Shown here piece after piece: positions 1 to 64,000 of a stretch of DNA of 64,000 bases. The notes under the pieces were generated by a model. It made no database searches and was not told where the DNA came from. It saw nothing but the letters and a program-made list of their open reading frames with translations. The position numbers were made by a program, and so were the translations under genes. Positions within the stretch are counted from its first letter, which is position 1. The number at the start of each line of letters is the position of its first letter. Where the stretch lies: IMG/VR virus record IMGVR_UViG_3300033145_001746, positions 32,286 through 96,285 of that record, one strand, 5' to 3'. This stretch comes from a virus.

Positions 1-3000
1 CTGCTTCCTGAGCTGTACATCTGCTGGGTTGCTACTAAAAACCAACCTTTGTAAGACCGCATCTGGCTTCAAGGAGATAATAGGATCTCCAGAGAGAACG
101 GTTTTCTTAACGTGTACATAATCTGGATTTTGCACAACCAGTTTAGACCATTTCCCATCTTCTTCATTTAGCTCGGCATACGGAAAACAATTGTGTACTG
201 CTATTCCTTGAACACAGTATGAATTATCGTCTTCTACTTCAAAGTTATACAATGGTTCATCTTTTTTTAAAGCAATCATTTTAGTACTAATGATTGGAGT
301 TAAAAGATGTCCATCAGAGGAAAACTTTTGTCTGGGAACATTATTTGGTCTTAATTTTCTACTATTATGTTCATCAATTAGCTTGTTTTGTTTTACGGGA
401 TAAAGATCAAACTTATTAAAATAAAACAGTGGAACTTCTATAGTATATATGTTTTTAGTGTTTAAGTGGGACCTATCTGTTTTGTTAATAGAAGCGATAA
501 TCCAATTTCTTGCTAGGAGCATTTTTAATTGGTAGGCTAGTTTTCTGGATACTGTGGCCATACATATTCTACCTCTATGAATCCACCCATCTCCATCTAT
601 AAATCCATTTATAATCTCCATTTGTTTTTCTGATGGAAGAGACATAATGTCTTCAGACAATACTTTTTGGTCACTATATTGACCACCGTGTTTTAAAATA
701 CATTCTGCTTCTTTTATAGTCTCTTGGCGACCAGATTTCAAGGATCTTAAGTATCCGTTTCCATTATTGTTGACCAGTTTTAAATTACAATTACCAAAAA
801 CATTTTGATAATAGTTCCACAGACTATTATCATAGTTGGTTATAATTGGAACCTTAACATCTGCTTCACCATTATTCTTACCAAAAGATCCCTCTGCCAG
901 CCATAGTCCAAACATTCTGCACCAATTAGAAGTCAAATCTTTACTATCTTTTACCTCTCTGTTGATTGGCTGTATACAAATATCACCAATAGAAACATTT
1001 TCTGCTGAAACCCACTCCCTTTTCCATTTATTTTCACAGGCATAAATGGGGATTTTATTACCATCATATTTTTTAATAAAACTCCTTTTTTTATGTCTTG
1101 TTAAATTGCTCGCTTTAATAACATGTATTGGATGATTAGCCGAAACTTCTATTCCAAGCCCACCCCTTATATTAATTTCTAATATTTCCTTATGCTTCCA
1201 ATTAACAAGTCTCTTTAAAACCTCTTTATATTTACCAGTATGTGTTAAAACATGGTCTCCGACCTCTATTTTATCAGCTCTTTTAATACCATCACTTAAA
1301 ACTGTTAAATAATTCCGGGCGCTTACGCATTCACCAAGCTTCCAATATTCAAGGGAAATGTCGCCGAGTCCGCCCATAAGATTCATCTCTTCTACCATAT
1401 CTTCAAAGAACTGAAGTACTCTTTTATCGTGGCACTTCAGATTTAGTTTACTAATTGGATATGTAGCATGGAGCGTAATAGCATTTCTAACTATCGGATG
1501 TAACTGAAAAAAGTTTCTACAGTTATGTACAGCAACGCCATCTCCTACTACATATGTGTGATCTTCTTCTACTTCAATATTATAAACTGACCCGACATAT
1601 TTTTTTGTAGCCACATCTTCAATCCAAGATATAGATTTACCATCAAATATAAATTTACATCCTTTAACATCCCTAGTGTTTATAACATTTGATTTAAAGC
1701 GATTATTAAAATCTTTAAAGAAATCCTTGGCATAGGTCCCCGCAAGTCTAATTAAATAATGCGGAGCTACGCTGTATACTTTTCCATTTGTTGGACTAAC
1801 CATTTCTGTTTGACTGCTATCTTTATATGGTGTTGTAGGATATCCACACTTAAGAAAACAGAACGCTATTTGATCAGCCATGTTTTTAGAGGAAGTTATT
1901 CCATTAAACCTAGTTCCTTGTCGTTTAGTTGCTTTACTTTTGTTTCCATCACCATCTGCCCATGCCATTAAAAAATACATAAGGAGTTCAGGATTAGAGT
2001 CAACAACATCTTTTGACAGAATTTTTGTTCTTGCCTTTCCGCTACAATGCTTTTGAAAATATGAACATATTAACTTATTATAACCTCTCAGCCTAGTTGA
2101 CCCCAAATCAGGATTTTCATAGATTTTCATATCATAGTTAAAAAGATTATTGACGATGTCTACTATTTGTTTAGCCAGCTCTTTTTCTTTAATGTTTAAA
2201 ACAAAACCAAATTCATTTTTGGAAACATATCCTTCAGCAGCATAATATCCTAACAACATCATTTCATCTGTTGAAAATTCGCTTTTATTTTCTTTAGGAA
2301 TGGGAATATACAACAAATCATGTTTTTCTAATTCGCCAGAAGCAATTCCGTTAAATTTATAAGATACTTCTTTACCACATCGTGTACATGGATTGGTTTT
2401 ACACCTTCTATTAATATTGCCTCTACATTTTGCGTCAGCCGACTTAACCGCAAAAAACCTGTGATTTTTAGTCGTCGATATATAATTTTGAGAGCCGCGC
2501 AATTTAATATTGGAAATATCTTCGTCAACTTCTCTTTGAAACACTGTTGTCACTTTTCTTGCTATACCCTTGGCAGATAATACAATATCTCCCACCTTAA
2601 TGTTTTTAATTTCTCTTTTAGTTCCATCTGCCATCCATATCATTGTGTCTGGCGCAAAACACCAGGCATTAATTGTAATGCGGTCACGCGGCAAATTGAG
2701 ATTTGCCATTGTAAATAGCGGACTATATACTTCTGGGGCAAGTCTCTCAACATTTCCGCCAGCACTTGTGCCTGCGGCTCCACCAACAGATCCTACTGAC
2801 GCAGCGTTTTTTTGAAGTTCGTACATCGCCTCGGCGTCAGCAGTCTTCATAAACGACTCGCTGTGAGCAATGGCACCTACTGCTGTTTGACTTTGTCCTC
2901 CGCTGATAACGTTTGCCCTTCTTTTCCTATCATCAAGGGCTTTTTCTCCGGATGGCACCCAGGCACCACGGTTTAAATTCTCAGCATCAGCTGCGGCGTT

Positions 3001-3177
3001 TGGCTTTGTTTGTATATTTTGGTTTAACTTACTGCCCGCATAACTTGACCCTTCTTTTAAAAATCCCTGTTCGATCTCACTTGATATGACCTCTCTTCTA
3101 AGTTCTGTCACATGAGAAACTCTCTTTGGGGCAACTCTTATTTTACTATCGTCTCTTCCGCCTCTTCTTTTTGTCAT
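1..3177 (-). CDS. Portal protein precursor with two inteins (partial, C-terminus beyond left edge)
   Basis: The reading frame is open from the ATG at 3177 (preceded by GAGGTAG) to the window edge. Once the two inteins are removed, the exteins join into one protein: a 172-residue Gly/Ala-rich N-terminal part, 64 residues, then at least 63 more. The joined exteins (motifs LNLPRDRITINAW / CRNFFQLHPIVRNAI, PISKLNLKC, then CFPYAELNEEDGKWSKL and NPDYVHV) resemble portal-vertex proteins of large tailed phages, and the gene sits 9 nt after the terminase large subunit gene, the usual packaging arrangement. The portal forms the dodecameric DNA entry ring. I translated the frame by hand and checked it at several points. 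Portal identity comes from motif memory plus context, so it is probable rather than certain. Confidence 0.75.
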   Translation of the reverse strand, partial: MTKRRGGRDDSKIRVAPKRVSHVTELRREVISSEIEQGFLKEGSSYAGSKLNQNIQTKPNAAADAENLNRGAWVPSGEKALDDRKRRANVISGGQSQTAVGAIAHSESFMKTADAEAMYELQKNAASVGSVGGAAGTSAGGNVERLAPEVYSPLFTMANLNLPRDRITINAWCFAPDTMIWMADGTKREIKNIKVGDIVLSAKGIARKVTTVFQREVDEDISNIKLRGSQNYISTTKNHRFFAVKSADAKCRGNINRRCKTNPCTRCGKEVSYKFNGIASGELEKHDLLYIPIPKENKSEFSTDEMMLLGYYAAEGYVSKNEFGFVLNIKEKELAKQIVDIVNNLFNYDMKIYENPDLGSTRLRGYNKLICSYFQKHCSGKARTKILSKDVVDSNPELLMYFLMAWADGDGNKSKATKRQGTRFNGITSSKNMADQIAFCFLKCGYPTTPYKDSSQTEMVSPTNGKVYSVAPHYLIRLAGTYAKDFFKDFNNRFKSNVINTRDVKGCKFIFDGKSISWIEDVATKKYVGSVYNIEVEEDHTYVVGDGVAVHNCRNFFQLHPIVRNAITLHATYPISKLNLKCHDKRVLQFFEDMVEEMNLMGGLGDISLEYWKLGECVSARNYLTVLSDGIKRADKIEVGDHVLTHTGKYKEVLKRLVNWKHKEILEINIRGGLGIEVSANHPIHVIKASNLTRHKKRSFIKKYDGNKIPIYACENKWKREWVSAENVSIGDICIQPINREVKDSKDLTSNWCRMFGLWLAEGSFGKNNGEADVKVPIITNYDNSLWNYYQNVFGNCNLKLVNNNGNGYLRSLKSGRQETIKEAECILKHGGQYSDQKVLSEDIMSLPSEKQMEIINGFIDGDGWIHRGRICMATVSRKLAYQLKMLLARNWIIASINKTDRSHLNTKNIYTIEVPLFYFNKFDLYPVKQNKLIDEHNSRKLRPNNVPRQKFSSDGHLLTPIISTKMIALKKDEPLYNFEVEDDNSYCVQGIAVHNCFPYAELNEEDGKWSKLVVQNPDYVHVKKTVLSGDPIISLKPDAVLQRLVFSSNPADVQLRKQ
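190..1329 (-). mobile_element. Intein 2 in the portal gene (380 aa, LAGLIDADG)
   Basis: This intein starts with Cys (CVSARNYLTVLSDG) after extein YWKLGE and ends QGIAVHN before Cys of CFPYAE. It lies in frame with the host gene and, like intein 1, is exactly 380 codons. Block B is SANHPIHV. The LAGLIDADG motifs read FGLWLAEGSF and INGFIDGDGW. The N-terminal Hint half differs clearly from intein 1, so this looks like an independent invasion rather than a duplication. Only 64 extein residues separate the two inteins. Confidence 0.9.
1522..2661 (-). mobile_element. Intein 1 in the portal gene (380 aa, LAGLIDADG)
   Basis: This intein begins with Cys (CFAPDTMIWMADG) straight after extein INAW. 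It ends with VVGDGVAVHN, and Cys of CRNFF is the +1 residue: the classic N-terminal Cys and C-terminal His-Asn pair. Both ends lie in the host frame and the length is exactly 380 codons. Splicing block B is visible as TKNHRFF. Two endonuclease motifs are present, LGYYAAEGYVS and FLMAWADGDGN. An extra cysteine cluster (CRGNINRRC then CTRC) precedes the endonuclease domain. The full-length, in-frame endonuclease suggests it may still be active for homing. Confidence 0.9.
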
Positions 3178-3186
3178 TTACTACCT

Positions 3187-5034
3187 CTATATATTTTTAG
3201 GGACATACGCAAGGACAGGTCTTGGAAATAGCGTACCTCGTGGCACATTTGGATTTACTTTAAAACCGCGCGTCTTGTCAAACTTATAAGCCAAATAAGC
3301 ATATATTAAAGCCATAAGTCCATCATTTTGTACCTTACCTTTTATGTATGTCTGATGTGGCTGACCGTATCTCAACACAAGCTTACTCTCCATAGAACAA
3401 CAGTGTTTTACCAGCCATGCAATCTTTTCATAACTAGCCCAAGGAAATCGTATCTTTCCTTTTCTTAACATATCAAACATTTCACCAATGATTCTATCTT
3501 TTTCGACCACAACTTCTAACTCATCTCTGTTATATTTGATCCCACCAGAAACTGAACCAGCACTTCTGACAGTTCTATATTTCTCACCATACTTCTTTTT
3601 AAGCTCGTTGGACAAATCTTCCGCAAAACCAATGTCGCCCATAGCACTTCGGACACCATACAAGCGAAAAGCGTTATCGACAAAATCCTTTTTACTATCC
3701 AAATCCAACACCTTTAATTTTTCGGCAAACTCTATCTCGAATCTTTCTTCATGATCTACGGACAATATAACTCCGCAAGAAAAAGATTGGCCTCTTTTAA
3801 TATTATCAACATCGGGCTTACCGCCCCAGTCCATCCCAAGATATACAATTTTCTCACCCTGGCCAATGTGTTTCGACACTGCTCTATCTGGATCTCTACA
3901 CATGTTATATATTTCTTCAAATGTAATTGGAAGACCTTGACCTGAGTGAAACTCTCCCAAAACTTCGTTGTTGAAAATCATTTCAGAGTTTCTGGTATTA
4001 TTTTCAGGTTTTTCTCTAATAATTACTTCTTTATAAAACTCAGGAATGAAAAGCTGATTAAAGTGGAACCCCACATACTTAGCATCTTCTTTACCTGGTG
4101 TTGGGAGCCACTTACCTCTTTCTACTGCCTCTACTTTATCCTGTTCGTGACCACAGCTTGGACACTTAACAACGTTTTCGTATAGCCAAATGTCATCTTC
4201 CCAAGCAGTGGAGCCAGGAGTGTATAAGAGGAAATAGTTTTTACAGTCCGCACACTTCAAATAGTACCTGCGTTGATCTGATTCTTCCCACATTCCATGA
4301 AACATAGTTCCTTTTTGCCTGGGAGTTCCAAAATATACCTGTACTCCACCAGGCTGCGGCCCGTGCTGGGCACGCGTCAAACACTTGATGGTCTTTGCTA
4401 TGGCCACTTCGCTCATATCCTGAACCTCATCGAAGAAGCATACATCAAATGTTCTACCAAGTACTCTTGTTCCTTCATTACCTATAGATTCACACCACAG
4501 AGTATTTCCATTTTTGAACTGCTTATATCTCAATGCGTCCGTTGCGTCACGAGCCGAATCCTTTTGCGCAGCTATATATGGCTTGATTTTTCCAGGAGAT
4601 CTTCCGTCGGTGAAATCTGCTATCTGTATAGACTCCATAATCATTTTTTCCAGCTTATCCTTAGCAAAACTATGCATCATTTCTAGCTGTGGAAACGCAT
4701 GGATAACTCTGACGGGAGCCACATTATTAACGCCATAAAGACCACTGGCAACCATATGTAACTCCATTGCTGAAGCCATTGTGGTTGCCCCAACCTGTCT
4801 ACCTTTAACTATAACAATAGGCTTTCCTGCATCAGACATTGCAGAAACAGTTATATGTCGGTAGACATCTGCGATAAATTTCCATCCATTACCCGTAAGC
4901 CTAAAAGGTTTCCCATCGAGAGTTAAGAAAGTCTCGGCGAACGTAACGGGGTCAACTTTCATCAACTCTCTTTTTAAAGAATCAAAACTATTTTCTGGTT
5001 TCCACTCATCAAGGACATGTTTAGTTTTTAACAA
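3187..5034 (-). CDS. Terminase large subunit (TerL)
   Basis: This is the packaging ATPase-nuclease that pumps DNA through the portal. A Walker A-like motif GRQVGATTM (about residues 78-86) and Walker B CFFDEVQD (about 199-206) define the ATPase. A four-Cys zinc site (C261xxC264, C291xxC294) follows, as in GpA-type large terminases. The C-terminal nuclease half carries acidic motifs at YLGMDWGG (D402) and at the later GDIGFAEDL and NDGLMAL. The length of 615 residues is normal. There is no intein here, although the gene is a frequent target elsewhere. It lies directly upstream of the portal gene. Its start overlaps the end of the preceding HNH gene by 7 nt. Confidence 0.9.
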   Translation of the reverse strand: MLKTKHVLDEWKPENSFDSLKRELMKVDPVTFAETFLTLDGKPFRLTGNGWKFIADVYRHITVSAMSDAGKPIVIVKGRQVGATTMASAMELHMVASGLYGVNNVAPVRVIHAFPQLEMMHSFAKDKLEKMIMESIQIADFTDGRSPGKIKPYIAAQKDSARDATDALRYKQFKNGNTLWCESIGNEGTRVLGRTFDVCFFDEVQDMSEVAIAKTIKCLTRAQHGPQPGGVQVYFGTPRQKGTMFHGMWEESDQRRYYLKCADCKNYFLLYTPGSTAWEDDIWLYENVVKCPSCGHEQDKVEAVERGKWLPTPGKEDAKYVGFHFNQLFIPEFYKEVIIREKPENNTRNSEMIFNNEVLGEFHSGQGLPITFEEIYNMCRDPDRAVSKHIGQGEKIVYLGMDWGGKPDVDNIKRGQSFSCGVILSVDHEERFEIEFAEKLKVLDLDSKKDFVDNAFRLYGVRSAMGDIGFAEDLSNELKKKYGEKYRTVRSAGSVSGGIKYNRDELEVVVEKDRIIGEMFDMLRKGKIRFPWASYEKIAWLVKHCCSMESKLVLRYGQPHQTYIKGKVQNDGLMALIYAYLAYKFDKTRGFKVNPNVPRGTLFPRPVLAYVPKNI

Positions 5035-5906
5035 AATTTCTCCAAATAAATATAAAATTCTTCTTTATTATATTTATACCCTTTACTTAAATTATCTTTA
5101 ACCTTAAGCCATTGGTGGTTTTCCGGGGCAAAGCAAGCCTTTACGTGTAGTAAATTATCAAAGTCAAAGGCAGATAACGGAAAAATGTGATCTATATGAT
5201 AGTCGGACCTAGCACCTGGACGTGGCCCAAGGTGTTGAATTATATTTTTGTAATCTATATCATATTTTCTAGAAGACATTATTTTACCAGTATTCGAGTA
5301 TTGAGTAAAGGCTGCGCGCACCCTTTTTCTTAATGTTTCCGTTATATAAAACTTTTCGTTGTTTTTCATTTTATATTTATAGTTACAACACATACACATT
5401 GGTCCAGATTCTATCCTTTTCCATACTTCCATAATTCTATGGCACATATGACATTCTTCTAGTGGTGTTTTATAACATATAACACAAATTGGCTTTTTCT
5501 CTTTGTTTCTTACGTTAACTTTTCTTATTTCTCCACATATAAAGCATTTTTCTCTTGGCTGTTTATGTTTTGCGTAACACTGTGAACACAACACATCTTC
5601 AGAATCATAAATTACTGATATTTTATTACATTTTAAACATTTCTTTTTAGGCTGAGCACAATTCTTATAACATTTTTTACATATCACCAAGCCGTTTAGG
5701 TAAGTTTTAACTATGTTTACTTCACCGCAAACACTACATTTTTTGCTGGGCGGCACATAACATTTAGAACATAATTTTTTTCTTAATATTGCTATTTTTC
5801 CGCACTTCAAACAAACCTTTTTGGGCGGCCTATAACATTTTCCACAAACTGGAGGATTTTTAGTTTTTAAAGATCTATCTTTTTTACACTTAACACATTG
5901 AGTCAT
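5028..5906 (-). CDS. Free-standing HNH homing endonuclease with zinc-knuckle repeats
   Basis: The N-terminal two thirds contain about seven CxxC...CxxCY units (for example CVKCKKD, CGKCYRPP, CSVCGEV), each probably a small zinc-binding knuckle. The C-terminus has an HNH-type core: YHIDHIFPLSAFD followed by FAPENHQWL. Paralogues of the same layout occur at 41847-42878 and 42875-43627, with broken copies at 56352-57070 and 63648-64000. It is inserted between the gene at 5909 and terL, starting 2 nt after the upstream stop. By analogy with T-even free-standing HNH genes, a neighbouring gene such as terL is the probable cleavage target in phages lacking it; that is inference. Confidence 0.85.
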   Translation of the reverse strand: MTQCVKCKKDRSLKTKNPPVCGKCYRPPKKVCLKCGKIAILRKKLCSKCYVPPSKKCSVCGEVNIVKTYLNGLVICKKCYKNCAQPKKKCLKCNKISVIYDSEDVLCSQCYAKHKQPREKCFICGEIRKVNVRNKEKKPICVICYKTPLEECHMCHRIMEVWKRIESGPMCMCCNYKYKMKNNEKFYITETLRKRVRAAFTQYSNTGKIMSSRKYDIDYKNIIQHLGPRPGARSDYHIDHIFPLSAFDFDNLLHVKACFAPENHQWLKVKDNLSKGYKYNKEEFYIYLEKFC

Positions 5907-5908
5907 AA

Positions 5909-6832
5909 TTAAACAATAGTTGGAGGCTCATTAAATACTTCCTTGTTGCCGTCATCATCATCTGGCTGAATAACAGCCATATACTCGCCGGCATGGTCAT
6001 CACCATCGTCATCCATCTCTTCTCTATACTCTTTTAAACATTCTTTGATGAAGTTAATTAATTTCTTATCAGTGACATCTATGTTTTCTGGCCTCTCGTT
6101 TCGAAGCATAGTTTGTATGGCAGGAACTTCTATATGTCCACCTCGTGTGCGACATACGTTCCTGATAAAAATTTCAAGCTTTGGGTGCTTCTTAAATACT
6201 TCTAGATCATCTTTAACTTCCTGTAATTCCTGAGCACGTTTTGATATATGAAAAGAAGCATGTTTCTCTTCCGGATTTTTAGCTAGAGTTTTAATCCGCT
6301 CATCAATAGCTTGGGCCGCTTTCACATTGCCTTCAGCATCTAACTCGTCTGCCAAAGCTATAAGACTAAGTATTATAGCTGATTTCTTATCAACCTTCTT
6401 CTCAATCTTCTTTTCGGCGTCGGCCAGCTCATCATAATAGTCTCCACCCTCTTCACCTGCAAAGTCCTCAGATTCTTCTAGGTGGTCTTTTGTGATCTCT
6501 TTTGCGACTGCCGGATTTTTTGTATGTTCCATCTCCACGACAGTGCCCTTGTCCATCTGCTCTTTATCATATTTCTCATCGGGTTGACCGGCGGCTAGGC
6601 CACCTGGGATGTGATCCTTAGCAACCTTCTCAATAGCATCAAGACCAACGCGCTCGCGAAGCTCGCTTACGCAATTCTCCACAGAGTCTACATTGCTCTT
6701 GTTCTTGAAAAGATTTTTTATATCGTCAAAGGTGTTTGCGCCCTTTTTAAGCTCGCTATCTGCAAACCCCCTAAGCCAATCTGGCAAGTTTGCTGCGCGT
6801 GCATATTCGCGATCATCGCTAATCTTGGTCAT
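5909..6832 (-). CDS. Hypothetical acidic protein with an LD-G-A-ID motif
   Basis: I do not recognise this protein of 307 residues. I chose the ATG at 6832 because GGAG lies upstream, while the longer frame (ATG 6865) has no evident ribosome site. It is rich in Lys, Glu and Asp and lacks membrane segments. Around the middle it carries LIALADELDAEGNVKAAQAID, a member of a short motif family seen in several proteins of this structural region. The C-terminus is strongly acidic (DDDGDDH, QPDDDDGN). Its place in the morphogenesis cluster suggests a virion or scaffold-related protein. Confidence 0.5.
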   Translation of the reverse strand: MTKISDDREYARAANLPDWLRGFADSELKKGANTFDDIKNLFKNKSNVDSVENCVSELRERVGLDAIEKVAKDHIPGGLAAGQPDEKYDKEQMDKGTVVEMEHTKNPAVAKEITKDHLEESEDFAGEEGGDYYDELADAEKKIEKKVDKKSAIILSLIALADELDAEGNVKAAQAIDERIKTLAKNPEEKHASFHISKRAQELQEVKDDLEVFKKHPKLEIFIRNVCRTRGGHIEVPAIQTMLRNERPENIDVTDKKLINFIKECLKEYREEMDDDGDDHAGEYMAVIQPDDDDGNKEVFNEPPTIV

Positions 6833-6890
6833 TTGTAAAGTTCTCCAAATAGTTTTTAAATTCATCTACATCATATTTAGTACCCTTCGA

Positions 6891-7727
6891 TTACGCATTA
6901 TATGCCGATTGCCACTCGCCAAATCCTTCGTCGCGAGAAGGATCTTCGCTATCTCCTACTCTCAATCTGTCCTTGAAAATTGGATATCCAAAATCGGCAA
7001 GGATGGCGAGAATTTCGAGTTGCTCGCGATCATCCATCTTATACTTCTTGGTGGCCTCAGAATAAAGCTCTTCCATATTTCGTCCACCAGACACTGTTCC
7101 GTTAATTAGAGAACCTACAATAGCTCTCTGGAATGGCGTGATAACCATCTGAATTCCATTAAAGTGTGGAGCTGTGGCTTCTTTAGTCATGCCGTCAAGA
7201 ACATCTTCCCCTCGCCTGCGCTGTTGCCTGCGAGTCTTTCTCATACTTGACATACCATGTAGGGCGTCTTCTAGCTGATCAACGACCGTTTCTATGAACT
7301 TTCTAGCTTTATCGAGCCTATCAACGTCCAAAGTACCATCATAGTCGCCTCTGAGAGCATGCGAGCAATGTCCGTCCAATGATTTCCATTGTCCAAGACT
7401 TCTTTCCATAAGGGATTGATTTCCCCTAGCTTTGGACATATCAGGAATTCTAGCCATTTCAACCTGGAGAAAATCCATAAATTCCTTTACATCTTTCGTG
7501 TTTCTCCACCCTTTTGGCTTTTGATCATCAGCAGGAGCATCTTGTTGCTGTGGCAACGTTACTTTATATTCGTTGTTTGGAGGCTCCACAGGTGCCTCTG
7601 GAAATATAGGAAGTTGCTCTTCTTTTTTCTCTGGAATATCAAGCGCCCCCTCTTCTGCGACACAAATAATTTCCCTTTCCAGTTGCTCATTTTCTGCAAC
7701 AGCGAAGAGTTCTTGTTCTTTACTCAT
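6891..7727 (-). CDS. Hypothetical structural-region protein (278 aa)
   Basis: No family was recognised. The acidic N-terminus (about 60 residues) contains a Pro-rich stretch (LPIFPEAPVEPP). A mostly helical middle has a basic segment MRKTRRQQRRRGEDV. The C-terminal part (from about residue 190) is more compact. The start overlaps the preceding small gene by 8 nt, so the two are probably translationally coupled. Its position among virion genes argues for a role in head or tail assembly. Nothing catalytic is visible. Confidence 0.5.
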   Translation of the reverse strand: MSKEQELFAVAENEQLEREIICVAEEGALDIPEKKEEQLPIFPEAPVEPPNNEYKVTLPQQQDAPADDQKPKGWRNTKDVKEFMDFLQVEMARIPDMSKARGNQSLMERSLGQWKSLDGHCSHALRGDYDGTLDVDRLDKARKFIETVVDQLEDALHGMSSMRKTRRQQRRRGEDVLDGMTKEATAPHFNGIQMVITPFQRAIVGSLINGTVSGGRNMEELYSEATKKYKMDDREQLEILAILADFGYPIFKDRLRVGDSEDPSRDEGFGEWQSAYNA

Positions 7728-7944
7728 TGTTTAAATCCTCCGTTATACGGACTACTCCGTTACTACCATTTGATAAAATCTTTTTTATACGACTTATAAC
7801 CCTAGATTGCATTCTAATAAGATTCATGATTTCCTCATCCAGGGCATTTATATAGAAGCTATTAAAGGAACTTACAAGGACCTCTTCCTCGTCAACTTCA
7901 TATTCTTCATGCTCAATAAGAGCTGGCTTGGCATTAGTGGTCAC
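7720..7944 (-). CDS. Small hypothetical protein (74 aa)
   Basis: A short acidic N-terminal region (EEYEVDEEEVLVSSF) is followed by a predicted helix rich in Ile, Arg and Met and a short tail (GVVRITEDLNNE). I recognise no family. It is packed between two genes, 12 nt after the preceding stop and overlapping the next gene by 8 nt, which supports it being translated. Confidence 0.5.
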   Translation of the reverse strand: MTTNAKPALIEHEEYEVDEEEVLVSSFNSFYINALDEEIMNLIRMQSRVISRIKKILSNGSNGVVRITEDLNNE

Positions 7945-7956
7945 TATTCTCCTCCG

Positions 7957-8400
7957 CTATTTGGAATTCCCAAGCTTTGACCATAAGGTGATAAGATCAC
8001 CAAGTCTTTCTGTCATAAGTTTTTGAGAATTTATTAGATCTGACATTTTATCTAGCACTGCTTTCTGTCCAGATTCAGACTTATCTATAGAATCTTCTAG
8101 TTCATTTGATAAAGATTTTAAGGCACTGTCAGCATTTCGAAGCAGAACCAACATTTCGCCAGGAACATACCACTTAGGAACACGATTATCATCATAAACA
8201 GAGTGAAGCTCGTCTAAATGCTTAATGAGAGCATTAATATTTTCTAGTTTTCGTGCCTGTTCAACAGTTAAACCAATGGCCACAGGCGCTATATCTTTGC
8301 CATTCTTCTTGCTTTTATCAACAAAAAACCCAACTACCTTAATCAATGTCCATACTAAACCCACAAATAAAGCAGTTAACGCCGCACCACCAAGCTCCAT
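7957..8400 (-). CDS. Small membrane-anchored coiled-coil protein
   Basis: This is a 147-residue protein with one hydrophobic N-terminal segment (ALTALFVGLVWTLIKVVGFFV, about residues 7-27) followed by a short basic stretch and then helical heptad-like sequence to the end. The plan of one membrane span plus a cytoplasmic coiled coil occurs in phage membrane proteins including some lysis accessory proteins, but no specific family is recognised. It follows a LAGLIDADG gene by 3 nt. Confidence 0.5.
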   Translation of the reverse strand: MELGGAALTALFVGLVWTLIKVVGFFVDKSKKNGKDIAPVAIGLTVEQARKLENINALIKHLDELHSVYDDNRVPKWYVPGEMLVLLRNADSALKSLSNELEDSIDKSESGQKAVLDKMSDLINSQKLMTERLGDLITLWSKLGNSK

Positions 8401-8403
8401 GAT

Positions 8404-9294
8404 TTATACTCCTTTTAAATAAGATTCAACAACCTTCATGTCTATAAAATCGTTGATTTTTCTACTTTTTCTATTTTTTGTGTTCGGAACAAACCATTTA
8501 TATTCATAGCATTTTACGGGACAAAACCCTATTATGTTTAGCAGTTTTTCGCGTTCCTTTCTGGATATGCCAATAATACTTTCGTTATAATGAACACTTA
8601 AAATCCCTAAATCCTTTTTAAGCCTATATCTTAAGAATTCTGTTTCATTATATGTAAATCCTTCTGTATGGAGTACACATCCTCCTCCAACTTTATTAAT
8701 AGATCCATCTCCTATATACCAGTGTAATAAGGCTTTCGGAGTTAAGTGTAAGTTTTGTGGCACTATTTTTATAAATTTTCTATTGCTAAAACCCATCGGC
8801 TTTTTAATATTAAAATCTTTATTGATTTTATACCAAACTCTATATATGTTGCCAAGTTCCATTGTATTTAAAGTGGCAAAAGACCAAGTATGGTTATTAG
8901 ACTTACCACAAGGTTTTCTTCTATAAAGTTTATCACCAACTATGGGAACGCTATTATTCCTAAACAAATCCATTAAATATATGGCCCAATTTTTCTTGTC
9001 AAAACCGACAGATTCTCTAAAAGATCCTTGATTTTTATATACTATTAAACCACCATCTCCCAACATTTCACCATCTATAATTTCTACAAGTTCTTTTGAT
9101 AACACAGTAGATCTTTTCTTTCCCGCTTCTACACAATCTGACATATTTTTGGGCTTTAAGCCCATTTTTTTAAGTCTATAAGCAACCAGATCTTCACTAC
9201 AATTTAATTTTTCGGCTGTTTGCCTCCTGTTTAGACCCAATTTAAAATAAAAGTCATATACTTGTTCATTTATTATATCATTTCTTCTTGGCAT
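8404..9294 (-). CDS. LAGLIDADG homing endonuclease (second of a tandem pair)
   Basis: An N-terminal helix-turn-helix (LGLNRRQTAEKLNCSEDL) precedes two LAGLIDADG motifs, EIIDGEMLGDGGL and LLHWYIGDGSI, so this is a single-chain enzyme of about 296 residues. I chose the ATG at 9294, where TAATG overlaps the upstream stop; the alternative start at 9303 lies inside the upstream gene. It is clearly paralogous to the adjacent gene 9294-10094 (same MPRR start, same SIxLG and CYEYKW motifs). It would cut a specific long DNA site and drive its own spread. Confidence 0.85.
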   Translation of the reverse strand: MPRRNDIINEQVYDFYFKLGLNRRQTAEKLNCSEDLVAYRLKKMGLKPKNMSDCVEAGKKRSTVLSKELVEIIDGEMLGDGGLIVYKNQGSFRESVGFDKKNWAIYLMDLFRNNSVPIVGDKLYRRKPCGKSNNHTWSFATLNTMELGNIYRVWYKINKDFNIKKPMGFSNRKFIKIVPQNLHLTPKALLHWYIGDGSINKVGGGCVLHTEGFTYNETEFLRYRLKKDLGILSVHYNESIIGISRKEREKLLNIIGFCPVKCYEYKWFVPNTKNRKSRKINDFIDMKVVESYLKGV

Positions 9295-10094
9295 TATAAC
9301 CACTTATATTCATAACATCTTACTGGGCTTAATCCAATTATGTCTAGCATCTTTGCTTGTTCACGTTTAGTTATGCCTATACAACCTTCTCTAAAATGAG
9401 AAGTTAAAATTCCCAAGTCCTCTTTTAATTTAACTCTTAAAAACTCTATTTCACCATATGTAAAACCATTAGTACATAATCTTGCTCCACCATTCTTCTT
9501 GTTACTGCCATCCCCAATATACCAATGTAATAAACAAGTTGGCGTTACAGTTATGTCCGTCGGGATTATTTTTATGTATTTGCGGTTCGAAAAAATACGA
9601 GACTTCATATGGTCAAAATTTTCATTCTTAATATACCATTTTTTATGTAAATCTCCCAGTTCTATTGTGCTCCTTGTGTTAAATTGCCATCCTGGCTTAT
9701 CACGCCTATAATAAATGGCATTTTCCTTTATTGGTATGTTATTATCTACAAATATATTATAAATATGAATGAGCCATTCTTTTTTATCGAACCCAACACC
9801 TTCAGAAAAATACGCCTGAAATCCTGTTGGAGAATTTAAATGTCCGTCACCTAATAATTCACCATCTAATATATCTAGTAACTTTTTGGACATCGGCACG
9901 CTAACCTTCATACCATCGCGCACATGTTCCGACATTGATTTGGGTTTTAAATTAAAACCCATTTTTCTGATTCTACCCCTTATTAAATTTCTATCACAAT
10001 TTAATATCTTTGATACTTTAGAACAACTTAAATCTTTTGTAAAATAAAGATTAAATACTTGTTTGTCAGTTATATCATCCCTTCTTCTTGGCAT
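9294..10094 (-). CDS. LAGLIDADG homing endonuclease (first of a tandem pair)
   Basis: The layout matches its neighbour: HTH (LSCSKVSKILNCDRNLIRGR), then LAGLIDADG motifs LDILDGELLGDGHL and LLHWYIGDGSN. The start is the ATG at 10094, whose TAATG overlaps the stop of the upstream gene; the longer in-frame start at 10118 would be inside that gene. The protein is about 266 residues and ends with CYEYKWL, shorter than its paralogue, which has 26 or so further C-terminal residues. The pair probably arose by tandem duplication followed by divergence. Confidence 0.85.
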   Translation of the reverse strand: MPRRRDDITDKQVFNLYFTKDLSCSKVSKILNCDRNLIRGRIRKMGFNLKPKSMSEHVRDGMKVSVPMSKKLLDILDGELLGDGHLNSPTGFQAYFSEGVGFDKKEWLIHIYNIFVDNNIPIKENAIYYRRDKPGWQFNTRSTIELGDLHKKWYIKNENFDHMKSRIFSNRKYIKIIPTDITVTPTCLLHWYIGDGSNKKNGGARLCTNGFTYGEIEFLRVKLKEDLGILTSHFREGCIGITKREQAKMLDIIGLSPVRCYEYKWL

Positions 10095-10735
10095 TATAAT
10101 TTCTTCCTTGGATTCCATTTTTCTGCCAATTCGTATGCTTTAGCGGAATCTGTTCTATCGTTTTCATATTTTTGTCTATAATTTGATAGAGTTTGTACTA
10201 AAACTAATTGTTCTTCAGTTGTTAGTGGCTCTCCGCTTTCTAATTTTTTATTTATCGGTATCATTTCTTTGTTTTCTGAAACTGCCTGCTTAATAATTTC
10301 AATACTATGGCTACCAACTAATGAAAACAACCCTTGGAAAAGATTGCGACTTTCGTTGTTATCTGCGTAGAAACCAAGTGGAAATGCATATAATCCGTCT
10401 AATCCTATTCCGCTAAATGTCTGTGCGTATAGCGGACTAGCATTAAAAGTAGGAACGCTCATTCCTGCTCCTGTATCTCCAAAATCACAGTTAACGGCAT
10501 CCTTTTTCTTTATAATATTAGACGCATATAGACATCTCGCGCCGTCCTTGTAGTGTATATATACTCTTTTATTTGCTAATTCAACCTGTTCTTTTTTATC
10601 CTCTTCAACAGACTGAGTAGGACACATATTAGAAACGGAATCTCCAGCATTTTCACATGCAGTTATAATAGGCAGCCCAAATGGGCAACCCCTAACACCA
10701 TCTTCGTCTTTGCGGATCAGCGCACATTTCTCCAT
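10094..10735 (-). CDS. Hypothetical protein with Cys-rich N-terminus
   Basis: I do not recognise this 213-residue protein. Cysteines are concentrated near the N-terminus (CALI, GCPFG, ACENA, MCPTQ), then RCLYASN and NCDFGDTG, which suggests a metal-binding or structural cluster. A Gly/Pro/Phe-rich middle is followed by a helical C-terminus. The start overlaps the stop of the preceding gene by one base (TAATG), so it belongs to the same operon. A virion role is likely from location only. Confidence 0.45.
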   Translation of the reverse strand: MEKCALIRKDEDGVRGCPFGLPIITACENAGDSVSNMCPTQSVEEDKKEQVELANKRVYIHYKDGARCLYASNIIKKKDAVNCDFGDTGAGMSVPTFNASPLYAQTFSGIGLDGLYAFPLGFYADNNESRNLFQGLFSLVGSHSIEIIKQAVSENKEMIPINKKLESGEPLTTEEQLVLVQTLSNYRQKYENDRTDSAKAYELAEKWNPRKKL

Positions 10736-11865
10736 TATTTTCTACCTTTTCTCTTTTTGCGGCGCCCCTTAGACTTTTGTAACAGTTTCCAATAGTTAAT
10801 AAAGTCTTTAACAGCTTTTGCTGCCGCTCCGCTCAAATCATCGGCGTCTTGACTTTCTCCTCTATATTTTTTCAAATACTCCGTGATTGATTTAAACTTT
10901 TTCAAGCCCTCATCTGAGTATAGGTGCGGCTCATCAGGGAACTTGCTAGTATCATCTGGACCTACAGGCACAAAATGTGCTTCTATGATGGTGCTTTTGT
11001 CAGGAGAACTCTCATCCAACAATATCTTTGCCTCATCTTTAGTAAGAATTTTAAGCACTTTTTCAATAAGTTCTCTAGCTTTAATACGCTCCTCGTCGGT
11101 TGGCGGAATCAACGAATCCACTGTTTCTTCAACGCTTGGAATAAATGGCTCATCTTCTGCTGCCATTTCTGGGGCTTCCATTTGAGCCAAATAATTGTAA
11201 AATCTACCTACGGCAGTGTTTGCAATATGTTCTGCCATATTATAGAACAATTTCTTATATTTGCTGTATTTAGGAGTTCCCTTAAACTTAAATAAGCTAC
11301 GGATCATTGCTTCCATATTGTCTTTTTTAATTTCATAATCTACAAATTGGTCAAGAACCTTAAGATTTATGTCAATGTTATTGTGAATAGTTTGCCACTT
11401 GAATTGCTCCGCACTTTTAGCAGAGGCAAGGCTCTCTCTTATATATGTAGTAGCGTTAGCTCTAGCCTTGCGTTTCAAAACATTAGCCCATTTTGTGATG
11501 GCAGAATCAATAGTATCTGCAGCCACTTTCTTTTGCATAGAATGTCTTCGCTCAGAAACTTTGCTCCATAGCAAATTCCTTTCTTTTTCTGTATCCTTGC
11601 GCCAGACGATCCAATCAGAAATACCACCAGGAAATTTTTTCATAAACTCAGACATGCTGCCATAATATGGAGAATTCTCCCAGCCGCCATAATCCATATT
11701 AGTTCTAAATGGATTTGGAGTAGTCCCATCATTGACGGGTTCATAATTCGCACATTTTTTAACATATGCGTTAAACTGAACACACAGTCTAGCCAATCCA
11801 ACCGAATCGCCAGAGGCATCTAAGGTTTGTGCCAATTTTAACATCCTAGTAAAGGAATTAGACAT
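10735..11865 (-). CDS. Hypothetical structural-region protein (376 aa)
   Basis: The protein is helical and highly charged, with a very basic C-terminal tail (KSKGRRKKRKGRK) that could bind nucleic acid. The N-terminus (MLKLAQTLDASGDSVGLARL) matches loosely the LD..G..A motif found in several neighbours. The middle has an acidic Pro-containing segment. No enzymatic motif was seen. It is immediately followed by the Cys-rich gene with TAATG coupling and immediately preceded by the CCA-adding enzyme gene. Confidence 0.45.
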   Translation of the reverse strand: MSNSFTRMLKLAQTLDASGDSVGLARLCVQFNAYVKKCANYEPVNDGTTPNPFRTNMDYGGWENSPYYGSMSEFMKKFPGGISDWIVWRKDTEKERNLLWSKVSERRHSMQKKVAADTIDSAITKWANVLKRKARANATTYIRESLASAKSAEQFKWQTIHNNIDINLKVLDQFVDYEIKKDNMEAMIRSLFKFKGTPKYSKYKKLFYNMAEHIANTAVGRFYNYLAQMEAPEMAAEDEPFIPSVEETVDSLIPPTDEERIKARELIEKVLKILTKDEAKILLDESSPDKSTIIEAHFVPVGPDDTSKFPDEPHLYSDEGLKKFKSITEYLKKYRGESQDADDLSGAAAKAVKDFINYWKLLQKSKGRRKKRKGRK

Positions 11866-12642
11866 TTACATCTCCTGACTATCGAGCAGGTGTTGTACCA
11901 TACGGTTTTTTGCTATTTCCAAAGTCATTAACCTGCTCAAGGGAATTATTGGAAGCAATTTATATTCAGCCAACATATCCAATGCTTTTTTAGCATCGAT
12001 ATTAAGCATTTGATTCACTTGTTTTTTTACATGTGCTAGAGCTAAATCCTTAATTCCACCTCTATATTTTATCATTGCCTCTTCTAGTTTAGGATTTATA
12101 CTTAAATTAAACTGTAAAGACAACTTTATAGCTCTGAGAATTCTTCTAGCATCATGGCCAATAGTCAATTCTGGGTCAACTGGGGTTTGTAGAATCTTAT
12201 TCTTTATGTCGCTCATCGCACGGCCAGTCGCATCTATCGGTGTTTTACTTAAATCCATTGGTTGTAAAAGCGTGTTGATTGTGAAATCTCTACTATATAG
12301 CTCCCTCTGTATTTTAGTGGGATCGGTTATTCCGATCTCCGAAAGATTCTTTTTAATATCGGGAAGGTTAAAATTGTTTGAAAAATCCAACCTTATGTTT
12401 TTAAAATCTACAGATGAATGACCATCATTGTACGCTCTAAAGTGGGCTTCAGGCCACTCTCTACTAACAGCCATCGCCAAAGCAAAAGACCCATTGTCAC
12501 CTGTCGTGATATCTACATCCTTGATTTCTTCGGCGACACCAAATTCTCTATCTCTTGGTAAACCACCTACAATATAAGGTGTAGATATTCTATGTTCTTT
12601 TGCTATTCTGTCTAACGATCTCAGCAGGTCGGATAATTTCAT
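11866..12642 (-). CDS. CCA-adding enzyme / tRNA nucleotidyltransferase-like
   Basis: This protein belongs to the poly(A) polymerase and CCA-enzyme superfamily. The nucleotidyltransferase signature YIVGGLPRDREFG (about residues 23-35) is followed by the acidic pair DVDITTGD. Later come RDFTINTLL (R and D of motif C) and GHDARRILRAIKL. Such enzymes repair or add the 3-prime CCA of tRNA using CTP and ATP. At about 258 residues it is shorter than bacterial CCA enzymes (near 400), lacking much of the C-terminal body and tail, so the exact substrate is open. Its first 53 nt overlap the end of the upstream LAGLIDADG gene in another frame. Confidence 0.8.
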   Translation of the reverse strand: MKLSDLLRSLDRIAKEHRISTPYIVGGLPRDREFGVAEEIKDVDITTGDNGSFALAMAVSREWPEAHFRAYNDGHSSVDFKNIRLDFSNNFNLPDIKKNLSEIGITDPTKIQRELYSRDFTINTLLQPMDLSKTPIDATGRAMSDIKNKILQTPVDPELTIGHDARRILRAIKLSLQFNLSINPKLEEAMIKYRGGIKDLALAHVKKQVNQMLNIDAKKALDMLAEYKLLPIIPLSRLMTLEIAKNRMVQHLLDSQEM

Positions 12643-13705
12643 CTATTCTCATAAGCGATAAGACATAATAGCATCCCGATTCAGATAAATTAAATGTCTT
12701 GGCTATACTTTTAATCGCAGCTCCATTATTTTTAAGTTTTAAAATTTCATTATTTCTGGCAGTAAATATTCTTTTTTGTATCTTATCTTGTCTGTAAGCC
12801 TTCTTTGTTTTAAGAAAGCTATAAAATTTATTTTTCTTTCTATTTAAAGCTAAATCATTTATATCTTTATAAAGCCATACAAATATTTTTTCCGCATAAC
12901 TAGAGCCTTTCCTTATAATATGTCTACGATTGTCATATGTACACACATTACATTTTATATTCAAACACATATCAATAGCATTACACAGATCATTTATTTG
13001 ACCTGCCGAGCCAGATGTAATTGAAAAACATAGTTGTAATCTAGATTTGTTCCAACATATTGTGCCATCTCCATCAAAATAGCCTCTTATATAGTGTCTT
13101 ATCAACGACTTAGGTAATTTTGGCATAGTTATTGTCATAGATTTATTAGGATATATATTAAAATTATTTTTAAGATCTGTGGCCATTAGTTTGGAACAGA
13201 CCGTGATTCCAACAATGTTTTTCGGCTTTGGACTTATTGGCTGATTTCCTCCAATAGCCGACAAGAATTTTGCCAAATGTTGGGCATCTCTTTTTTGTAA
13301 ACCAACACCAATCGAGTTTTTGTAAACATTTCCGTCAGCAGCTAAAAACCCGGCCCAATAGCAACTTTCAACAGAAAACTTATTAAAAAACCTTTCATTA
13401 AAAAAATATTTTCTGGTGCCGTGCCTGTAATTTATACTATATTTCTTTAATATATTATATACAGTTTTAATATTTATATTATATGTTTTTGCTACATTGA
13501 GTGCCGAACAACCAGACATATATTTTTTTATAAGATTTTTTTTGTTGTCGTCATTTAATGTAGCAGTTCTAGATATAATATTATATTCTTTTAATATGTG
13601 ATATATAACACGTCTATTAATATTAAATTTGAGAGCAATATCGTTAACACAATGGTCGGATCTGTATAGCAAACAAACTTCTTCTTTTTGTTGACTTAAA
13701 ATCAT
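12590..13705 (-). CDS. LAGLIDADG homing endonuclease with flanking HTH modules
   Basis: Two N-terminal helix-turn-helix-like repeats (VNDIALKFNINRRVIYHILK, then ALNVAKTYNINIKTVYNILK) precede the LAGLIDADG core (CYWAGFLAADGNVY, RGYFDGDGTICW). A third HTH near the C-terminus reads IKSIAKTFNLSESGCYYVL. The gene starts at the stop of the upstream gene (TAATG) and runs 53 nt into the CCA enzyme gene. It resembles the gene at 20530-21492. It is a probable mobile gene targeting a neighbouring locus. Confidence 0.88.
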   Translation of the reverse strand: MILSQQKEEVCLLYRSDHCVNDIALKFNINRRVIYHILKEYNIISRTATLNDDNKKNLIKKYMSGCSALNVAKTYNINIKTVYNILKKYSINYRHGTRKYFFNERFFNKFSVESCYWAGFLAADGNVYKNSIGVGLQKRDAQHLAKFLSAIGGNQPISPKPKNIVGITVCSKLMATDLKNNFNIYPNKSMTITMPKLPKSLIRHYIRGYFDGDGTICWNKSRLQLCFSITSGSAGQINDLCNAIDMCLNIKCNVCTYDNRRHIIRKGSSYAEKIFVWLYKDINDLALNRKKNKFYSFLKTKKAYRQDKIQKRIFTARNNEILKLKNNGAAIKSIAKTFNLSESGCYYVLSLMRIDEIIRPAEIVRQNSKRT

Positions 13706-15195
13706 TATTCTTTAACTTCAAACACTTCTTCTTCTATAGGTTTTTTTTCTGTTAGCTCTTCCAAATCTACATTAGGAGGCGCGGTTTTTTCTTCTTTAAG
13801 ACCGCCTTTTAGTTTTTCTACAACCTTATTAAGTCTGGTACCCACATATATATTTAATTCTAAAGCCTTCGCGATTGCTTCTCCTAGTTCCGGAAAATGA
13901 GAGGCTATGTTCATGGAATCTAGCATCATATCAGCCTTGGCAAGACCACGCACAAAACGCCTCTCGCTGAGTTCTCTACTTAGTGGCTCAAGAACTTCTA
14001 GGACATCCTGTACCGTTTTGCCAGAAAATGGGTTGTCGTCATCCTTTGGTTCTTCTATGGGCTCTTGCTCAATAGGCTCCTCTTCTGTTACAGATGGTGG
14101 CTCTTCGGATGCTGGCAACTCATCACCGGCACCTGCTGGCGGTTCCATACCTTCCATCTCTTCTGGTGGAGGCATACTTTCTCCACCCATATCACCAAGA
14201 CCACCTAGCTCTTCCGATGCAAGGTCGGCGTCTGGTTTGCTGTCATATTCACGACCACTTAGTGCCTGATCAATTTGTGAAGCTAGATCTCCAGGAGGTG
14301 CGGCAATTTTCTTTAACACCTCAGCTCCCTCCGAAAAACCGCCGCGCTCCCAAATATTGGCAGTACGAATGATACAGTCAGAAATCATGGAAGCAGTATT
14401 AACCATCATTACTTCCCGCTTTAAATCTGACAAAGCCTGATGAAGTCTATTATAAGAACTAGTTGTAAGTGCTAAGCGAAACTTATATAGGAGTCTCTCA
14501 GCAGCGTTAAATCTACTTATCAGAGCTTCTTTAATGTCTCGCTGAGTCTTCTCTTTCTTTTGTTTTACCGCTTTTGGGGTCAATGTTTCTAGTGGCGGCA
14601 TAACTCTAGGTGCTAAAGTTGGGACTTCTAAAGGAGCAGCCGTTACTGTGACGCCGTATTTTTCATGGTCTTTGGCTTCATAGTATTTTGACCAAGCTCT
14701 AAAATCAAGTTTCTCCATGGGAGTCCATTCCTCCATAATTCTTTTACTAGCATCTTCTCTGCTTTCTCCACCTCTCATTGATGCGTAAATTTCTCCAAGT
14801 GCCTTAACCCACTTATTTACATCTCTTCTGGTCTTTGCGTTTGACTCGTGAACGCCCATAGTATTAGGATATGCTAGCTTGTGCTTAAATAATTGTTTAA
14901 GGGCCATAAATACTGCTTCTCTAATTTTTGTTAAATCAATGTCATTTGTGCTCTTTAAGTTTTTGAATGATACGGACACTACGTTTTTCCTATCACCAAT
15001 CTTAGGGTATCCAAATTCATGACACAGATCGTCGCAGAAGTTATCTAAATAGAAAAGCAGGTTCCGCTCCCTGTCATTGCCAACACCCAGGTCTGACATT
15101 CTAGCCGCGTCATCATAAACGAGTTGCTGCAGATCAGGTGTCATACCTGTATCGGACATATTCACCATTAGGTCATCAACGTAATTAGTCGCCAT
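13705..15195 (-). CDS. Large hypothetical virion-region protein (496 aa)
   Basis: The N-terminal 200 residues look folded and helical. A central segment contains ISDCIIRTANIWERGGFSEG, a weak match to the LD..G motif of its neighbours. A long low-complexity Pro/Glu/Gly linker follows (about residues 310-395), then a helical C-terminal domain and an acidic tail (EEEVFEVKE). No catalytic motif was recognised. The start overlaps the preceding gene by 11 nt. The composition suits a scaffold, tape-like or head-decoration protein, but this is a guess from context. Confidence 0.45.
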   Translation of the reverse strand: MATNYVDDLMVNMSDTGMTPDLQQLVYDDAARMSDLGVGNDRERNLLFYLDNFCDDLCHEFGYPKIGDRKNVVSVSFKNLKSTNDIDLTKIREAVFMALKQLFKHKLAYPNTMGVHESNAKTRRDVNKWVKALGEIYASMRGGESREDASKRIMEEWTPMEKLDFRAWSKYYEAKDHEKYGVTVTAAPLEVPTLAPRVMPPLETLTPKAVKQKKEKTQRDIKEALISRFNAAERLLYKFRLALTTSSYNRLHQALSDLKREVMMVNTASMISDCIIRTANIWERGGFSEGAEVLKKIAAPPGDLASQIDQALSGREYDSKPDADLASEELGGLGDMGGESMPPPEEMEGMEPPAGAGDELPASEEPPSVTEEEPIEQEPIEEPKDDDNPFSGKTVQDVLEVLEPLSRELSERRFVRGLAKADMMLDSMNIASHFPELGEAIAKALELNIYVGTRLNKVVEKLKGGLKEEKTAPPNVDLEELTEKKPIEEEVFEVKE

Positions 15196-15934
15196 TTTCT
15201 ACTTTAATCTCCTCAATGTGAACTTCAAGAATATTTTTCGTGTTGTCACGCATACTACTCAAACTCTCCTCTTTCTTTGGAGAATATGCTAAGCCATCCA
15301 TCCTGGCACTAAGTTTATCATAAAACTTAAGAGCTAGAACTGGACTCATTTCACCCATAACTTCTCTAACAGTTTCTCTAATCACTGCCATCTGATCTTC
15401 AATGACTGTGATATTTATGTTTGTTTCTGTAGTTCTATCAGCTATTCTGTCAACATATTTGGCCCATTGCTGAATGGTAGTAGTCCAACTGGCAAAATAT
15501 TTATGCAGATTTGCTTCTTCGTTTATAGAAAGATCTCCGTTTGCAGATTTATTAAATAGATCTTCAACTCTAGCCTTAACCAAAACAAGAAGTTCTCTGA
15601 GCTGTTGAGGTATGTCAACGTGTAAATCAATAGCTTCTTGTAGCTTTTCCTGATAAGCTGGTATTCTCTTGAGTTGAGTTTCTTCTTTTTTGATTTCTTT
15701 AAGTTCCTTTTTTTCTTTAGCTAAAAGCTTTACTTCTTCAAGAGCTTTGCCTTCTAAACTTAACTTTTCCTTTCTAAATTTTTGTAATGTAGGAACTGAA
15801 ACCCATAACTTCTTATTATTGGGTTGAAGCTCTCTAATAGCTTTGGCAACTGCTCTAACTCCTTGTCCTTGAGTCAACATTCGCACAATGGTATTTCTAT
15901 CTGGATGAGACAATATTTTTTTAAAAGAAGACAT
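15185..15934 (-). CDS. Putative terminase small subunit-like DNA-binding protein
   Basis: The N-terminus carries a helix-turn-helix-like region (NTIVRMLTQGQGVRAVAKAI, then VPTLQKFRKEKL). A long Lys/Glu-rich coiled coil and a helical C-terminus follow, a plan typical of small terminase subunits (DNA recognition, oligomerisation, TerL contact). I chose the ATG at 15934 because AGGTGG precedes it; an upstream ATG at 15976 is also possible. terL lies about 10 kb downstream rather than adjacent, so the assignment stays tentative. Another DNA-binding role is possible. Confidence 0.4.
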   Translation of the reverse strand: MSSFKKILSHPDRNTIVRMLTQGQGVRAVAKAIRELQPNNKKLWVSVPTLQKFRKEKLSLEGKALEEVKLLAKEKKELKEIKKEETQLKRIPAYQEKLQEAIDLHVDIPQQLRELLVLVKARVEDLFNKSANGDLSINEEANLHKYFASWTTTIQQWAKYVDRIADRTTETNINITVIEDQMAVIRETVREVMGEMSPVLALKFYDKLSARMDGLAYSPKKEESLSSMRDNTKNILEVHIEEIKVENGD

Positions 15935-16026
15935 TAACCACCTAAACCTAAAATGCCCGCACAGATACTCATACACCTGTTGTGTAAAGTTCGAGAACCT
16001 ATACGGGCGAATAACACTTTTTTCAC

Positions 16027-17037
16027 TTAGTTCATTCTATTCAAAATTGACTGGCGACTATCATATATTCTCATTGGAATGCCACCATAATTTGTTGTAG
16101 TTGGGGTTTGTGCCGCCACGCTCCCGCCCGGAACTCTCTGTCCTTGATAATTTTTATATCCCGCCTCATAGTTATATATTCTACCATCAATCGGACATTG
16201 ATATGTCCGCTCAGATACGCGGAATGTTTGTACTCCAATATGATCGGGACAATATCTTGTTGATAAAGATCCTTCTCGCGGCTGTTGTATGGGCTCCACA
16301 ACTTCTATTTCTTGTCCTATCTTTCTGGTTCGTGGAATAAAGCCATAATTTGCCATCTTCAATATGGAGCGATCAACCTTACTTGCTAGTTTGTGAAAAC
16401 CTTTATTATCCAAATAGCTTGCTAGTCGCAACATTTCTTCAGAATCACCGGCACCAGTAGATTTTAAACCTGCTAGAGCACCGGATATAGCTTTGTTCAA
16501 CCTAAAGATCTTGGCTCTAAGTTGTTTCCTATCATATTCATTCATTTGGGCCATCTGGGACCAATTAAGGAGCGACATTTGCGCTTCTTCTAATTCCTGT
16601 AAAACATTCGGTGTCAAAGCTGCTTTCTTGGAGAATTTAGCATGTTGTATTGAACGGGCAATATCATCAACACAATCCGCCAACATATGCTCACCAGCCT
16701 CATCTAACTCGCCAGCAATCTTTACAAGTTCCTGTGTAGTAGAAGCTATCACAAGCCCTGGTTTAGCGACCGTCACTACCTGTGTTTTAAATGTGTTGAT
16801 CAAATTACCAAGTCCAGCAACAGTTTGAGAAACTCTTACCATATGCTGATGAATATCTTTTCTCTCTTTGGGGCTTAAAAAAGAGCGGTTGACTCCGTTT
16901 CTTCCACGCACAGGCTCCGAATTAATCTTGCCAATATAGTTTCTTAGATCACCGACATATTTGCTCAATGCGTAATGAGTATGAACTAATCCATTTAAGA
17001 CGATTTTTAAAGAATTTACTACCTTGGCATCAGCCAT
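16027..17037 (-). CDS. Hypothetical protein with two LD-G-A-ID motifs and a C-terminal zinc ribbon
   Basis: This unrecognised 336-residue protein has two copies of the local motif: LVKIAGELDEAGEHMLADCVD in the middle and MLRLASYLDNKGFHKLASKVD about 100 residues later. A possible zinc ribbon (CPDHIG...CPIDG) follows at the C-terminus. The N-terminal 80 residues are helical. Placement between two large unknown virion-region proteins suggests a structural or internal virion role. Confidence 0.45.
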   Translation of the reverse strand: MADAKVVNSLKIVLNGLVHTHYALSKYVGDLRNYIGKINSEPVRGRNGVNRSFLSPKERKDIHQHMVRVSQTVAGLGNLINTFKTQVVTVAKPGLVIASTTQELVKIAGELDEAGEHMLADCVDDIARSIQHAKFSKKAALTPNVLQELEEAQMSLLNWSQMAQMNEYDRKQLRAKIFRLNKAISGALAGLKSTGAGDSEEMLRLASYLDNKGFHKLASKVDRSILKMANYGFIPRTRKIGQEIEVVEPIQQPREGSLSTRYCPDHIGVQTFRVSERTYQCPIDGRIYNYEAGYKNYQGQRVPGGSVAAQTPTTTNYGGIPMRIYDSRQSILNRMN

Positions 17038-17039
17038 CT

Positions 17040-18719
17040 TTAGTCACCTACCAATACTTTTGCTGTGCTGAAAAATGCACCATCTGGATCGTCAGTCGTT
17101 TTATAGGTTGATTTTCTATGATAAACTCCGTTTGCGTCTCTAACCAAAGCATGAGCTGGTAAACCAAACTGCTTATGAATTGGATAAATCGAATTAGGAG
17201 ATTGTACGAATTGGTCAGCATCGTCAAAGGATTGCTTTAGGCTCTCCCCTGATTTCTTAAGTCCAGCAAGCATTGCGTGATAATCAGCAACTACAGTACG
17301 ATATGTATCTTCGTCAAAACGATTAGCAATTACTTCAAGAGCTTCATCACAGGTATCAAAATCATTTTCAGAAGCAGAGCGAACCATAGTGTTTTTCAGT
17401 TCACTTAGATTCATACTATGAAGAGCACTGTCTCGGCAAACAGCAACATCTATTGTTCCGGCGTCTCGCATTGCGATTGCGTGTATACTTGCTGCGTCAA
17501 ATTTAGCAACATAATCACCCTTAGCAAATACGGCTGGTAGTAGAGGAGCATTACCATTCATCTCAATAGGAACCTCTATGCTGAATTTTCCTTGTGGAGT
17601 ATTCAGAATGGCTTCACAAATAAAGCCATCGTGAGTGGCAGAAGCCACTCGGATCTGAGATCCTTTAAATCCCATAGAGCCAAGCTCTGCTATAATCATT
17701 CGTTTTGCGAGTCGCACAGTGGCCTGCGGATAACCTACAGCAGCTTCCATTACACTTTCCTCTAGATCGGAGGCAACTACTTTAAGTTCTTTTGGAATAG
17801 GTGCTATAGGAATTTCAACATCTCTCATATCATCTTTTTGGTCAGGCAGATTGGCAAAAAGACCTGGTCCTGAAACGCCTTCGCTTCCATTGTCTTGAGG
17901 CAGGGTTGACGCCAACTTAGAAAAGTTTTCGTCGGAAACACTTTGTTTATCAGCTTTAATAGCTAGGTCAAGCGATTGTAGTACAGCTGACACGTTAGGA
18001 AGGCAATCCTGACGCATAGCAGCTTCTTCTAAATACGCCCCAAGGTTTGTGGCTGTAAGAGTCTCAAATCTATTACCAGCAACAAAAATACTTGGGAACT
18101 TGGTTCCTGTGGACTCTGTTGGGATATAGACTCTAACAGCTCCTCGGTTTGTATCGAGATCCGCAGCAAATACTAGGAACCTAGAGTTTCCACCAGCAAT
18201 CCGAGTTCTCGGATTAACAACGCCAAGAGTCTGTAGTTCATGCTCAACTCTTTGTTTAGCACTCGCAGCGAGCTGTGGATCATACTTGTCAGAGGCAGCT
18301 TCAAATAGCTGATCAAATCCGCTCTTTACTTCATGATCAACGCCATAATCAATTGCGTCCTGTGTAGGATCATCTCTAAGTCCATTGATGTATTTCGTGT
18401 TTGTAACATCAACTTGACCAGGAAGGTCTGAGACCAGAAGGTCACCCAATACCTCTCTAAATCGAGTCCCACTGGCGTTAAGGCCAACAAGCTCGTTGTA
18501 GAGTTTATCTACATCGCCTTGGCTAATTAACGCCCTTGGATCTTTACTACAAACCCGTTCAATTACGCTAGCAACCGATTTGATTACAATATCCTGAGGA
18601 TGATCCCCAGCTGCCTTTTGTAATCTTTCATTAAGATCGCCAATCACATAGTGTTTGCCCTGCTCTAATTTAGCTAGCAAAAGTTCTGCCTGACTTTTGA
18701 GAGCGCCAAAATTAGTCAT
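17040..18719 (-). CDS. Large hypothetical virion-region protein (about 559 aa)
   Basis: I start this at the ATG at 18719 because GGAGG lies 9 nt upstream; a longer frame begins at 18758 without such a site. The sequence is mixed alpha/beta with no membrane segments. A central stretch (RVYIPTESTGTKFPSIFVAGNRF) recurs in altered form later (FSIEVPIEMNGNAPLLPAVFAKGDY), which suggests two related domains. No known family was recognised. It is probably a virion component judging by its size and neighbours. Confidence 0.45.
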   Translation of the reverse strand: MTNFGALKSQAELLLAKLEQGKHYVIGDLNERLQKAAGDHPQDIVIKSVASVIERVCSKDPRALISQGDVDKLYNELVGLNASGTRFREVLGDLLVSDLPGQVDVTNTKYINGLRDDPTQDAIDYGVDHEVKSGFDQLFEAASDKYDPQLAASAKQRVEHELQTLGVVNPRTRIAGGNSRFLVFAADLDTNRGAVRVYIPTESTGTKFPSIFVAGNRFETLTATNLGAYLEEAAMRQDCLPNVSAVLQSLDLAIKADKQSVSDENFSKLASTLPQDNGSEGVSGPGLFANLPDQKDDMRDVEIPIAPIPKELKVVASDLEESVMEAAVGYPQATVRLAKRMIIAELGSMGFKGSQIRVASATHDGFICEAILNTPQGKFSIEVPIEMNGNAPLLPAVFAKGDYVAKFDAASIHAIAMRDAGTIDVAVCRDSALHSMNLSELKNTMVRSASENDFDTCDEALEVIANRFDEDTYRTVVADYHAMLAGLKKSGESLKQSFDDADQFVQSPNSIYPIHKQFGLPAHALVRDANGVYHRKSTYKTTDDPDGAFFSTAKVLVGD

Positions 18720-18780
18720 TTGTTGTTGCCTCCAGTTTATTTTCATCAGAATCTTCATTTATATTTAAAATCTCCAGATA

Positions 18781-19656
18781 TTATCTGGTTTTGTTAGTTA
18801 GTTTCGCTTCCAGAGCTGCCAAGACAGGATCATCGGCCAAATCACCAGGCTTTCCGCCCATATCAATTCCGCCAAGAGGATCATCACCAATATCAAGATT
18901 TATAGTGGCATCTTCTTTCTTTGTTTTAACCTGCTCAGTCCACTTTTTAGCAAGCTCATTTGGTTGCTGTTTCTTTAATTCCTGCTGCCTCATGTATTTT
19001 GTTTGACTTGGAGTTGGATATACTTTGGCCTCACCAGGGACTATAAGAGGCATTGCCAGAATTTGTGGAAGTAGATCAGCAAGCAGCATTTTATCATATC
19101 CAGGAATTACAGAAGACTTATCGTCATGAGACATGGTTTTCCACTGCTCAACCTTCTGCTTTTGTTCGGGAGTATAATCTCCAGCATCCTGCTCGTCTTC
19201 ATACATGCCAAAAATACTCTGTAAAACATCCTTTTTTTCTTTAGGAAGACTCCCAATTAGGGCCTCAACAAATTTCGCATCGGAAGCTAGCTTCCTGAAA
19301 ATAACGCCCTGAAGAACTTTTCCATCTTCAGGGGTTTCAGCGCCATGATCGGCAGCATCTATGCGTTTGATAGGAACATTTTTATAAGTGATAGTAAAAT
19401 GGGCACACTTTTTGTCGGCCATCACTGACCAATCCGACTCAACCTCTATCTCATCATCTGGCAAAGAATAAGTGCGTACAAGAAAATCGCCATCATCTGC
19501 TGATTGTACTTGCCATAGATCCTCTGCTTCATCTCCCTTTAAACGAAATAGGTCAAACGCTACTCTAATCATTCTATGTTCATTTCCCTGTACAGGAAGA
19601 TGATTGTTGTCCATCATTTTTGCTATGCCAGAAAAATCTATTCCGAATTTATCCAT
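18781..19656 (-). CDS. Hypothetical protein (291 aa)
   Basis: The N-terminal half appears beta-rich and acidic, and the C-terminal half is helical with a Gly/Asp-rich tail (DDPLGGIDMGGKPGDLADD). I recognise no family. It is the first full-size gene after the intrinsic terminator at 20011-20047, so it probably begins a new transcription unit that continues into the morphogenesis genes. A 41-codon open frame overlaps its start by 8 nt. Confidence 0.45.
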   Translation of the reverse strand: MDKFGIDFSGIAKMMDNNHLPVQGNEHRMIRVAFDLFRLKGDEAEDLWQVQSADDGDFLVRTYSLPDDEIEVESDWSVMADKKCAHFTITYKNVPIKRIDAADHGAETPEDGKVLQGVIFRKLASDAKFVEALIGSLPKEKKDVLQSIFGMYEDEQDAGDYTPEQKQKVEQWKTMSHDDKSSVIPGYDKMLLADLLPQILAMPLIVPGEAKVYPTPSQTKYMRQQELKKQQPNELAKKWTEQVKTKKEDATINLDIGDDPLGGIDMGGKPGDLADDPVLAALEAKLTNKTR

Positions 19657-19774
19657 ATTGTCTCCAAGATTTAACTATATGTATTACTTTATTTATTGTT
19701 GCTATACTAACATGAAAACTATCAGCTAAATTTCTTTGCGTAATATTTTCAACTTTGTAAATACCAGATCTCAT
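19649..19774 (-). pseudogene. 41-codon helix-turn-helix remnant, probably the tail of a lost homing endonuclease
   Basis: The frame starts with ATG at 19774 after TTGGAGAAT and ends in a TAA overlapping the ATG of the next gene. The peptide contains ITQRNLADSFHVSIATINKV and ends VKSWRQYG. This matches the C-terminal HTH (NUMOD1-like) found at the ends of HNH and GIY-YIG homing enzymes, but no nuclease domain is present. It may be a decayed endonuclease or a leader peptide coupling translation of 18781-19656. Confidence 0.45.
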
Positions 19775-19900
19775 TAAAATATTCTCCAATATCACATAAA
19801 TATCAATGTATTAATAGAAAATGACAAGTAGATGGTAGACACAACGCACTTGCTGAAAAGAAGAAGAGAACATATCGTATCACTTTAACTATCTAAATGT

Positions 19901-19928
19901 ATGATATATTAGCAGAAAGCGACGTAAA
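19901..19928 (-). promoter_or_regulatory. Possible sigma-70-like promoter
   Basis: On the minus strand, TTTACG and TATCAT are separated by 16 nt. The site lies in the gene-free stretch between the terminator at 20011-20047 and the first following reading frame (19774), where a promoter is expected. The matches are modest for AT-rich DNA. Confidence 0.25.
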
Positions 19929-20010
19929 TTAATGAAATCATTGAAATGACGCGCCGAGTCGTATGTGAAAATAGGCCGACTACCCCGATTATTTTACTAA
20001 TACATTAAAA

Positions 20011-20047
20011 CAAAAAAAGACCCTGGAGCGCGGAGCCCCAGGGTCTT
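20011..20047 (-). terminator. Rho-independent terminator
   Basis: On the minus strand, AAGACCCTGG and CCAGGGTCTT form a perfect 10-bp stem with an 11-nt GC-rich loop region and a run of seven U residues immediately after. It starts 8 nt after the stop of the gene at 20055 and ends the upstream operon. This is the clearest transcriptional boundary in the window. The next 236 nt hold only the weak promoter candidate. Confidence 0.9.
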
Positions 20048-20054
20048 GATTAAA

Positions 20055-20282
20055 CTATACGATTTTTATCATCTTTTGCACATTACTGTCATGTTTATAT
20101 ACTACTCTTACCTCGTCAATTTTCTTTTTTTCTTTGCCAACTTGAACATAAAAAAATTTCATGCCGAGCACCTTTGCTATTATAACTGGAATATATTGAT
20201 CCTCGTTTATATATAGTAGTATATCGCTTGCCGTATTAAATTTAAAAACTTCCTTTCCAGATACTAGCTCTATAATAAGCAT
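20055..20282 (-). CDS. Small hypothetical protein (75 aa)
   Basis: A short alpha/beta protein with alternating hydrophobic strands (YIPVIIAKVLGMKFFYVQVG) and a basic C-terminus. No family was recognised. It is the last gene before the terminator, 2 nt after the preceding stop. Confidence 0.5.
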   Translation of the reverse strand: MLIIELVSGKEVFKFNTASDILLYINEDQYIPVIIAKVLGMKFFYVQVGKEKKKIDEVRVVYKHDSNVQKMIKIV

Positions 20283-20284
20283 TA

Positions 20285-20530
20285 TTATTGGTTTGTTTTC
20301 TCCTCAATATATTCAGACTCATCTTCCAAAGCGATTTTAGTCGGATCCATTTCATCCCAAAAAACTTGGAAATCGACTATCTCTATGTGGCCCGATACCA
20401 CATAACAGTGCTCTTCTTTAATGACTTGACTAGAAATAACGCTCTTTAATGCCTCGCGATCAAAAAAGTGCCAAAACTCTGTAGTACCAAGGTTACCTCG
20501 TAACACAAGGGTATAAGCTTCCTTTGTCAT
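20285..20530 (-). CDS. Small hypothetical protein (81 aa)
   Basis: This is a compact protein with aromatic residues near the N-terminus (GTTEFWHFFDREAL) and an acidic C-terminus. No family was recognised. Its ATG overlaps the stop of the upstream LAGLIDADG gene (TAATG), and it is followed closely by another small gene. Confidence 0.5.
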   Translation of the reverse strand: MTKEAYTLVLRGNLGTTEFWHFFDREALKSVISSQVIKEEHCYVVSGHIEIVDFQVFWDEMDPTKIALEDESEYIEEKTNQ

Positions 20531-21492
20531 TAATTTCCATTCTTTCGGCAGCCACGATATATTATAATATCTGTTGCTCTCGACAAATGATAAGAAACCT
20601 TACCATATGTGAACCCCATTCTATCAGCCACCTGTTGATATGTCATCCCACTATTATATAACTGTTTCATTTTTAAAATATTATCCTTTAAGTTCTGCTT
20701 TTTCAGATCAATACAGCGTCGGATCTCTATTGCCTTATAATATTTATTTAATTTCCTGATAAGGCAAAAATTAACATCGACGTGTTCGTATAACCACTTA
20801 AGTATTGTTTCAGCCCTTTTTCTACTATAATTTATAGTATAATATGTCGTATCATACCCTTTACATTTCGTTAGAGTGATGTTAGCATCTATAGATAACC
20901 TCTTGTAAATAACATCTCTTATCCATTCTATCATAGATTTGGCTCCGCCAACGACGCTAATTCCAATACCCTTATCTGGCGTAAAATAAATGCAGCCGTC
21001 TCCGTCTACATATCCGCGAATAAAATTTTTTTCTAACTCAATTCCACATATATTGGGTGGTAGAAGAGTTAGAGATTTTTTAGGCGTAATATTATAATAT
21101 TTCAGCAAATCTAATGTAATTTGTTTTGATCTAATACAAAAACGGGCCGAAGTGCCCCTTATCCTTGCCTTATTGTTTGATTTTAAAAATGCGAAAAATT
21201 TATTTAAATGATTAAAATCACCTTTTTGAAGGGCTATTTTTAAAAAATGTTTATAAACACAACCATCTGCGGCGATGAATCCTGCCCAATAACATGCGTT
21301 TGTTGTAACATCAGAAAAAGATTTATGGTCAAGGGCATATTTTCTTTTAATGTTATGCTTTGCGCAAAACGCTTGTAGTTTAGATCTTCCACATCCTATG
21401 ACTTCAGCCGCTCGTTGAAGACTTTTAGTGCTGTTATAAATCTTATTGACTTCAAATATGTTTAATGACTTGGTATGTTTAGCAACAGTCAT
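20530..21492 (-). CDS. LAGLIDADG homing endonuclease
   Basis: An N-terminal HTH-like region (SLQRAAEVIGCGRSKLQAFC) precedes the LAGLIDADG motifs CYWAGFIAADGCVYK and RGYVDGDGCIYF. A C-terminal HTH reads MTYQQVADRMGFTYGKVSYHL. The overall plan is the same as the gene at 12590-13705. Its start overlaps the end of the HTH protein gene by 4 nt (ATGA). It separates the primase/HTH cluster from two small genes. Confidence 0.88.
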   Translation of the reverse strand: MTVAKHTKSLNIFEVNKIYNSTKSLQRAAEVIGCGRSKLQAFCAKHNIKRKYALDHKSFSDVTTNACYWAGFIAADGCVYKHFLKIALQKGDFNHLNKFFAFLKSNNKARIRGTSARFCIRSKQITLDLLKYYNITPKKSLTLLPPNICGIELEKNFIRGYVDGDGCIYFTPDKGIGISVVGGAKSMIEWIRDVIYKRLSIDANITLTKCKGYDTTYYTINYSRKRAETILKWLYEHVDVNFCLIRKLNKYYKAIEIRRCIDLKKQNLKDNILKMKQLYNSGMTYQQVADRMGFTYGKVSYHLSRATDIIIYRGCRKNGN

Positions 21493-21923
21493 TCTCCACG
21501 CAATGTTTCCATTTTCTTAAGGATTTCCAACACTTTCTCATCTTTAGCACACACCTTCTTCAGTTTTTTAATTGCTCCACCATAACGTTTTTTGCCATTA
21601 GCGTAATCTATATTGCCCATCAATAATTTATGTACCGTTGTCTGATGAATGCCGAGTTGTTCCGCTATCTGTATTTGCGTCAAACCTTGAAGTCTAAGCG
21701 TAACTACTTCGCACTGCCTCTCGGTTAAATTAGTGCTGATAATACGTAAGACTTCTTTCATTAGCTGTTGTCTCAATTCGTAAAACTTCTCGGAATATTT
21801 AGCCAAGTTGAGCTGTGCGCCCAAACTTTCGACCAATGGAAAATCGCTAAGGACAGTGGGGTCCACAGCTATCTCAACAATTTTATACTGGTAGCTGTCA
21901 GACTTATTTTTTTTACGAGCCAT
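21489..21923 (-). CDS. HTH protein resembling sigma region 4
   Basis: The protein has 144 residues if started at ATG 21923, which has GAGGTG at good spacing; an earlier in-frame ATG at 21971 lies inside the primase gene. The core LTERQCEVVTLRLQGLTQIQ, continuing into a recognition helix (GIHQTTVHKLL), matches sigma-70 region 4 / LuxR-type helix-turn-helix. No region 2 is present. It may be a transcription activator or a separate promoter-recognition module. It sits at the end of the replication-recombination cluster. Confidence 0.65.
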   Translation of the reverse strand: MARKKNKSDSYQYKIVEIAVDPTVLSDFPLVESLGAQLNLAKYSEKFYELRQQLMKEVLRIISTNLTERQCEVVTLRLQGLTQIQIAEQLGIHQTTVHKLLMGNIDYANGKKRYGGAIKKLKKVCAKDEKVLEILKKMETLRGE

Positions 21924-21942
21924 GCTCCACACCTCTGAAGTT

Positions 21943-22713
21943 TTATTCCCACAGGGGTTTAATATTGCCATATTTTCCCTTAGAATTTAAAATTGACATA
22001 AGTTCTTGAACAGAATGTTCTCTAAAATAATCATCTATGTCACCTACATTATTAGGAAAAGGGTTAGTTGCAGATAAAATAATTCCATCATATTGCTTCT
22101 TCTCGACAATATTGTCAGCTCGCTGTTGTGCTTCAACTTCATTGTCAAAGAGTAGTACGATATTATCTGTATACCTTGAAAGAAGAGCAATGTGTCTTGT
22201 GGATAAATATTTACCGCATACCGCTACAACATTCTCCATTCCATGTTGATGAGAGGCTATAACATCAAAATAGCCTTCAACCACATATGCTGTACCACTA
22301 CGCAAAATGCTTTCTCTTGCATAGTTTAAGCCAAAAAGATGATTACTCTTTTTGTATATAGTATTCATATATTTAGGAATGGCCTTCTTTGTTCTGTCAG
22401 TCTCTGATAAGAGAGTTCTGCCACCCAACGCTATATAATTTCCATATGTATCTTTAATTGGTATTATAAGATTCTGAGTTTTAAATCTACTATATGAGGC
22501 ATGATAAATAATGTCTAGTTCTCTAAGTTTTTTAGGATCTTCTATGTCAAATAGCTCTCGCAAATCTTGTGGAAATAGTCCTATTTGAAACTTATCAATG
22601 AATTCTTTTGTTATTAGCCTTTTTTCGAGTAGATATGCCATCACCTCCTCATCTCTGAGGAGGTGATTATGGCAAAATCCTGCTACTCGTGCAAAAATCT
22701 TACTTGCACTCAC
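21943..22713 (-). CDS. DnaG-like primase catalytic core (TOPRIM), lacking the zinc-binding domain
   Basis: This is the RNA-polymerase core of a bacterial-type primase. From the N-terminus: the DnaG core helical part (LLEKRLITKEFIDKFQIGLF), the strand pair IIPIKDTYGNYIALGGR, PKYMNT, then TOPRIM with E146 (YVVEGYFDVIAS) and the acidic motif LLFDNEVEAQ (D190, E192). The protein is only 256 residues, has no CHC2 zinc finger, and lacks the helicase-binding C-terminal domain of DnaG (about 580 residues). The missing zinc finger is encoded separately at 49915-50553. The start is a GTG with AAGGA upstream. Neighbours are replication genes. Confidence 0.85.
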   Translation of the reverse strand: MSASKIFARVAGFCHNHLLRDEEVMAYLLEKRLITKEFIDKFQIGLFPQDLRELFDIEDPKKLRELDIIYHASYSRFKTQNLIIPIKDTYGNYIALGGRTLLSETDRTKKAIPKYMNTIYKKSNHLFGLNYARESILRSGTAYVVEGYFDVIASHQHGMENVVAVCGKYLSTRHIALLSRYTDNIVLLFDNEVEAQQRADNIVEKKQYDGIILSATNPFPNNVGDIDDYFREHSVQELMSILNSKGKYGNIKPLWE

Positions 22714-22718
22714 TGTAT

Positions 22719-23048
22719 TTATTCCTTTTCTTCTTTTGCTAAATGAAGCTTAAGGCCATGTAAAAATGCATGACTTATCGCAACCTGTGTGCTACAGGTT
22801 TTACAGTGTGCCTTACCATCTTCTACAAAAAGCTCTCTGTGCACTTTACATGTTTGGCACAGAGCCTGAAAGGGCTTATTCATCTTGTTACGAAGCACTT
22901 GTCCCATGCTACTTAGAGCTTTCTTTGCAAATGGAGTAATGTTCTTAATGGGGTTTCCACATTCCTCACATATAACCTCTCCAGTATCTCTATTTAACTT
23001 GGCCTCACTTGTCTGATTACAGCCCTTAGTTGTACAAACTATAAGCAT
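22719..23048 (-). CDS. Small double zinc-ribbon protein
   Basis: Two four-cysteine ribbons are visible in 109 residues: CTTKGC with CEECGN, and CQTCKV with CKTCST. Zinc-ribbon proteins of this type often contact nucleic acid or polymerases. It lies 4 nt from the RecA-like gene and 5 nt from the primase core gene, which places it in the replication-recombination module. No named family was recognised. Confidence 0.55.
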   Translation of the reverse strand: MLIVCTTKGCNQTSEAKLNRDTGEVICEECGNPIKNITPFAKKALSSMGQVLRNKMNKPFQALCQTCKVHRELFVEDGKAHCKTCSTQVAISHAFLHGLKLHLAKEEKE

Positions 23049-23051
23049 TTC

Positions 23052-24200
23052 CTATTCCTCCTCTATATTTGACGCGACCACATCGGTCCACGTTTCTATA
23101 TTTTCTTCTTCATCCAGTTTCTCTGGTACTAAAATTCCAGATTCCTTTGCTTTTACAACTTCACTAAGAATATCGGCGGCTAGATTGTTTTTCTTTATAG
23201 CTTCAAAAAAGTTATCTTTTCCAACATATTTTTGGTCGCCGTAAACATATGTACGATTGTTCGGTCTTTCAACTACACCATACTTAATTCCTAATATACC
23301 TATTTCCATACATCTATCAACAACGCCCTTGGTATATTGTATTCTGAACTCACACTTTCTTTTAGGTGGAGCTACTTTATTCTTGTCAATTCGAGCCATT
23401 ACAACATGACCGATCGGCACATCCTTTTCTGCCCCAATTATCTGGGAGTCTTTATTTGCACGCATAGTGAAATGAACCATCATAGAACAATGGTGATTCC
23501 ATGCTGCTCCACCTGGCGTCTGCTCTGGGTTTCCATAAAGCTGCCCAGGATTTGTGCGAACTTGATTGATTGCGATAAACATAACTCCCGTTTCACTTAG
23601 CAAAGGAATAATTTTACGCAACTCAGGTGGCAGGAACCTAGCCATAAGAGCCATGTTACTTTTACCAGATCTACTAGCAACTTCTAGTGGCGGAGCTATT
23701 GCGGCCACGCTATCCAATACAATAATGCCTAAGCCCGTTGCGTCAGCTCCACCTCTTTCTTTAACAATATCCAGCAATCCTGGTTTTGCCTTTGGTTTTC
23801 CTGGTTCTTTATGTGGCACGCCACACAACTTCTCAAAAATCTCTGCTCCATTATTGGATCTTAGAACCCTAAGTTTTGCGGGACTTGTATCCACCCCAAG
23901 CATTTCTGCCCATCTTTTATCAAAGCTACACTCCGCATCAATGAAATACGCCCAATTCTTGGGATCTTTACCTTGCCACTCCTTAATAGCCATTAAGCTC
24001 ATAAGTGTCTTTCCACTACTTTGCTTGCCAGCATATTGAACTAATCTTCCTCGTGGGTTCCCCCAAAGTCCCAGAATATCATCTAATACATGACTTCCAG
24101 AAGATAATGTTTCTATCGCCTCTATTTCTGCCATGCCATCATCGCCATAGAGTTTTTCCATTTGTATCCAAATAGACTCTTGGCTAGTTTGTTTCGCCAT
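23052..24200 (-). CDS. RecA/UvsX-like recombinase
   Basis: This ATP-dependent strand-exchange protein has Walker A AGKQSSGKT (about residues 57-65), Walker B IIVLDSVAA, and the L2-adjacent motif FIAINQVRTNPG followed by TPGGAAWNHH, as in RecA. The length of 382 residues is normal. It would form filaments on ssDNA coated by the phage SSB and work with SbcC/SbcD and the RuvC-like resolvase. The start overlaps the DnaJ gene end by 17 nt. No intein is present although recA is a common target. Confidence 0.9.
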   Translation of the reverse strand: MAKQTSQESIWIQMEKLYGDDGMAEIEAIETLSSGSHVLDDILGLWGNPRGRLVQYAGKQSSGKTLMSLMAIKEWQGKDPKNWAYFIDAECSFDKRWAEMLGVDTSPAKLRVLRSNNGAEIFEKLCGVPHKEPGKPKAKPGLLDIVKERGGADATGLGIIVLDSVAAIAPPLEVASRSGKSNMALMARFLPPELRKIIPLLSETGVMFIAINQVRTNPGQLYGNPEQTPGGAAWNHHCSMMVHFTMRANKDSQIIGAEKDVPIGHVVMARIDKNKVAPPKRKCEFRIQYTKGVVDRCMEIGILGIKYGVVERPNNRTYVYGDQKYVGKDNFFEAIKKNNLAADILSEVVKAKESGILVPEKLDEEENIETWTDVVASNIEEE

Positions 24201-25167
24201 CTTCTCCTCCTTTTAAAGTGGTATCAAGCTTTTTTAACAAGCTCTTTTGTTCCACTGTAAGTTTGTTCGGTAGCTTAACATTTATTCGAATAAGGTGGTC
24301 GCCGCGATTGTTGAACGGATCTTTCATCCCAGCTCCACGTATTCTAATCATGTTTCCTGGTTGACAAGTAGGTTTTACCTTTAAATTCTTGTCTCCAGAT
24401 ATTGTCTTGACTATTACATCTCCGCCTAACATTGCGGTGAAGATATCAATGGTAACACTACTTTGTATATCCATCATATTTTCTAGTAAAATAAAATCTT
24501 TATGCGGCTTAAAAAGCACAATTACATTCAGATTATGTTCTATGGTAAGTACCGTTCCATAGGCTATGCCTGGAGGAATACTTACTGTAATTTGCTTAGA
24601 AACTTTTTTGCGACCAACGCCTCCACAATCTGTACATGATGCCACAATTTCTTTCCCAAATCCACGGCACTTTTTACATGTAGTAATCATGCGTACAGCA
24701 CCCACTTGGCTACCGATTTGTCCAGATCCTTTACAATTCTGACACGGAGTAGCTGGCTTAAACTGAACCCCAGATCCTTGACAAGTGCCGCACTCTAAAT
24801 TTCCACCTACATCAAGTTTCTTTATACAACCATTAAACGCTTCTTCCATAGAGATAAGAATTTTTCCAGTTCTTATCTCATATCTGTGATGGGTCCTTCT
24901 ACCAAAAGGACCTGAACTAAAAGCTCTCTTAAACAAATCATCTATATTAATGTTGATCTGTCCAAAATCCTCCATTGGAGGTTTCCAGTTATTATTTTTG
25001 AGCGTTTCATATGCGGCAGCTATTTCTTTAAACTTATCTTCAGCATCACCTTTATTATCTTGGTGACGATCTGGATGCCATTTCAAAGCAAGTTCTTTAT
25101 AAATCTTTTTAATATCTGCTTCTGATGCGTTTGGCTCCAAGCCTAGAATCTCACAAGGATCTTTCAT
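24184..25167 (-). CDS. DnaJ-type co-chaperone
   Basis: A J domain with HPD (residues 31-33) is followed by a short Gly/Phe-poor linker, four CxxCxGxG zinc motifs (CGTCQGSG, CQNCKGSG, CKKCRGFG, CTDCGGVG), and the C-terminal substrate-binding domain. At 327 residues it is slightly shorter than E. coli DnaJ (376). It would stimulate host DnaK ATPase; no DnaK gene is in this window. Lodged between RuvC-like and RecA-like genes, it may help load or disassemble replication complexes, as host DnaJ does for phage lambda; that role is inferred. Confidence 0.92.
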   Translation of the reverse strand: MKDPCEILGLEPNASEADIKKIYKELALKWHPDRHQDNKGDAEDKFKEIAAAYETLKNNNWKPPMEDFGQININIDDLFKRAFSSGPFGRRTHHRYEIRTGKILISMEEAFNGCIKKLDVGGNLECGTCQGSGVQFKPATPCQNCKGSGQIGSQVGAVRMITTCKKCRGFGKEIVASCTDCGGVGRKKVSKQITVSIPPGIAYGTVLTIEHNLNVIVLFKPHKDFILLENMMDIQSSVTIDIFTAMLGGDVIVKTISGDKNLKVKPTCQPGNMIRIRGAGMKDPFNNRGDHLIRINVKLPNKLTVEQKSLLKKLDTTLKGGEDGETN

Positions 25168-25781
25168 TTTACAGTTTCCTTATATATTATATCCAGAGCA
25201 CTCGCCCATCCTGTCGCTATGCCATCGCCTTCGTCATAGGTCTCATCTGCTACATTGCCTTTAGTATTTAAAATATTCTCAAATCCAGGTTCTAGCTCGG
25301 CTCTAATTATATCTGGTAAGTCAGTCTTTGCGATTTTATTAACCACACTGTCACAATGATTCTTTATAAGCTTTCTAATGGTTTGAACTGGATAAAACTT
25401 TACATCTGCGTTAGAGTGTCTATACGCCGACAAGGCTATAATTCTATTAAAAATTGCCAGTGTAGTAATAGTTTTAGCCCCAGATCTTCCTTTCATAAAA
25501 AGTAAAATATCTTCTATAGCTATGAGAGTTGGATCAAAATCTTCGCAAATCTTTCCAACTCTTTGATAAACATCATCCAATCTATGTATTAAAGGGTTCT
25601 TACTATTAAGCGGCTTCAGATGACCGTGTGCAACCAAGGATGGCTTGTCTCTGGTGATTGTTACAAGCCCCCATCCAACTGTGCTAGAACTACAGTCAAG
25701 TCCAAGAACTCTCGTTTTAGCCGTTTTATATCTACGACGAGGAATCTTTACCAACCTCTCTTTTGGTTTTTTCTTCGCCAC
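25164..25781 (-). CDS. RuvC-like Holliday junction resolvase
   Basis: This has an RNase H-fold nuclease layout: first acidic strand VLGLDCSSSTVGWGL, second acidic motif LIAIEDILLF, conserved Lys/Gly segment MKGRSGAKTI, and an acidic C-terminal helix (DEGDGIATGWAS). The length of 205 residues is near that of bacterial RuvC. It would cut four-way junctions before packaging. It overlaps the DnaJ gene by 4 nt (ATGA) and belongs to the recombination cluster. Confidence 0.8.
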   Translation of the reverse strand: MAKKKPKERLVKIPRRRYKTAKTRVLGLDCSSSTVGWGLVTITRDKPSLVAHGHLKPLNSKNPLIHRLDDVYQRVGKICEDFDPTLIAIEDILLFMKGRSGAKTITTLAIFNRIIALSAYRHSNADVKFYPVQTIRKLIKNHCDSVVNKIAKTDLPDIIRAELEPGFENILNTKGNVADETYDEGDGIATGWASALDIIYKETVK

Positions 25782-25782
25782 G

Positions 25783-26403
25783 TTAATTTACCTCTATATC
25801 TTGTTTATAATAGTCATCTAACATGCTAAGAAAAAAGCTGAGTTTATGACCAACAAAACCTATGTCTTTATTATTTTTCTTTTCAAACTTCATACATCTA
25901 AATGCTATGTCAGCCATATCATCTTTTCCTTCTTCTGACATAGCATCACTAAAATCTTGCCACGAGCCATTATATAACTGATCTCTTAACGCCGCTAATT
26001 GTTCTGGGTATATGTCAACAACCTCAATATCACCAAACATCGAAATATCTAATATGCTGAAATCTAATTGTCTAGTAAACTCTTTAGTAAACTCTTTTAT
26101 TTCAGATAAACATGCGTGAATTCTTTTAAGATATTTATTTAAAGACTTCACAGATGGCAACACAGTGCCAATTAAGAAAACCATGTTGGGATCATCTTCA
26201 CCGCCAAACTTTGGCGGCGAACATCCAAATCCATGTCTGTGACCAATATCCATTATTGTAAATACTAGTTTTTGGCTTATATTATCTCTATCGAAAACCA
26301 CTTTAGCTTCAAGCCTTGGAGGTTTCGAAGACACATATAATACTTTAAAATCTTCCAGCTCAATAACGTCTACGCTAACATCAGCAACAGTATTTTTAGC
26401 CAT
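25783..26403 (-). CDS. Hypothetical protein (206 aa)
   Basis: I start this at ATG 26403, which has AGGTG just upstream; a GTG two codons earlier falls in that ribosome site. The sequence is a mixed alpha/beta protein with no recognised motif (SPPKFGGEDDPN loop, helical C-terminal half). It lies directly after the SSB gene, separated by a strong hairpin, and 1 nt before the RuvC-like gene, so a role in replication or recombination is plausible. Confidence 0.5.
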   Translation of the reverse strand: MAKNTVADVSVDVIELEDFKVLYVSSKPPRLEAKVVFDRDNISQKLVFTIMDIGHRHGFGCSPPKFGGEDDPNMVFLIGTVLPSVKSLNKYLKRIHACLSEIKEFTKEFTRQLDFSILDISMFGDIEVVDIYPEQLAALRDQLYNGSWQDFSDAMSEEGKDDMADIAFRCMKFEKKNNKDIGFVGHKLSFFLSMLDDYYKQDIEVN

Positions 26404-26419
26404 TTTCACCTACGAGAAT

Positions 26420-26467
26420 AACCAGCGGGCTCCGTAGACCGCGTTTAGTATTTGGAGCCCGCTGGTT
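26420..26467. terminator. Strong 14-bp hairpin between SSB and the next gene
   Basis: Perfect 14-bp arms (AACCAGCGGGCTCC and GGAGCCCGCTGGTT) flank a 20-nt loop. A U-rich run follows only on the plus strand (GGTTTTTATTTATT). In the direction of the genes (minus strand) the stem is followed by ATTCTCG, so it may protect or attenuate the SSB transcript rather than end it fully. It is very GC-rich for this genome. Confidence 0.55.
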
Positions 26468-26475
26468 TTTATTTA

Positions 26476-27168
26476 TTACAGGTCTTCGTCTCCGAAATCG
26501 AAAGTGTCGTCTTCGATAGTTGGCTTAACGCCAGCTTCTGTATTAGTGACGGTTTTTGTGCCAACAGCGTACTGTTGACCGGCGGGAGTTGCCCCATTTC
26601 CGCCTACCGGCGCACCCATCTTCTCTGCCACTTCCTCAGGCGTAGAAGGCTGGGTAAACTTGGAAATATCCACTCTTTCGAGAAAGTTCTCAACGAGAGT
26701 TACTTCTTCTGCGGTTATATCCTTCATTTTCGGACTACCCATAACAGTATAGAGAGGTTGTGTTCCCTTAGGGCCACGCTTGACATTGATATCATATGCC
26801 ATAATCTCTCCCCAGCTATGCTTAATCATTTCTCCCCAATCTGGAGAAGCGACATAGTCCTTTACACCCTTGTAGATCTGGCTTCCAATCTCAAGGATTT
26901 TTGTCTGACCGCTTTTGCGATCAATTACTCCTAAATACCAGCGAGTTTGAGCTTTAACTCCGGACCTGCACAAAGGACAATCGTTAATTGCGCATCGGAT
27001 TTTACGGTTACTACCGGTTGCATCCTTGGTCCAGTGTACGACGAATTGAAAAGGATTGGTTACAACCCTTACATTATTATTTCCTTCCACTAGATTCATG
27101 AAATCATTTGGGCCTGAAACGTCTCCGTCATCCCAGCTTGCTAGCTGTCCATATTTTACTTCGGCCAT
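26476..27168 (-). CDS. Single-stranded DNA-binding protein (gp32-like with zinc site)
   Basis: A zinc-binding pattern His45, Cys59, Cys64, Cys67 (VVHW ... RCAINDCPLCRSG) resembles the H-x-C-x-C-x2-C site of T4 gp32. The core contains YLGVIDRKSGQ and ILEIGSQIYKGVKDY, and the C-terminus ends in an acidic tail (TFDFGDEDL), typical for SSBs that recruit partner proteins. The length is 230 residues. The ribosome site AGGAGG is strong and a promoter-like pair lies upstream, consistent with high expression. It heads the recombination cluster. Confidence 0.85.
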   Translation of the reverse strand: MAEVKYGQLASWDDGDVSGPNDFMNLVEGNNNVRVVTNPFQFVVHWTKDATGSNRKIRCAINDCPLCRSGVKAQTRWYLGVIDRKSGQTKILEIGSQIYKGVKDYVASPDWGEMIKHSWGEIMAYDINVKRGPKGTQPLYTVMGSPKMKDITAEEVTLVENFLERVDISKFTQPSTPEEVAEKMGAPVGGNGATPAGQQYAVGTKTVTNTEAGVKPTIEDDTFDFGDEDL

Positions 27169-27216
27169 TTTTGTATCCTCCTAGGATTCCCTTGGTGCTC
27201 GTTGCACATAGTCGGG

Positions 27217-27244
27217 ATGTTAAGTTGCGATGTAATTTTGCCAA
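27217..27244 (-). promoter_or_regulatory. Possible sigma-70-type promoter for the SSB operon
   Basis: On the minus strand, TTGGCA and TAACAT are separated by 16 nt, about 50 nt before the SSB ATG. It lies in one of the few gene-free gaps of this cluster (27169-27285) and directly after a mobile HNH gene. Confidence 0.35.
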
Positions 27245-27285
27245 AACCAACATTTTGACTTCTTCAACGATACATCTAACGCGAT

Positions 27286-27846
27286 CTATATTAATGATAT
27301 AATTTTAATAATTTCGACTTGTCTTTTTGGTGGCAATAATTTGAAAAAAGGCCAATCATAAAGAAACTTATCATTTTTACTACTATTACACAGCCTACAA
27401 ACTGGTACTAAATTTCTTTTATTATGTTGCCCACCCTTACTTAATGGTAGAATGTGATCCACTGATCTATTTATCTTTGTTAGTGGAACTCCACAATAAA
27501 TACACCTCCAATCACATAACTCCATTATATCTTTCCATTCTGCTGTGGAAATCTCGGAACTTCCTATAATTTTTAATCTTCTGGCACGACTATTAGTCGA
27601 TATATTTGGATTTTTTAAGTAGTATTGCCGCTTTTTCCTAGCAAGTTGTTTTTTATTATTTATATTATACTGTCTGTTTTTTTCAGCAATTTGCTCTTTA
27701 TGTCCTAAATAATACTGCTTTCCATATTCAGATATCTTTTCTTTATTATCTTCTCTATATTGTGTTTTATACTTAAATATCTTTTCTTTATTATTTTCTC
27801 CATATTGCTTTTTGTATTCAGCAATTTGTTTTTTAGTCTGAACCAC
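27286..27846 (-). CDS. HNH endonuclease with N-terminal repeats
   Basis: The N-terminal 85 residues are about five imperfect repeats of the form QY..NNKEKI..YK, a charged, probably helical DNA-contact array found in some phage HNH enzymes. The C-terminal HNH domain has CIYCG, VDHILPLSKGG, NLVPVCRLCNSSK. The start is a GTG immediately after the upstream stop, without an obvious ribosome site, so translation probably depends on coupling. It is inserted just upstream of the SSB gene and is probably a free-standing homing endonuclease. Confidence 0.85.
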   Translation of the reverse strand: MVQTKKQIAEYKKQYGENNKEKIFKYKTQYREDNKEKISEYGKQYYLGHKEQIAEKNRQYNINNKKQLARKKRQYYLKNPNISTNSRARRLKIIGSSEISTAEWKDIMELCDWRCIYCGVPLTKINRSVDHILPLSKGGQHNKRNLVPVCRLCNSSKNDKFLYDWPFFKLLPPKRQVEIIKIISLI

Positions 27847-28158
27847 TTAACGCGGTCTATACATTAAATTTTTAATGTGATCTATATTATTTATCGGTAT
27901 CATTACCGAACAAACTTCGTTTGTAGCTATCAAATTATCGAGAGCTTTGGTTCTGGGGAAAATATGGGTCAGGTTACAGATCCAAAAGCCTGTTAAGTCA
28001 AGCATCCCCGTTGCTGGCGAGCGACCTATATCTACTTTTTTCATAACAATGAAAAAACGCTCTTCTCCCTTAGCCGTTAGCTTTTTCATGGCTATAGCAT
28101 AGAACGGGGGTTTCTGCTCTATACCGACATGTATATCCATATTAAAATTTTCTACCAT
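27847..28158 (-). CDS. Small hypothetical protein (103 aa)
   Basis: This short protein has beta-rich sequence (PPFYAIAMKKL, RFFIVMKKVDIG) and a helical C-terminus. No family was recognised. It overlaps the upstream gene by 7 nt and abuts the mobile HNH gene. It is part of the recombination gene cluster. Confidence 0.45.
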   Translation of the reverse strand: MVENFNMDIHVGIEQKPPFYAIAMKKLTAKGEERFFIVMKKVDIGRSPATGMLDLTGFWICNLTHIFPRTKALDNLIATNEVCSVMIPINNIDHIKNLMYRPR

Positions 28159-28676
28159 TTTCGTTCACCATAAGTTTTTTCATCATCGGAACTTCCAGCA
28201 GTTTGTGAAAAACCAGATGCTCTTTGATGTTTATACTCTCCTCTAAGACGTTCTTTCATATATTGATGTGCTTTTAAAAACCAATCGTGCCGATGATCAA
28301 AATTCTTTTTTACGACATAAGCTTCATTATATCTGTTTTCAGCATCAATGAAGTCTTGATGGCTTTCTGAATACGCCTCTCTATCACGTACAGTTGTGTA
28401 GCCCTGATCTCTGGCAGCTAGAAATAATCTTTGCTTGATTGTATTTCTACTTAACTTAGTTCTAGCCTCTAACAATGTTAAAGTAGATAAAATTTCACTA
28501 CACCTATCAGCTGCTCTAAGATATCTGGCCGCCAGTTTCTCTGCATTTGGAATATCCAAATTGGCATCTCTGGGCATAGAGTGTGCCAACTCAGTAAACT
28601 CCATTATATCAATTGATAATGGATTAAAATTATCCAGATCCAAGGCTTGTCTAAACGTCAGTGCTGCTTCGCTCAT
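28152..28676 (-). CDS. Hypothetical helical protein, possibly UvsY-like
   Basis: This 174-residue, almost wholly helical protein has a central charged pattern (KLAARYLRAADRCSEILSTL, then LSRNTIKQRLFLAARD) and a C-terminal FLKAHQYMKERLRG. Size, helical composition and position just upstream of SSB and RecA-like genes recall T4 UvsY, the mediator that loads UvsX on gp32-coated DNA. I see no decisive motif, so this is a suggestion only. Confidence 0.45.
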   Translation of the reverse strand: MSEAALTFRQALDLDNFNPLSIDIMEFTELAHSMPRDANLDIPNAEKLAARYLRAADRCSEILSTLTLLEARTKLSRNTIKQRLFLAARDQGYTTVRDREAYSESHQDFIDAENRYNEAYVVKKNFDHRHDWFLKAHQYMKERLRGEYKHQRASGFSQTAGSSDDEKTYGERKW

Positions 28677-28944
28677 CTTTCAAGCTCCTAACCCAACTTT
28701 CCATGCGCCTCAAACGCTGGTTGATCATAAGATTTTGCAAAAACAGAATGGCAGCCCAAGCCACTTCTTTACCAAGTGGCGGGCGAATTACTGTAATACA
28801 ACCCTCTAAATCAACATCAAACATATCGTGGAACATATTTTTACCAGAATATGTTCCATTCGTAAAACTTTTAACAAGTTGGTTATAATATTTAAATTCT
28901 TCTTTTGTTATCTCAACTTGCTTGAAATCTATAATTTGAAGCAT
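28651..28944 (-). CDS. Small hypothetical protein (97 aa)
   Basis: No family was recognised. Sequence features include an N-terminal beta-like part, a Phe/Met-rich middle (GKNMFHDMFDVDLEG) and a charged helical tail. It overlaps both neighbours (26 nt into the next gene, 1 nt with the previous), so translational coupling is likely. Confidence 0.45.
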   Translation of the reverse strand: MLQIIDFKQVEITKEEFKYYNQLVKSFTNGTYSGKNMFHDMFDVDLEGCITVIRPPLGKEVAWAAILFLQNLMINQRLRRMESWVRSLKDERSSTDV

Positions 28945-29558
28945 CAGTCGCTCCTGCGGAAAGATCCTTCGCCACCACCTTCCATGGCCCTTCTTTGTTT
29001 AGCCAATCGAGCCACACGCTCTCTTTCCAAGAGGGGGCTGGATGCTCCCTCACTAAAAACAGAATCAACAATCGGCATATCTTCCCCTTCAAAACTAGAG
29101 TCCGGGAAAATCTCTGAAGCTTCAGCCTGTAGCTGATCCACCATTTGATACTTATCCCTAACGGCATTCTCCATAATCTGCTCTCTTTCTCGATCAGAGA
29201 CGCCTTCTGGGACTTGTGGGGCCACGACGTTACCACCTTCTTGCTGCTGCATGGCTCTTTGCATCGTACTTGGAGGAGCCACCTTATGTTGTGATCTTGG
29301 AGGATTATGTACTACCGCCTTCGCCGTAATAGTGTCTCTAGCCAGAGCAAGGTCGTACTTAGCTACTATGGCTAAAGCTATTTTGTGAGCCGTATCTTCC
29401 CTCACCGGAGCCTCTGCCAAAATAGTTCTTCCAACATCCTCTATAAGGGCCATAGATTCTTCATCCATGATATTGCCACCACAATAAGGGCACTCATTGC
29501 GGGCCATGGCATGTTTGAATGTTGAAAGAATGTCGGCCCCACATGATACACACTGCAT
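28944..29558 (-). CDS. Hypothetical zinc-ribbon protein (204 aa)
   Basis: One N-terminal zinc ribbon (CVSCGAD at residues 3-9 with CPYCGGN about 18 residues later) is followed by a helical domain and a disordered, Gln/Pro- and Glu-rich second half. The C-terminus is basic and Gly-rich. Function is unknown. It lies at the front of the recombination cluster, downstream of the Vsr-like homing gene that follows dnaE. Confidence 0.5.
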   Translation of the reverse strand: MQCVSCGADILSTFKHAMARNECPYCGGNIMDEESMALIEDVGRTILAEAPVREDTAHKIALAIVAKYDLALARDTITAKAVVHNPPRSQHKVAPPSTMQRAMQQQEGGNVVAPQVPEGVSDREREQIMENAVRDKYQMVDQLQAEASEIFPDSSFEGEDMPIVDSVFSEGASSPLLERERVARLAKQRRAMEGGGEGSFRRSD

Positions 29559-29612
29559 ATTAAATTACCTCTCTACCTACTAATTTAGTTCCTATTAGTA
29601 GATTGTCAAGAA

Positions 29613-30536
29613 CTATTTTCCCCATTTGTAAATTATATTATATCCATCTCTTTCTAGGTCTTCAATTCTTGATAAAGTGTTATTATATAATTCTCCAAAA
29701 GATTTTTTATTTATAGGATTTATATCTTTTGGATCAAACATTTTTGGGTTGCCGTGCCAAAAATCTCCGAAATATTCGTATATAGTATTACTTTCTGGAT
29801 CATAGGCGTCCACTATATATCTATGATTATTACACTTTATCATAATTTCTCTATTTTCATATGGAATGCTCAGCTTATCTAACCATCTAGAACCAGAAAT
29901 AGAAACAGGAGATTTCGCACATTTCGGACATCCATGTTTTTCGCGCGAACTAATAATAGCAGACCACTCATATTTACAGTTTTTACACAACCACCAAACT
30001 TTTTTGTGACTTTTCGAGGTAAAATTATCTGGCCCCAATTCATTTTTATTATAATTCCATTCTGTGGCTATATGTGGCAACAGCGCTGCTAGTGAATTAA
30101 TTCTAGTCGCCACCTTGCCATTACATGCTGGGCAACCACTTCCGCTGTATCTGTGGATTATTCTAGTTTTCCACTTATAACTACACTTATTACATACCCA
30201 CCAAACCTTTTTATGGCTACCACACATTATTTCTTTTGGGCTTTCACTATTACGTTTATAGTCCCATTCACTGATAAGTTGTGGGTTTTTAAAAGCTAAA
30301 CAGTTATTATCATTAACTATTTTGCCGGCACACGAAGGGCAACCATTGCCATTAGCCCTGTTTAACACTTTTGCTTGCCATTCGTATTTACAGTTTTTAC
30401 ACAACCACCAGACTGATCTGCCACTTTTTGCGAACGTGTTAGATGGCTTATATTTTTTATTCTTGTTTGGGTGCCACTCTTTTGTTAGTTCTGGATAAAC
30501 TACTTCTAGACACCTATTTTTATTAGGAAATCTCAT
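29613..30536 (-). CDS. Free-standing homing endonuclease: zinc-ribbon repeats plus Vsr-like nuclease
   Basis: Three tandem treble-clef units (DUF4379 type, each WW.C..C.Y.W......R..GCP.C) fill the first two thirds. The C-terminal domain has the Vsr/EDxHD-like pattern YIVDAYDPESNTIYEYFGDF then WHGNP and ends DGYNIIYKWGK. I use ATG 30536 because GGAGG precedes it; an ATG at 30554 lies inside dnaE. Its relatives are at 48780 and 60299. It lies directly behind the intein-bearing dnaE gene. Confidence 0.85.
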   Translation of the reverse strand: MRFPNKNRCLEVVYPELTKEWHPNKNKKYKPSNTFAKSGRSVWWLCKNCKYEWQAKVLNRANGNGCPSCAGKIVNDNNCLAFKNPQLISEWDYKRNSESPKEIMCGSHKKVWWVCNKCSYKWKTRIIHRYSGSGCPACNGKVATRINSLAALLPHIATEWNYNKNELGPDNFTSKSHKKVWWLCKNCKYEWSAIISSREKHGCPKCAKSPVSISGSRWLDKLSIPYENREIMIKCNNHRYIVDAYDPESNTIYEYFGDFWHGNPKMFDPKDINPINKKSFGELYNNTLSRIEDLERDGYNIIYKWGK

Positions 30537-30543
30537 AGATAAT

Positions 30544-33500
30544 TTACCCTCCATAAACCTTTTCTAATTTTCTAAGCATTAAGGTCTTAACTCCATTAAA
30601 ATCGCTTACTTGGCAAGTTGCTCTCAATGGCCTGCCGATTCCAATTACTTTTTTGGCCATTTTGTATTGATCAGGCCACACAGTAAGTTCTGTTTCTGCC
30701 CCAGCAGTATCTTCAACCAAATATTTCATCATCATTTGACCAATATATTTACCGGTTTTTATCTTAAATTCTCTCAAGAAAGCCTTAGCGATTACCTCTA
30801 CAACCACCTGCTGTCTATCTGGAAGCATTCTGAGTCTAGATATTGCCGTAACATTATATCCTGTGAAGAATCCTGGAAACATATCATTTATAGATCCAGA
30901 GACAAGCTCTCCCAATACTTCTTGTTCATGTCTCAACATTTCCTGTTTCGACCATTCTTGTCCTGGTATACTGGCTGGGAAATCTTCAAGAGCCATTTCC
31001 TCAGACTGATACCCATCTTTTTTAAGGCTCTTTTTCAAAAAGACATTCATCTTGTCTCTTACTTTTTTACCCTCATCATGGACACCCTTGCGAGAAAGAT
31101 GAAAGGAATCAAAGCAGCCGGCCTTGGCCAGAACCTCTAGCTTCGTTTTATTAACGATTCTAGCATTAACTCTAAACAAAAAGTCTTTAAATGATGAGAA
31201 TGGCTGATTTTCTATCAACTGCTCAAGAGCTTTAACTCCCATGCCTTTAACGGCAGCTAGGCCCATTACAATAGTTTGCTCATCTAAGACTTCATAGCCA
31301 GCGCTACTTTTATTGATGTCTGGTGGAACAATCTTAATTCCCAAACGCCTACATTCCGCCTTGGCCATATTTATCTCATCTTCTCTATTGAGACCACCCT
31401 TAGAAGTTTTGACCTTCAAATAGGCTGCTAAGAAGGCTGCAGGGTAATAACACTTAAGATATGCTGTTATATACCCATTAATCGAATAGAACACCGCATG
31501 AGAGTTGGCAGACACCACTCCACCATCTAAAATATAATTGTGGTTTTTATCATCAATTTCCACATAATAAGTATCGTGTAAGCCCAAATTTTCAACAGTT
31601 TGTATAGTAGTATAATTTTCTTCAGCCTGTTTTCTATACAAAGTGGTTCTAGGATGCCAATCTTGCTCTCCGCTAAAAAACCGCTCTAATCTAATACGCT
31701 TGCGAGGTAAAAACATCATAGGTTTTTCATAAAAATATTCATATATCTTTTTAACATCATTTTTTGCTCTAAACCAAAGAGAATAAGAATTGCCACTCTT
31801 TAATACGCCTACATCAAATAATCCATGAATATTGCTATGTAAGTGATCTTTAATGATTTTTAGCATATTATAAGGACCCCTGAACCCCAAATTAACTCTA
31901 GGTCCCTTATAGTTGTGTACACACACACTTCCATCTCCATCAAAATATCCCAACAAAAAGTGTTTAAAAAGATGGTCAGGTATGTTGTGTAAATTAATAG
32001 GTTCAGTATTTTTATTTCTAGGTATCCCTAGTTTTTGTAAATTATGGGCCAACTCCATAGAGTTAACTGTCGCAATCATAGTTCTGGAATTATCTCTATA
32101 TCTGCTACGCAATTGCCAATTTTCAATACCCAAAAATTCATATAATTTTACCAAATGTTTGAAATCATGGGTAGATATTTCAACGCCAAGTTTTGTTTTA
32201 GATACAGAACCATCGGCAGCTATGAAACCAAACCAGTAGGCGGCAACTTCGTTATCAATTTTATCAAACATAAATTTCGGTTTTGTATAAGAATTATAAC
32301 TTTTTTGAACAGTTTTATATAAAGATCCATAGCCGTTTTTATTTTTAATCCAATCTACGTTATTAACTGGAACCTTTTTAATCGGCAATGCTTTGCTAAC
32401 TATCTCTGATAACTCTTTATATCCAAAAGGAGTTAAAAATTTATGATTAGGGGTAACATTAACGATTCCCCCATCTTCAAATACTATCTTCCATACCTCC
32501 ATTTTACGATCCGTTTTACCTATTTCTTTTATTTTCGTGACAATATTTTTTTCAGTATCTTTGTTTAAAGATAAAACCTCGTCCCCTTTTTTAAGCTGCC
32601 TTAACGACTTCCAACCAGACTCTGTTAGTAAAAAGTTCAATGATTTCAGGCACTTATTGAATCCATATCCTGAAAATTTCTCTACCACTTTATCCCACAC
32701 TTCTTTAGAAGCTTCGTAGTCAGTGCCATGTTTCTTCATCATTCCCTCGATGAAGTCAACTTCTAATTGTAGAGCTAGTTTTGGATCTTTACCTTTTAGT
32801 TTCGTAAGTTTACGCAGTCCGTCTGCTTTGTTGAGGTCCCATCCTGCTACATCTTTGGCAACATCCATAAGTTGCTCTTCCATAATACATAAACCATATG
32901 TATGTGCTACACTCCTCTTCAAACTAGGATGTAGATACTCCACTTTTTTAACGCCAAATCTACGATCGATATATTCTTGTCTTTCATGTTTAGATGACGG
33001 CCTACCAAGGGCATTTATGGCAGCAATATCCAAGATATTATTAGGACGAATTTTTTTACAAAGTGACACCATCATACTAGACTTTCCTAGTTGGAACACA
33101 CATTTTGTATGACCCTGTTGAATCATCTTATATGTTTCTTTATCATCAAGAGGAATATTCTCCATATGTTTAGGAGCATTTTTAATTCCTAATCTACGGA
33201 CATTTTTCAAAGCCTCATCGATAATATCTAAGGTAGAAATAGCTAAAAAGTCCATTTTAACCAAGCCGTTAGCTTCACAACGGTTTTTTTCATATTGTAC
33301 AGCTATTGTACCATTTTTATCAATGCGTAATGGCGCAAACTCAACAATGGGGACATCAGATACTACCATTCCTGCGGCGTGGGTAGAATACTCTTTTGGC
33401 ATTCCAATGATTCTAGTAGCGTGTTCTATAAGCTCTGGTGCCAACTCCGCAAATTCTCGCAATTTAGGCGACGCTTCAAGAGACTTCACAATAGATCTTT

Positions 33501-36372
33501 CATTTTCAGGGATAAGATTCTTAATAGTTTCTGCCACTCTAACCGAATTCTTGTATCTTTCATCATCTGTATTGCCCTTAATTAAATTGGGCAAAACGCT
33601 TCGCATAGATCTAATAAGATCTGGGATGACAGTCTTAGGTGTATATGTATTGATGTTCGATACTTGGGCACAATGAGCATGTCCATATTTGTTTCTAACA
33701 TATTCTTGAACAGCATCTCTACCCACGGAAGTGAAATCCGTATCAATATCTGGTAAATCTGTTTTATATGCGTTTTGAAACCTCTCGAATAAAAGGTTGT
33801 ATTCAATTGGGTCTACGCCATGAATACCTAATAAATATGCGACCATGCAGCCCCCTACACTATTATGTGCCGCAAAATTTTGAGTAATATAAGAGTGGTC
33901 TTCATTTACTTTAATATCATAAACTTTATCGTGCCCTGCAACTTCAGTTATTTGCTTAACTTTAGTAAAATATCCATTATCTTGTGTGAACCTCGCTGTT
34001 TTGTTGGTTTCTAGTCCAGTAAAATGCAGTGCATAGGATTTTTGATGATTTACTATTTTGCCATTATATAAACTAGTCTTGGGTTGAGTTATGACAACAG
34101 ACGAAGGAATTTTCAGATATAAGAGTGCTTCTTTGATCTCTAATACCAATGCTAAACTAACTGTTCTGATAATTTCTACACCTTGTTTAGTAGTATGTCC
34201 ATCAGCATGTTTATAGCCCAGCATAAGGGCTAGTAAATTTTCTTTGCTCAGATTTCTAAAATTACACAAGTGTTTCGTAAACGAACTGTTTTGATAATTT
34301 TTAAATATACTTTTAAACAAGTTAACCAATATTTTATCAAATATTTGGATTTGGACAGCATTTTCTTTTTTATTGTAGACCTCACTTTTAAAGCCTAGAT
34401 TTGAAAAGTATGATGTTATCCTTTTAATGCCATAAATATCTTTTTTATGTAAAGAAAAACCTATATAGTAAGAATTTCCATGTTCTGAAATAAAACCGTC
34501 TCCAATCCATCTCCCTAAAACATAAAACCAATCTTTATCTTGAAGAATAAATCTTTCATATGTGCGTTTTTCTACATTTTTTCGGTTTTTCCAATCGTCA
34601 AAGGAAACTTCTCCTAAATAAGTAACTATTTTTTCAATAGAGTGCGGCGACGCTTTAGTTTTCCCATTTTTTATGTTGCTAACAGTTTTAATTTGAAGCC
34701 CAGTATGTTGCGAAACCTGTATAATAGAATACTTATTTGATAATTTTATATTTTTAGAAATATTAGTATTAGAAACTTTATATCTTATTCTACTATTTTG
34801 TGTAAAATCGGCTAAATCGATAGGAGCCGTTGGCCTTATTTCTCTGGTTGGCCAAGGCATAAAAAGCAAGTTTCCTAATTTTAACTCATCTGCGCGAATC
34901 CATTCGGGATCCTCATTAACATTGCGTGTACCAAATAACTCATGATTTTTAGTAAAAACAAGGTCATTGAACTGAAAATCTGTTTTAACACGCAGCAAAT
35001 GTTCTTCTGGCAAACAATTATATTCAAATGTGTTGGAAACACTAGATATTCTTCCAGTATGTGTGTAGACCTCGTCACCAATATTAATTTTATCTATGTT
35101 TACAAACCCGTTTGAAGTTAAAATCTTTGTTTCTTTAATCGTACAGCCACGACCCACGCCAACCAAAATGCCATGTTCTTTAGCCCATTTAATAAAATCT
35201 GCCGTAACCAACATATAAGAAGAGAAATTGTTTCCTTCAAGGATCTTCAATTCCTTTTTAACTCGTTCCCACCTCTCCTTTTTTTTGTCTGGCTCCATAT
35301 GGCTAAACTTTTCCTTAAAGCCTTGTATCACTTTATAGCGCATGTACTTCATATCTAAAGACATTTTCTCTGGCATCTTTACAGTTTTACACCATTTTAT
35401 AAATACATCTGCATCTGGTTCTTCGCGAGGATTAAATATTGGTAAGTGATTACCAATAGTCTCCATGTAATCAGGTGGATCACATTGGTTGGAAATGTCG
35501 ACAGTACTACGTAATGCTAGGTCAGCAACGGTAGACCCGTGATGTTTTTCTATAAACCTATATACTTCATCCCCGCCTTTAAAATAGAACTCATCTGATC
35601 TATCTATTCTATAGCCATATCTTTCAGGATCATCAACACGCTTTTTAGCATTTATAGCCATAAGAATATCATGAGTCTTGTCCCATTTACTTGTCATGTA
35701 GTGAGTATCTACTCCAACTACGATTGAAATGCCTAGTTTCTGACCAAGATTTATGAGCTGTTTGTTGAGAAAAACTTGATCTATATAATCATCTTTCAAC
35801 GCATGTGGTTGGATTTCCATATAAAATCTATCACCAAAGATTTTCTGTAATCTCTGAGCAATTTCAGTGGCTCTATCATAATCTCCATTATAGATTGGCT
35901 CAGCTAATATGCCACCACTACATGCGGTAGTAACAATTAAACCTTCTGAATATTTCTCTAATACATCCCAACTTATTCTTGGGAAAACTCTTCCCATGCT
36001 GACCACATGATGTTGAAACCCTATATAATTTAATTTAAGCAGGTTTTTATAGCCCACTTCGTTTTGGGCCAAGACAATCATATGCTTTCTTTTTTCGGTT
36101 TTCTTTCTCTTTATTTTAGCATTTGGATCTATTGGCAAGTAATCATACGAATGTACAAAATATATTTCGCACCCTGGAATAAATTTCACTCCAGTTCTTT
36201 TATATGCCTTAAAAGCATCATAATGGCAGGCAAGTGTGCCGTGATCTGTAATAGCCAAAGATTTTTGACCCATTTCTTTAGCGGCATTAAACAAATCGTC
36301 TACATCTGCCAAGGAATCGAGCATCGACCCAAGATTTGAGTGACAATGAATATTAACAAATTCTCTAAACAT
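30544..36372 (-). CDS. dnaE: DNA polymerase III alpha subunit precursor with two inteins
   Basis: This is the replicative polymerase. The precursor has 1942 residues; exteins sum to about 1131, close to bacterial DnaE (1160). It has an N-terminal PHP domain (NIHCHSN, ITDHGTLACHYD, PGCEIY), catalytic Asp motif LPDIDTDF after intein 1, fingers region, GYGFNK|SHAVFYS around the second intein site, and a C-terminal OB-like part. Intein positions are residues 410-837 and 1241-1623, both in highly conserved polymerase motifs (GRG|S and FNK|SHA). No sliding clamp, clamp loader or replicative helicase is in this window. Function requires both inteins to splice. Confidence 0.95.
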   Translation of the reverse strand: MFREFVNIHCHSNLGSMLDSLADVDDLFNAAKEMGQKSLAITDHGTLACHYDAFKAYKRTGVKFIPGCEIYFVHSYDYLPIDPNAKIKRKKTEKRKHMIVLAQNEVGYKNLLKLNYIGFQHHVVSMGRVFPRISWDVLEKYSEGLIVTTACSGGILAEPIYNGDYDRATEIAQRLQKIFGDRFYMEIQPHALKDDYIDQVFLNKQLINLGQKLGISIVVGVDTHYMTSKWDKTHDILMAINAKKRVDDPERYGYRIDRSDEFYFKGGDEVYRFIEKHHGSTVADLALRSTVDISNQCDPPDYMETIGNHLPIFNPREEPDADVFIKWCKTVKMPEKMSLDMKYMRYKVIQGFKEKFSHMEPDKKKERWERVKKELKILEGNNFSSYMLVTADFIKWAKEHGILVGVGRGCTIKETKILTSNGFVNIDKINIGDEVYTHTGRISSVSNTFEYNCLPEEHLLRVKTDFQFNDLVFTKNHELFGTRNVNEDPEWIRADELKLGNLLFMPWPTREIRPTAPIDLADFTQNSRIRYKVSNTNISKNIKLSNKYSIIQVSQHTGLQIKTVSNIKNGKTKASPHSIEKIVTYLGEVSFDDWKNRKNVEKRTYERFILQDKDWFYVLGRWIGDGFISEHGNSYYIGFSLHKKDIYGIKRITSYFSNLGFKSEVYNKKENAVQIQIFDKILVNLFKSIFKNYQNSSFTKHLCNFRNLSKENLLALMLGYKHADGHTTKQGVEIIRTVSLALVLEIKEALLYLKIPSSVVITQPKTSLYNGKIVNHQKSYALHFTGLETNKTARFTQDNGYFTKVKQITEVAGHDKVYDIKVNEDHSYITQNFAAHNSVGGCMVAYLLGIHGVDPIEYNLLFERFQNAYKTDLPDIDTDFTSVGRDAVQEYVRNKYGHAHCAQVSNINTYTPKTVIPDLIRSMRSVLPNLIKGNTDDERYKNSVRVAETIKNLIPENERSIVKSLEASPKLREFAELAPELIEHATRIIGMPKEYSTHAAGMVVSDVPIVEFAPLRIDKNGTIAVQYEKNRCEANGLVKMDFLAISTLDIIDEALKNVRRLGIKNAPKHMENIPLDDKETYKMIQQGHTKCVFQLGKSSMMVSLCKKIRPNNILDIAAINALGRPSSKHERQEYIDRRFGVKKVEYLHPSLKRSVAHTYGLCIMEEQLMDVAKDVAGWDLNKADGLRKLTKLKGKDPKLALQLEVDFIEGMMKKHGTDYEASKEVWDKVVEKFSGYGFNKCLKSLNFLLTESGWKSLRQLKKGDEVLSLNKDTEKNIVTKIKEIGKTDRKMEVWKIVFEDGGIVNVTPNHKFLTPFGYKELSEIVSKALPIKKVPVNNVDWIKNKNGYGSLYKTVQKSYNSYTKPKFMFDKIDNEVAAYWFGFIAADGSVSKTKLGVEISTHDFKHLVKLYEFLGIENWQLRSRYRDNSRTMIATVNSMELAHNLQKLGIPRNKNTEPINLHNIPDHLFKHFLLGYFDGDGSVCVHNYKGPRVNLGFRGPYNMLKIIKDHLHSNIHGLFDVGVLKSGNSYSLWFRAKNDVKKIYEYFYEKPMMFLPRKRIRLERFFSGEQDWHPRTTLYRKQAEENYTTIQTVENLGLHDTYYVEIDDKNHNYILDGGVVSANSHAVFYSINGYITAYLKCYYPAAFLAAYLKVKTSKGGLNREDEINMAKAECRRLGIKIVPPDINKSSAGYEVLDEQTIVMGLAAVKGMGVKALEQLIENQPFSSFKDFLFRVNARIVNKTKLEVLAKAGCFDSFHLSRKGVHDEGKKVRDKMNVFLKKSLKKDGYQSEEMALEDFPASIPGQEWSKQEMLRHEQEVLGELVSGSINDMFPGFFTGYNVTAISRLRMLPDRQQVVVEVIAKAFLREFKIKTGKYIGQMMMKYLVEDTAGAETELTVWPDQYKMAKKVIGIGRPLRATCQVSDFNGVKTLMLRKLEKVYGG
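31504..32652 (-). mobile_element. DnaE intein 2 (383 aa, LAGLIDADG)
   Basis: It begins with Cys (CLKSLNFLLTESGW) after GYGFNK and ends DGGVVSAN before Ser of SHAVFYS. The penultimate residue is Ala rather than the usual His, though the terminal Asn is kept. Endonuclease motifs are WFGFIAADGSVS and LLGYFDGDGSVC. The site is four residues downstream of the split-intein site of cyanobacterial DnaE (before CFNK), so it is a distinct insertion point in the same motif. Confidence 0.92.
33862..35145 (-). mobile_element. DnaE intein 1 (428 aa, LAGLIDADG)
   Basis: It starts with Cys (CTIKETKILTSNG) after VGVGRG and ends NFAAHN before Ser of SVGGCMVAYL. Removing it restores the universal DnaE motif GRGS. 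Block B is FTKNHELFG. The endonuclease motifs read VLGRWIGDGFIS and ALMLGYKHADGHT; the second is somewhat degenerate. An HTH-like stretch (YSIIQVSQHTGLQIKTVSNI) precedes the first motif. Confidence 0.93.
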
Positions 36373-36693
36373 TTATTTCCTCTTATTCAGTTGCTCTACA
36401 TATTTGATAAGAGCCGTTTCAAACACAGCCAAAAACTGTGCTTTGTTAGGCTTTTTTAAGGCAAACCTGACTTCCTTTAACCTTTTTACTCCTGTTATAG
36501 CAAAGTCGGGATTCTCTATTTTAAGCAGGCAAGTCTTATTAAACGAAAAAGCTGGTTTGCCCATATGTGCTAGACATGCTATTATTTCGTTACCCAGTTT
36601 AACTGGTAGTCTATATACATATGCATTGTGTCCACAAGAACAATTTTTTGGAGATCTTTTAACGATTCCAAGCTTTTTTAACTTTTTATCCAT
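36373..36693 (-). CDS. Small hypothetical protein (106 aa)
   Basis: A basic protein with a CSCGH motif near the N-terminus and a helical C-terminus (FLAVFETALIKYVEQLNKRK). No family was recognised. Its stop abuts the dnaE start, so it may be translationally coupled to dnaE. Confidence 0.5.
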   Translation of the reverse strand: MDKKLKKLGIVKRSPKNCSCGHNAYVYRLPVKLGNEIIACLAHMGKPAFSFNKTCLLKIENPDFAITGVKRLKEVRFALKKPNKAQFLAVFETALIKYVEQLNKRK

Positions 36694-36699
36694 TTTGTA

Positions 36700-37080
36700 T
36701 TAATCTGGTCTCTGCATAGTTAATTCAACGTCCTGGTTCTCTCCAGAATGGATACCCAAGGCTCGGACCAGATCTCCATCCCCTTCGTTATCTCTTCCAG
36801 CTTCTAATACCACTTTAATCTTATCTTGCTTCACAGTAAAATTACTAACAGTTAATTCATGTGCGCTAGTCGTCACAGCTGTATGTGAGTTTCTTAATGA
36901 CGCACTTATCGTCGATGAGTCAGCCGCCGTCGCATGGAGTTCTAGTGACTCTAAAACGTCTGAGATGTCGCCGTCTCCAGCTCTAATATCATCCTTACTT
37001 GCTTCTAATACTACTTTCACGCTATCTTGCTTAACCGTAAAAGTAGCAATGCCAAATCCTTGTACTACTCGTGTTGCCAT
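36700..37080 (-). CDS. Hypothetical protein with internal duplication (126 aa)
   Basis: Two related halves are visible: FTVKQDSVKVVLEASKDD followed by GDGDISDVLESL, and FTVKQDKIKVVLEAGRDN followed by GDGDLVRALG. The repeats look beta-rich with an acidic loop. A tandem-duplicated small domain may assemble or bind pairwise. No known family was recognised. It lies between the trigger-factor homologue and the gene before dnaE. Confidence 0.5.
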   Translation of the reverse strand: MATRVVQGFGIATFTVKQDSVKVVLEASKDDIRAGDGDISDVLESLELHATAADSSTISASLRNSHTAVTTSAHELTVSNFTVKQDKIKVVLEAGRDNEGDGDLVRALGIHSGENQDVELTMQRPD

Positions 37081-37090
37081 TTTTTCACCT

Positions 37091-38491
37091 CTATCCTAGT
37101 GGGTTTTCGGGAATTTCATAAGTATCATCAGCTTCCACCGATACTTCTTCTCCCTTAATTGTTATATGAGCCTGCGATAAAATCATGTCCATTACTTTCT
37201 TATGTTTCAAAATGCCGAACACAGCATCCAACATCCCCTCTTCTCGTAGTTTCTTTTGTAGTATAAGCTTGCTCACACCTTTAAGCTCAGCTTCTTTTTC
37301 TAGCAGACCATCAAACTCTTCCTGTGTTACTCTAATTCCTGGCTCCGCATCATATACAGCATCTAGTATGAATGTTCTTTTTACATTTCTTACTGCCATT
37401 TTCTTTATATGTTCAAGTATCTGAGCATCTGGACTTTCCATATTGAGCTGGGCAAGCATATATTTTTCTTCATCATCAACCCAACTAAGGGGAACCTCAA
37501 AAGCATGTAGATCGAGAAGCTTATCAACTATAATTTCTTTTAACGACTCCTGTTCTTTCTTGGAGGCTTCTTGCTCGGCACGCTCTTTAAACACCTTCAT
37601 TAGATCTTCGAGTGAAGGAGCCTGCATTCTTTCAACAAATTCTTCATCTGTAGGATCCGTCACAGTTATAATAGAGTTGATGGCAACGTGTACATCTGCC
37701 TCTACACCCGCATGTTCTTTAAGTTGCTCTGGAAGAGTAATTTTCTCTATGAGAGAATCGCCAGCTTTTCTACCAACAAGGTTTTCACCAAAAGGTGGTT
37801 CCTGTCCAGCACGGATCTCAAACTTGTGATCGTCGCCAGAAGATATCACCTCTTCTCCTACTTGTACTGAGAACGTTACTGAAACAATAGATTCTAGAGC
37901 TACTATATCTGCTTCAACTTCGGTCACATGTTGCCTTTTCGCATCTGTCACATAAGCTTCGATGATTTGATCTCTATCTACTGTTTCTTTTTCAAGTTGA
38001 AGACCAACATATCCAGTTGGCGCAATAGATGGCTTGATTTCCAAAGTGATGTCACATGAAAAAGTACCATCTATGTGGAACTCTGCATCGTCTACTTTCG
38101 GTTCATTTAAAGCATGAAACTTGTTTTCATAACAGGCATGTAGATATCCCTCTTGAGAAAGCATACTTGACGCCGCTTTTTCTATATCTTCTTTACAATA
38201 TGTTTCAACCAGAGCTTTTGGAGCCCTTCCACGTCTAAAACCTTTAATTGATGTTTTTTTACTAACGGACGCGGCGGCCTTATCAAAAGCCATCTTCACA
38301 GCATCTGTATCAAAAGTTATGTGTATTTTTCTGTTAAGACCCTCCAATTCTTCGACAGTAGCAACATGGTGCCATTCTTGTACTTCTTCTCGTATATCTT
38401 CTGCCACCACTTCTTTTTTAACCTCGCCAAGAGGCTTTGGCAAATGTTTGCCGGTTCTCTTCTTAGTTTTGCTTCTCTTCTTAACCATCAT
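37091..38491 (-). CDS. tig: Trigger factor homologue (ribosome-associated chaperone)
   Basis: The domain order is that of bacterial trigger factor. The N-terminal ribosome-binding domain has the signature GFRRGRAP (residues 84-91; GFRxGxxP in hosts), followed by SMLSQEGYLHACYENK and EIKPSIAP. The middle FKBP-like domain has PPFGENLVGRKAGDSL. The long helical C-terminal SurA-like domain includes VPLSWVDDE and the IKKMAVRNVKRTFILDAV arm. It is 466 residues versus 432 in E. coli, with about 40 extra basic N-terminal residues. It may bind ribosomes and fold phage proteins during infection. ATGATG gives two start choices; the 4-nt overlap with the preceding gene favours coupling. Confidence 0.9.
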   Translation of the reverse strand: MMVKKRSKTKKRTGKHLPKPLGEVKKEVVAEDIREEVQEWHHVATVEELEGLNRKIHITFDTDAVKMAFDKAAASVSKKTSIKGFRRGRAPKALVETYCKEDIEKAASSMLSQEGYLHACYENKFHALNEPKVDDAEFHIDGTFSCDITLEIKPSIAPTGYVGLQLEKETVDRDQIIEAYVTDAKRQHVTEVEADIVALESIVSVTFSVQVGEEVISSGDDHKFEIRAGQEPPFGENLVGRKAGDSLIEKITLPEQLKEHAGVEADVHVAINSIITVTDPTDEEFVERMQAPSLEDLMKVFKERAEQEASKKEQESLKEIIVDKLLDLHAFEVPLSWVDDEEKYMLAQLNMESPDAQILEHIKKMAVRNVKRTFILDAVYDAEPGIRVTQEEFDGLLEKEAELKGVSKLILQKKLREEGMLDAVFGILKHKKVMDMILSQAHITIKGEEVSVEADDTYEIPENPLG

Positions 38492-40533
38492 TGCTCCTTA
38501 AAAATTTGGCCTGTTTTATTTCGGGCTAACTCAGCTCTTTTCCTCCAAGAGTCCCAAAATAAAGAATCTGAATCTCCAGTCATCTCTTCGTTGAGAATTC
38601 TATTTATAATACTTTGTAATATCATAGACCTAAGTCTGATTATTCTTTGTATGGGCGCATGTGTCGGATGTCCTGACATAATCAAAGCTTCTACTTTCAC
38701 CTTATCTCCAGGAATTAATATAGAGTCTTTAGAAAGCCTAATAGACTGCCAATCATAAGAGTTCACGCTGTTAACATGATTGTAGTACCTATCCGATGTT
38801 TTATAAATACTATATATCTTTACCATTCTTGGTGTATGTGAACTTGTCTTTGATCGTACCCGCGTTTTGTTTGCTATGCGACCGTTACTATCAACGCTGG
38901 ACACAAAAGTTATTTTAGGACCACCTGAAAATTTTGGCCGGCAACAAAACCAACTTAAATCTTTTAAGTCTTTAGTATTTGGATCTATTTTATGTAGCTT
39001 ATGGATGTTATTTTCTATCATCTTAAACCACTCTTGTAGAAACGAGAAGTGTATAGCAGCCTCAGAACCTCTATGCGTGTTGGTCATTTTCTTAGTGGTT
39101 TGACCAGGATAGCGAGCCTTTTCTTTTTCGGTCATATTTCTTTGATAAGAGGACCAACCGAAAAAATATCTATCTGCATCACGTCTATATCTCATCATCC
39201 AAGAAATTGCTGCCTTATAAAATAGCCAAGTCATGAAACCTGAAGAAGATTTCTTATTGGTTCTAGACATTTGTATGATAACTTCACCTATCAATAAATT
39301 CAGACGTTGAGCAGAAACAATCTTACTAGATGGATCATCTTCTGATGTGGTTAAGTTATCCTTAAAAGTTCCAAGGCTCCGCTTATCTTGATTAATCCAA
39401 GAATCTAGCTTATTAATCTCTCTCTTCATCCAAATAGAAATACTTGGTAATCCAGTCAGATGACCGGATTTACCCTTGAAGCCAGATTTCATTCCGAGTG
39501 CTGACTTCGGAGTAAAATTAGTGTCGCAGAACGGACATGTCAAGGGCAAATTGTACAGCGTTTCTGGTGGCTCTTTAAAAGATTGAGTATCCTTAGTTAA
39601 AGAAAACTTTTTAAGTGCCCCACTTAGTTTATATCTACTTGGATCGAATGTACTATAATCTACACAGGTTAGGGGCACAAATTTTCCTTCGCATTTGTCA
39701 TTAGGACATATACAGGTGACACCTATAAAATAAGAAAAACTATTTGCTTTCTGGCTCAACTTTTCAGTCTGTGCGGCTTCTATAAAATTTCCCTGAGCTT
39801 TAAGGTTACATACATTTAATAACAGGTTTTTTTCTAAATCCTTACATCTTGGACACTCGTACTGTTTATCAGAGTGCCACACTAATGGAGTTTTATAACT
39901 TATGACCTTATTAGAGGCCAAGCAATATGGGCAGGCTAGTACAGATACAAATTTATATCCAAGGTCATTTCCAACTTCGCGGATGGTCTCGTTCTTTATA
40001 GACTCTATTATATATCCGCCTGGTTTTTTAAGAAAACTTGTTTTGGCTCTCCACTTCCCAGTTAAATAAACTTCTAGTGATGAACCAACTTTCTTAGAGA
40101 CCTTAACTATACGAGACTTACCAAAGGTCGTGTTCTCGATACCTCCCACAATCTTAGCATCTCTTTTGTCTTGTGTCGTAAATAATGGAAACAAAACAGA
40201 ACGATGTATTGAAGAACGCCACTTTACTCTGTCAAACCAAGTTTTCCCAAAAAGTAAAACAGCATTGGGAAGGATCCAGTTATTGTATAAGTCAGTATTT
40301 GATAATATAGTTTCCCAGTTATCTGGATCTCCAATAATACGATTAAACTCATCCACAGAATCTATTTTGTCAAACACTTTCATGTTCAACACTTTCTGCG
40401 GGACGGGCCAACTGCCGTTATTTGGTGAAGTTTGTTCTATAGCCCTTGCCTTTTCCTCTTCAAAAAGGAGTTCTTCCGGTTCAAGATCGGCAGCATGTTT
40501 GGCGAGCCAGTCTTTAATTTGCTCGTCTGTCAT
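38488..40533 (-). CDS. Large Cys-rich protein of unknown function (681 aa)
   Basis: Several zinc-like cysteine sets are spread through the protein: CPYC, CPRCKD, CICPNDKC and CPFCDTN. A basic middle part (WLFYKAAISWMMRYRRDADR) and a basic C-terminal region follow. No polymerase or helicase motif was found. It lies immediately after the sigma-like gene (adjacent stop and start) and before trigger factor, so a link to transcription or translation takeover is possible. Its zinc modules suggest nucleic acid binding. Confidence 0.5.
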   Translation of the reverse strand: MTDEQIKDWLAKHAADLEPEELLFEEEKARAIEQTSPNNGSWPVPQKVLNMKVFDKIDSVDEFNRIIGDPDNWETILSNTDLYNNWILPNAVLLFGKTWFDRVKWRSSIHRSVLFPLFTTQDKRDAKIVGGIENTTFGKSRIVKVSKKVGSSLEVYLTGKWRAKTSFLKKPGGYIIESIKNETIREVGNDLGYKFVSVLACPYCLASNKVISYKTPLVWHSDKQYECPRCKDLEKNLLLNVCNLKAQGNFIEAAQTEKLSQKANSFSYFIGVTCICPNDKCEGKFVPLTCVDYSTFDPSRYKLSGALKKFSLTKDTQSFKEPPETLYNLPLTCPFCDTNFTPKSALGMKSGFKGKSGHLTGLPSISIWMKREINKLDSWINQDKRSLGTFKDNLTTSEDDPSSKIVSAQRLNLLIGEVIIQMSRTNKKSSSGFMTWLFYKAAISWMMRYRRDADRYFFGWSSYQRNMTEKEKARYPGQTTKKMTNTHRGSEAAIHFSFLQEWFKMIENNIHKLHKIDPNTKDLKDLSWFCCRPKFSGGPKITFVSSVDSNGRIANKTRVRSKTSSHTPRMVKIYSIYKTSDRYYNHVNSVNSYDWQSIRLSKDSILIPGDKVKVEALIMSGHPTHAPIQRIIRLRSMILQSIINRILNEEMTGDSDSLFWDSWRKRAELARNKTGQIFKEQ

Positions 40534-41091
40534 TTATACCTTCCTTGCTTCCTTTAACTTTCTTCTTATGGCGCGTGTAAGGCCCCATGGAGTAAAATTT
40601 TCGTCTTTCGCAACATCGGCTATCAAGTCGCCACTAACGAAAATGCGTAGCATAATGCTCTTCCATCTATCATCCCAACTCTTTGTGCGTTGCTCAAGTT
40701 CAATTTTAAAGTCCGGATTTGGACAGAAATCAGCTTCATCGTATATTATCGCAAATTCTGTTCTGCCTCGAATACTTTTGCGACATCCATCAATGGCCCT
40801 ATTTCTTCCTACGGTCCATAAAAAAGTAGATAGTTTTGCCCCATATTTTGGGTCATATTTTACTATAGCTTCTAACATAGCAAAAGAAATATCTTGCTTC
40901 AAATCTTCGAGATCCCATCTGGCGGCGACAGACCAACTACAATTGTCGCGCGCAAGCATAGATATATGAACTTCCATTTCTTGAAACACTTCAGCAAACC
41001 CGGTCCCATCTGATGTATCTATATAAACAATTTTATCATTCACGGCCACATTTCCAGCAAACCGCCCTTTTTTAGTATTAATAGTTTTCAA
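40534..41091 (-). CDS. Sigma-70-like transcription factor
   Basis: The central part matches sigma region 2: DLKQDISFAMLEAIVKYDP followed by GAKLSTFLWTVGRNRAIDGC, the segment that binds RNA polymerase and the -10 element. A C-terminal basic helix-turn-helix-like stretch (LIADVAKDENFTPWGLTRAI) may be a degenerate region 4. The protein is 185 residues, in the size range of small alternative sigma factors. It would redirect host RNA polymerase to phage promoters. Adjacent genes follow without gaps. Confidence 0.75.
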   Translation of the reverse strand: MKTINTKKGRFAGNVAVNDKIVYIDTSDGTGFAEVFQEMEVHISMLARDNCSWSVAARWDLEDLKQDISFAMLEAIVKYDPKYGAKLSTFLWTVGRNRAIDGCRKSIRGRTEFAIIYDEADFCPNPDFKIELEQRTKSWDDRWKSIMLRIFVSGDLIADVAKDENFTPWGLTRAIRRKLKEARKV

Positions 41092-41097
41092 GTGTTC

Positions 41098-41862
41098 TTA
41101 CCAGGTGTTAAGACACGGACTTTTAAAATCACACCAATCGCATAGCCTAGTAGGCTTTGCTATCCATCTTTCTTCATCCGTGATGCGCTGGGCATATTCA
41201 ACGAGGGATTTCTTTTCTTTTAAGACATCTTCCTTATTGAAGTCGTAAGAGATTAGCATTCCGCCAAATCTCATCATAACATATGAACCTCTAAATTTAT
41301 CTACGTCAGGATATTGATCTAAGAGGTAGATGCCGTATGTTCTAAGCTGAAAAGGTTCCATATACTTTGGGTTCTTATTAGTTTTGTAATCTTTAATATG
41401 AAAGGTTCCGTCTTCATCCATGTCAAGTCTGTCAACATAACCCCTTACACTAAATTCTTTGGAAAGAGGTATGTTAAAGTCTGCTTCGAGACTAATTATC
41501 TCTGATCCAATTCCGTCAGACTCCATTCGTTTAAGGTAATCTGCCAAAAGATCTCTAGCTTCGACTAGCACGGACTGTACGATGGAGACGCCTCTTTCTT
41601 TTTTCATAGCTTGGCGCTGCTTTTGGAAAGACTCTTTCATCATTTTCTTCAAATTTAAAGAGCCCCTATCCTTATCTATTTTAAAATTTTCATGAAAATA
41701 TTCTAGTGCGCCATGTACTAAAGTTCCCAGATCAAAGTGGAGCCACTCTTTTCTGGGAAGTTTTTCTATATAATTATAATAATATTTCCGAGGACATTGA
41801 AGATAGGTTTTAACTCTGGATGCGGACAACACCAGTGTGATATCTTTCATTTTTTTTGACAT
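41098..41862 (-). CDS. Cas4/RecB-type PD-(D/E)XK nuclease with Fe-S cysteines
   Basis: The PD-(D/E)XK core is visible: LVHGALEYFHE (His), VDRLDMDEDGTFHIKDYKTNK (D...E/D-x-K). A first cysteine at YLQCPRK and three at LCDWCDFKSPC give the 4Fe-4S pattern of Cas4 and AddB-like nucleases. The length is 254 residues. It is likely a 5-prime to 3-prime or end-processing exonuclease for recombination. No Cas1, Cas2 or array is nearby, so a CRISPR role is not supported. Two HNH genes lie upstream, overlapping its start by 16 nt. Confidence 0.85.
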   Translation of the reverse strand: MSKKMKDITLVLSASRVKTYLQCPRKYYYNYIEKLPRKEWLHFDLGTLVHGALEYFHENFKIDKDRGSLNLKKMMKESFQKQRQAMKKERGVSIVQSVLVEARDLLADYLKRMESDGIGSEIISLEADFNIPLSKEFSVRGYVDRLDMDEDGTFHIKDYKTNKNPKYMEPFQLRTYGIYLLDQYPDVDKFRGSYVMMRFGGMLISYDFNKEDVLKEKKSLVEYAQRITDEERWIAKPTRLCDWCDFKSPCLNTW

Positions 41863-42878
41863 TTATATTTCCTTGTAGACTCATTAAGTTCATCTTTATT
41901 GTATTTTGCGTTTTTACTGAGATTATCCTCTTTTTTAAGCCACTGGTGATTTTCTGGAACAAAGGCTAATTTTACTTGCTCTTCAATGTTAAAATCGAAG
42001 GCTGATAATGGGAAAATATGATCTATATGATAATCTTCTCGATTTCCGGGACAGGGCCCAAGGTGTTTAACTATAGCGCCATAATCAATGCCATATTTTT
42101 TAGAAGGCTTCATTTTTCCATTTTTAGAATATGACTTAAAAGCCTGACCAACTCGACACCTAAGCAGCCCTTTTAAACGAGAGGCCTCATTATTTTTTCT
42201 ATAAAACCTAACAAAGCATATATGGCAAAGTGCGCCGTGGTTATAATCATATCCATAAGTGTGTTTCATTTTTTTACAATCAACACAAATGCGTTTCGGA
42301 GTCTTATAACAAGAAATACAAATTGGCTTATTATTTTCTAACTTATTTACTTCTTTATTCTTTCCACATAAAGAGCATATTTTTTTTGGCGGCCTGTAAC
42401 ATTTTTTACATACAACACCATTTTCATTTCTTAAATACACTTCTTTAACTTTATTACAAATAATACAGTTTTCTTTTTTGCCTTTATAGCAAGTTCCGCA
42501 AACAGGCTGGTCATTTACATAGACATTGACCTTTTTATTTCTACCACAGACAGAACAATTTTTAGGCGGTGATTTATAGCACTTACTGCAAATCTTTTTA
42601 TTTCCTTCAACTTTGCGTATAATTCCAAGACGATTACATAAAGAACATATTTTTTTAGGGGGAGAGTAGCCAATTTTGTTACAACGACCGCACAGGACTT
42701 TGTCATCTATATTTTTTTCAATAATTTGTATTTTTCCGCAAATAGAACACATTTTTTTCTTTGCGTGGTGCTTTTTATAACATCTGTCGCAAATAGGTGA
42801 TTTATCTGCCGTTCTTTTTTCAACTCTCCTAATCTCGCCGCACTCAGAACACAGCTCTTTTTTTCTTACTCTAATCAC
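41847..42878 (-). CDS. Zinc-knuckle HNH homing endonuclease (larger of tandem pair)
   Basis: About eight CxxC...CxxCY units occupy the first 220 residues, followed by the HNH region (GPCPGNREDYHIDHIFPLSA then FVPENHQWLKKEDNLS). At 343 residues it is the longest of this family here. The start overlaps its paralogue at 42875 by 4 nt (ATGA). The C-terminus continues 16 nt into the Cas4-type nuclease gene, a likely target neighbour. Confidence 0.87.
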   Translation of the reverse strand: MIRVRKKELCSECGEIRRVEKRTADKSPICDRCYKKHHAKKKMCSICGKIQIIEKNIDDKVLCGRCNKIGYSPPKKICSLCNRLGIIRKVEGNKKICSKCYKSPPKNCSVCGRNKKVNVYVNDQPVCGTCYKGKKENCIICNKVKEVYLRNENGVVCKKCYRPPKKICSLCGKNKEVNKLENNKPICISCYKTPKRICVDCKKMKHTYGYDYNHGALCHICFVRFYRKNNEASRLKGLLRCRVGQAFKSYSKNGKMKPSKKYGIDYGAIVKHLGPCPGNREDYHIDHIFPLSAFDFNIEEQVKLAFVPENHQWLKKEDNLSKNAKYNKDELNESTRKYKCQKK

Positions 42879-43627
42879 AAGTTTTCTCTAAAATTGTTTT
42901 TGACATTTAATTTTCCTATATAATTTGTAAATTCTTTCTTATCATATTTCGCACTCTTTATAAGATTATCTTTCTTTTCGAGCCATTGATGATTTTCTGG
43001 AGCAAAAGCTAATTTTATTTGTTCTTCACAATTAAAATCAAAGGCTGATAGTGGAAAAATATGGTCAATATGATAATTTTCTCTCTCTCCTGGACACGGG
43101 CCAAGATGTTTTATGATAGCTTCATAGTTGACGCCATACTGAGAAATCTTTTTCTTTTTAGATTTGATAGCATTTATAAAACGACTCCTTAATATACATC
43201 TTATTCTATAATTGGAATCTGTATTATATCGATGGTTGTGTAAACATTTTTGACAGAATCTTACTTTTCCATCAGTTTTCTTTATTACTCTAATATCTCC
43301 ACAAATAGTACACTTACGAAGTGGCCTTTTATAACATTTTTGACAAAGTGGTTTTCCGTTATTTTTAGACCAGATAGGGGAGTTTTCCCCGCACTTAAAA
43401 CACCGATTTTTAGGAGGATTGTAGCAGGAACTACAAATTAACTTATTACCAATAATTTCTTTTATAACTTTAACTTCTCCACATTTTGAGCATATTTGTT
43501 TTGGACGAATATATTGTTTATAATAATTCTTCACATATTGTCTATGATTACATTTACTACACTTGCCAAAGCTAGAACATTTTTTAGTTATAAATTTGGT
43601 TCCACCGCATTCAACACATTTTTTCAT
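42875..43627 (-). CDS. Zinc-knuckle HNH homing endonuclease (shorter of tandem pair)
   Basis: The build is the same with about five zinc-knuckle units, then GPCPGERENYHIDHIFPLSA and FAPENHQWLEKKDNL. It is 250 residues. Its ATG follows directly on the TAG of the preceding virion gene. It is very similar to the 41847 gene in the nuclease half and differs mainly in the number of N-terminal knuckles, which suggests duplication plus loss or gain of repeat units. Confidence 0.87.
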   Translation of the reverse strand: MKKCVECGGTKFITKKCSSFGKCSKCNHRQYVKNYYKQYIRPKQICSKCGEVKVIKEIIGNKLICSSCYNPPKNRCFKCGENSPIWSKNNGKPLCQKCYKRPLRKCTICGDIRVIKKTDGKVRFCQKCLHNHRYNTDSNYRIRCILRSRFINAIKSKKKKISQYGVNYEAIIKHLGPCPGERENYHIDHIFPLSAFDFNCEEQIKLAFAPENHQWLEKKDNLIKSAKYDKKEFTNYIGKLNVKNNFRENL

Positions 43628-44530
43628 CTATATCGCACTTCTCTTATTGTAAACCCATTTAAAAACTATTGCCGGTCCAACTGCTGTTCTTACCCCAACA
43701 TTTTTGGGCACAGTCTCTGGGTCAAAACTTTGAATACTTTTAATCCAGCGGGTTTCATTATGGTTAAAATAATAGGAAACAGAAGTCCCTGTATTATAAT
43801 TATAAAGAGTTCTAACATGGCCACCAGACACATAAGGCTGTGGTTCGTACATGGTTTTTCCTTGTAAATATTTGGTTATATCATGCGTACTGCCCCAGGG
43901 ACGATTGATTGGATATATCGACTGATCTTGATAGCCATCCCGTCCATCCATGGTAATGTATAGTGACTTAGGATTGAAATATACATTATTATTGTTGGGA
44001 GAGCTAGCATCTGTGTCAACTGCTGATGCTTTATCCAATTGTTCTTGTGGCACAGGGCCAAGTAGCAGTAAAGTCCCGGGACTAGCAACTGGCAACCCGG
44101 TTCGCGAATATTTGAGTTCCAAATCCACAAGTTCATAATCTGAAGACCTAACTGGAACAATTACGTCTCCCCTAGAATCTGGGCCATATCCATCTGTGAG
44201 GACATTATCTACGCCATAAGCATTTACTGCGATACCTATTCCAAGATCTTCTGTACGCCTTGGATAGGTGAGTTCTGTAGAATCTGTACTATAAAAAATA
44301 TTAAGTGTGCCACTATCAACTCCACTTATCGCAAGTGCTCTCAGTCGCACAGAAACGGCGGTCGGCATCTCTATTGGCTCTACATAGACCTCAGAAAAAG
44401 CAGTGGGCTCAGTTCCATCCACGGTATAAAATATCGTAGACGGAATATTAGTTACAAGTTTCACAGCTTGTGGTATTCCAGATATAAGTTCTACGGATGA
44501 TCCAGTAGCAGTAATTGTAATGACCGCCAT
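43628..44530 (-). CDS. Virion-associated protein with a chitobiase-C-like domain
   Basis: The N-terminal domain (about residues 20-75) contains STIFYTVDGTEPT and SVRLRALAISGVDSG, the pattern of the beta-sandwich module found at the end of chitobiases and in many phage tail proteins. The rest is Gly/Asn/Tyr-rich and beta-like (NNNNVYFNPKSLYIT, YNYNTGTSVSYYF). No catalytic motif is visible. It is probably a tail or head-surface adhesin. The ribosome site AGGAG precedes the ATG. Confidence 0.55.
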   Translation of the reverse strand: MAVITITATGSSVELISGIPQAVKLVTNIPSTIFYTVDGTEPTAFSEVYVEPIEMPTAVSVRLRALAISGVDSGTLNIFYSTDSTELTYPRRTEDLGIGIAVNAYGVDNVLTDGYGPDSRGDVIVPVRSSDYELVDLELKYSRTGLPVASPGTLLLLGPVPQEQLDKASAVDTDASSPNNNNVYFNPKSLYITMDGRDGYQDQSIYPINRPWGSTHDITKYLQGKTMYEPQPYVSGGHVRTLYNYNTGTSVSYYFNHNETRWIKSIQSFDPETVPKNVGVRTAVGPAIVFKWVYNKRSAI

Positions 44531-44547
44531 TAAAAAATATTCTCCTT

Positions 44548-44724
44548 TTATTTTGGTTCGGGTTCCCTATAAGTAACTATAAAGACCCCTTCTTCTAGTT
44601 TCTTCCACCTACACATATCAATAAATTCTAACAGCTTGTGGCCACTGAGTTCCTTATACCAAAAATCCACAGCTTTTCTGACAGCCCTACGCTTGTTTCG
44701 TGCGCTGAATACTTTAACGAGCAT
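44548..44724 (-). CDS. Small hypothetical protein (58 aa)
   Basis: This frame runs from ATG 44724, 4 nt after a GGAGGTG ribosome site, to TAA. The peptide is basic and helical at the N-terminus (SARNKRRAVRKAVDFWYKEL) and ends TYREPEPK. No family was recognised. It fills the gap between the dNMP kinase and the chitobiase-C-like gene, and the ribosome site lies within a perfect hairpin. Confidence 0.6.
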   Translation of the reverse strand: MLVKVFSARNKRRAVRKAVDFWYKELSGHKLLEFIDMCRWKKLEEGVFIVTYREPEPK

Positions 44725-44725
44725 C

Positions 44726-44748
44726 GTGCACCTCCATCAGGGGTGCAC
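44726..44748 (-). promoter_or_regulatory. Hairpin covering the ribosome-binding site of the 58-aa gene
   Basis: On the minus strand, GTGCACC and GGTGCAC form a 7-bp stem around a 9-nt loop. The Shine-Dalgarno GGAGGTG is partly in the downstream arm, 1 nt before the ATG at 44724. Such a structure could limit translation until opened by a ribosome or factor. Confidence 0.45.
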
Positions 44749-44792
44749 AGTGCCTTAATTATCGTACACCCAACATACTCATAGGTAAAATG

Positions 44793-45350
44793 TTATCTTG
44801 CCGTTCCATCTATTCCTCCAAAAGCTTCTAGTTGGCGATATATAATATCAACTTGTGAGTGAAGTTGTTCTAAATTTCCGCTATTATCTATAAGTGGATA
44901 ACCTAAAAGTGATATCAAGCCTATGCCACGAGTTTCTTTGAGGTGTGTATCTCCATCAAAATCTTGGCTCCAATCTCTTATGACTAACGCAATATAGGCT
45001 CCAGCATCTTTTATTGCCCGCAACTCCATATTTGTTCTTATATCTGATACTACAGCTGGTTGTCCAAAACTCCGTATAGCTTCAATAATAGGATCTATGA
45101 AAAACATATAGCCATGTTCGCCCTTCATCCTAGCGCTATAAGCCCAAAGTCCGTCTCTCCATGTTTTTTCTTTTTCCGTGCCCCTAGATGCCTTAAACTT
45201 ATCTTCATCTATTCCTATCGAAGAAAAGTAACTATTTTTAATCTCGTCGGCGAACGCAAAACGCTTAACTCCATGTTTTTCAACGAGAAATTTGGCTACT
45301 TCATCTTTCCCCGAAGCGGGGGCTCCGATCAATCCTAATATAACATTCAT
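44793..45350 (-). CDS. Deoxynucleoside monophosphate kinase-like P-loop protein
   Basis: The P-loop GLIGAPASGKDE (about residues 6-17) is of the T4 gp1 / dephospho-CoA kinase type. Later come FAFADEIKN, a lid-like region and VVSDIRTNMELRAI, as in phage dNMP kinases. The length of 185 residues fits. It would raise dNMPs to dNDPs for DNA synthesis. It is the last gene of the SbcD-SbcC operon block. Another small-molecule kinase remains possible. Confidence 0.7.
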   Translation of the reverse strand: MNVILGLIGAPASGKDEVAKFLVEKHGVKRFAFADEIKNSYFSSIGIDEDKFKASRGTEKEKTWRDGLWAYSARMKGEHGYMFFIDPIIEAIRSFGQPAVVSDIRTNMELRAIKDAGAYIALVIRDWSQDFDGDTHLKETRGIGLISLLGYPLIDNSGNLEQLHSQVDIIYRQLEAFGGIDGTAR

Positions 45351-45385
45351 TCTAACTCCTCTAAATAGCAGAAAATTGATAGGTT

Positions 45386-47587
45386 TTACTGTCTTAGTAT
45401 ACTTCCAGCGGGGCCTTTTTGAATAGTTATAATGTTTTCAAACTTTTCTTTCATTGGTTCGCTATGGGTAATAACCAGAATTTTTAAGTCTTTTGATAGT
45501 ACGTGTATGATATCTGATAAGGTTTCAATGCCCTGTTTATCCAGAGCCTGATCTACCTCATCAAGCAGTAAAAACTTCACATTACTGCCTACTCGTCGCA
45601 TTAAAAGCTGACTTAGGGCTAGTCTAAGTGCTATAGAGATCCTTACCTGCTCTCCGCCGCTTAGATCTTCAAAGTCAAGAATCGCACTACCAATTGAGAT
45701 GGTAATATCAAAATTCTCTTTCCATGCCCCAGAAGCAGTTTGTTTTTGAGTTATAAAGTCAATAGTCATTGGATCGCTACAAATCTTCTTCAAAACAGAA
45801 TTAGTGTATTTCTTTAAGTCTTCTGTAACGTTTTCCATAATGATTGCTTGAATACCATCTTTTCCAAAAGCTTTTGTCAAATTGGAATATATGTCAGCAC
45901 TGGTCACAATCTTATCTCTCTGGTCTATAATAACTTGTCTCTCAGAAATTCTCCTTTCAAGTTCTTCTGAGTATCCTTCTAGGTGTCCTAGCTGTACGCT
46001 AAACTCTACCATTTCTTTTCGTATGCTATCAACTCTCAAAATGGTATTATTTCTATCAACAATAGCTTCTTCCAGTTCCTGTTCTACCTTACCACTCTTG
46101 CTGTGTAAATCTATAAGAGACATTGCCCGTTCTTTTTCTTTCTTGAGTTGCCCCCACTTCTCAACAAGCTCTATAATCTCTCTTTGTATAACTTCATTTC
46201 TTCTAATAGAATCTGTCTTAACAGACGCCCTTTTAGATATTATAAGTCTCTTTCTTTCTACTTCTACCATAGACTTGTAAGAACGATCAATCATAGATCG
46301 TTCTTCTTCAATTAGTATATCCAATTCAACTATAAGTGCCTGCTCTTTTTCTATCCTCTTTAGAATGAAGTTTTCTTTACTTTTTCTTCTAGCCATTACA
46401 CTTTTGGGATTACTAACTTCCAACAAACAAGTAGGGCACTCTTTCCCTGGTTCTAAGAATCTAAGATTCTTTAAATCAAGTTTCAACTGGAATAGGTTCT
46501 GATTGTGGCTTAGTCTTTTATCCCTGTTAGCGTCAAGAAGGGCTTGGCCGCACCTAGAGTCGAGAACGGATTCTTTAGATAATTCAATAAACATCTTAAC
46601 GGCTTCATCTCTTTGTTTGGAGGACACTAGCATAACATCTTTTAGCAGAAGCAAAATTTGCTTTTCAAGCTCTGCGCAATCCTGATCAGCATTAGCTATA
46701 TGTGCATTGTTAAGCTTTACCTCTCTTCGGAGATCATCCTTGCGAGCCTTTATTTCTTTAGCTTTAGTAGATATCCTTGTACGCTCTTCCTTAACCTTTT
46801 TAACACTCATACTATTACTTGAGGCCATAGAAACTTCTAGTTTAGAAACGATTTCCTTCTTTTTCCTTAAAGTATTTTCTACTATAGCAATATTACCTCT
46901 CAGCTTTGAGATCGATTCTTTCGCTTCTTTTATCTTCCCGTCGTTTTCAGCTTTCTTGACGTCTATGTTGCCAATAAATTTAATTCTTTCTTCTAAAACA
47001 TCTGTTTGAGAAGTTAAATTCTTCTCTGTGTCCTTGGCCGCTTTTTGAAAATCGTCCCATATCCCTATTTGTAGAACTTCTTTAAGTATCTCTTTTCTTT
47101 TAGCTGTGCTTGCCGCAGCAAATCCAGAGATATCGTTTTGTCTGAAGTAGTTGGAATTGACAAATGTATCATCATTCATGTTAATAATTTCAACAATTTT
47201 ACGATTTGTCATTGTGGCGGTGTCGCATGTTAAACCGTCTGATTCCCACTTATCCTTGAATTTTTTATAGAAAATAACATCCGTGACTCCCGACTTTTTG
47301 TTAGTTCGTCTCTGAATCTTATATGTGTCATTATTTGACTTAAATTCAAATATAACTTTACAGGAGGCTTTTCCTCTTTTAACAACCTTATTCTTATTTG
47401 TAAAGCGGCTTTTGCCATAAAGAGCCCACCTCATAGCATCAAAAATCGCGCTCTTTCCCACACCGTTAGAGATATCTGGATTTCCACTGTGTGCGCCAAC
47501 TAAAAGTGCCACGTTAAACTGTGTAAAGTCTAACACCGAACATACATGAGATATAAAGTCTTCCATTGATAATTTAAGCGGAATCAT
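45386..47587 (-). CDS. sbcC: SbcC/Rad50-type recombination nuclease ATPase (gp46-like)
   Basis: This SMC-like ATPase has Walker A GAHSGNPDISNGVGKSAIFD near the N-terminus, long coiled-coil arms, a zinc hook CPTC in the middle (GKECPTCLLEV), the ABC signature LSGGEQVRISIAL, and Walker B FLLLDEVDQALD. At 733 residues it is shorter than E. coli SbcC (1048) and longer than T4 gp46 (560). With SbcD it processes DNA ends for recombination. It overlaps sbcD by 4 nt. Confidence 0.93.
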   Translation of the reverse strand: MIPLKLSMEDFISHVCSVLDFTQFNVALLVGAHSGNPDISNGVGKSAIFDAMRWALYGKSRFTNKNKVVKRGKASCKVIFEFKSNNDTYKIQRRTNKKSGVTDVIFYKKFKDKWESDGLTCDTATMTNRKIVEIINMNDDTFVNSNYFRQNDISGFAAASTAKRKEILKEVLQIGIWDDFQKAAKDTEKNLTSQTDVLEERIKFIGNIDVKKAENDGKIKEAKESISKLRGNIAIVENTLRKKKEIVSKLEVSMASSNSMSVKKVKEERTRISTKAKEIKARKDDLRREVKLNNAHIANADQDCAELEKQILLLLKDVMLVSSKQRDEAVKMFIELSKESVLDSRCGQALLDANRDKRLSHNQNLFQLKLDLKNLRFLEPGKECPTCLLEVSNPKSVMARRKSKENFILKRIEKEQALIVELDILIEEERSMIDRSYKSMVEVERKRLIISKRASVKTDSIRRNEVIQREIIELVEKWGQLKKEKERAMSLIDLHSKSGKVEQELEEAIVDRNNTILRVDSIRKEMVEFSVQLGHLEGYSEELERRISERQVIIDQRDKIVTSADIYSNLTKAFGKDGIQAIIMENVTEDLKKYTNSVLKKICSDPMTIDFITQKQTASGAWKENFDITISIGSAILDFEDLSGGEQVRISIALRLALSQLLMRRVGSNVKFLLLDEVDQALDKQGIETLSDIIHVLSKDLKILVITHSEPMKEKFENIITIQKGPAGSILRQ

Positions 47588-48783
47588 CTCTTTCTCTCCT
47601 TGATTATCTTACTTCCAATGGCCTTCATCTTTTCTCTCATATTAGGATCTTCAACTAAATCCAAATAGTCCAAAAATGACCCTAGAGGATCCTTGCGTTC
47701 CGTTATGCTGGATTTACGCAACTGCCTTTTTGTAATTACTTGTGTATGAATATTTATACAGTTATGAACTTTCAACTCATCTTGTGTAAATGTCTCTATC
47801 ATATTTTTATCTAAGTCATAAAGAGACTTTTCATTTATAAATATATGAATTCTTATTATAGACCCAACCATCTCGTTTTTCTTTGAAAACTCTTTTAAAT
47901 ACTTAATACAGTTTTTAGTTACTTTGACACCACTTTTAAGAGATGATTGATCAATAGTAATGTCATGGATAGGTCGAACTGGTAATTTTTCAAAACAAAA
48001 CGATATGTCATCTTTTTCTGTATTAATCACAAGGAAATATTTTTCGTGTTTCGCATCACCAAAATTTTTCTTCTCCATAGACCCTATATAGGTAATGAGC
48101 GGACTCTTTTTAATGATTTGGTGTGGATGTATGTGTCCCATTATCGCGCCATCTAACTTCTTAAACATGCTTGGGGGAAGAACGACTTCTCCTCCATGTC
48201 CTTCTAGAACGTTATTCCCCAACACAGTTCCCTGAAACATGAAGTGCCCCACCAATATCTTTGGGCCTTGTGCGATGCTACTGACTTCATATTGTAACCT
48301 ATCTTTAAGTTTGCTTACAGCTTCATCATTTGTTTTACAGTCCAACATTCTTCTTGTCCTAAAAGGAAAAAATATCACATTAATGACGTCTGGACTTCCA
48401 TCGCTACATATTACACTACCTATATCAGTATAAATATGTACCTTTGGTAATTTAAGTTTTCTAAGCACATCAATAGTTGTAGCTCTTTGTGCCTGTATAA
48501 GATCGTGGTTACCAATAACAATATGTGTATGTATCCCAGTTTCCGACAATCTATGTATCTTTTCAGAAAACAGGCTAAGTTCAGAGGCTGATGGCCTACG
48601 ATACTCGAAAATATCACCAGTGAGGATGAAGTGCCGCACACCTGCACTTATCATGTAATCTACAACATAATCAAATGTGTTGGAGAAATCAATAAGTCGG
48701 GTGTTAAGCTGTTTTTGAGTATCGATTTTACCTAATGAGTAGCCTCCTCCAAAATGTGTATCACCAAGTATAACTATCTTCAC
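47584..48783 (-). CDS. sbcD: SbcD/Mre11-type nuclease (gp47-like)
   Basis: The metallophosphoesterase motifs are in order: ILGDTHFGGG, ILTGDIFEYRRP, IVIGNHDLI, VGHFMFQG, and MGHIHPHQ. The length is 399 residues, near E. coli SbcD (400). It forms the nuclease of the SbcC/SbcD (Mre11-Rad50) complex. The start overlaps the preceding zinc-ribbon homing endonuclease gene by 4 nt. Confidence 0.93.
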   Translation of the reverse strand: MKIVILGDTHFGGGYSLGKIDTQKQLNTRLIDFSNTFDYVVDYMISAGVRHFILTGDIFEYRRPSASELSLFSEKIHRLSETGIHTHIVIGNHDLIQAQRATTIDVLRKLKLPKVHIYTDIGSVICSDGSPDVINVIFFPFRTRRMLDCKTNDEAVSKLKDRLQYEVSSIAQGPKILVGHFMFQGTVLGNNVLEGHGGEVVLPPSMFKKLDGAIMGHIHPHQIIKKSPLITYIGSMEKKNFGDAKHEKYFLVINTEKDDISFCFEKLPVRPIHDITIDQSSLKSGVKVTKNCIKYLKEFSKKNEMVGSIIRIHIFINEKSLYDLDKNMIETFTQDELKVHNCINIHTQVITKRQLRKSSITERKDPLGSFLDYLDLVEDPNMREKMKAIGSKIIKERKR

Positions 48784-49913
48784 ATTGTCTCCTTAAACGT
48801 TTTCCAGTCCATTTCCCACATAAATATAACTTTATAACCGAACTTATCTAATGTTTGGAGTTTTTCTAACGTATTTAAATATAATTTGCCAAATGTGGTT
48901 TTAGTAATCGGATTAATATCATTAGTGTTATATACTTTTGGATTACCGTGCCAAAAATCTCCTAAAAATTCATAAACTATATTATTGTCTTTATCTAAAC
49001 CGTCAACTCGATATGTTTTCTTGCCACACTTTATTGGCTGTTCTCTTAGCGAAATACCTAAACCATCAAGCCATAAAGATCCAGATTTTGATATAGTTTT
49101 TGAACAATGTGGGCAACCATTGCCTCTTACTCTGCTAACAATTGAAGCTTGCCATTCATGATTGTTTTTACAAATCCACCATACTTTTTTATTGGATCCA
49201 GATGTAAACTCATTATATTTGGTAATATTTCTATAATTCCACTCTTTTAATAACTCGGGATGAGTTGTTTCTAAGCAATTGTCTTTACAAACCTTTTGAT
49301 TGGAACAATACGGGCAACCCCTATTTTTTGTTGCCCTGTTGCTTAAATTTGCTTTCCATTCATGTCCGTTTTTACAAATCCACCATATCTTTTTTCTTGA
49401 TCCAAAACTAATTTCTTTCGATGTTATTTTATTTTTTAGTGGGTGCCATTCTTTTGATAACTTTGGATGCGTATTATATAAACAATTCTCTTTAGTTAGA
49501 AAACGACCTGAACAATATGGACATCCTGCCTTTAATTTTTGATTGGTTCTACTATAAATATGTGCTTCCCACTCATGGCCCTTATCACAAAACCACCACA
49601 CTTTTTTATCAGCTCCAAAACTTACTTCATCGGGCCTTATAATATTTTTTCTATAATTCCACTCTTTTAATAACTCGGGATGAGTTGTTTCTAAACAGTT
49701 GTCTTTACAAACCTTTTGATTGGAACAATACGGACATCCTCTTCCTTTTGATAATCTACTATTTCCAGATGCCTCCCACTCATGCCCTTTTTCGCAAATC
49801 CACCATATTTTTTTACTAGTCCCAGCTGCTATTTCGCTCGGCTTCACCACATTCTTTTTATAATTCCATTCCTCCATTAAATTTGGAAAAGATGTTATAA
49901 CTTTTTTTACCAT
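48780..49913 (-). CDS. Free-standing homing endonuclease: zinc-ribbon repeats plus Vsr-like nuclease
   Basis: About four treble-clef units (DUF4379 type, KKxWWxCxxxHEWxA....CPYC) precede a C-terminal Vsr-like nuclease (KKTYRVDGLDKDNNIVYEFL, then WHGNP). It is 377 residues. Units one and three share a stretch of 28 or so identical residues around CSNQKVCKDNCLETTHPE, so the gene grew by internal duplication. It lies between the primase zinc-domain gene and sbcD, starting just after the upstream stop. Confidence 0.85.
   Translation of the reverse strand: MVKKVITSFPNLMEEWNYKKNVVKPSEIAAGTSKKIWWICEKGHEWEASGNSRLSKGRGCPYCSNQKVCKDNCLETTHPELLKEWNYRKNIIRPDEVSFGADKKVWWFCDKGHEWEAHIYSRTNQKLKAGCPYCSGRFLTKENCLYNTHPKLSKEWHPLKNKITSKEISFGSRKKIWWICKNGHEWKANLSNRATKNRGCPYCSNQKVCKDNCLETTHPELLKEWNYRNITKYNEFTSGSNKKVWWICKNNHEWQASIVSRVRGNGCPHCSKTISKSGSLWLDGLGISLREQPIKCGKKTYRVDGLDKDNNIVYEFLGDFWHGNPKVYNTNDINPITKTTFGKLYLNTLEKLQTLDKFGYKVIFMWEMDWKTFKETM
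49230..49730 (-). repeat. Near-identical internal repeat of about 80 bp, spaced 420 nt
   Basis: The DNA at about 49230-49310 and 49650-49730 is nearly identical and lies exactly 140 codons apart inside the 48780 homing endonuclease gene. Identity at DNA level, including third positions, points to recent duplication or gene conversion. Confidence 0.8.
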
Positions 49914-49914
49914 A

Positions 49915-50553
49915 TTACGTTTTAATTTTACCTCGATTATTAATGCTTTTCATAACCTTTTCAGATAAATCTTTCGCATATTCCCAATCTTCGTGTCCTA
50001 CATTAGAAAGGAATTCATCTACTTTGGCACCAACTTTTTCAATCCATTTAAGTTCTTTTTTGAAATTTTTAGAGCCAGCAAACCTTGTAATATGGTTTCT
50101 CATAACTGCGCTAATATCAAATAAGTATGGTTCTATTGTTTTAGATAGGTCAAAAGATGGTATAAATTCTTCAAGGGCATCTAACTGGAGTTCATCCCAT
50201 TTTCCATCTTTGTCGATTAAACCTATCTCTTTGCCCAGTTTTTGTAGAGCCACTAACGGTGGCGTGCCGTCTATTAAGCTAACAAAATCTATGACGGTTC
50301 CACTGGTATTACACGCAAAACAAAAAAATGAATTCGTGCGGTCTGAAATGAACAATGAGGGAGTTCTTTCCTTGCCATCTGTTCCCTTACCTCTATGAAA
50401 AGGACAATGACTTCTATGAGTAAATTCTTGACCCGTTATTTTGGGTTCCAGGCGAAGGCCATACTTTCTCATTAACTCTACAATGGGCATTTTAGAAATG
50501 ATGGCATTTCTAAATCTCCAAGCCCTATTTGGATCTTCTCCTAAAAAGCCCAT
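49915..50553 (-). CDS. DnaG-type primase zinc-binding domain as a separate protein
   Basis: A CHC2 zinc finger of DnaG type is clear: SHCPFHRG with C50 and H53, then FFCFACNTSGTVIDFVSLID with C78 and C81. LKFGLRLEPK-like sequence (MRKYGLRLEPKITG) precedes it and a helical 100-residue extension follows. No RNA polymerase core or TOPRIM is present. I chose ATG 50553 with GGAG 6 nt upstream over a GTG at 50568. The catalytic core is encoded at 21943-22713. The start lies inside the end of the FtsK-like gene. Confidence 0.85.
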   Translation of the reverse strand: MGFLGEDPNRAWRFRNAIISKMPIVELMRKYGLRLEPKITGQEFTHRSHCPFHRGKGTDGKERTPSLFISDRTNSFFCFACNTSGTVIDFVSLIDGTPPLVALQKLGKEIGLIDKDGKWDELQLDALEEFIPSFDLSKTIEPYLFDISAVMRNHITRFAGSKNFKKELKWIEKVGAKVDEFLSNVGHEDWEYAKDLSEKVMKSINNRGKIKT

Positions 50554-51605
50554 ATCTTTCTCCACCACGGCCTTTTTGCCGTTACATTTGCTAAAACTTC
50601 TTGTTCAGATATAAAGGAGCCTTTAAATCTTTTGAAGTTATATTCTGCACAATTTATTATAGCATCACCTTTGCCTGCCAACCTCTCGGCACCACCTCTG
50701 TCTAGGAGCACCCTACTATCCGTGGCAGAACTAACTTGGCAACTTAATCTTGCAGGAAAGTTAGCCTTAATTAAGCCAGTTACTACGTCTACTGATGGTC
50801 TCTGTGTTGCTACCACCAGGTGTATCCCGCAGGCTCTAGATTTTTGTGCCAACCTACATACAAGATCTTGAGTTCCTTTCTTAGATGCCATCATAAGATC
50901 GGCCAACTCATCAATAACTATAACTATGTAAGGCATCGTATCCTTATAAGTTGTAATGTCTCTACATCCGGCTTTTTCTAACTTGGAGAACCTTCTCTCC
51001 ATTTCGTCTATCAAGTTCCTTAACAGTTCTGTTGCATCATTCACAGTACGAGCTACTTTCCCATATAGCTGGGGAAGTTTATTGTAATATGAAAATTCCA
51101 CACGCTTCGGATCTATAAGCGCAAAATTAATATAGTGTTTATTTAACAATAGACTATTTATTATGACCTGCAACATAATGGATTTGCCAGAGCCTGTGGC
51201 TCCACCAACTAACAAATGTGGCATCTTCGCAAGATCCACTATAAGCGGTGATCCATCTCTACATTTCCCCAAGGCTAAAGGCAACTTTGCATCGGAATCT
51301 AGAAATTCTTTATTATCAAGCATATCATTGAAAAAAATAGTTTTTGGTTCGGAGACCATGATTTCCATCCTAATTATGCCCTTTTTTGTTATGGGATAAA
51401 TTAGGGGCTCGGAAAGAGCTTTCAATGAAAGTGCGATTTCTTTTCTTCGATTATCAATTTTCCTAAAAGTGCCGCCTGGCTTCAAAATTATGTCAAATGT
51501 TAAAAAAGTGTTATCTAATTCAGATTTACATTGTACAATTTCAGCTTTGATCTTGTGCTGTGTAAACAGTGTGTTAAGAGATTTAATTGCTTCATCCCTT
51601 TCCAT
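50541..51605 (-). CDS. FtsK/SpoIIIE-type DNA translocase (soluble)
   Basis: The motor domain is clear: GGATGSGKSIML (Walker A about residues 134-142), FALIDPKRVEFSYY, IVIVIDELADLMM (Walker B), and IHLVVATQRPSVDVVTGLIK then FPARLSCQVSS. It has an N-terminal alpha-like part of about 110 residues but no membrane spans and no gamma (KOPS-binding) domain. It would move along dsDNA. A role in genome segregation, packaging or resolving concatemers can only be guessed. Its gene end overlaps the primase zinc-domain gene. Confidence 0.88.
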   Translation of the reverse strand: MERDEAIKSLNTLFTQHKIKAEIVQCKSELDNTFLTFDIILKPGGTFRKIDNRRKEIALSLKALSEPLIYPITKKGIIRMEIMVSEPKTIFFNDMLDNKEFLDSDAKLPLALGKCRDGSPLIVDLAKMPHLLVGGATGSGKSIMLQVIINSLLLNKHYINFALIDPKRVEFSYYNKLPQLYGKVARTVNDATELLRNLIDEMERRFSKLEKAGCRDITTYKDTMPYIVIVIDELADLMMASKKGTQDLVCRLAQKSRACGIHLVVATQRPSVDVVTGLIKANFPARLSCQVSSATDSRVLLDRGGAERLAGKGDAIINCAEYNFKRFKGSFISEQEVLANVTAKRPWWRKIWAF

Positions 51606-51614
51606 CTATCTCCT

Positions 51615-51785
51615 TTATTTAAGTTCTCTACGTATCCTTTCACATAATTCTTTTAATAGTCCGTAGGTTTGCGTTGCTTGCTTATCTTGTGTGCCATGAA
51701 GCTTACGATAACAGAATTGATATGTCGCCTCTTCGCTATCCAGCTCAACCAATATCTTAGCAATCACCGCGTCATACTTTACCAT
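51615..51785 (-). CDS. Small hypothetical protein (56 aa)
   Basis: The frame runs from ATG 51785 (immediately after the upstream TAA) to TAA. The peptide is helical and charged (MVKYDAVIAKILVELDSEEA ... CERIRRELK). No family was recognised. It fills the space between the FtsK-like gene and the coiled-coil gene, with 9 nt to the next start, so it is very likely translated. Confidence 0.6.
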   Translation of the reverse strand: MVKYDAVIAKILVELDSEEATYQFCYRKLHGTQDKQATQTYGLLKELCERIRRELK

Positions 51786-52373
51786 TTAATCCTCCACAGA
51801 TATCTTAATTCCCAACTTTTTGGCCTCTTCTAAAAGATATTGTTTATGTAGCTCTACTTGATCATCAACATCTTTCTCTTCGACTACTGGACTTTCACCT
51901 TCTAATACAGCCACTCTATCGGATAATTTCTTCACTTCATATGCTAGTTCGTTTCCAGCGTTTCTTAACAGAAGGCTCAGCCGCGCAGCAAACACGCTTA
52001 AACTTAAAACACCCTCGTTTTGTCCAGCGTTAATTCTATCGACAGTTATAGCAGCACGAATAAGTTCATCTATAACTCTGTTTTCATGTTCTTTTTCCTT
52101 GCTAGAACTGTTGGATGATAGGGTCTTGATGCGAAGCAACTTACTGAATTCTTTCATAGTTCCAACTAATTCCTGCTTAGCGTTGTTTAGTTGTGATATA
52201 AACTTAATAGCGTCTTCTGTAGGAGGTTCTCTCTGTTCAGCAGAAACATCTGGTTGTACGTCACTTATTCTTCGTGGCCTTTCTGGTTTTGGTTTTTCTG
52301 GTCTTGGAGCCTTTGATTTTAGTTTTACACCCCTTGCTGGCCTTATCTGATCCAGCTCTTTTTTGTCTGCCAT
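51786..52373 (-). CDS. Hypothetical coiled-coil protein (195 aa)
   Basis: I use ATG 52373, which has GGAGG 9 nt upstream; a longer frame from 52430 lacks such a site. The N-terminus is basic and Pro-rich (KLKSKAPRPEKPKPERPRR), followed by long helices with heptad spacing and an acidic C-terminal region. No family was recognised. The first 113 nt overlap the end of the upstream gene in another frame. Confidence 0.5.
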   Translation of the reverse strand: MADKKELDQIRPARGVKLKSKAPRPEKPKPERPRRISDVQPDVSAEQREPPTEDAIKFISQLNNAKQELVGTMKEFSKLLRIKTLSSNSSSKEKEHENRVIDELIRAAITVDRINAGQNEGVLSLSVFAARLSLLLRNAGNELAYEVKKLSDRVAVLEGESPVVEEKDVDDQVELHKQYLLEEAKKLGIKISVED

Positions 52374-52926
52374 GTTTAATAACCTCCATAAGGATTGGAA
52401 TATGTTTATCCATTTTACTACATTTATCACAGGGAGAAAAGTTATATTCGTTGCTAAACAATCTAAAAATACATGATATGTTGTTTACATATTGATGTGT
52501 ACTGGTACAAAAGAAGTATTGAGGTTCCACAAGCTCGCTAATCTTTTCAGCGTGCTCAAACAATAATTTCTCACCAATCTTGTCCCTTATACTCTTCTCA
52601 ACATCCTTCTCTTTTCTAAGTTTTTTGCGCTCTTCTCTGGCCGCGCGTTTCAAAGAAACGTCTTCCTTCTTTCTTTCTCTTTCTTTCTTTTTGGTAAGCT
52701 TTTCTCTTTCTAGTGCGTTCTTTTGACGCGTAGCCCATTTTAGCCATTTGGTGTCTGTTCTCGCCAACTTTCGCATTTTCTTTAGCGCAGATAATGATGG
52801 AAACTTAGGAAGACGCTCCTCTATTAAAGCGAGCCTATCCTTATAGTTGTCCGCATCTTTCCAACACTCGTACAATACGTTAAGCTGGACTTTAGTAAAT
52901 TTTCTCGTTTTATTTTTTTTCGCCAT
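52261..52926 (-). CDS. Basic hypothetical protein with a Cys/His site (221 aa)
   Basis: The N-terminal 120 residues are very basic and helical (KLTKKKERERKKEDVSLKRA). The middle holds a possible metal site (FFCTSTHQYVNNISC, then CDKCSKMDKH). The last 35 residues (KTKIKGSKTRKTKTRKATK) are read from DNA that also encodes the start of the next gene in another frame. The basic composition suggests DNA or RNA binding. Confidence 0.5.
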   Translation of the reverse strand: MAKKNKTRKFTKVQLNVLYECWKDADNYKDRLALIEERLPKFPSLSALKKMRKLARTDTKWLKWATRQKNALEREKLTKKKERERKKEDVSLKRAAREERKKLRKEKDVEKSIRDKIGEKLLFEHAEKISELVEPQYFFCTSTHQYVNNISCIFRLFSNEYNFSPCDKCSKMDKHIPILMEVIKHGRQKRAGSDKASKGCKTKIKGSKTRKTKTRKATKNK

Positions 52927-53003
52927 GCTTTCTTCAATTTACGCTATGCTGCAAAATCGACATTTCGTCGATCGGCAGTTGAAATTATTGATTTTTTGCG
53001 ATT

Positions 53004-53447
53004 TTAAAGGTTTTCTTCGGAAAGTTTTTTATTGATTGAGATTTCGAGATCTTGTAAACTTTGGTTAGAATGCTCAGAATTAGGGTCATTGAGAATAGCC
53101 CAACTTATTATGTGTAATAGCTCGTGTACAAAAGCACTTCTAAAAATTCTACCTCTCCATGCTACTTTACATAGAGTTGTACTTATAGTGATTCCACTAT
53201 AAATTTGGTCGTTATGTACAACAACCGTATTTAGTTCTCCTGTACTAGGACGTGGAGCAATATTATTCCACCACTCGATAGTTACTACTTTAACTGTATC
53301 ACGAACCTTATTTTCGTCAAACTGTTTTTTACATTCATCTACAAAAATCTTTAGGGCATTAGAGTGGTCGTCATCAGATGGTAGACCAGGAATTTTACGC
53401 CTATCGATTTTAAGACCTTGAGATGTTTTAGGTTTTCGAAAACACAT
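53004..53447 (-). CDS. Putative HExxH metalloprotein (147 aa)
   Basis: An HELLH motif lies in FRSAFVHELLHIISWAIL, the zinc-binding signature of metallopeptidases. A downstream Glu/His-bearing segment (NDPNSEHSNQSLQDLE) could supply a third ligand. No signal peptide is visible, so it would act in the cytoplasm or virion unless exported otherwise. The gene overlaps the lipoprotein gene by 1 nt, which hints at a shared purpose. Family assignment remains open. Confidence 0.6.
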   Translation of the reverse strand: MCFRKPKTSQGLKIDRRKIPGLPSDDDHSNALKIFVDECKKQFDENKVRDTVKVVTIEWWNNIAPRPSTGELNTVVVHNDQIYSGITISTTLCKVAWRGRIFRSAFVHELLHIISWAILNDPNSEHSNQSLQDLEISINKKLSEENL

Positions 53448-53812
53448 TATCTATATGACCTTATAGTACAGCGAATACGCTCTTTAAATGGCGCTCTAGA
53501 AAAACCCTTTACTGTAAAAACGGCATCGTTTCTGGCTTTTACAAATTGAACCTTTGTACCAAACAGTACTCCGTCATCGATAAATATACACTTAACTTTC
53601 ACATCAACATCTCTATATTTTTTATTAATAACTCTTAAGGTTATTGCTCTTAAACTCGGAACGGCATTATTTGGTGTGCTGTTCATCCATAAATAAGAGG
53701 GGTCTAAATAGATATCATCTTTAACTGTACTGTGGTCAAACGCTGGTCCGTGAGCACAAGCCACAAAGGCAAACATAATAAGTGCGCAAAGACTGATTAA
53801 TAATTTTTTCAT
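53447..53812 (-). CDS. Phage-encoded lipoprotein
   Basis: The N-terminus MKKLLISLCALIMFAFVAC is a typical lipoprotein signal with a lipobox-like FVAC, so Cys19 would be lipidated after cleavage. The mature part (about 102 residues) looks beta-rich, with two later Cys (VKCIF, RCTIR) that could form a disulfide. Phage lipoproteins often block adsorption of related phages (for example T5 Llp) or act at the envelope. That role is inference. Neighbours are the HExxH protein and the cysteine desulfurase. Confidence 0.75.
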   Translation of the reverse strand: MKKLLISLCALIMFAFVACAHGPAFDHSTVKDDIYLDPSYLWMNSTPNNAVPSLRAITLRVINKKYRDVDVKVKCIFIDDGVLFGTKVQFVKARNDAVFTVKGFSRAPFKERIRCTIRSYR

Positions 53813-54937
53813 TTAATCCTCCGTATTAGCAACTCGCAGAGCATCTCTTATATAAATAGCTGCTAATGTTATTTCTTCCTCTGTATTAAATCGTCCAATT
53901 CCTATCCTTAAAGATCTATATATTTCTTCTTCTGGAATAGAAACTGCTTTAAGAACATATGATTGTTCGTTATGAAGAGACATACACGCGCTGCCAAAAG
54001 ATACAGCAACATATGGCTCTAAATCTGACATAAAAACGTCCATGTTTGTACATGGAACTGCTAAACTTACTGTGTTGGCAACAGCGTGCGAAAAATTATG
54101 TATGGTTATGTCGGGCACCATTTCTTGAAGACATTCACAAAAAACTTTCCTCAAGTTTAAAATTTTACTATTTACTAAATCATGTTCCTTGGACATGATC
54201 TCACACGCTTTTCCAAATCCAACTATACCAGGAACGTTCTGGGTTCCAGGTCTTAAACCAAATTCATGAGAAGTGCCAGGAAACAAAGGTACTATTTTAT
54301 CAGGATCTGCTACATATAAGGCTCCAACACCTTTGGGCCCATAGATTTTATGTGCAGAAAATGAGGCAGAGTCAACTTTAGAATCCTTAACATCTATTTT
54401 AATTTTACCAAGTGCTTGGGCCATATCTGAATGAACAAATGTATACCATGGCACCACACCTTTAACGGTTCTAACTGGCTGGATAGTTCCTATTTCATTA
54501 TTAACCTTCATAATAAAAACGCCACAAATGTCACTATCTGCCGTATCCAAAAGATGTCTGAAGTCGTTAAGGTCGACCAGCCCATCTGATTTAGTTATTA
54601 TTGTATCTGCGTGCCAATTGTCTTCTAGAGCAACTTTAATAGAGCTATGTTCAATGCCGCTAGAAATAATATTTCCACCTTGAGATACTATTTTATGAAG
54701 AACTATATTGTTAGACTCTGTGGCACCACTTGTAAAAATTATTTGGTCTGGCTCAGCATTAATAAGGGCAGCAACTTGTTCCCTAGCTGTTTCTAAAGCC
54801 TCTTCTGCTTGCCAACCGTATCTATGAGTCCTGCTAGAAGGATTCCCATAACATTCAGTCAAATATGGCATCATGGCTTCAAGAACACGAGGATCTATAC
54901 GTGTTGTGGCGTGATTATCTAAATATATTGACTTCAT
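53813..54937 (-). CDS. Cysteine desulfurase (NifS/IscS family)
   Basis: This PLP enzyme takes sulfur from cysteine and forms a persulfide. Motifs: YLDNHATTRIDPRV, GNPSSRTH, FTSGATESNN, GIEHSS (His97), SAHKIYGPKG with the PLP Lys197, and SFGSACMS with the catalytic Cys318. The usual GGGQERGxRxGT loop reads PGTSHEFGLRPGT, so this is a divergent branch. The length of 374 residues is normal. No Fe-S scaffold (IscU) or DndBCDE/SspBCD genes are in the window. Products could feed tRNA thiolation, Fe-S assembly for the Cas4-type nuclease, or a nucleic-acid modification. Confidence 0.92.
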   Translation of the reverse strand: MKSIYLDNHATTRIDPRVLEAMMPYLTECYGNPSSRTHRYGWQAEEALETAREQVAALINAEPDQIIFTSGATESNNIVLHKIVSQGGNIISSGIEHSSIKVALEDNWHADTIITKSDGLVDLNDFRHLLDTADSDICGVFIMKVNNEIGTIQPVRTVKGVVPWYTFVHSDMAQALGKIKIDVKDSKVDSASFSAHKIYGPKGVGALYVADPDKIVPLFPGTSHEFGLRPGTQNVPGIVGFGKACEIMSKEHDLVNSKILNLRKVFCECLQEMVPDITIHNFSHAVANTVSLAVPCTNMDVFMSDLEPYVAVSFGSACMSLHNEQSYVLKAVSIPEEEIYRSLRIGIGRFNTEEEITLAAIYIRDALRVANTED

Positions 54938-54943
54938 AACTTC

Positions 54944-56230
54944 CTATAATGCTTCTGTACTTAAAACTCCAGTTGGAGCTACAACTAACTTCCACATAGA
55001 ACCATCCGAAGCAGTTAATTTTACATAACTATACCCATCTTCAGTAAGTCTGACACCTATTCCATATTCATCCATATAATGTAGATCATTATATCCATCT
55101 ATTTGTTTGACGTGTAACATACCTTTCAAAGGAATTGGGGTCGGATCAGAAATACTGTTGAGCGTTAAATAACCGTCAAGTTCTAATGCCTCAGCACCAG
55201 AGGCATCTATAACTACAGCACCGGTATCTGCTGTAATAGTTCTTCCAGAGCCCGCGCCGGCCTCATCATAAGCTTGATCTAATGACACAGTATGTGGATT
55301 CACAAGATCGGCAAGATGATCTTCCACATCATTTCCAAGGTCTCCAATATAACCGTCAACCCCAGCAAGATGAGCTGTAAGTTCATCAACATTAGTAACT
55401 TCACCTGGAGAAGTTGTGGGAACATAGTGAGTAGGAGTAAAATCTATATCAAGTATATCACCGTCTATCTCATCTGTTCCACCTCTTATATGAGATGCGT
55501 CATGATCTACATTAGCATATCCATCTAACTCAGATCTATCAAATAATGTGGCGTCCGTGATTGCCACATTAAGTTCGGCAAGAGTGCCTGTACCAAGGTT
55601 ATCTATATCGGTAGCGTGTGGATTCACAAGATCAGCCAAATGATCTTCTACATCGTTTCCAAGATCTCCAATATATCCATCAACACCTGCTAAATGTGCT
55701 GTTAATTCATCTACACCAGTAACTTCACCTGGGGAAGTTGTGGGAACATAGTTAGTAGGAGTAAAATCTATATCCAAAACATCGCCGTCTATCTCATCAC
55801 TGCCTCCGCTAATATGAGATGGAGCATGAGCTGCGGGAGCAACAACATTGTTATCAATAGCCAGAAAAGCTTCATGTAAAGAACCAGACCATCCTGTGGT
55901 ATTTCCACTCTCATCAAAGTTATCTTCTTCACCGGTAGCAGGAATGCGCATACTTAAATTAGCAGTTCGAACTGCTCCAATTGCTATATCAGTAATGGCA
56001 CCATTTACTGTAAGCCTTATTCTATATGATCCTACAATATCTGGGGTAAATGAAGAAGTCTGAGCAGTGGGAGTCGCTAAAGTTGACGCAGAACCTGGTG
56101 GCACAGATAAGAGTTCCCAAAGTCTAGAAATTGCGCCCGTTCCAGCATCATTTAAATTAACTAAAACGCCAGTGCTCAAGTCACTTCGACTACCAGATGC
56201 ACCATTGATTTGAATTACGGCTGTGGCCAT
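54944..56230 (-). CDS. Tail-fibre or appendage protein with duplicated modules
   Basis: The N-terminus (about residues 5-90) is a PKD/Ig-like beta domain. Two near-identical modules at about residues 137-206 and 245-315 contain HISGG/HIRGG.DEIDGD.LDIDF, then DELTAHLAGVDGYIGDL and VEDHLADLVNPH, a pattern widespread in phage fibre proteins. The C-terminal part (ITADTGAVVIDASGAEAL, LHVKQIDGYNDL) resembles fibre shaft or baseplate appendages. It probably forms a trimeric fibre. The length is 428 residues and the ribosome site is AGGAGG. Confidence 0.75.
   Translation of the reverse strand: MATAVIQINGASGSRSDLSTGVLVNLNDAGTGAISRLWELLSVPPGSASTLATPTAQTSSFTPDIVGSYRIRLTVNGAITDIAIGAVRTANLSMRIPATGEEDNFDESGNTTGWSGSLHEAFLAIDNNVVAPAAHAPSHISGGSDEIDGDVLDIDFTPTNYVPTTSPGEVTGVDELTAHLAGVDGYIGDLGNDVEDHLADLVNPHATDIDNLGTGTLAELNVAITDATLFDRSELDGYANVDHDASHIRGGTDEIDGDILDIDFTPTHYVPTTSPGEVTNVDELTAHLAGVDGYIGDLGNDVEDHLADLVNPHTVSLDQAYDEAGAGSGRTITADTGAVVIDASGAEALELDGYLTLNSISDPTPIPLKGMLHVKQIDGYNDLHYMDEYGIGVRLTEDGYSYVKLTASDGSMWKLVVAPTGVLSTEAL
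55286..55822 (-). repeat. Two tandem coding repeats in the fibre gene (about 210 nt each)
   Basis: Segments 55613-55822 and 55286-55498 encode almost the same module, differing at a few residues (GSDEIDGDVL versus GTDEIDGDIL, GVDEL versus NVDEL). Third-base differences show the copies are not brand new. Variation in copy number would change fibre length. Confidence 0.8.
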
Positions 56231-56275
56231 TAATTTGATCCTCCTGCCAAAACTATAGATGTTTTCTATAATAAT

Positions 56276-56291
56276 TACTAATATATTAGTA
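56276..56291. promoter_or_regulatory. Perfect 16-bp palindrome upstream of the fibre gene
   Basis: TACTAATATATTAGTA is a perfect palindrome 45 nt before the fibre ATG, followed by a second small inverted repeat (TATAGA/TCTATA). It sits in the 121-nt gap between the broken HNH gene and the fibre gene. It could be an operator or part of a promoter. AT-rich chance is possible. Confidence 0.3.
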
Positions 56292-56351
56292 GATATGGTC
56301 AGGATGGATCAGAGTCTACACATCGATGTTTGCCGCTTCACTATAATGTTT

Positions 56352-57070
56352 TTAGGATAAATTATATTTAATGGTCATTTCTTTTTTAAAACGATTCATT
56401 TCCTCTTCTTCAAATTTGGCACTTTTCTTTAAATTATCACTACTTAGGAGCCACTGATGGTTTTCTGGCGCGCAGGCTATGCGAAATTCTTTTGAATCGG
56501 ATAAACAAAAGGCACTTAGCGGGAAAATGTGATCAATATGGTATTCAGATAATTTCCCTGGACATTTGCCGAGAAAGTCAACAATTCCATTAAAATCGAT
56601 GTATAGGTCCTTATAAATCTGGATGTTTTATAGCAAGACTCGCAGAGAGGGTTGTTTTTTCCTGTTTTAATTATCTTTACTTTATTACACTTGTTACATT
56701 TGTGTCTATTTTCTTTTTTGTAGCATTCAGGACAAATAGGGCTATTTCCTCTTCTTTTAGCAACTGGCGATAACTTCCCACAATTAACACATTTCTCCAA
56801 GCACATTTCATATCTGCAAGAACCACAAAACTTTTTATCTCCATCACGTTTTTTGATAGGTTTTATTTTTTTACAGATAAAACAAACATCTTTTTTCCTA
56901 TTACATTCTTGACATATTGCTTGTCCATCTATTCTAGCATTTACTGTTCTTATATTATTACATTTTATACATTTTTCTTTGTTTTTCTTAGAATAGCAAT
57001 TAAAACACAAAATACCATTTTTACTAGCCGCTACTCTTTTGTTTTTGAAACAAACAGAACATATCGCCAT
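56352..57070 (-). pseudogene. Broken zinc-knuckle HNH homing endonuclease
   Basis: From ATG 57070 the frame encodes about six CxxC...CxxC units, then runs after KTSRF into a wrong frame and stops at 56516. A second frame picks up IYKDLYIDFNGIVDFLGKCP and continues EYHIDHIFPLSAF and CAPENHQWLLSSDNL to TAA at 56352. Compared with intact relatives, about 60 residues between the knuckles and the HNH core are missing, and the frame is shifted there. It therefore carries a deletion plus frameshift and is probably inactive. It sits just downstream of gyrB. Confidence 0.85.
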
Positions 57071-57080
57071 ACGTACTATA

Positions 57081-60000
57081 TCATATATCTAATCTCCCAG
57101 TTTTATTAAAATTTTGGTAAATAAATTCTTTTCTGGCCTTTATATTAGAGCCCATTAATACATTAAAAATCTTGTCAGCCTCTACATAATTATTGATTGT
57201 GACTTTTAACAATGTTCTAAGTTCTGGATTCATAGTAGTTTCCCATAATTGAAGACCAGAAAGTTCTCCCAATCCCTTAAATCTCTGCATGTTAATAGAT
57301 TTATTCTCTAAATTATACTTTTTTGAAAATATTTTTAACTCTCTATCACCTTTTAAGTAATAAGACTTTCCTCGCATATTAACTTTATACAGGGGCGGAC
57401 AAGCAATATATATATTCCCGTTCACAATAAGTTGTGGCATTTGCCTGAAGAAAAACGTTAACAATAACGTGCGGATGTGGGACCCATCAACATCTGAATC
57501 CATACATAGTATAATTTTACCATATCTGAGCGCAGCCAAATTTAATGATTTTCCAATACCTATTCCAATTGCTGTGATAAGATTTGTAAGTTCCTCATTA
57601 TCCATCAAGGCTTTAAATTCTTTTTTCTCAATATTTAGCACCTTACCACGAAGTGGCAAAATAGCTTGGAATCTCCTATCTCTACCCTGCTTAGCTGAAT
57701 TATGTACAAATATTCCAGATGCCAGCGCAAAATTGTGAGTATCTGGAACTTCTAAATCATAAACATCTGTTTTTCCTTTTAATTTAACGATTTTTGTTAT
57801 TTTATGATTATGACATTTTAAGGCATCCATCATATCGCTTTCATTTCCATCAAAATATCGTTCCAAAAATGTTCTTTTACTTAATACTGACTTATCTTTA
57901 TGTTCAATTCTTTTCTTATCGAACAAATCTATTGAATTATGTTCGTCATAGACTTTTCTCATAAAATCAATAGTTTTTCTATAATACGTTGCTTTTAAGG
58001 CTTTCTTCCTTTTCCTGCGAAATTCGTCAGTCCACTGTTCCTTTGTTTTTTCACGTCTCCAATTTAACAATTCGTCGTTAGCCCATTGTTCTTTAGCTTT
58101 TTGTCTATGATGTTCGACCGCTTCTGGATGCTCTTTAAAATATTTCAGTTTAGATTCGCTCATTTCTTTTCTATGTTCATCGTTTTGCCAATATTTTTCT
58201 GCAGCTTCTCTTAATTGTTGGTTATTTTGTTTTCTATATTCTTCATTACTGTAATAAAACTCTAACCATTTTTCTCTCATATATTTTTTATAATCTTCGT
58301 CCTCCCACTGTTTTTTAGCTCTTTCAGATAGCATTTTAGACATTTCTGGAGTTGACATTATGTCACTCATTTTTTTTCTAAACTCGGGGGTTTGCCTCAA
58401 AATCCTTAACTTTTCAAGTACCTCTGGAGTACGCAAATTTAAATCTGCCATTTTACGATGTAGTTCTAAATGATCGTCTTTAAGCATTCTAATAATGTTA
58501 GATGGATTATTATTTAATTTATTAAAATCTAAATGGTGTCGATGTTTTCCAAAAACTTCACCATACTTTTTAATATCTATATTATATTTATCTGCCAATA
58601 CGTGTGTAAAAACCCACCTATTTTCGATATTTTCCCAAACCATTTCATATCCTTTAATTGTAATACGATTCTCGCATTTGGATAATTTTTTATATAATGG
58701 GAATATACTATCGCCTTCAGATAGGTATTGTATTTCTTTATATGATCCATCTATCAACATAAACAAGTGGTCGGGGGTACAAATAATTTTATGTCCATTA
58801 TCAAGTGTAACCTCTATAACTTCTTGATTTGTATCAGTTTTTCTTGGATTTATTATTGGTTTAATACATATTTTTCTTTTACTATTAATAGAATAACAGT
58901 AATTTTGAACTCCCTGTTTATGTTCTACTATAAGTTCTTTAAAAGACAACTCTCGTCCATCAGTTAGTAAAACTTTGGTATCTCCAGAAAAGCAGCCCCC
59001 GGCTGACGAGCCTTCAACTATGAACAACTCACACAAATCTGGATCCTTTTCTTGGCAGTCTGCGAGTTTACCTGGCAAAACACCTGCCCCACTCGACATA
59101 ACAGATTTCCTGACTGCCTCACGTGCCTTCTTAGCTGCTTCACGAGCCTTCCAGGCGTTCACACACCTTGAGACAATCTTCTTCGCTATAGACGGGTTCT
59201 GCTCCAAAAAAGATAGTAGGCAACTAGATACCACATTTTCTACGGGTTGTCTTGCATCTTCAGAAACAAGCTTATGCTTTACCTGTGAATCAAATTTGGG
59301 GTCAGGATGCCTAATACTCACAACTGCAGCCAAGCCCTCTCTAATATCTTCCCCAGAAAGAGAAATCTTCAATGATTTCGGCAAGTCAGACGCCGCAATA
59401 AAATTATTTATTGTTCTGGTCAAACCAGCTTTAAACCCAGACATATGGGAGCCGCCCTCTGGATTAGGAATATTATTGGTATAATACTTACAAATCTCTT
59501 TATCTACAGTATTGCCCATCCATTGTAGAGCAACATCTACTGTTACCTCTCCATCATTTTTATTTATAACAGACTTCGCAAATGTTATTGGCGGAGCCAG
59601 TAAGTCTCCTTTCGAAAGGTGCCGGATAAATCCAGACATGTCGCTCTCGCCACCAAAGATTTCTTTAGTTTTACGGATTTCATCAACAAATTCAATTGTT
59701 AAACCCCTACAAAGAAACGATAGTTCCATTAATTTGTTTTTTATTATCATTGGATCGAACTTTGTAATATTTTTAAATATGGTTAAATCTGGCCCAAACC
59801 TTATAAAGGTTCCTGTCGCCTTCCCTCTAGCCTTCTTTTCGGTAAGATCTTCAACTTTTTTGCCTTTGGCGAAAGCCATTGAATATTCTTTCCCATCTCT
59901 CCTTACAACCACTTTAAGGCGAGATGAAAGAGCATTTACTACGGAGGCACCCAATCCGTGTAGGCCGCCACTAACCTTATAGTTAGTTTTATCAAACTTG

Positions 60001-60302
60001 CCCCCAGCATGTAGAGAAGTTAAAATTACTTCTAGAGCAGACATTTTTTCCTTTACCATTCTATATATCGGAATTCCACGACCGGTGTCGCCGACAGATG
60101 CTGAGCCATCTTCATGTAAAGTCACAGTTATTTTATCACAATAACCAGCTAAGTATTCATCGACGCTATTATCTAATATTTCCATAACCATATGGTGTAA
60201 GGCTTCGTTATTATGGAGGTTTCCTATAAACATGGAAGGAATTTTGCGAACAGCGGCTAAACCTTCTAATACGGTAATTTTATAATCATCTTGCTTCATC
60301 AT
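57081..60302 (-). CDS. gyrB: DNA gyrase / topoisomerase IV B subunit with an intein
   Basis: This is the ATPase and TOPRIM subunit of type IIA topoisomerase. The precursor is 1073 residues and the spliced protein about 641, like GyrB/ParE without the large Gram-negative insert. GHKL ATPase motifs are present (EILDNSVDEYLAG, GDTGRGIP, GGLHGLGASVVNA). TOPRIM has FIVEGSSAGG|SAKQGRDRR, with Ser where most GyrB/ParE have Asp after EG, and MDSDVDGSHIRTLLL with the metal aspartates. The C-terminus has MQRFKGLGELSGLQLWETTMNP. No A subunit is in the window. Upstream lie a homing endonuclease and a YacG-like gyrase inhibitor gene. Confidence 0.95.
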   Translation of the reverse strand: MMKQDDYKITVLEGLAAVRKIPSMFIGNLHNNEALHHMVMEILDNSVDEYLAGYCDKITVTLHEDGSASVGDTGRGIPIYRMVKEKMSALEVILTSLHAGGKFDKTNYKVSGGLHGLGASVVNALSSRLKVVVRRDGKEYSMAFAKGKKVEDLTEKKARGKATGTFIRFGPDLTIFKNITKFDPMIIKNKLMELSFLCRGLTIEFVDEIRKTKEIFGGESDMSGFIRHLSKGDLLAPPITFAKSVINKNDGEVTVDVALQWMGNTVDKEICKYYTNNIPNPEGGSHMSGFKAGLTRTINNFIAASDLPKSLKISLSGEDIREGLAAVVSIRHPDPKFDSQVKHKLVSEDARQPVENVVSSCLLSFLEQNPSIAKKIVSRCVNAWKAREAAKKAREAVRKSVMSSGAGVLPGKLADCQEKDPDLCELFIVEGSSAGGCFSGDTKVLLTDGRELSFKELIVEHKQGVQNYCYSINSKRKICIKPIINPRKTDTNQEVIEVTLDNGHKIICTPDHLFMLIDGSYKEIQYLSEGDSIFPLYKKLSKCENRITIKGYEMVWENIENRWVFTHVLADKYNIDIKKYGEVFGKHRHHLDFNKLNNNPSNIIRMLKDDHLELHRKMADLNLRTPEVLEKLRILRQTPEFRKKMSDIMSTPEMSKMLSERAKKQWEDEDYKKYMREKWLEFYYSNEEYRKQNNQQLREAAEKYWQNDEHRKEMSESKLKYFKEHPEAVEHHRQKAKEQWANDELLNWRREKTKEQWTDEFRRKRKKALKATYYRKTIDFMRKVYDEHNSIDLFDKKRIEHKDKSVLSKRTFLERYFDGNESDMMDALKCHNHKITKIVKLKGKTDVYDLEVPDTHNFALASGIFVHNSAKQGRDRRFQAILPLRGKVLNIEKKEFKALMDNEELTNLITAIGIGIGKSLNLAALRYGKIILCMDSDVDGSHIRTLLLTFFFRQMPQLIVNGNIYIACPPLYKVNMRGKSYYLKGDRELKIFSKKYNLENKSINMQRFKGLGELSGLQLWETTMNPELRTLLKVTINNYVEADKIFNVLMGSNIKARKEFIYQNFNKTGRLDI
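57699..58994 (-). mobile_element. GyrB intein with HNH-type endonuclease and DNA-binding repeats (432 aa)
   Basis: The intein starts with Cys (CFSGDTKVLLTDGRELSF) after EGSSAGG and ends ALASGIFVHN before Ser of SAKQGRD. The site and N-terminal block match the known cyanobacterial GyrB intein class (GG|SAKQ). Unlike the other four inteins here, its endonuclease is HNH-like (GKHRHHLDFNKLNNNPSNI). About 180 residues of charged repeats follow (TPEFRKKMS, QWEDEDYKKYMREKW, NDEHRKEM, EQWANDELLNWRREK), resembling NUMOD-type DNA-contact units. Confidence 0.92.
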
Positions 60303-61183
60303 TTACCCCATTTATATATAACGTTATATCCATCTTGTTCTAGTATGTTAATTCTTTCCATGGTATCTTCATATAGATCACCAAATCTTTTTTTATTTTT
60401 TGGATTTATATCATCTGGATCATATTTATCGGGATTTCCATGCCAAAAACTTCCTAAATATTCATATATGGTATTGGTAGTAGGATCATAGCCGTCAACG
60501 ACAAAGGTTCTATCCTTGTTTTTAATAATGAAACCATATTCCAAAGATTCTATATTTAATGTTTGTAGCCATATTTTCTCGACTCTAGAAGAATTAGAAT
60601 AAGCACACCTAGGACAACCATTTCCTTGGATATGAGAATTTGGTTCTTGGACAAAAACTCCGTGTTTTGGACAAACGATTTTGATTTTTTTATGAGCATT
60701 GCGATATTCTACAAGGGAATAATCATATTTATCGCCATGTTTTATAATAGCCCTATTAACAAAGTCTCCTTTAGTTGATCTAAACAACATTGATAATTTG
60801 TCCGGCACACAATAACGACAACCTTTTCCGTTTAAATGGTGTACTGGTGTTTGCCGAAAAACTCCGTGTTTTGGACAAATAATTTCTATCTTGGTTTTGC
60901 TATTTTTATATGTAACTTTAGAATAATCGTATTTATATCCGTGTACTTCAGTAGCCCTCATAATAAATGACTTTTTTGTAGACTTATCACGACCTCCACA
61001 TTTTATACATCCCTTGCCACATAAGTGAGAATCTGGAACTTGTATAAATATTCCATGAATAGGGCAAATGATTTCTATCTTGGTTTTGCTATTTTTATAT
61101 GTAACTTTAGAATAATCGTATTTGTATCTATGTAAAATGTGTGCACGATTAATAAATATCTCAGTTGTTAACTTTTTAGGCAT
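60299..61183 (-). CDS. Free-standing homing endonuclease: DUF723-like repeats plus Vsr-like nuclease
   Basis: Three N-terminal units of the form YKYDYSKV.Y.N...KI.I.CP.HG.F......H..G.GC..C (DUF723-like) are followed by a Vsr-like C-terminal nuclease (TFVVDGYDPTTNTIYEYLGS, then WHGNPDKYDPDD) ending DGYNVIYKWGK. It is 294 residues. The first two units share about 53 identical bases. It is inserted between the YacG-like gene and gyrB: its ATG follows the yacG stop directly and its end overlaps gyrB by 4 nt. Confidence 0.87.
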   Translation of the reverse strand: MPKKLTTEIFINRAHILHRYKYDYSKVTYKNSKTKIEIICPIHGIFIQVPDSHLCGKGCIKCGGRDKSTKKSFIMRATEVHGYKYDYSKVTYKNSKTKIEIICPKHGVFRQTPVHHLNGKGCRYCVPDKLSMLFRSTKGDFVNRAIIKHGDKYDYSLVEYRNAHKKIKIVCPKHGVFVQEPNSHIQGNGCPRCAYSNSSRVEKIWLQTLNIESLEYGFIIKNKDRTFVVDGYDPTTNTIYEYLGSFWHGNPDKYDPDDINPKNKKRFGDLYEDTMERINILEQDGYNVIYKWGK

Positions 61184-61348
61184 TCATTGGTCACCCGAAT
61201 TATCCTCATCCGTTGGCGGAAGGTCTTCATAGATACAGTAGTCGCCATTAAGCCAATGATACAAGTCCACATCTTTACAAAGACGAGAGCAAAACGGGAA
61301 GTGCTTAGAGTTATCATCCCTGTCGGCCTTACAAATTGGGCACTTCAT
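61184..61348 (-). CDS. yacG: YacG-like zinc protein (DNA gyrase inhibitor homologue)
   Basis: The frame runs from ATG 61348 (GAGGAG 6 nt upstream; TAATG overlap with the previous gene) to TGA. It encodes 54 residues with CPIC (C3, C6) and FPFCSRLCKDVDLYHWLNGD (C20, C24), then an acidic tail. This is the C-x2-C, C-x3-C layout and the PFCSxxCxxxDLxxW signature of YacG, the zinc protein that binds GyrB and inhibits gyrase in E. coli. Without the inserted homing endonuclease it would abut gyrB. Confidence 0.85.
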   Translation of the reverse strand: MKCPICKADRDDNSKHFPFCSRLCKDVDLYHWLNGDYCIYEDLPPTDEDNSGDQ

Positions 61349-61740
61349 TACTGCTCCTCATTAAACTTTTTCAACATATTTTCAACTTGCGACTGTTTAA
61401 GAAAAACAATTTCTCCGCCATTTGGTCCTGTCTCGAAAGAAGCGATAAAATATTTTTCTAACATATGCTTAATAACACAATATAGGTCGTAATCATATCC
61501 GTGCCATCGACCGCCACCTGGCAGAGTCTCAAGCACCTCTTTTCTCATTTTATCGATGGAGATCTCTTTATTATTTGATGTTAAATATTTTTTAGAAATA
61601 TGTTTCGGGCCTAATTCGCCTATTTTAATAAGGGCTGTAATACTATCTTTAGCAGCCTTATCAACATCAAGATTTCGTGGTATCACAGCAACAAACGAAC
61701 TACTTGAACTGTTACTTACAAATCCATTTCTTATTTTCAT
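61348..61740 (-). CDS. Hypothetical protein with the SNSSSSSF N-terminus
   Basis: The N-terminus MKIRNGFVSNSSSSSFV is a conserved opening found in many otherwise unknown phage proteins. The rest (130 residues) is alpha/beta with GGGRWHGYDYDLYCVIKHML and a charged helical end. Function is unknown. It is coupled to the YacG-like gene by a TAATG overlap. Confidence 0.6.
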   Translation of the reverse strand: MKIRNGFVSNSSSSSFVAVIPRNLDVDKAAKDSITALIKIGELGPKHISKKYLTSNNKEISIDKMRKEVLETLPGGGRWHGYDYDLYCVIKHMLEKYFIASFETGPNGGEIVFLKQSQVENMLKKFNEEQ

Positions 61741-61748
61741 TTTTATTC

Positions 61749-61946
61749 CTATCCAAATATTAGTTTAATTAATTTTTTTGCCGTTTCGTTTCTAGTGTTA
61801 TAATCATCGAATGGAGAGCCATGTTTGTCATATAACAACATTGCTATGTTACAAATATACACCCATTTCAAATCAGGATCCGCGTCAAATTTATCCTTCA
61901 TAATTTTTCGCGCATTCGAGAACACATTACTATTGAGAATTTTCAT
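61749..61946 (-). CDS. Small hypothetical protein (65 aa)
   Basis: I use ATG 61946, which has AAGGAGG 4 nt upstream and an ATGA overlap with the RNase HII stop; an earlier in-frame ATG at 61982 lies inside that gene. The peptide is helical with a conserved-looking Trp (KWVYICNIAMLLYDKHG). No family was recognised. Confidence 0.5.
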   Translation of the reverse strand: MKILNSNVFSNARKIMKDKFDADPDLKWVYICNIAMLLYDKHGSPFDDYNTRNETAKKLIKLIFG

Positions 61947-62689
61947 TCTCCCTCCTTGAAACCAAATGGAATCTGTTTCCACTTATTCTTTTTCGCTTCC
62001 TTCCAAAGAACATAGTCAGATTTCGCTGACGCCGCTGATCGTATGGCTTCTGAGGCGAAATAGTCCTGTGCTGTCTTACCATTCTTTACCATCATTAAGT
62101 ATTCTTTATGACGGGACAGGCAGTATTTGAAATACTCAAACTTGTTCCTGTGAAGATCAGTGGGTCCATGAAGTATAACTCCATTACGATGCTTGGGGGA
62201 ATAATATCCAGCATTATTCTCCCAGTCATAATGGCTATACTTATCCTGCTTGGTTAAGTCGGCCATCATAGTGTCTCGTTTAACTTTAGCTAGAATTGAA
62301 GCCGCTCCTACTTGCCAGAACTTAGCATCAGCTTTAATGACAGCTTCTTGCGGTATGTCTAGGTCTGGGATCTCGAATTTACCATCTACTATAACTTTCG
62401 AAACTTGAACACCATTAGCAACAAGTTCTTCTACCGCACGCTTCATCGCCTCATACTTGCTCCAATGAATATTGATTTCCTCTATTCTCTCTACAGATGA
62501 TGTTGCGAAAGCATGAGGCAATATTCTTGAGAGTGTAGGGAAAAGAGAATTTCTTTTCTTTTTGCTTAGCTGCTTGGAATCATTAACACCTTCTATTTTG
62601 TTCTGACCCTTTTCCACGGCAACCGCACATACTAGGACTGGTCCTGCTATGGACGCACAACCTACTTCGTCAACATATACTTTACTCAT
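61943..62689 (-). CDS. rnhB: Ribonuclease HII
   Basis: The family start motif reads YVDEVGCASIAGPVLVCAVA (D7, E8; host consensus DEAGRGPLAGPV). The later motifs are KVIVDGKF, IKADAKFWQVGAASILAKVKRD, and YSPKHRNGVILHGPTDLHR. The length of 248 residues is normal. It removes RNA primers or single ribonucleotides from DNA. It overlaps the GIY-YIG gene by 8 nt and the next small gene by 4 nt. Confidence 0.92.
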   Translation of the reverse strand: MSKVYVDEVGCASIAGPVLVCAVAVEKGQNKIEGVNDSKQLSKKKRNSLFPTLSRILPHAFATSSVERIEEINIHWSKYEAMKRAVEELVANGVQVSKVIVDGKFEIPDLDIPQEAVIKADAKFWQVGAASILAKVKRDTMMADLTKQDKYSHYDWENNAGYYSPKHRNGVILHGPTDLHRNKFEYFKYCLSRHKEYLMMVKNGKTAQDYFASEAIRSAASAKSDYVLWKEAKKNKWKQIPFGFKEGE

Positions 62690-63302
62690 CTAAAAATTCT
62701 CCTATCTTCTCTATAATTTTATCTTTACTAGACGCATCTCCGAGCATATTGTCTGCCCACGGTCTTCCGGCATGTAAAACATCCCAATCTGGCTTCGCTT
62801 GATAAAATCGAGTTCTCCCTACATGATGGTTTCCAAACCCATCTATAACACAGTTCCAAAGAGGCTTATGTTGTCTGATAAGTGCTGCCTCCACTGAGGA
62901 AACCAAATCACCATCTAGAATCATGTACTGATATTTAAAATCATTGGGATCTAAATTTTGTGCTTGTGCTATACTATTAGCATGTTCCTTAATTCGTTTC
63001 CATAAGTTGTAAGATTCTTTGGTTGACTTCCTTCCCTTTCGCCACCCGCTGGGCACAGCTTTGCCCACATACATAGGTTTCGTAGAAAAATCTATGTCAT
63101 GCTTTTTCTCTAAGTTTTTATACAATTCCAATTCGCCTATGTAGTAGAGAACATAGACTCCACAGCCTGAAAACTTGGATCTAATTGGTAAAGAATAGGT
63201 GGGGCTTTTCTCCAAAAAGCTGATAGCTTTTCCTACAACTTTTTGGAATTTGTTAGAAGGAAATCTGTGAGAATCTCTTTTAAAAAAAGAGAATAGACTC
63301 AT
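62682..63302 (-). CDS. Eco29kI-like GIY-YIG restriction-type endonuclease
   Basis: The GIY-YIG nuclease pattern of the Eco29kI family is seen in order: CGVYVLYYIGE, PMYVGKAVPSGWRKG, LWKRIKEHANSIAQAQNLDP (Arg, His), SSVEAALIRQHKPLWN (Glu, Asn), IDGFGNHHVGR, and DWDVLHAGRPWA. The length is 206 residues, near Eco29kI (about 214), a type II enzyme for CCGCGG. No DNA methyltransferase is in the window. It may cut host or rival phage DNA, or act as a homing enzyme. The target sequence is not known. Confidence 0.85.
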   Translation of the reverse strand: MSLFSFFKRDSHRFPSNKFQKVVGKAISFLEKSPTYSLPIRSKFSGCGVYVLYYIGELELYKNLEKKHDIDFSTKPMYVGKAVPSGWRKGRKSTKESYNLWKRIKEHANSIAQAQNLDPNDFKYQYMILDGDLVSSVEAALIRQHKPLWNCVIDGFGNHHVGRTRFYQAKPDWDVLHAGRPWADNMLGDASSKDKIIEKIGEFLDE

Positions 63303-63323
63303 TTACACCTCTATCGGTATTTC

Positions 63324-63539
63324 TTAGACTCCGCAGGCAGGCGTTTCTCTGCCTCTATTATCATACGGTCCTCTCGGATCTCGTGATCCTCCAGAAAATG
63401 TGAAGTCAAATTCTAGCTTCCCTTCTTCTAGAAGGCGCAAGAACTTTTCCCAGTTTTCATCAATAACATCAGCCGCTTCGTGATTTCCTTCTTCATCGAG
63501 TCGATCTGCGAAAGCGACCAGTAAATGTCGATTTTTCAT
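63324..63539 (-). CDS. Small hypothetical protein with the LD-G-A-ID motif (71 aa)
   Basis: I use ATG 63539, which has GGAGG 8 nt upstream, rather than the GTG at 63554 inside that site. It begins MKNRHLLVAFADRLDEEGNH then EAADVIDENWEKF, the same short helical motif as in the structural-region proteins 60 kb away. The C-terminus is Gly/Arg-rich (GSRDPRGPYDNRG). No family was recognised. Confidence 0.55.
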   Translation of the reverse strand: MKNRHLLVAFADRLDEEGNHEAADVIDENWEKFLRLLEEGKLEFDFTFSGGSRDPRGPYDNRGRETPACGV

Positions 63540-63580
63540 AATGTATTCCTCCACTTATATCCATAATTATTAATAGTAAT

Positions 63581-63640
63581 GCCTCCCGCCCCAATTGGTC
63601 AAGCTACAGCACTTAGGAGGTACTATTTGGGGCGGGAGGC
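63581..63640. terminator. Strong 14-bp GC-rich hairpin between genes
   Basis: Perfect arms GCCTCCCGCCCCAA and TTGGGGCGGGAGGC enclose a 32-nt loop. No clear U-run follows on either strand, so it may be a weak terminator or an mRNA-protecting stem. It separates the decayed HNH gene from the 71-aa gene. Confidence 0.45.
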
Positions 63641-63647
63641 AAAGCGT

Positions 63648-64000
63648 TCACATAAATTTTTTCATATATTCCTTAAACTCTTCTTTGTTGTATTTATCAC
63701 TCTTAATTAAATTTTCTTCTTTTTTAAGCCATTGATGGTTTTCTGGAGCAAAAGCGACTTCTATATGTTTGGGATTTGTAAGATTAAAGACATACTGGAA
63801 TAATATGATCTATATGGTAATCTTTAAATCGTCCAAGACATACTCCAATATAATTAGAAATTTTTTGATAATCTATATTATTGATAGATTTTATCTTTAA
63901 ACTCTTTATAATTTGTAAATTCTTCTGAAATAGATTTCAAAACATCTTCTTTCAGAAAACCCATTTTCCAGCGATAATACGCTAATTCATCTTCTTTAGA
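63648..64000 (-). pseudogene. Decayed HNH homing endonuclease (partial at right edge)
   Basis: Pieces of the HNH family appear in three frames. SKEDELAYYRWKMGF through KEFKDKI runs into a stop. A second frame has NNIDYQKISNYIGVCLGRF and DYHIDHIIP before a stop. A third has FNLTNPKHIEVAFAPENHQW to TGA at 63648. At least two frameshifts are needed to connect them. The gene enters from beyond 64000, so the N-terminal knuckles are not visible. Confidence 0.8.

Follow-up and report, generated by a model that had tools for sequence, protein, structure and literature searches.

Trigger factor is a chaperone at the nascent-protein exit of the bacterial ribosome and the first chaperone met by a bacterial protein; peptide deformylase is another exit-tunnel factor. 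Jumbo phages have been reported to carry DnaJ, DnaK, HSP60, HSP10 and HSP20, and no trigger factor is named in the accessible parts of those reports (moraphages, PMC12619734; PMC7824862). As described there, a phage DnaJ encoded without DnaK is predicted to recruit host Hsp70, and the DnaJ genes are sporadic or recently acquired. Huge phages have been shown to encode IF, EF, RF, rpS21, rpS1, L7/L12 and peptide deformylase, with no chaperone or trigger factor named in the main text (PMC7162821), and no trigger-factor analogue was detected among the viral proteins of a Southern Ocean virome (PMC8407431). Our search of the open-access literature found no published phage trigger factor, and priority is therefore not proven.

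We analyzed a stretch of 64,000 nucleotides (the window) from IMG/VR record IMGVR_UViG_3300033145_001746, and we identified in it an old, functional-looking viral branch of this well-known chaperone, whose gene belongs to the core set of a lineage of huge phages. The protein resembles bacterial trigger factors (Escherichia coli, 1w26/2vrh; Thermotoga maritima, 3gty) in its fold, in its domain order of ribosome-binding domain, FKBP-like domain and chaperone arms, and in its GFRxGxxP docking loop. In contrast to them, it lacks the peptidyl-prolyl isomerase (PPIase) signature, carries an IPENPLG tail and a basic N-terminal extension, and is encoded beside DnaE, whereas bacterial tig lies beside clpPX. 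Like the described jumbo phages, the lineage carries phage-borne folding helpers, but its DnaJ is core and syntenic; like the translation genes of huge phages, its products would act on the host ribosome, and peptide deformylase is common to both. SbcD-like genes are shared with Bacillus phage G (Donellivirus) and Moorella phage MTATph1, and an SSB-like protein with phage G as well; no trigger factor was found in either of these two genomes. The features of the locus are listed in Table 1.

Table 1. Positions in the window of the trigger factor (TF) gene, its domains and associated genes
Feature	Position	Strand	Remarks
Terminase large subunit	3187..5034	-	phrog_675, 1.4e-60; marks the contig as tailed phage
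Phage DnaJ, syntenic partner	24184..25167	-	J domain with HPD, Cys-rich zinc centre, C-terminal domain
Phage single-strand DNA binding protein (SSB), syntenic	26476..27168	-	Locus comparison
97-aa lineage marker protein	28651..28944	-	Query for motif-unbiased search
Phage DNA polymerase III alpha (DnaE), two inteins	30544..36372	-	Downstream of TF, same strand
106-aa conserved protein	36373..36693	-	Between TF and DnaE; homologues in 10/27 loci
126-aa conserved protein	36700..37080	-	Directly after TF; homologues in 11/27 loci
Phage TF gene, 466 aa	37091..38491	-	TIGR00115, Pfam, PDB matches, AlphaFold and Foldseek
C-terminal tail IPENPLG, residues 460-466	37094..37114	-	Conserved in the window's clade, consensus EIPENPLG
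C-terminal chaperone body, residues 283-440	37172..37645	-	Trigger_C; AlphaFold model
FKBP-like PPIase domain, residues 190-282	37646..37924	-	Active-site signature lost in the window's clade
Ribosome-binding domain, residues 41-155	38027..38371	-	Pfam Trigger_N; Foldseek to 1oms
Ribosome-docking loop KGFRRGRAP, residues 83-91	38219..38245	-	Best-conserved stretch in viral relatives
N-terminal extension, residues 1-40	38372..38491	-	Lineage-specific; basic in residues 1-26, predicted disordered
Shine-Dalgarno AAGGAG	38494..38499	-	2 nt before first ATG, 5 nt before second
Cys-rich 681-aa protein	38488..40533	-	Stop overlaps TF start; structural model of low confidence
Sigma-70 region-2-like protein	40534..41091	-	Pfam, 3.6e-11
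PDDEXK/Cas4-like nuclease	41098..41862	-	Conserved upstream marker of the cassette, 27/27 loci

An earlier note on this DNA had called the gene a full-length trigger factor, and profile and structure comparisons bear this out. The reading frame contains no internal stops and matches the NCBIfam equivalog TIGR00115 (tig) at 1.5e-56 and 192 bits (cut-off, 180.2), over positions 1-410 of the 410-position profile. Pfam recognizes Trigger_N (3e-23, residues 45-172) and Trigger_C (4e-15, residues 293-438), and PDB trigger factors align with residues 40-446 at an E value of about 1e-21. The AlphaFold model, built from a 42-sequence alignment, has a mean pLDDT of 89 and a pTM of 0.74, with low confidence only in residues 1-40 and the last 15-20 residues. 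In Foldseek its best match is E. coli trigger factor 1w26 (6e-23), and 2vrh and T. maritima 3gty are also found; a search of BFVD, which holds predicted viral protein structures, gave no match at E values up to 0.001. The note had further claimed that all three domains are kept, and as folds they are: a linker helix (residues 156-189) leads from the ribosome-binding domain to a confidently predicted FKBP-like fold, matched by the trigger factor PPIase domain 1l1p (7.9e-4) and by SlyD (6e-4), and the two-armed C-terminal chaperone body is present according to Trigger_C, the model and Foldseek matches to 1w26 and 3gty. The claim does not extend to the FKBP/PPIase active site, the signature of which is missing.

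Two ATG codons stand in tandem at the start of the gene, and the Shine-Dalgarno spacing suggests that the second, at 38488, is used, giving a protein of 465 residues. Since AAGGAG ends 5 nt before this codon, the N-terminal extension is probably translated. The basic N terminus of about 40 residues described earlier is real, with 11 K/R and one D/E in residues 1-26, but it is not conserved: among the viral trigger factors, at most that of locus L016 has a comparable one.

The gene lies between the PDDEXK nuclease and DnaE, and both of these neighbours are present in 27 of 27 phage loci. The deep order of the context is PDDEXK nuclease, trigger factor, DnaE, SSB and then RuvC/DnaJ/RecA, and the wider block is a replication/recombination module. 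The sigma-like and zinc-rich neighbours mentioned in the earlier note are indeed present, but its proposal of a block for control of gene expression is weakened, as this pair is a lineage-specific insertion in the window's clade (homologues of the 681-aa protein occur in 8 and of the sigma-like protein in 11 of the 27 loci) while the deep context is a replication module. The low-confidence model of the 681-aa protein gave no fold match. This gene order shows co-inheritance, not shared function. Within DnaE, the inteins have Hint/LAGLIDADG signatures, and several relatives have open reading frames of 1120-1130 aa at this place, consistent with an intein-free DnaE.

A search with the 97-aa marker protein recovered 80 loci, on contigs as long as 480 kb. 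Of the loci with sufficient surrounding DNA, all but L211 have the trigger factor at the same place. When whole contigs of at least 100 kb were searched, it was found in 22 of 23; the one without it (G060, 102 kb) is also without DnaJ. These contigs include a few near-duplicates, and none of the records is classed as complete. Across 47 genomes the pairwise divergence of the trigger factor tracks that of DnaE (Mantel r, 0.966), SSB (0.956) and DnaJ (0.932), which argues for long vertical inheritance. In close pairs its dN/dS is about 0.10-0.15, with dS near saturation. No INPHARED record matched a relative of the marker protein.

The ribosome-docking signature GFRRGRAP reported in the earlier note was confirmed at residues 84-91. 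We set aside the docking-loop conservation computed from our first loci, which had been found with that motif and were therefore biased, and instead used 35 viral trigger factors gathered through the 97-aa marker without use of the motif. In E. coli numbering, G43 and R45 are present in 35/35, G47 and K/R48 in 34/35, and F44 in 32/35. The loop is the best-conserved 8-residue stretch of the protein (0.90, against a mean of 0.60), with the lineage pattern GFRxGK. Residue 46, within the docking triad FRK, varies: the window protein has R there, whereas many distant relatives have P, E or T. That this loop is the strongest conserved element, though the rest of the protein has diverged to about 20% identity, suggests continued ribosome binding.

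Conservation of the loop is also what speaks against an alternative in which the protein works away from the ribosome, as a holdase for assembly of the replisome or virion, and keeps the loop for another reason. Its invariable place beside DnaE in the replication module, the DnaJ in the same module, the conserved chaperone body and the clade-specific IPENPLG tail, which may bind a phage partner, would all fit such a role, and T. maritima trigger factor has reportedly been proposed as an assembly chaperone for complexes; we nevertheless regard this off-ribosome role as rather unlikely.

The PPIase site contrasts with the docking loop. The FKBP_C signature is present in bacterial trigger factors and in viral clades B and C but absent in the clade of the window: no match was obtained for the window protein at E values up to 1, or for those of loci L010, L014 and L015 at E values up to 10. 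In this clade SFIPGFE is replaced by EPPFGE (a 3-residue deletion), I195 by E and F233 by V; F198 and F233 are positions that matter for PPIase activity. Because the altered segment is itself conserved (PPFGENL), the domain has been remodelled rather than being in decay. Conservation of the C-terminal chaperone body extends to all clades: every trigger factor record has a Trigger_C match, and among the proteins of the window clade 34 of 192 positions do not vary. Trigger factors that have diverged to about 20% identity amount to a natural experiment on the parts under selection, in which the docking loop was kept and which suggests that the PPIase site is dispensable.

The same observations bear on whether the phage protein mainly displaces host trigger factor from uL23, its own chaperone activity being secondary; variants of this idea would have host nascent chains misfold, or access of host SRP/SecA and deformylase change. 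In favour of displacement, conservation is highest in the docking loop, the window clade has lost the PPIase signature, and some lineages have added a basic N-terminal extension, which could strengthen binding to the ribosome. However, a pure competitor would need neither the chaperone body, conserved in all clades, nor a phage DnaJ. The data favour the folding of phage products over displacement of host trigger factor, and displacement as the main function is in our judgement improbable; it would follow from binding and need not be the purpose.

The earlier note did not mention that the phage encodes a DnaJ, that relatives carry a peptide deformylase or that the PPIase signature is lost. DnaJ is encoded in 22 of 24 trigger factor records; the contigs of the other two stop about 5.5 kb beyond the trigger factor. 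The HPD motif is intact in the window DnaJ and in all the J domains of relatives that were read; the window protein is divergent, scoring 211 bits, below the bacterial DnaJ equivalog cut-off of 377. No HSP70/DnaK was found in the 24 trigger factor records or in 21 mostly large records, no GrpE scored over cut-off in records of the lineage, and GroEL is present in 2 of 30 records. Peptide deformylase occurs in 24 of 30 records, in most cases on the same strand as the trigger factor and 9-13 kb upstream of it, and was not found in the window's fragment or in three records of its clade. Relatives that have the set of deformylase, trigger factor and DnaJ, and in which no HSP70 was found, would therefore have to borrow DnaK.

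On balance, we think it probable that the phage trigger factor, docked on host ribosomes, folds phage proteins and that its clients pass to phage DnaJ and on to host DnaK. Such a gene would have been captured from a bacterium long ago and then inherited as a core gene of the lineage. Its GFRRGR loop would dock on uL23 at the exit tunnel of the host ribosome, and the protein would cradle emerging chains and keep aggregation-prone phage proteins foldable, in the window clade as an ATP-free holdase without prolyl isomerase activity. Its place in the replication module hints at early expression and at clients in the replisome, and the likely first clients would be large replication proteins of the same gene block (DnaE with its inteins, SbcC and GyrB). 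Clients needing more help may pass to phage DnaJ, which would recruit host DnaK. Several points count against this reading: trigger factor was found in 10 of 10 bacterial control genomes, so that the host presumably already has its own and any benefit of a phage copy is hypothetical; residue 46 of the docking triad varies in distant relatives; and our searches found no cultured phage of the lineage. A more ambitious version, which we hold only tentatively, is that deformylase, trigger factor and DnaJ form a dedicated nascent-chain pathway, inherited vertically and dependent on host DnaK, that rebuilds the ribosome tunnel exit in favour of phage proteins, and in which the trigger factor of one clade has become isomerase-free and acquired a tail for a phage partner.

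The core status of the gene and its pairing with DnaJ are the surprising parts of the finding. Inheritance of a core trigger factor together with DnaJ suggests that these viruses take over early folding in the infected cell; if the lineage keeps both as core genes, control of early folding, beyond translation, belongs to phage take-over. It is very improbable that trigger factor and DnaJ serve to stop host chaperones from acting as infection sensors or to hold defence proteins inactive: DnaJ is reported to mediate phage sensing by bNACHT25 (PMC12169576; cited in PMC12619734), and phage DnaJ is conserved here, but no link between trigger factor and defence was found, and such genes are usually variable accessory genes rather than core genes of a replication module.

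The source virus record (98,856 bases) contains phage terminase and portal genes (portal, phrog_16240, 1.5e-17). A single-protein search found no relatives of the window trigger factor, and a search of viral contigs with a trigger factor alignment found 31 loci. Eight are clearly close, with 38-55% identity, and the others have 21-32%. Bacterial relatives are 22-29% identical, and no close bacterial trigger factor pointing to a host was found. In an IQ-TREE analysis of 64 rows, all 34 viral trigger factors split from all 30 bacterial ones with support of 99/96; lacking a root, and with bacterial sequences selected because they were close to the query, the tree shows one viral group relative to this sample. 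The earlier note had named misassembled host DNA as a refuting case, and conserved synteny excludes it. That the gene is host tig in a misassembled or mislabelled contig has a negligible chance of being right, even though opened INPHARED tig matches are host DNA and phrog_26774 and loci L033, L037 and L040 resemble host tig adjoining prophages (PMC6811365), because the same gene stands at the same place upstream of phage DnaE in dozens of independent viral contigs, and because the window gene lacks the clpP/clpX/lon neighbours that mark the host tig locus, has phage DnaE, nuclease and sigma genes beside it, lies in a contig with terminase and portal, and is less than 30% identical to any bacterial trigger factor found.

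Tblastn searches for cultured-phage homologues in INPHARED gave only matches consistent with host DNA. In the records that were opened, host genes are present, either tig-clpP-clpX(-lon) or others; the remainder are unannotated, mostly faecal scaffolds labelled Bacteriophage sp. Among the phage-labelled records containing bacterial tig-clpP-clpX DNA are MT83xxxx, OR84xxxx and CAKLQH020000005. We rejected phrog_26774 as evidence of a phage trigger factor, since its best scores are to bacterial-type proteins, probably from prophage flanks; the family appears to be built from host tig genes. L033, L037 and L040 were likewise set aside as host tig that adjoins a prophage or is interrupted by one. 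In L040 (G001:C1:21764-21946), the first ~60 codons of a host-like tig are followed by unrelated sequence just after GFRKGKAPRKMIE, and the break lies near a tRNA-like 3' end, a possible prophage integration in tig. In L017 (9950-11304), the trigger factor gene is split by one frameshift near 10408-10423, reflecting sequencing error or decay.

Several other genes of the window were recorded. A tRNA nucleotidyltransferase family protein is encoded at 11866-12642, yet no tRNA genes were found in the virus record. Two genes separated by about 27 kb (49915-50568 and 21943-22713) look like the parts of a split DnaG primase, the first encoding a zinc-ribbon protein and the second a separate catalytic core. 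Homing-type endonucleases are numerous (8404-9303, 9294-10118 and 41847-43627), including two tandem LAGLIDADG genes, and among these entries, just upstream of the trigger factor cassette, are two Cys-rich proteins of related sequence. The window also encodes a class V aminotransferase of the cysteine desulfurase type (53813-54937), a GyrB-type topoisomerase carrying an intein (57081-60302) and an Eco29kI-type restriction endonuclease (62682-63302; Pfam, 2.8e-58).
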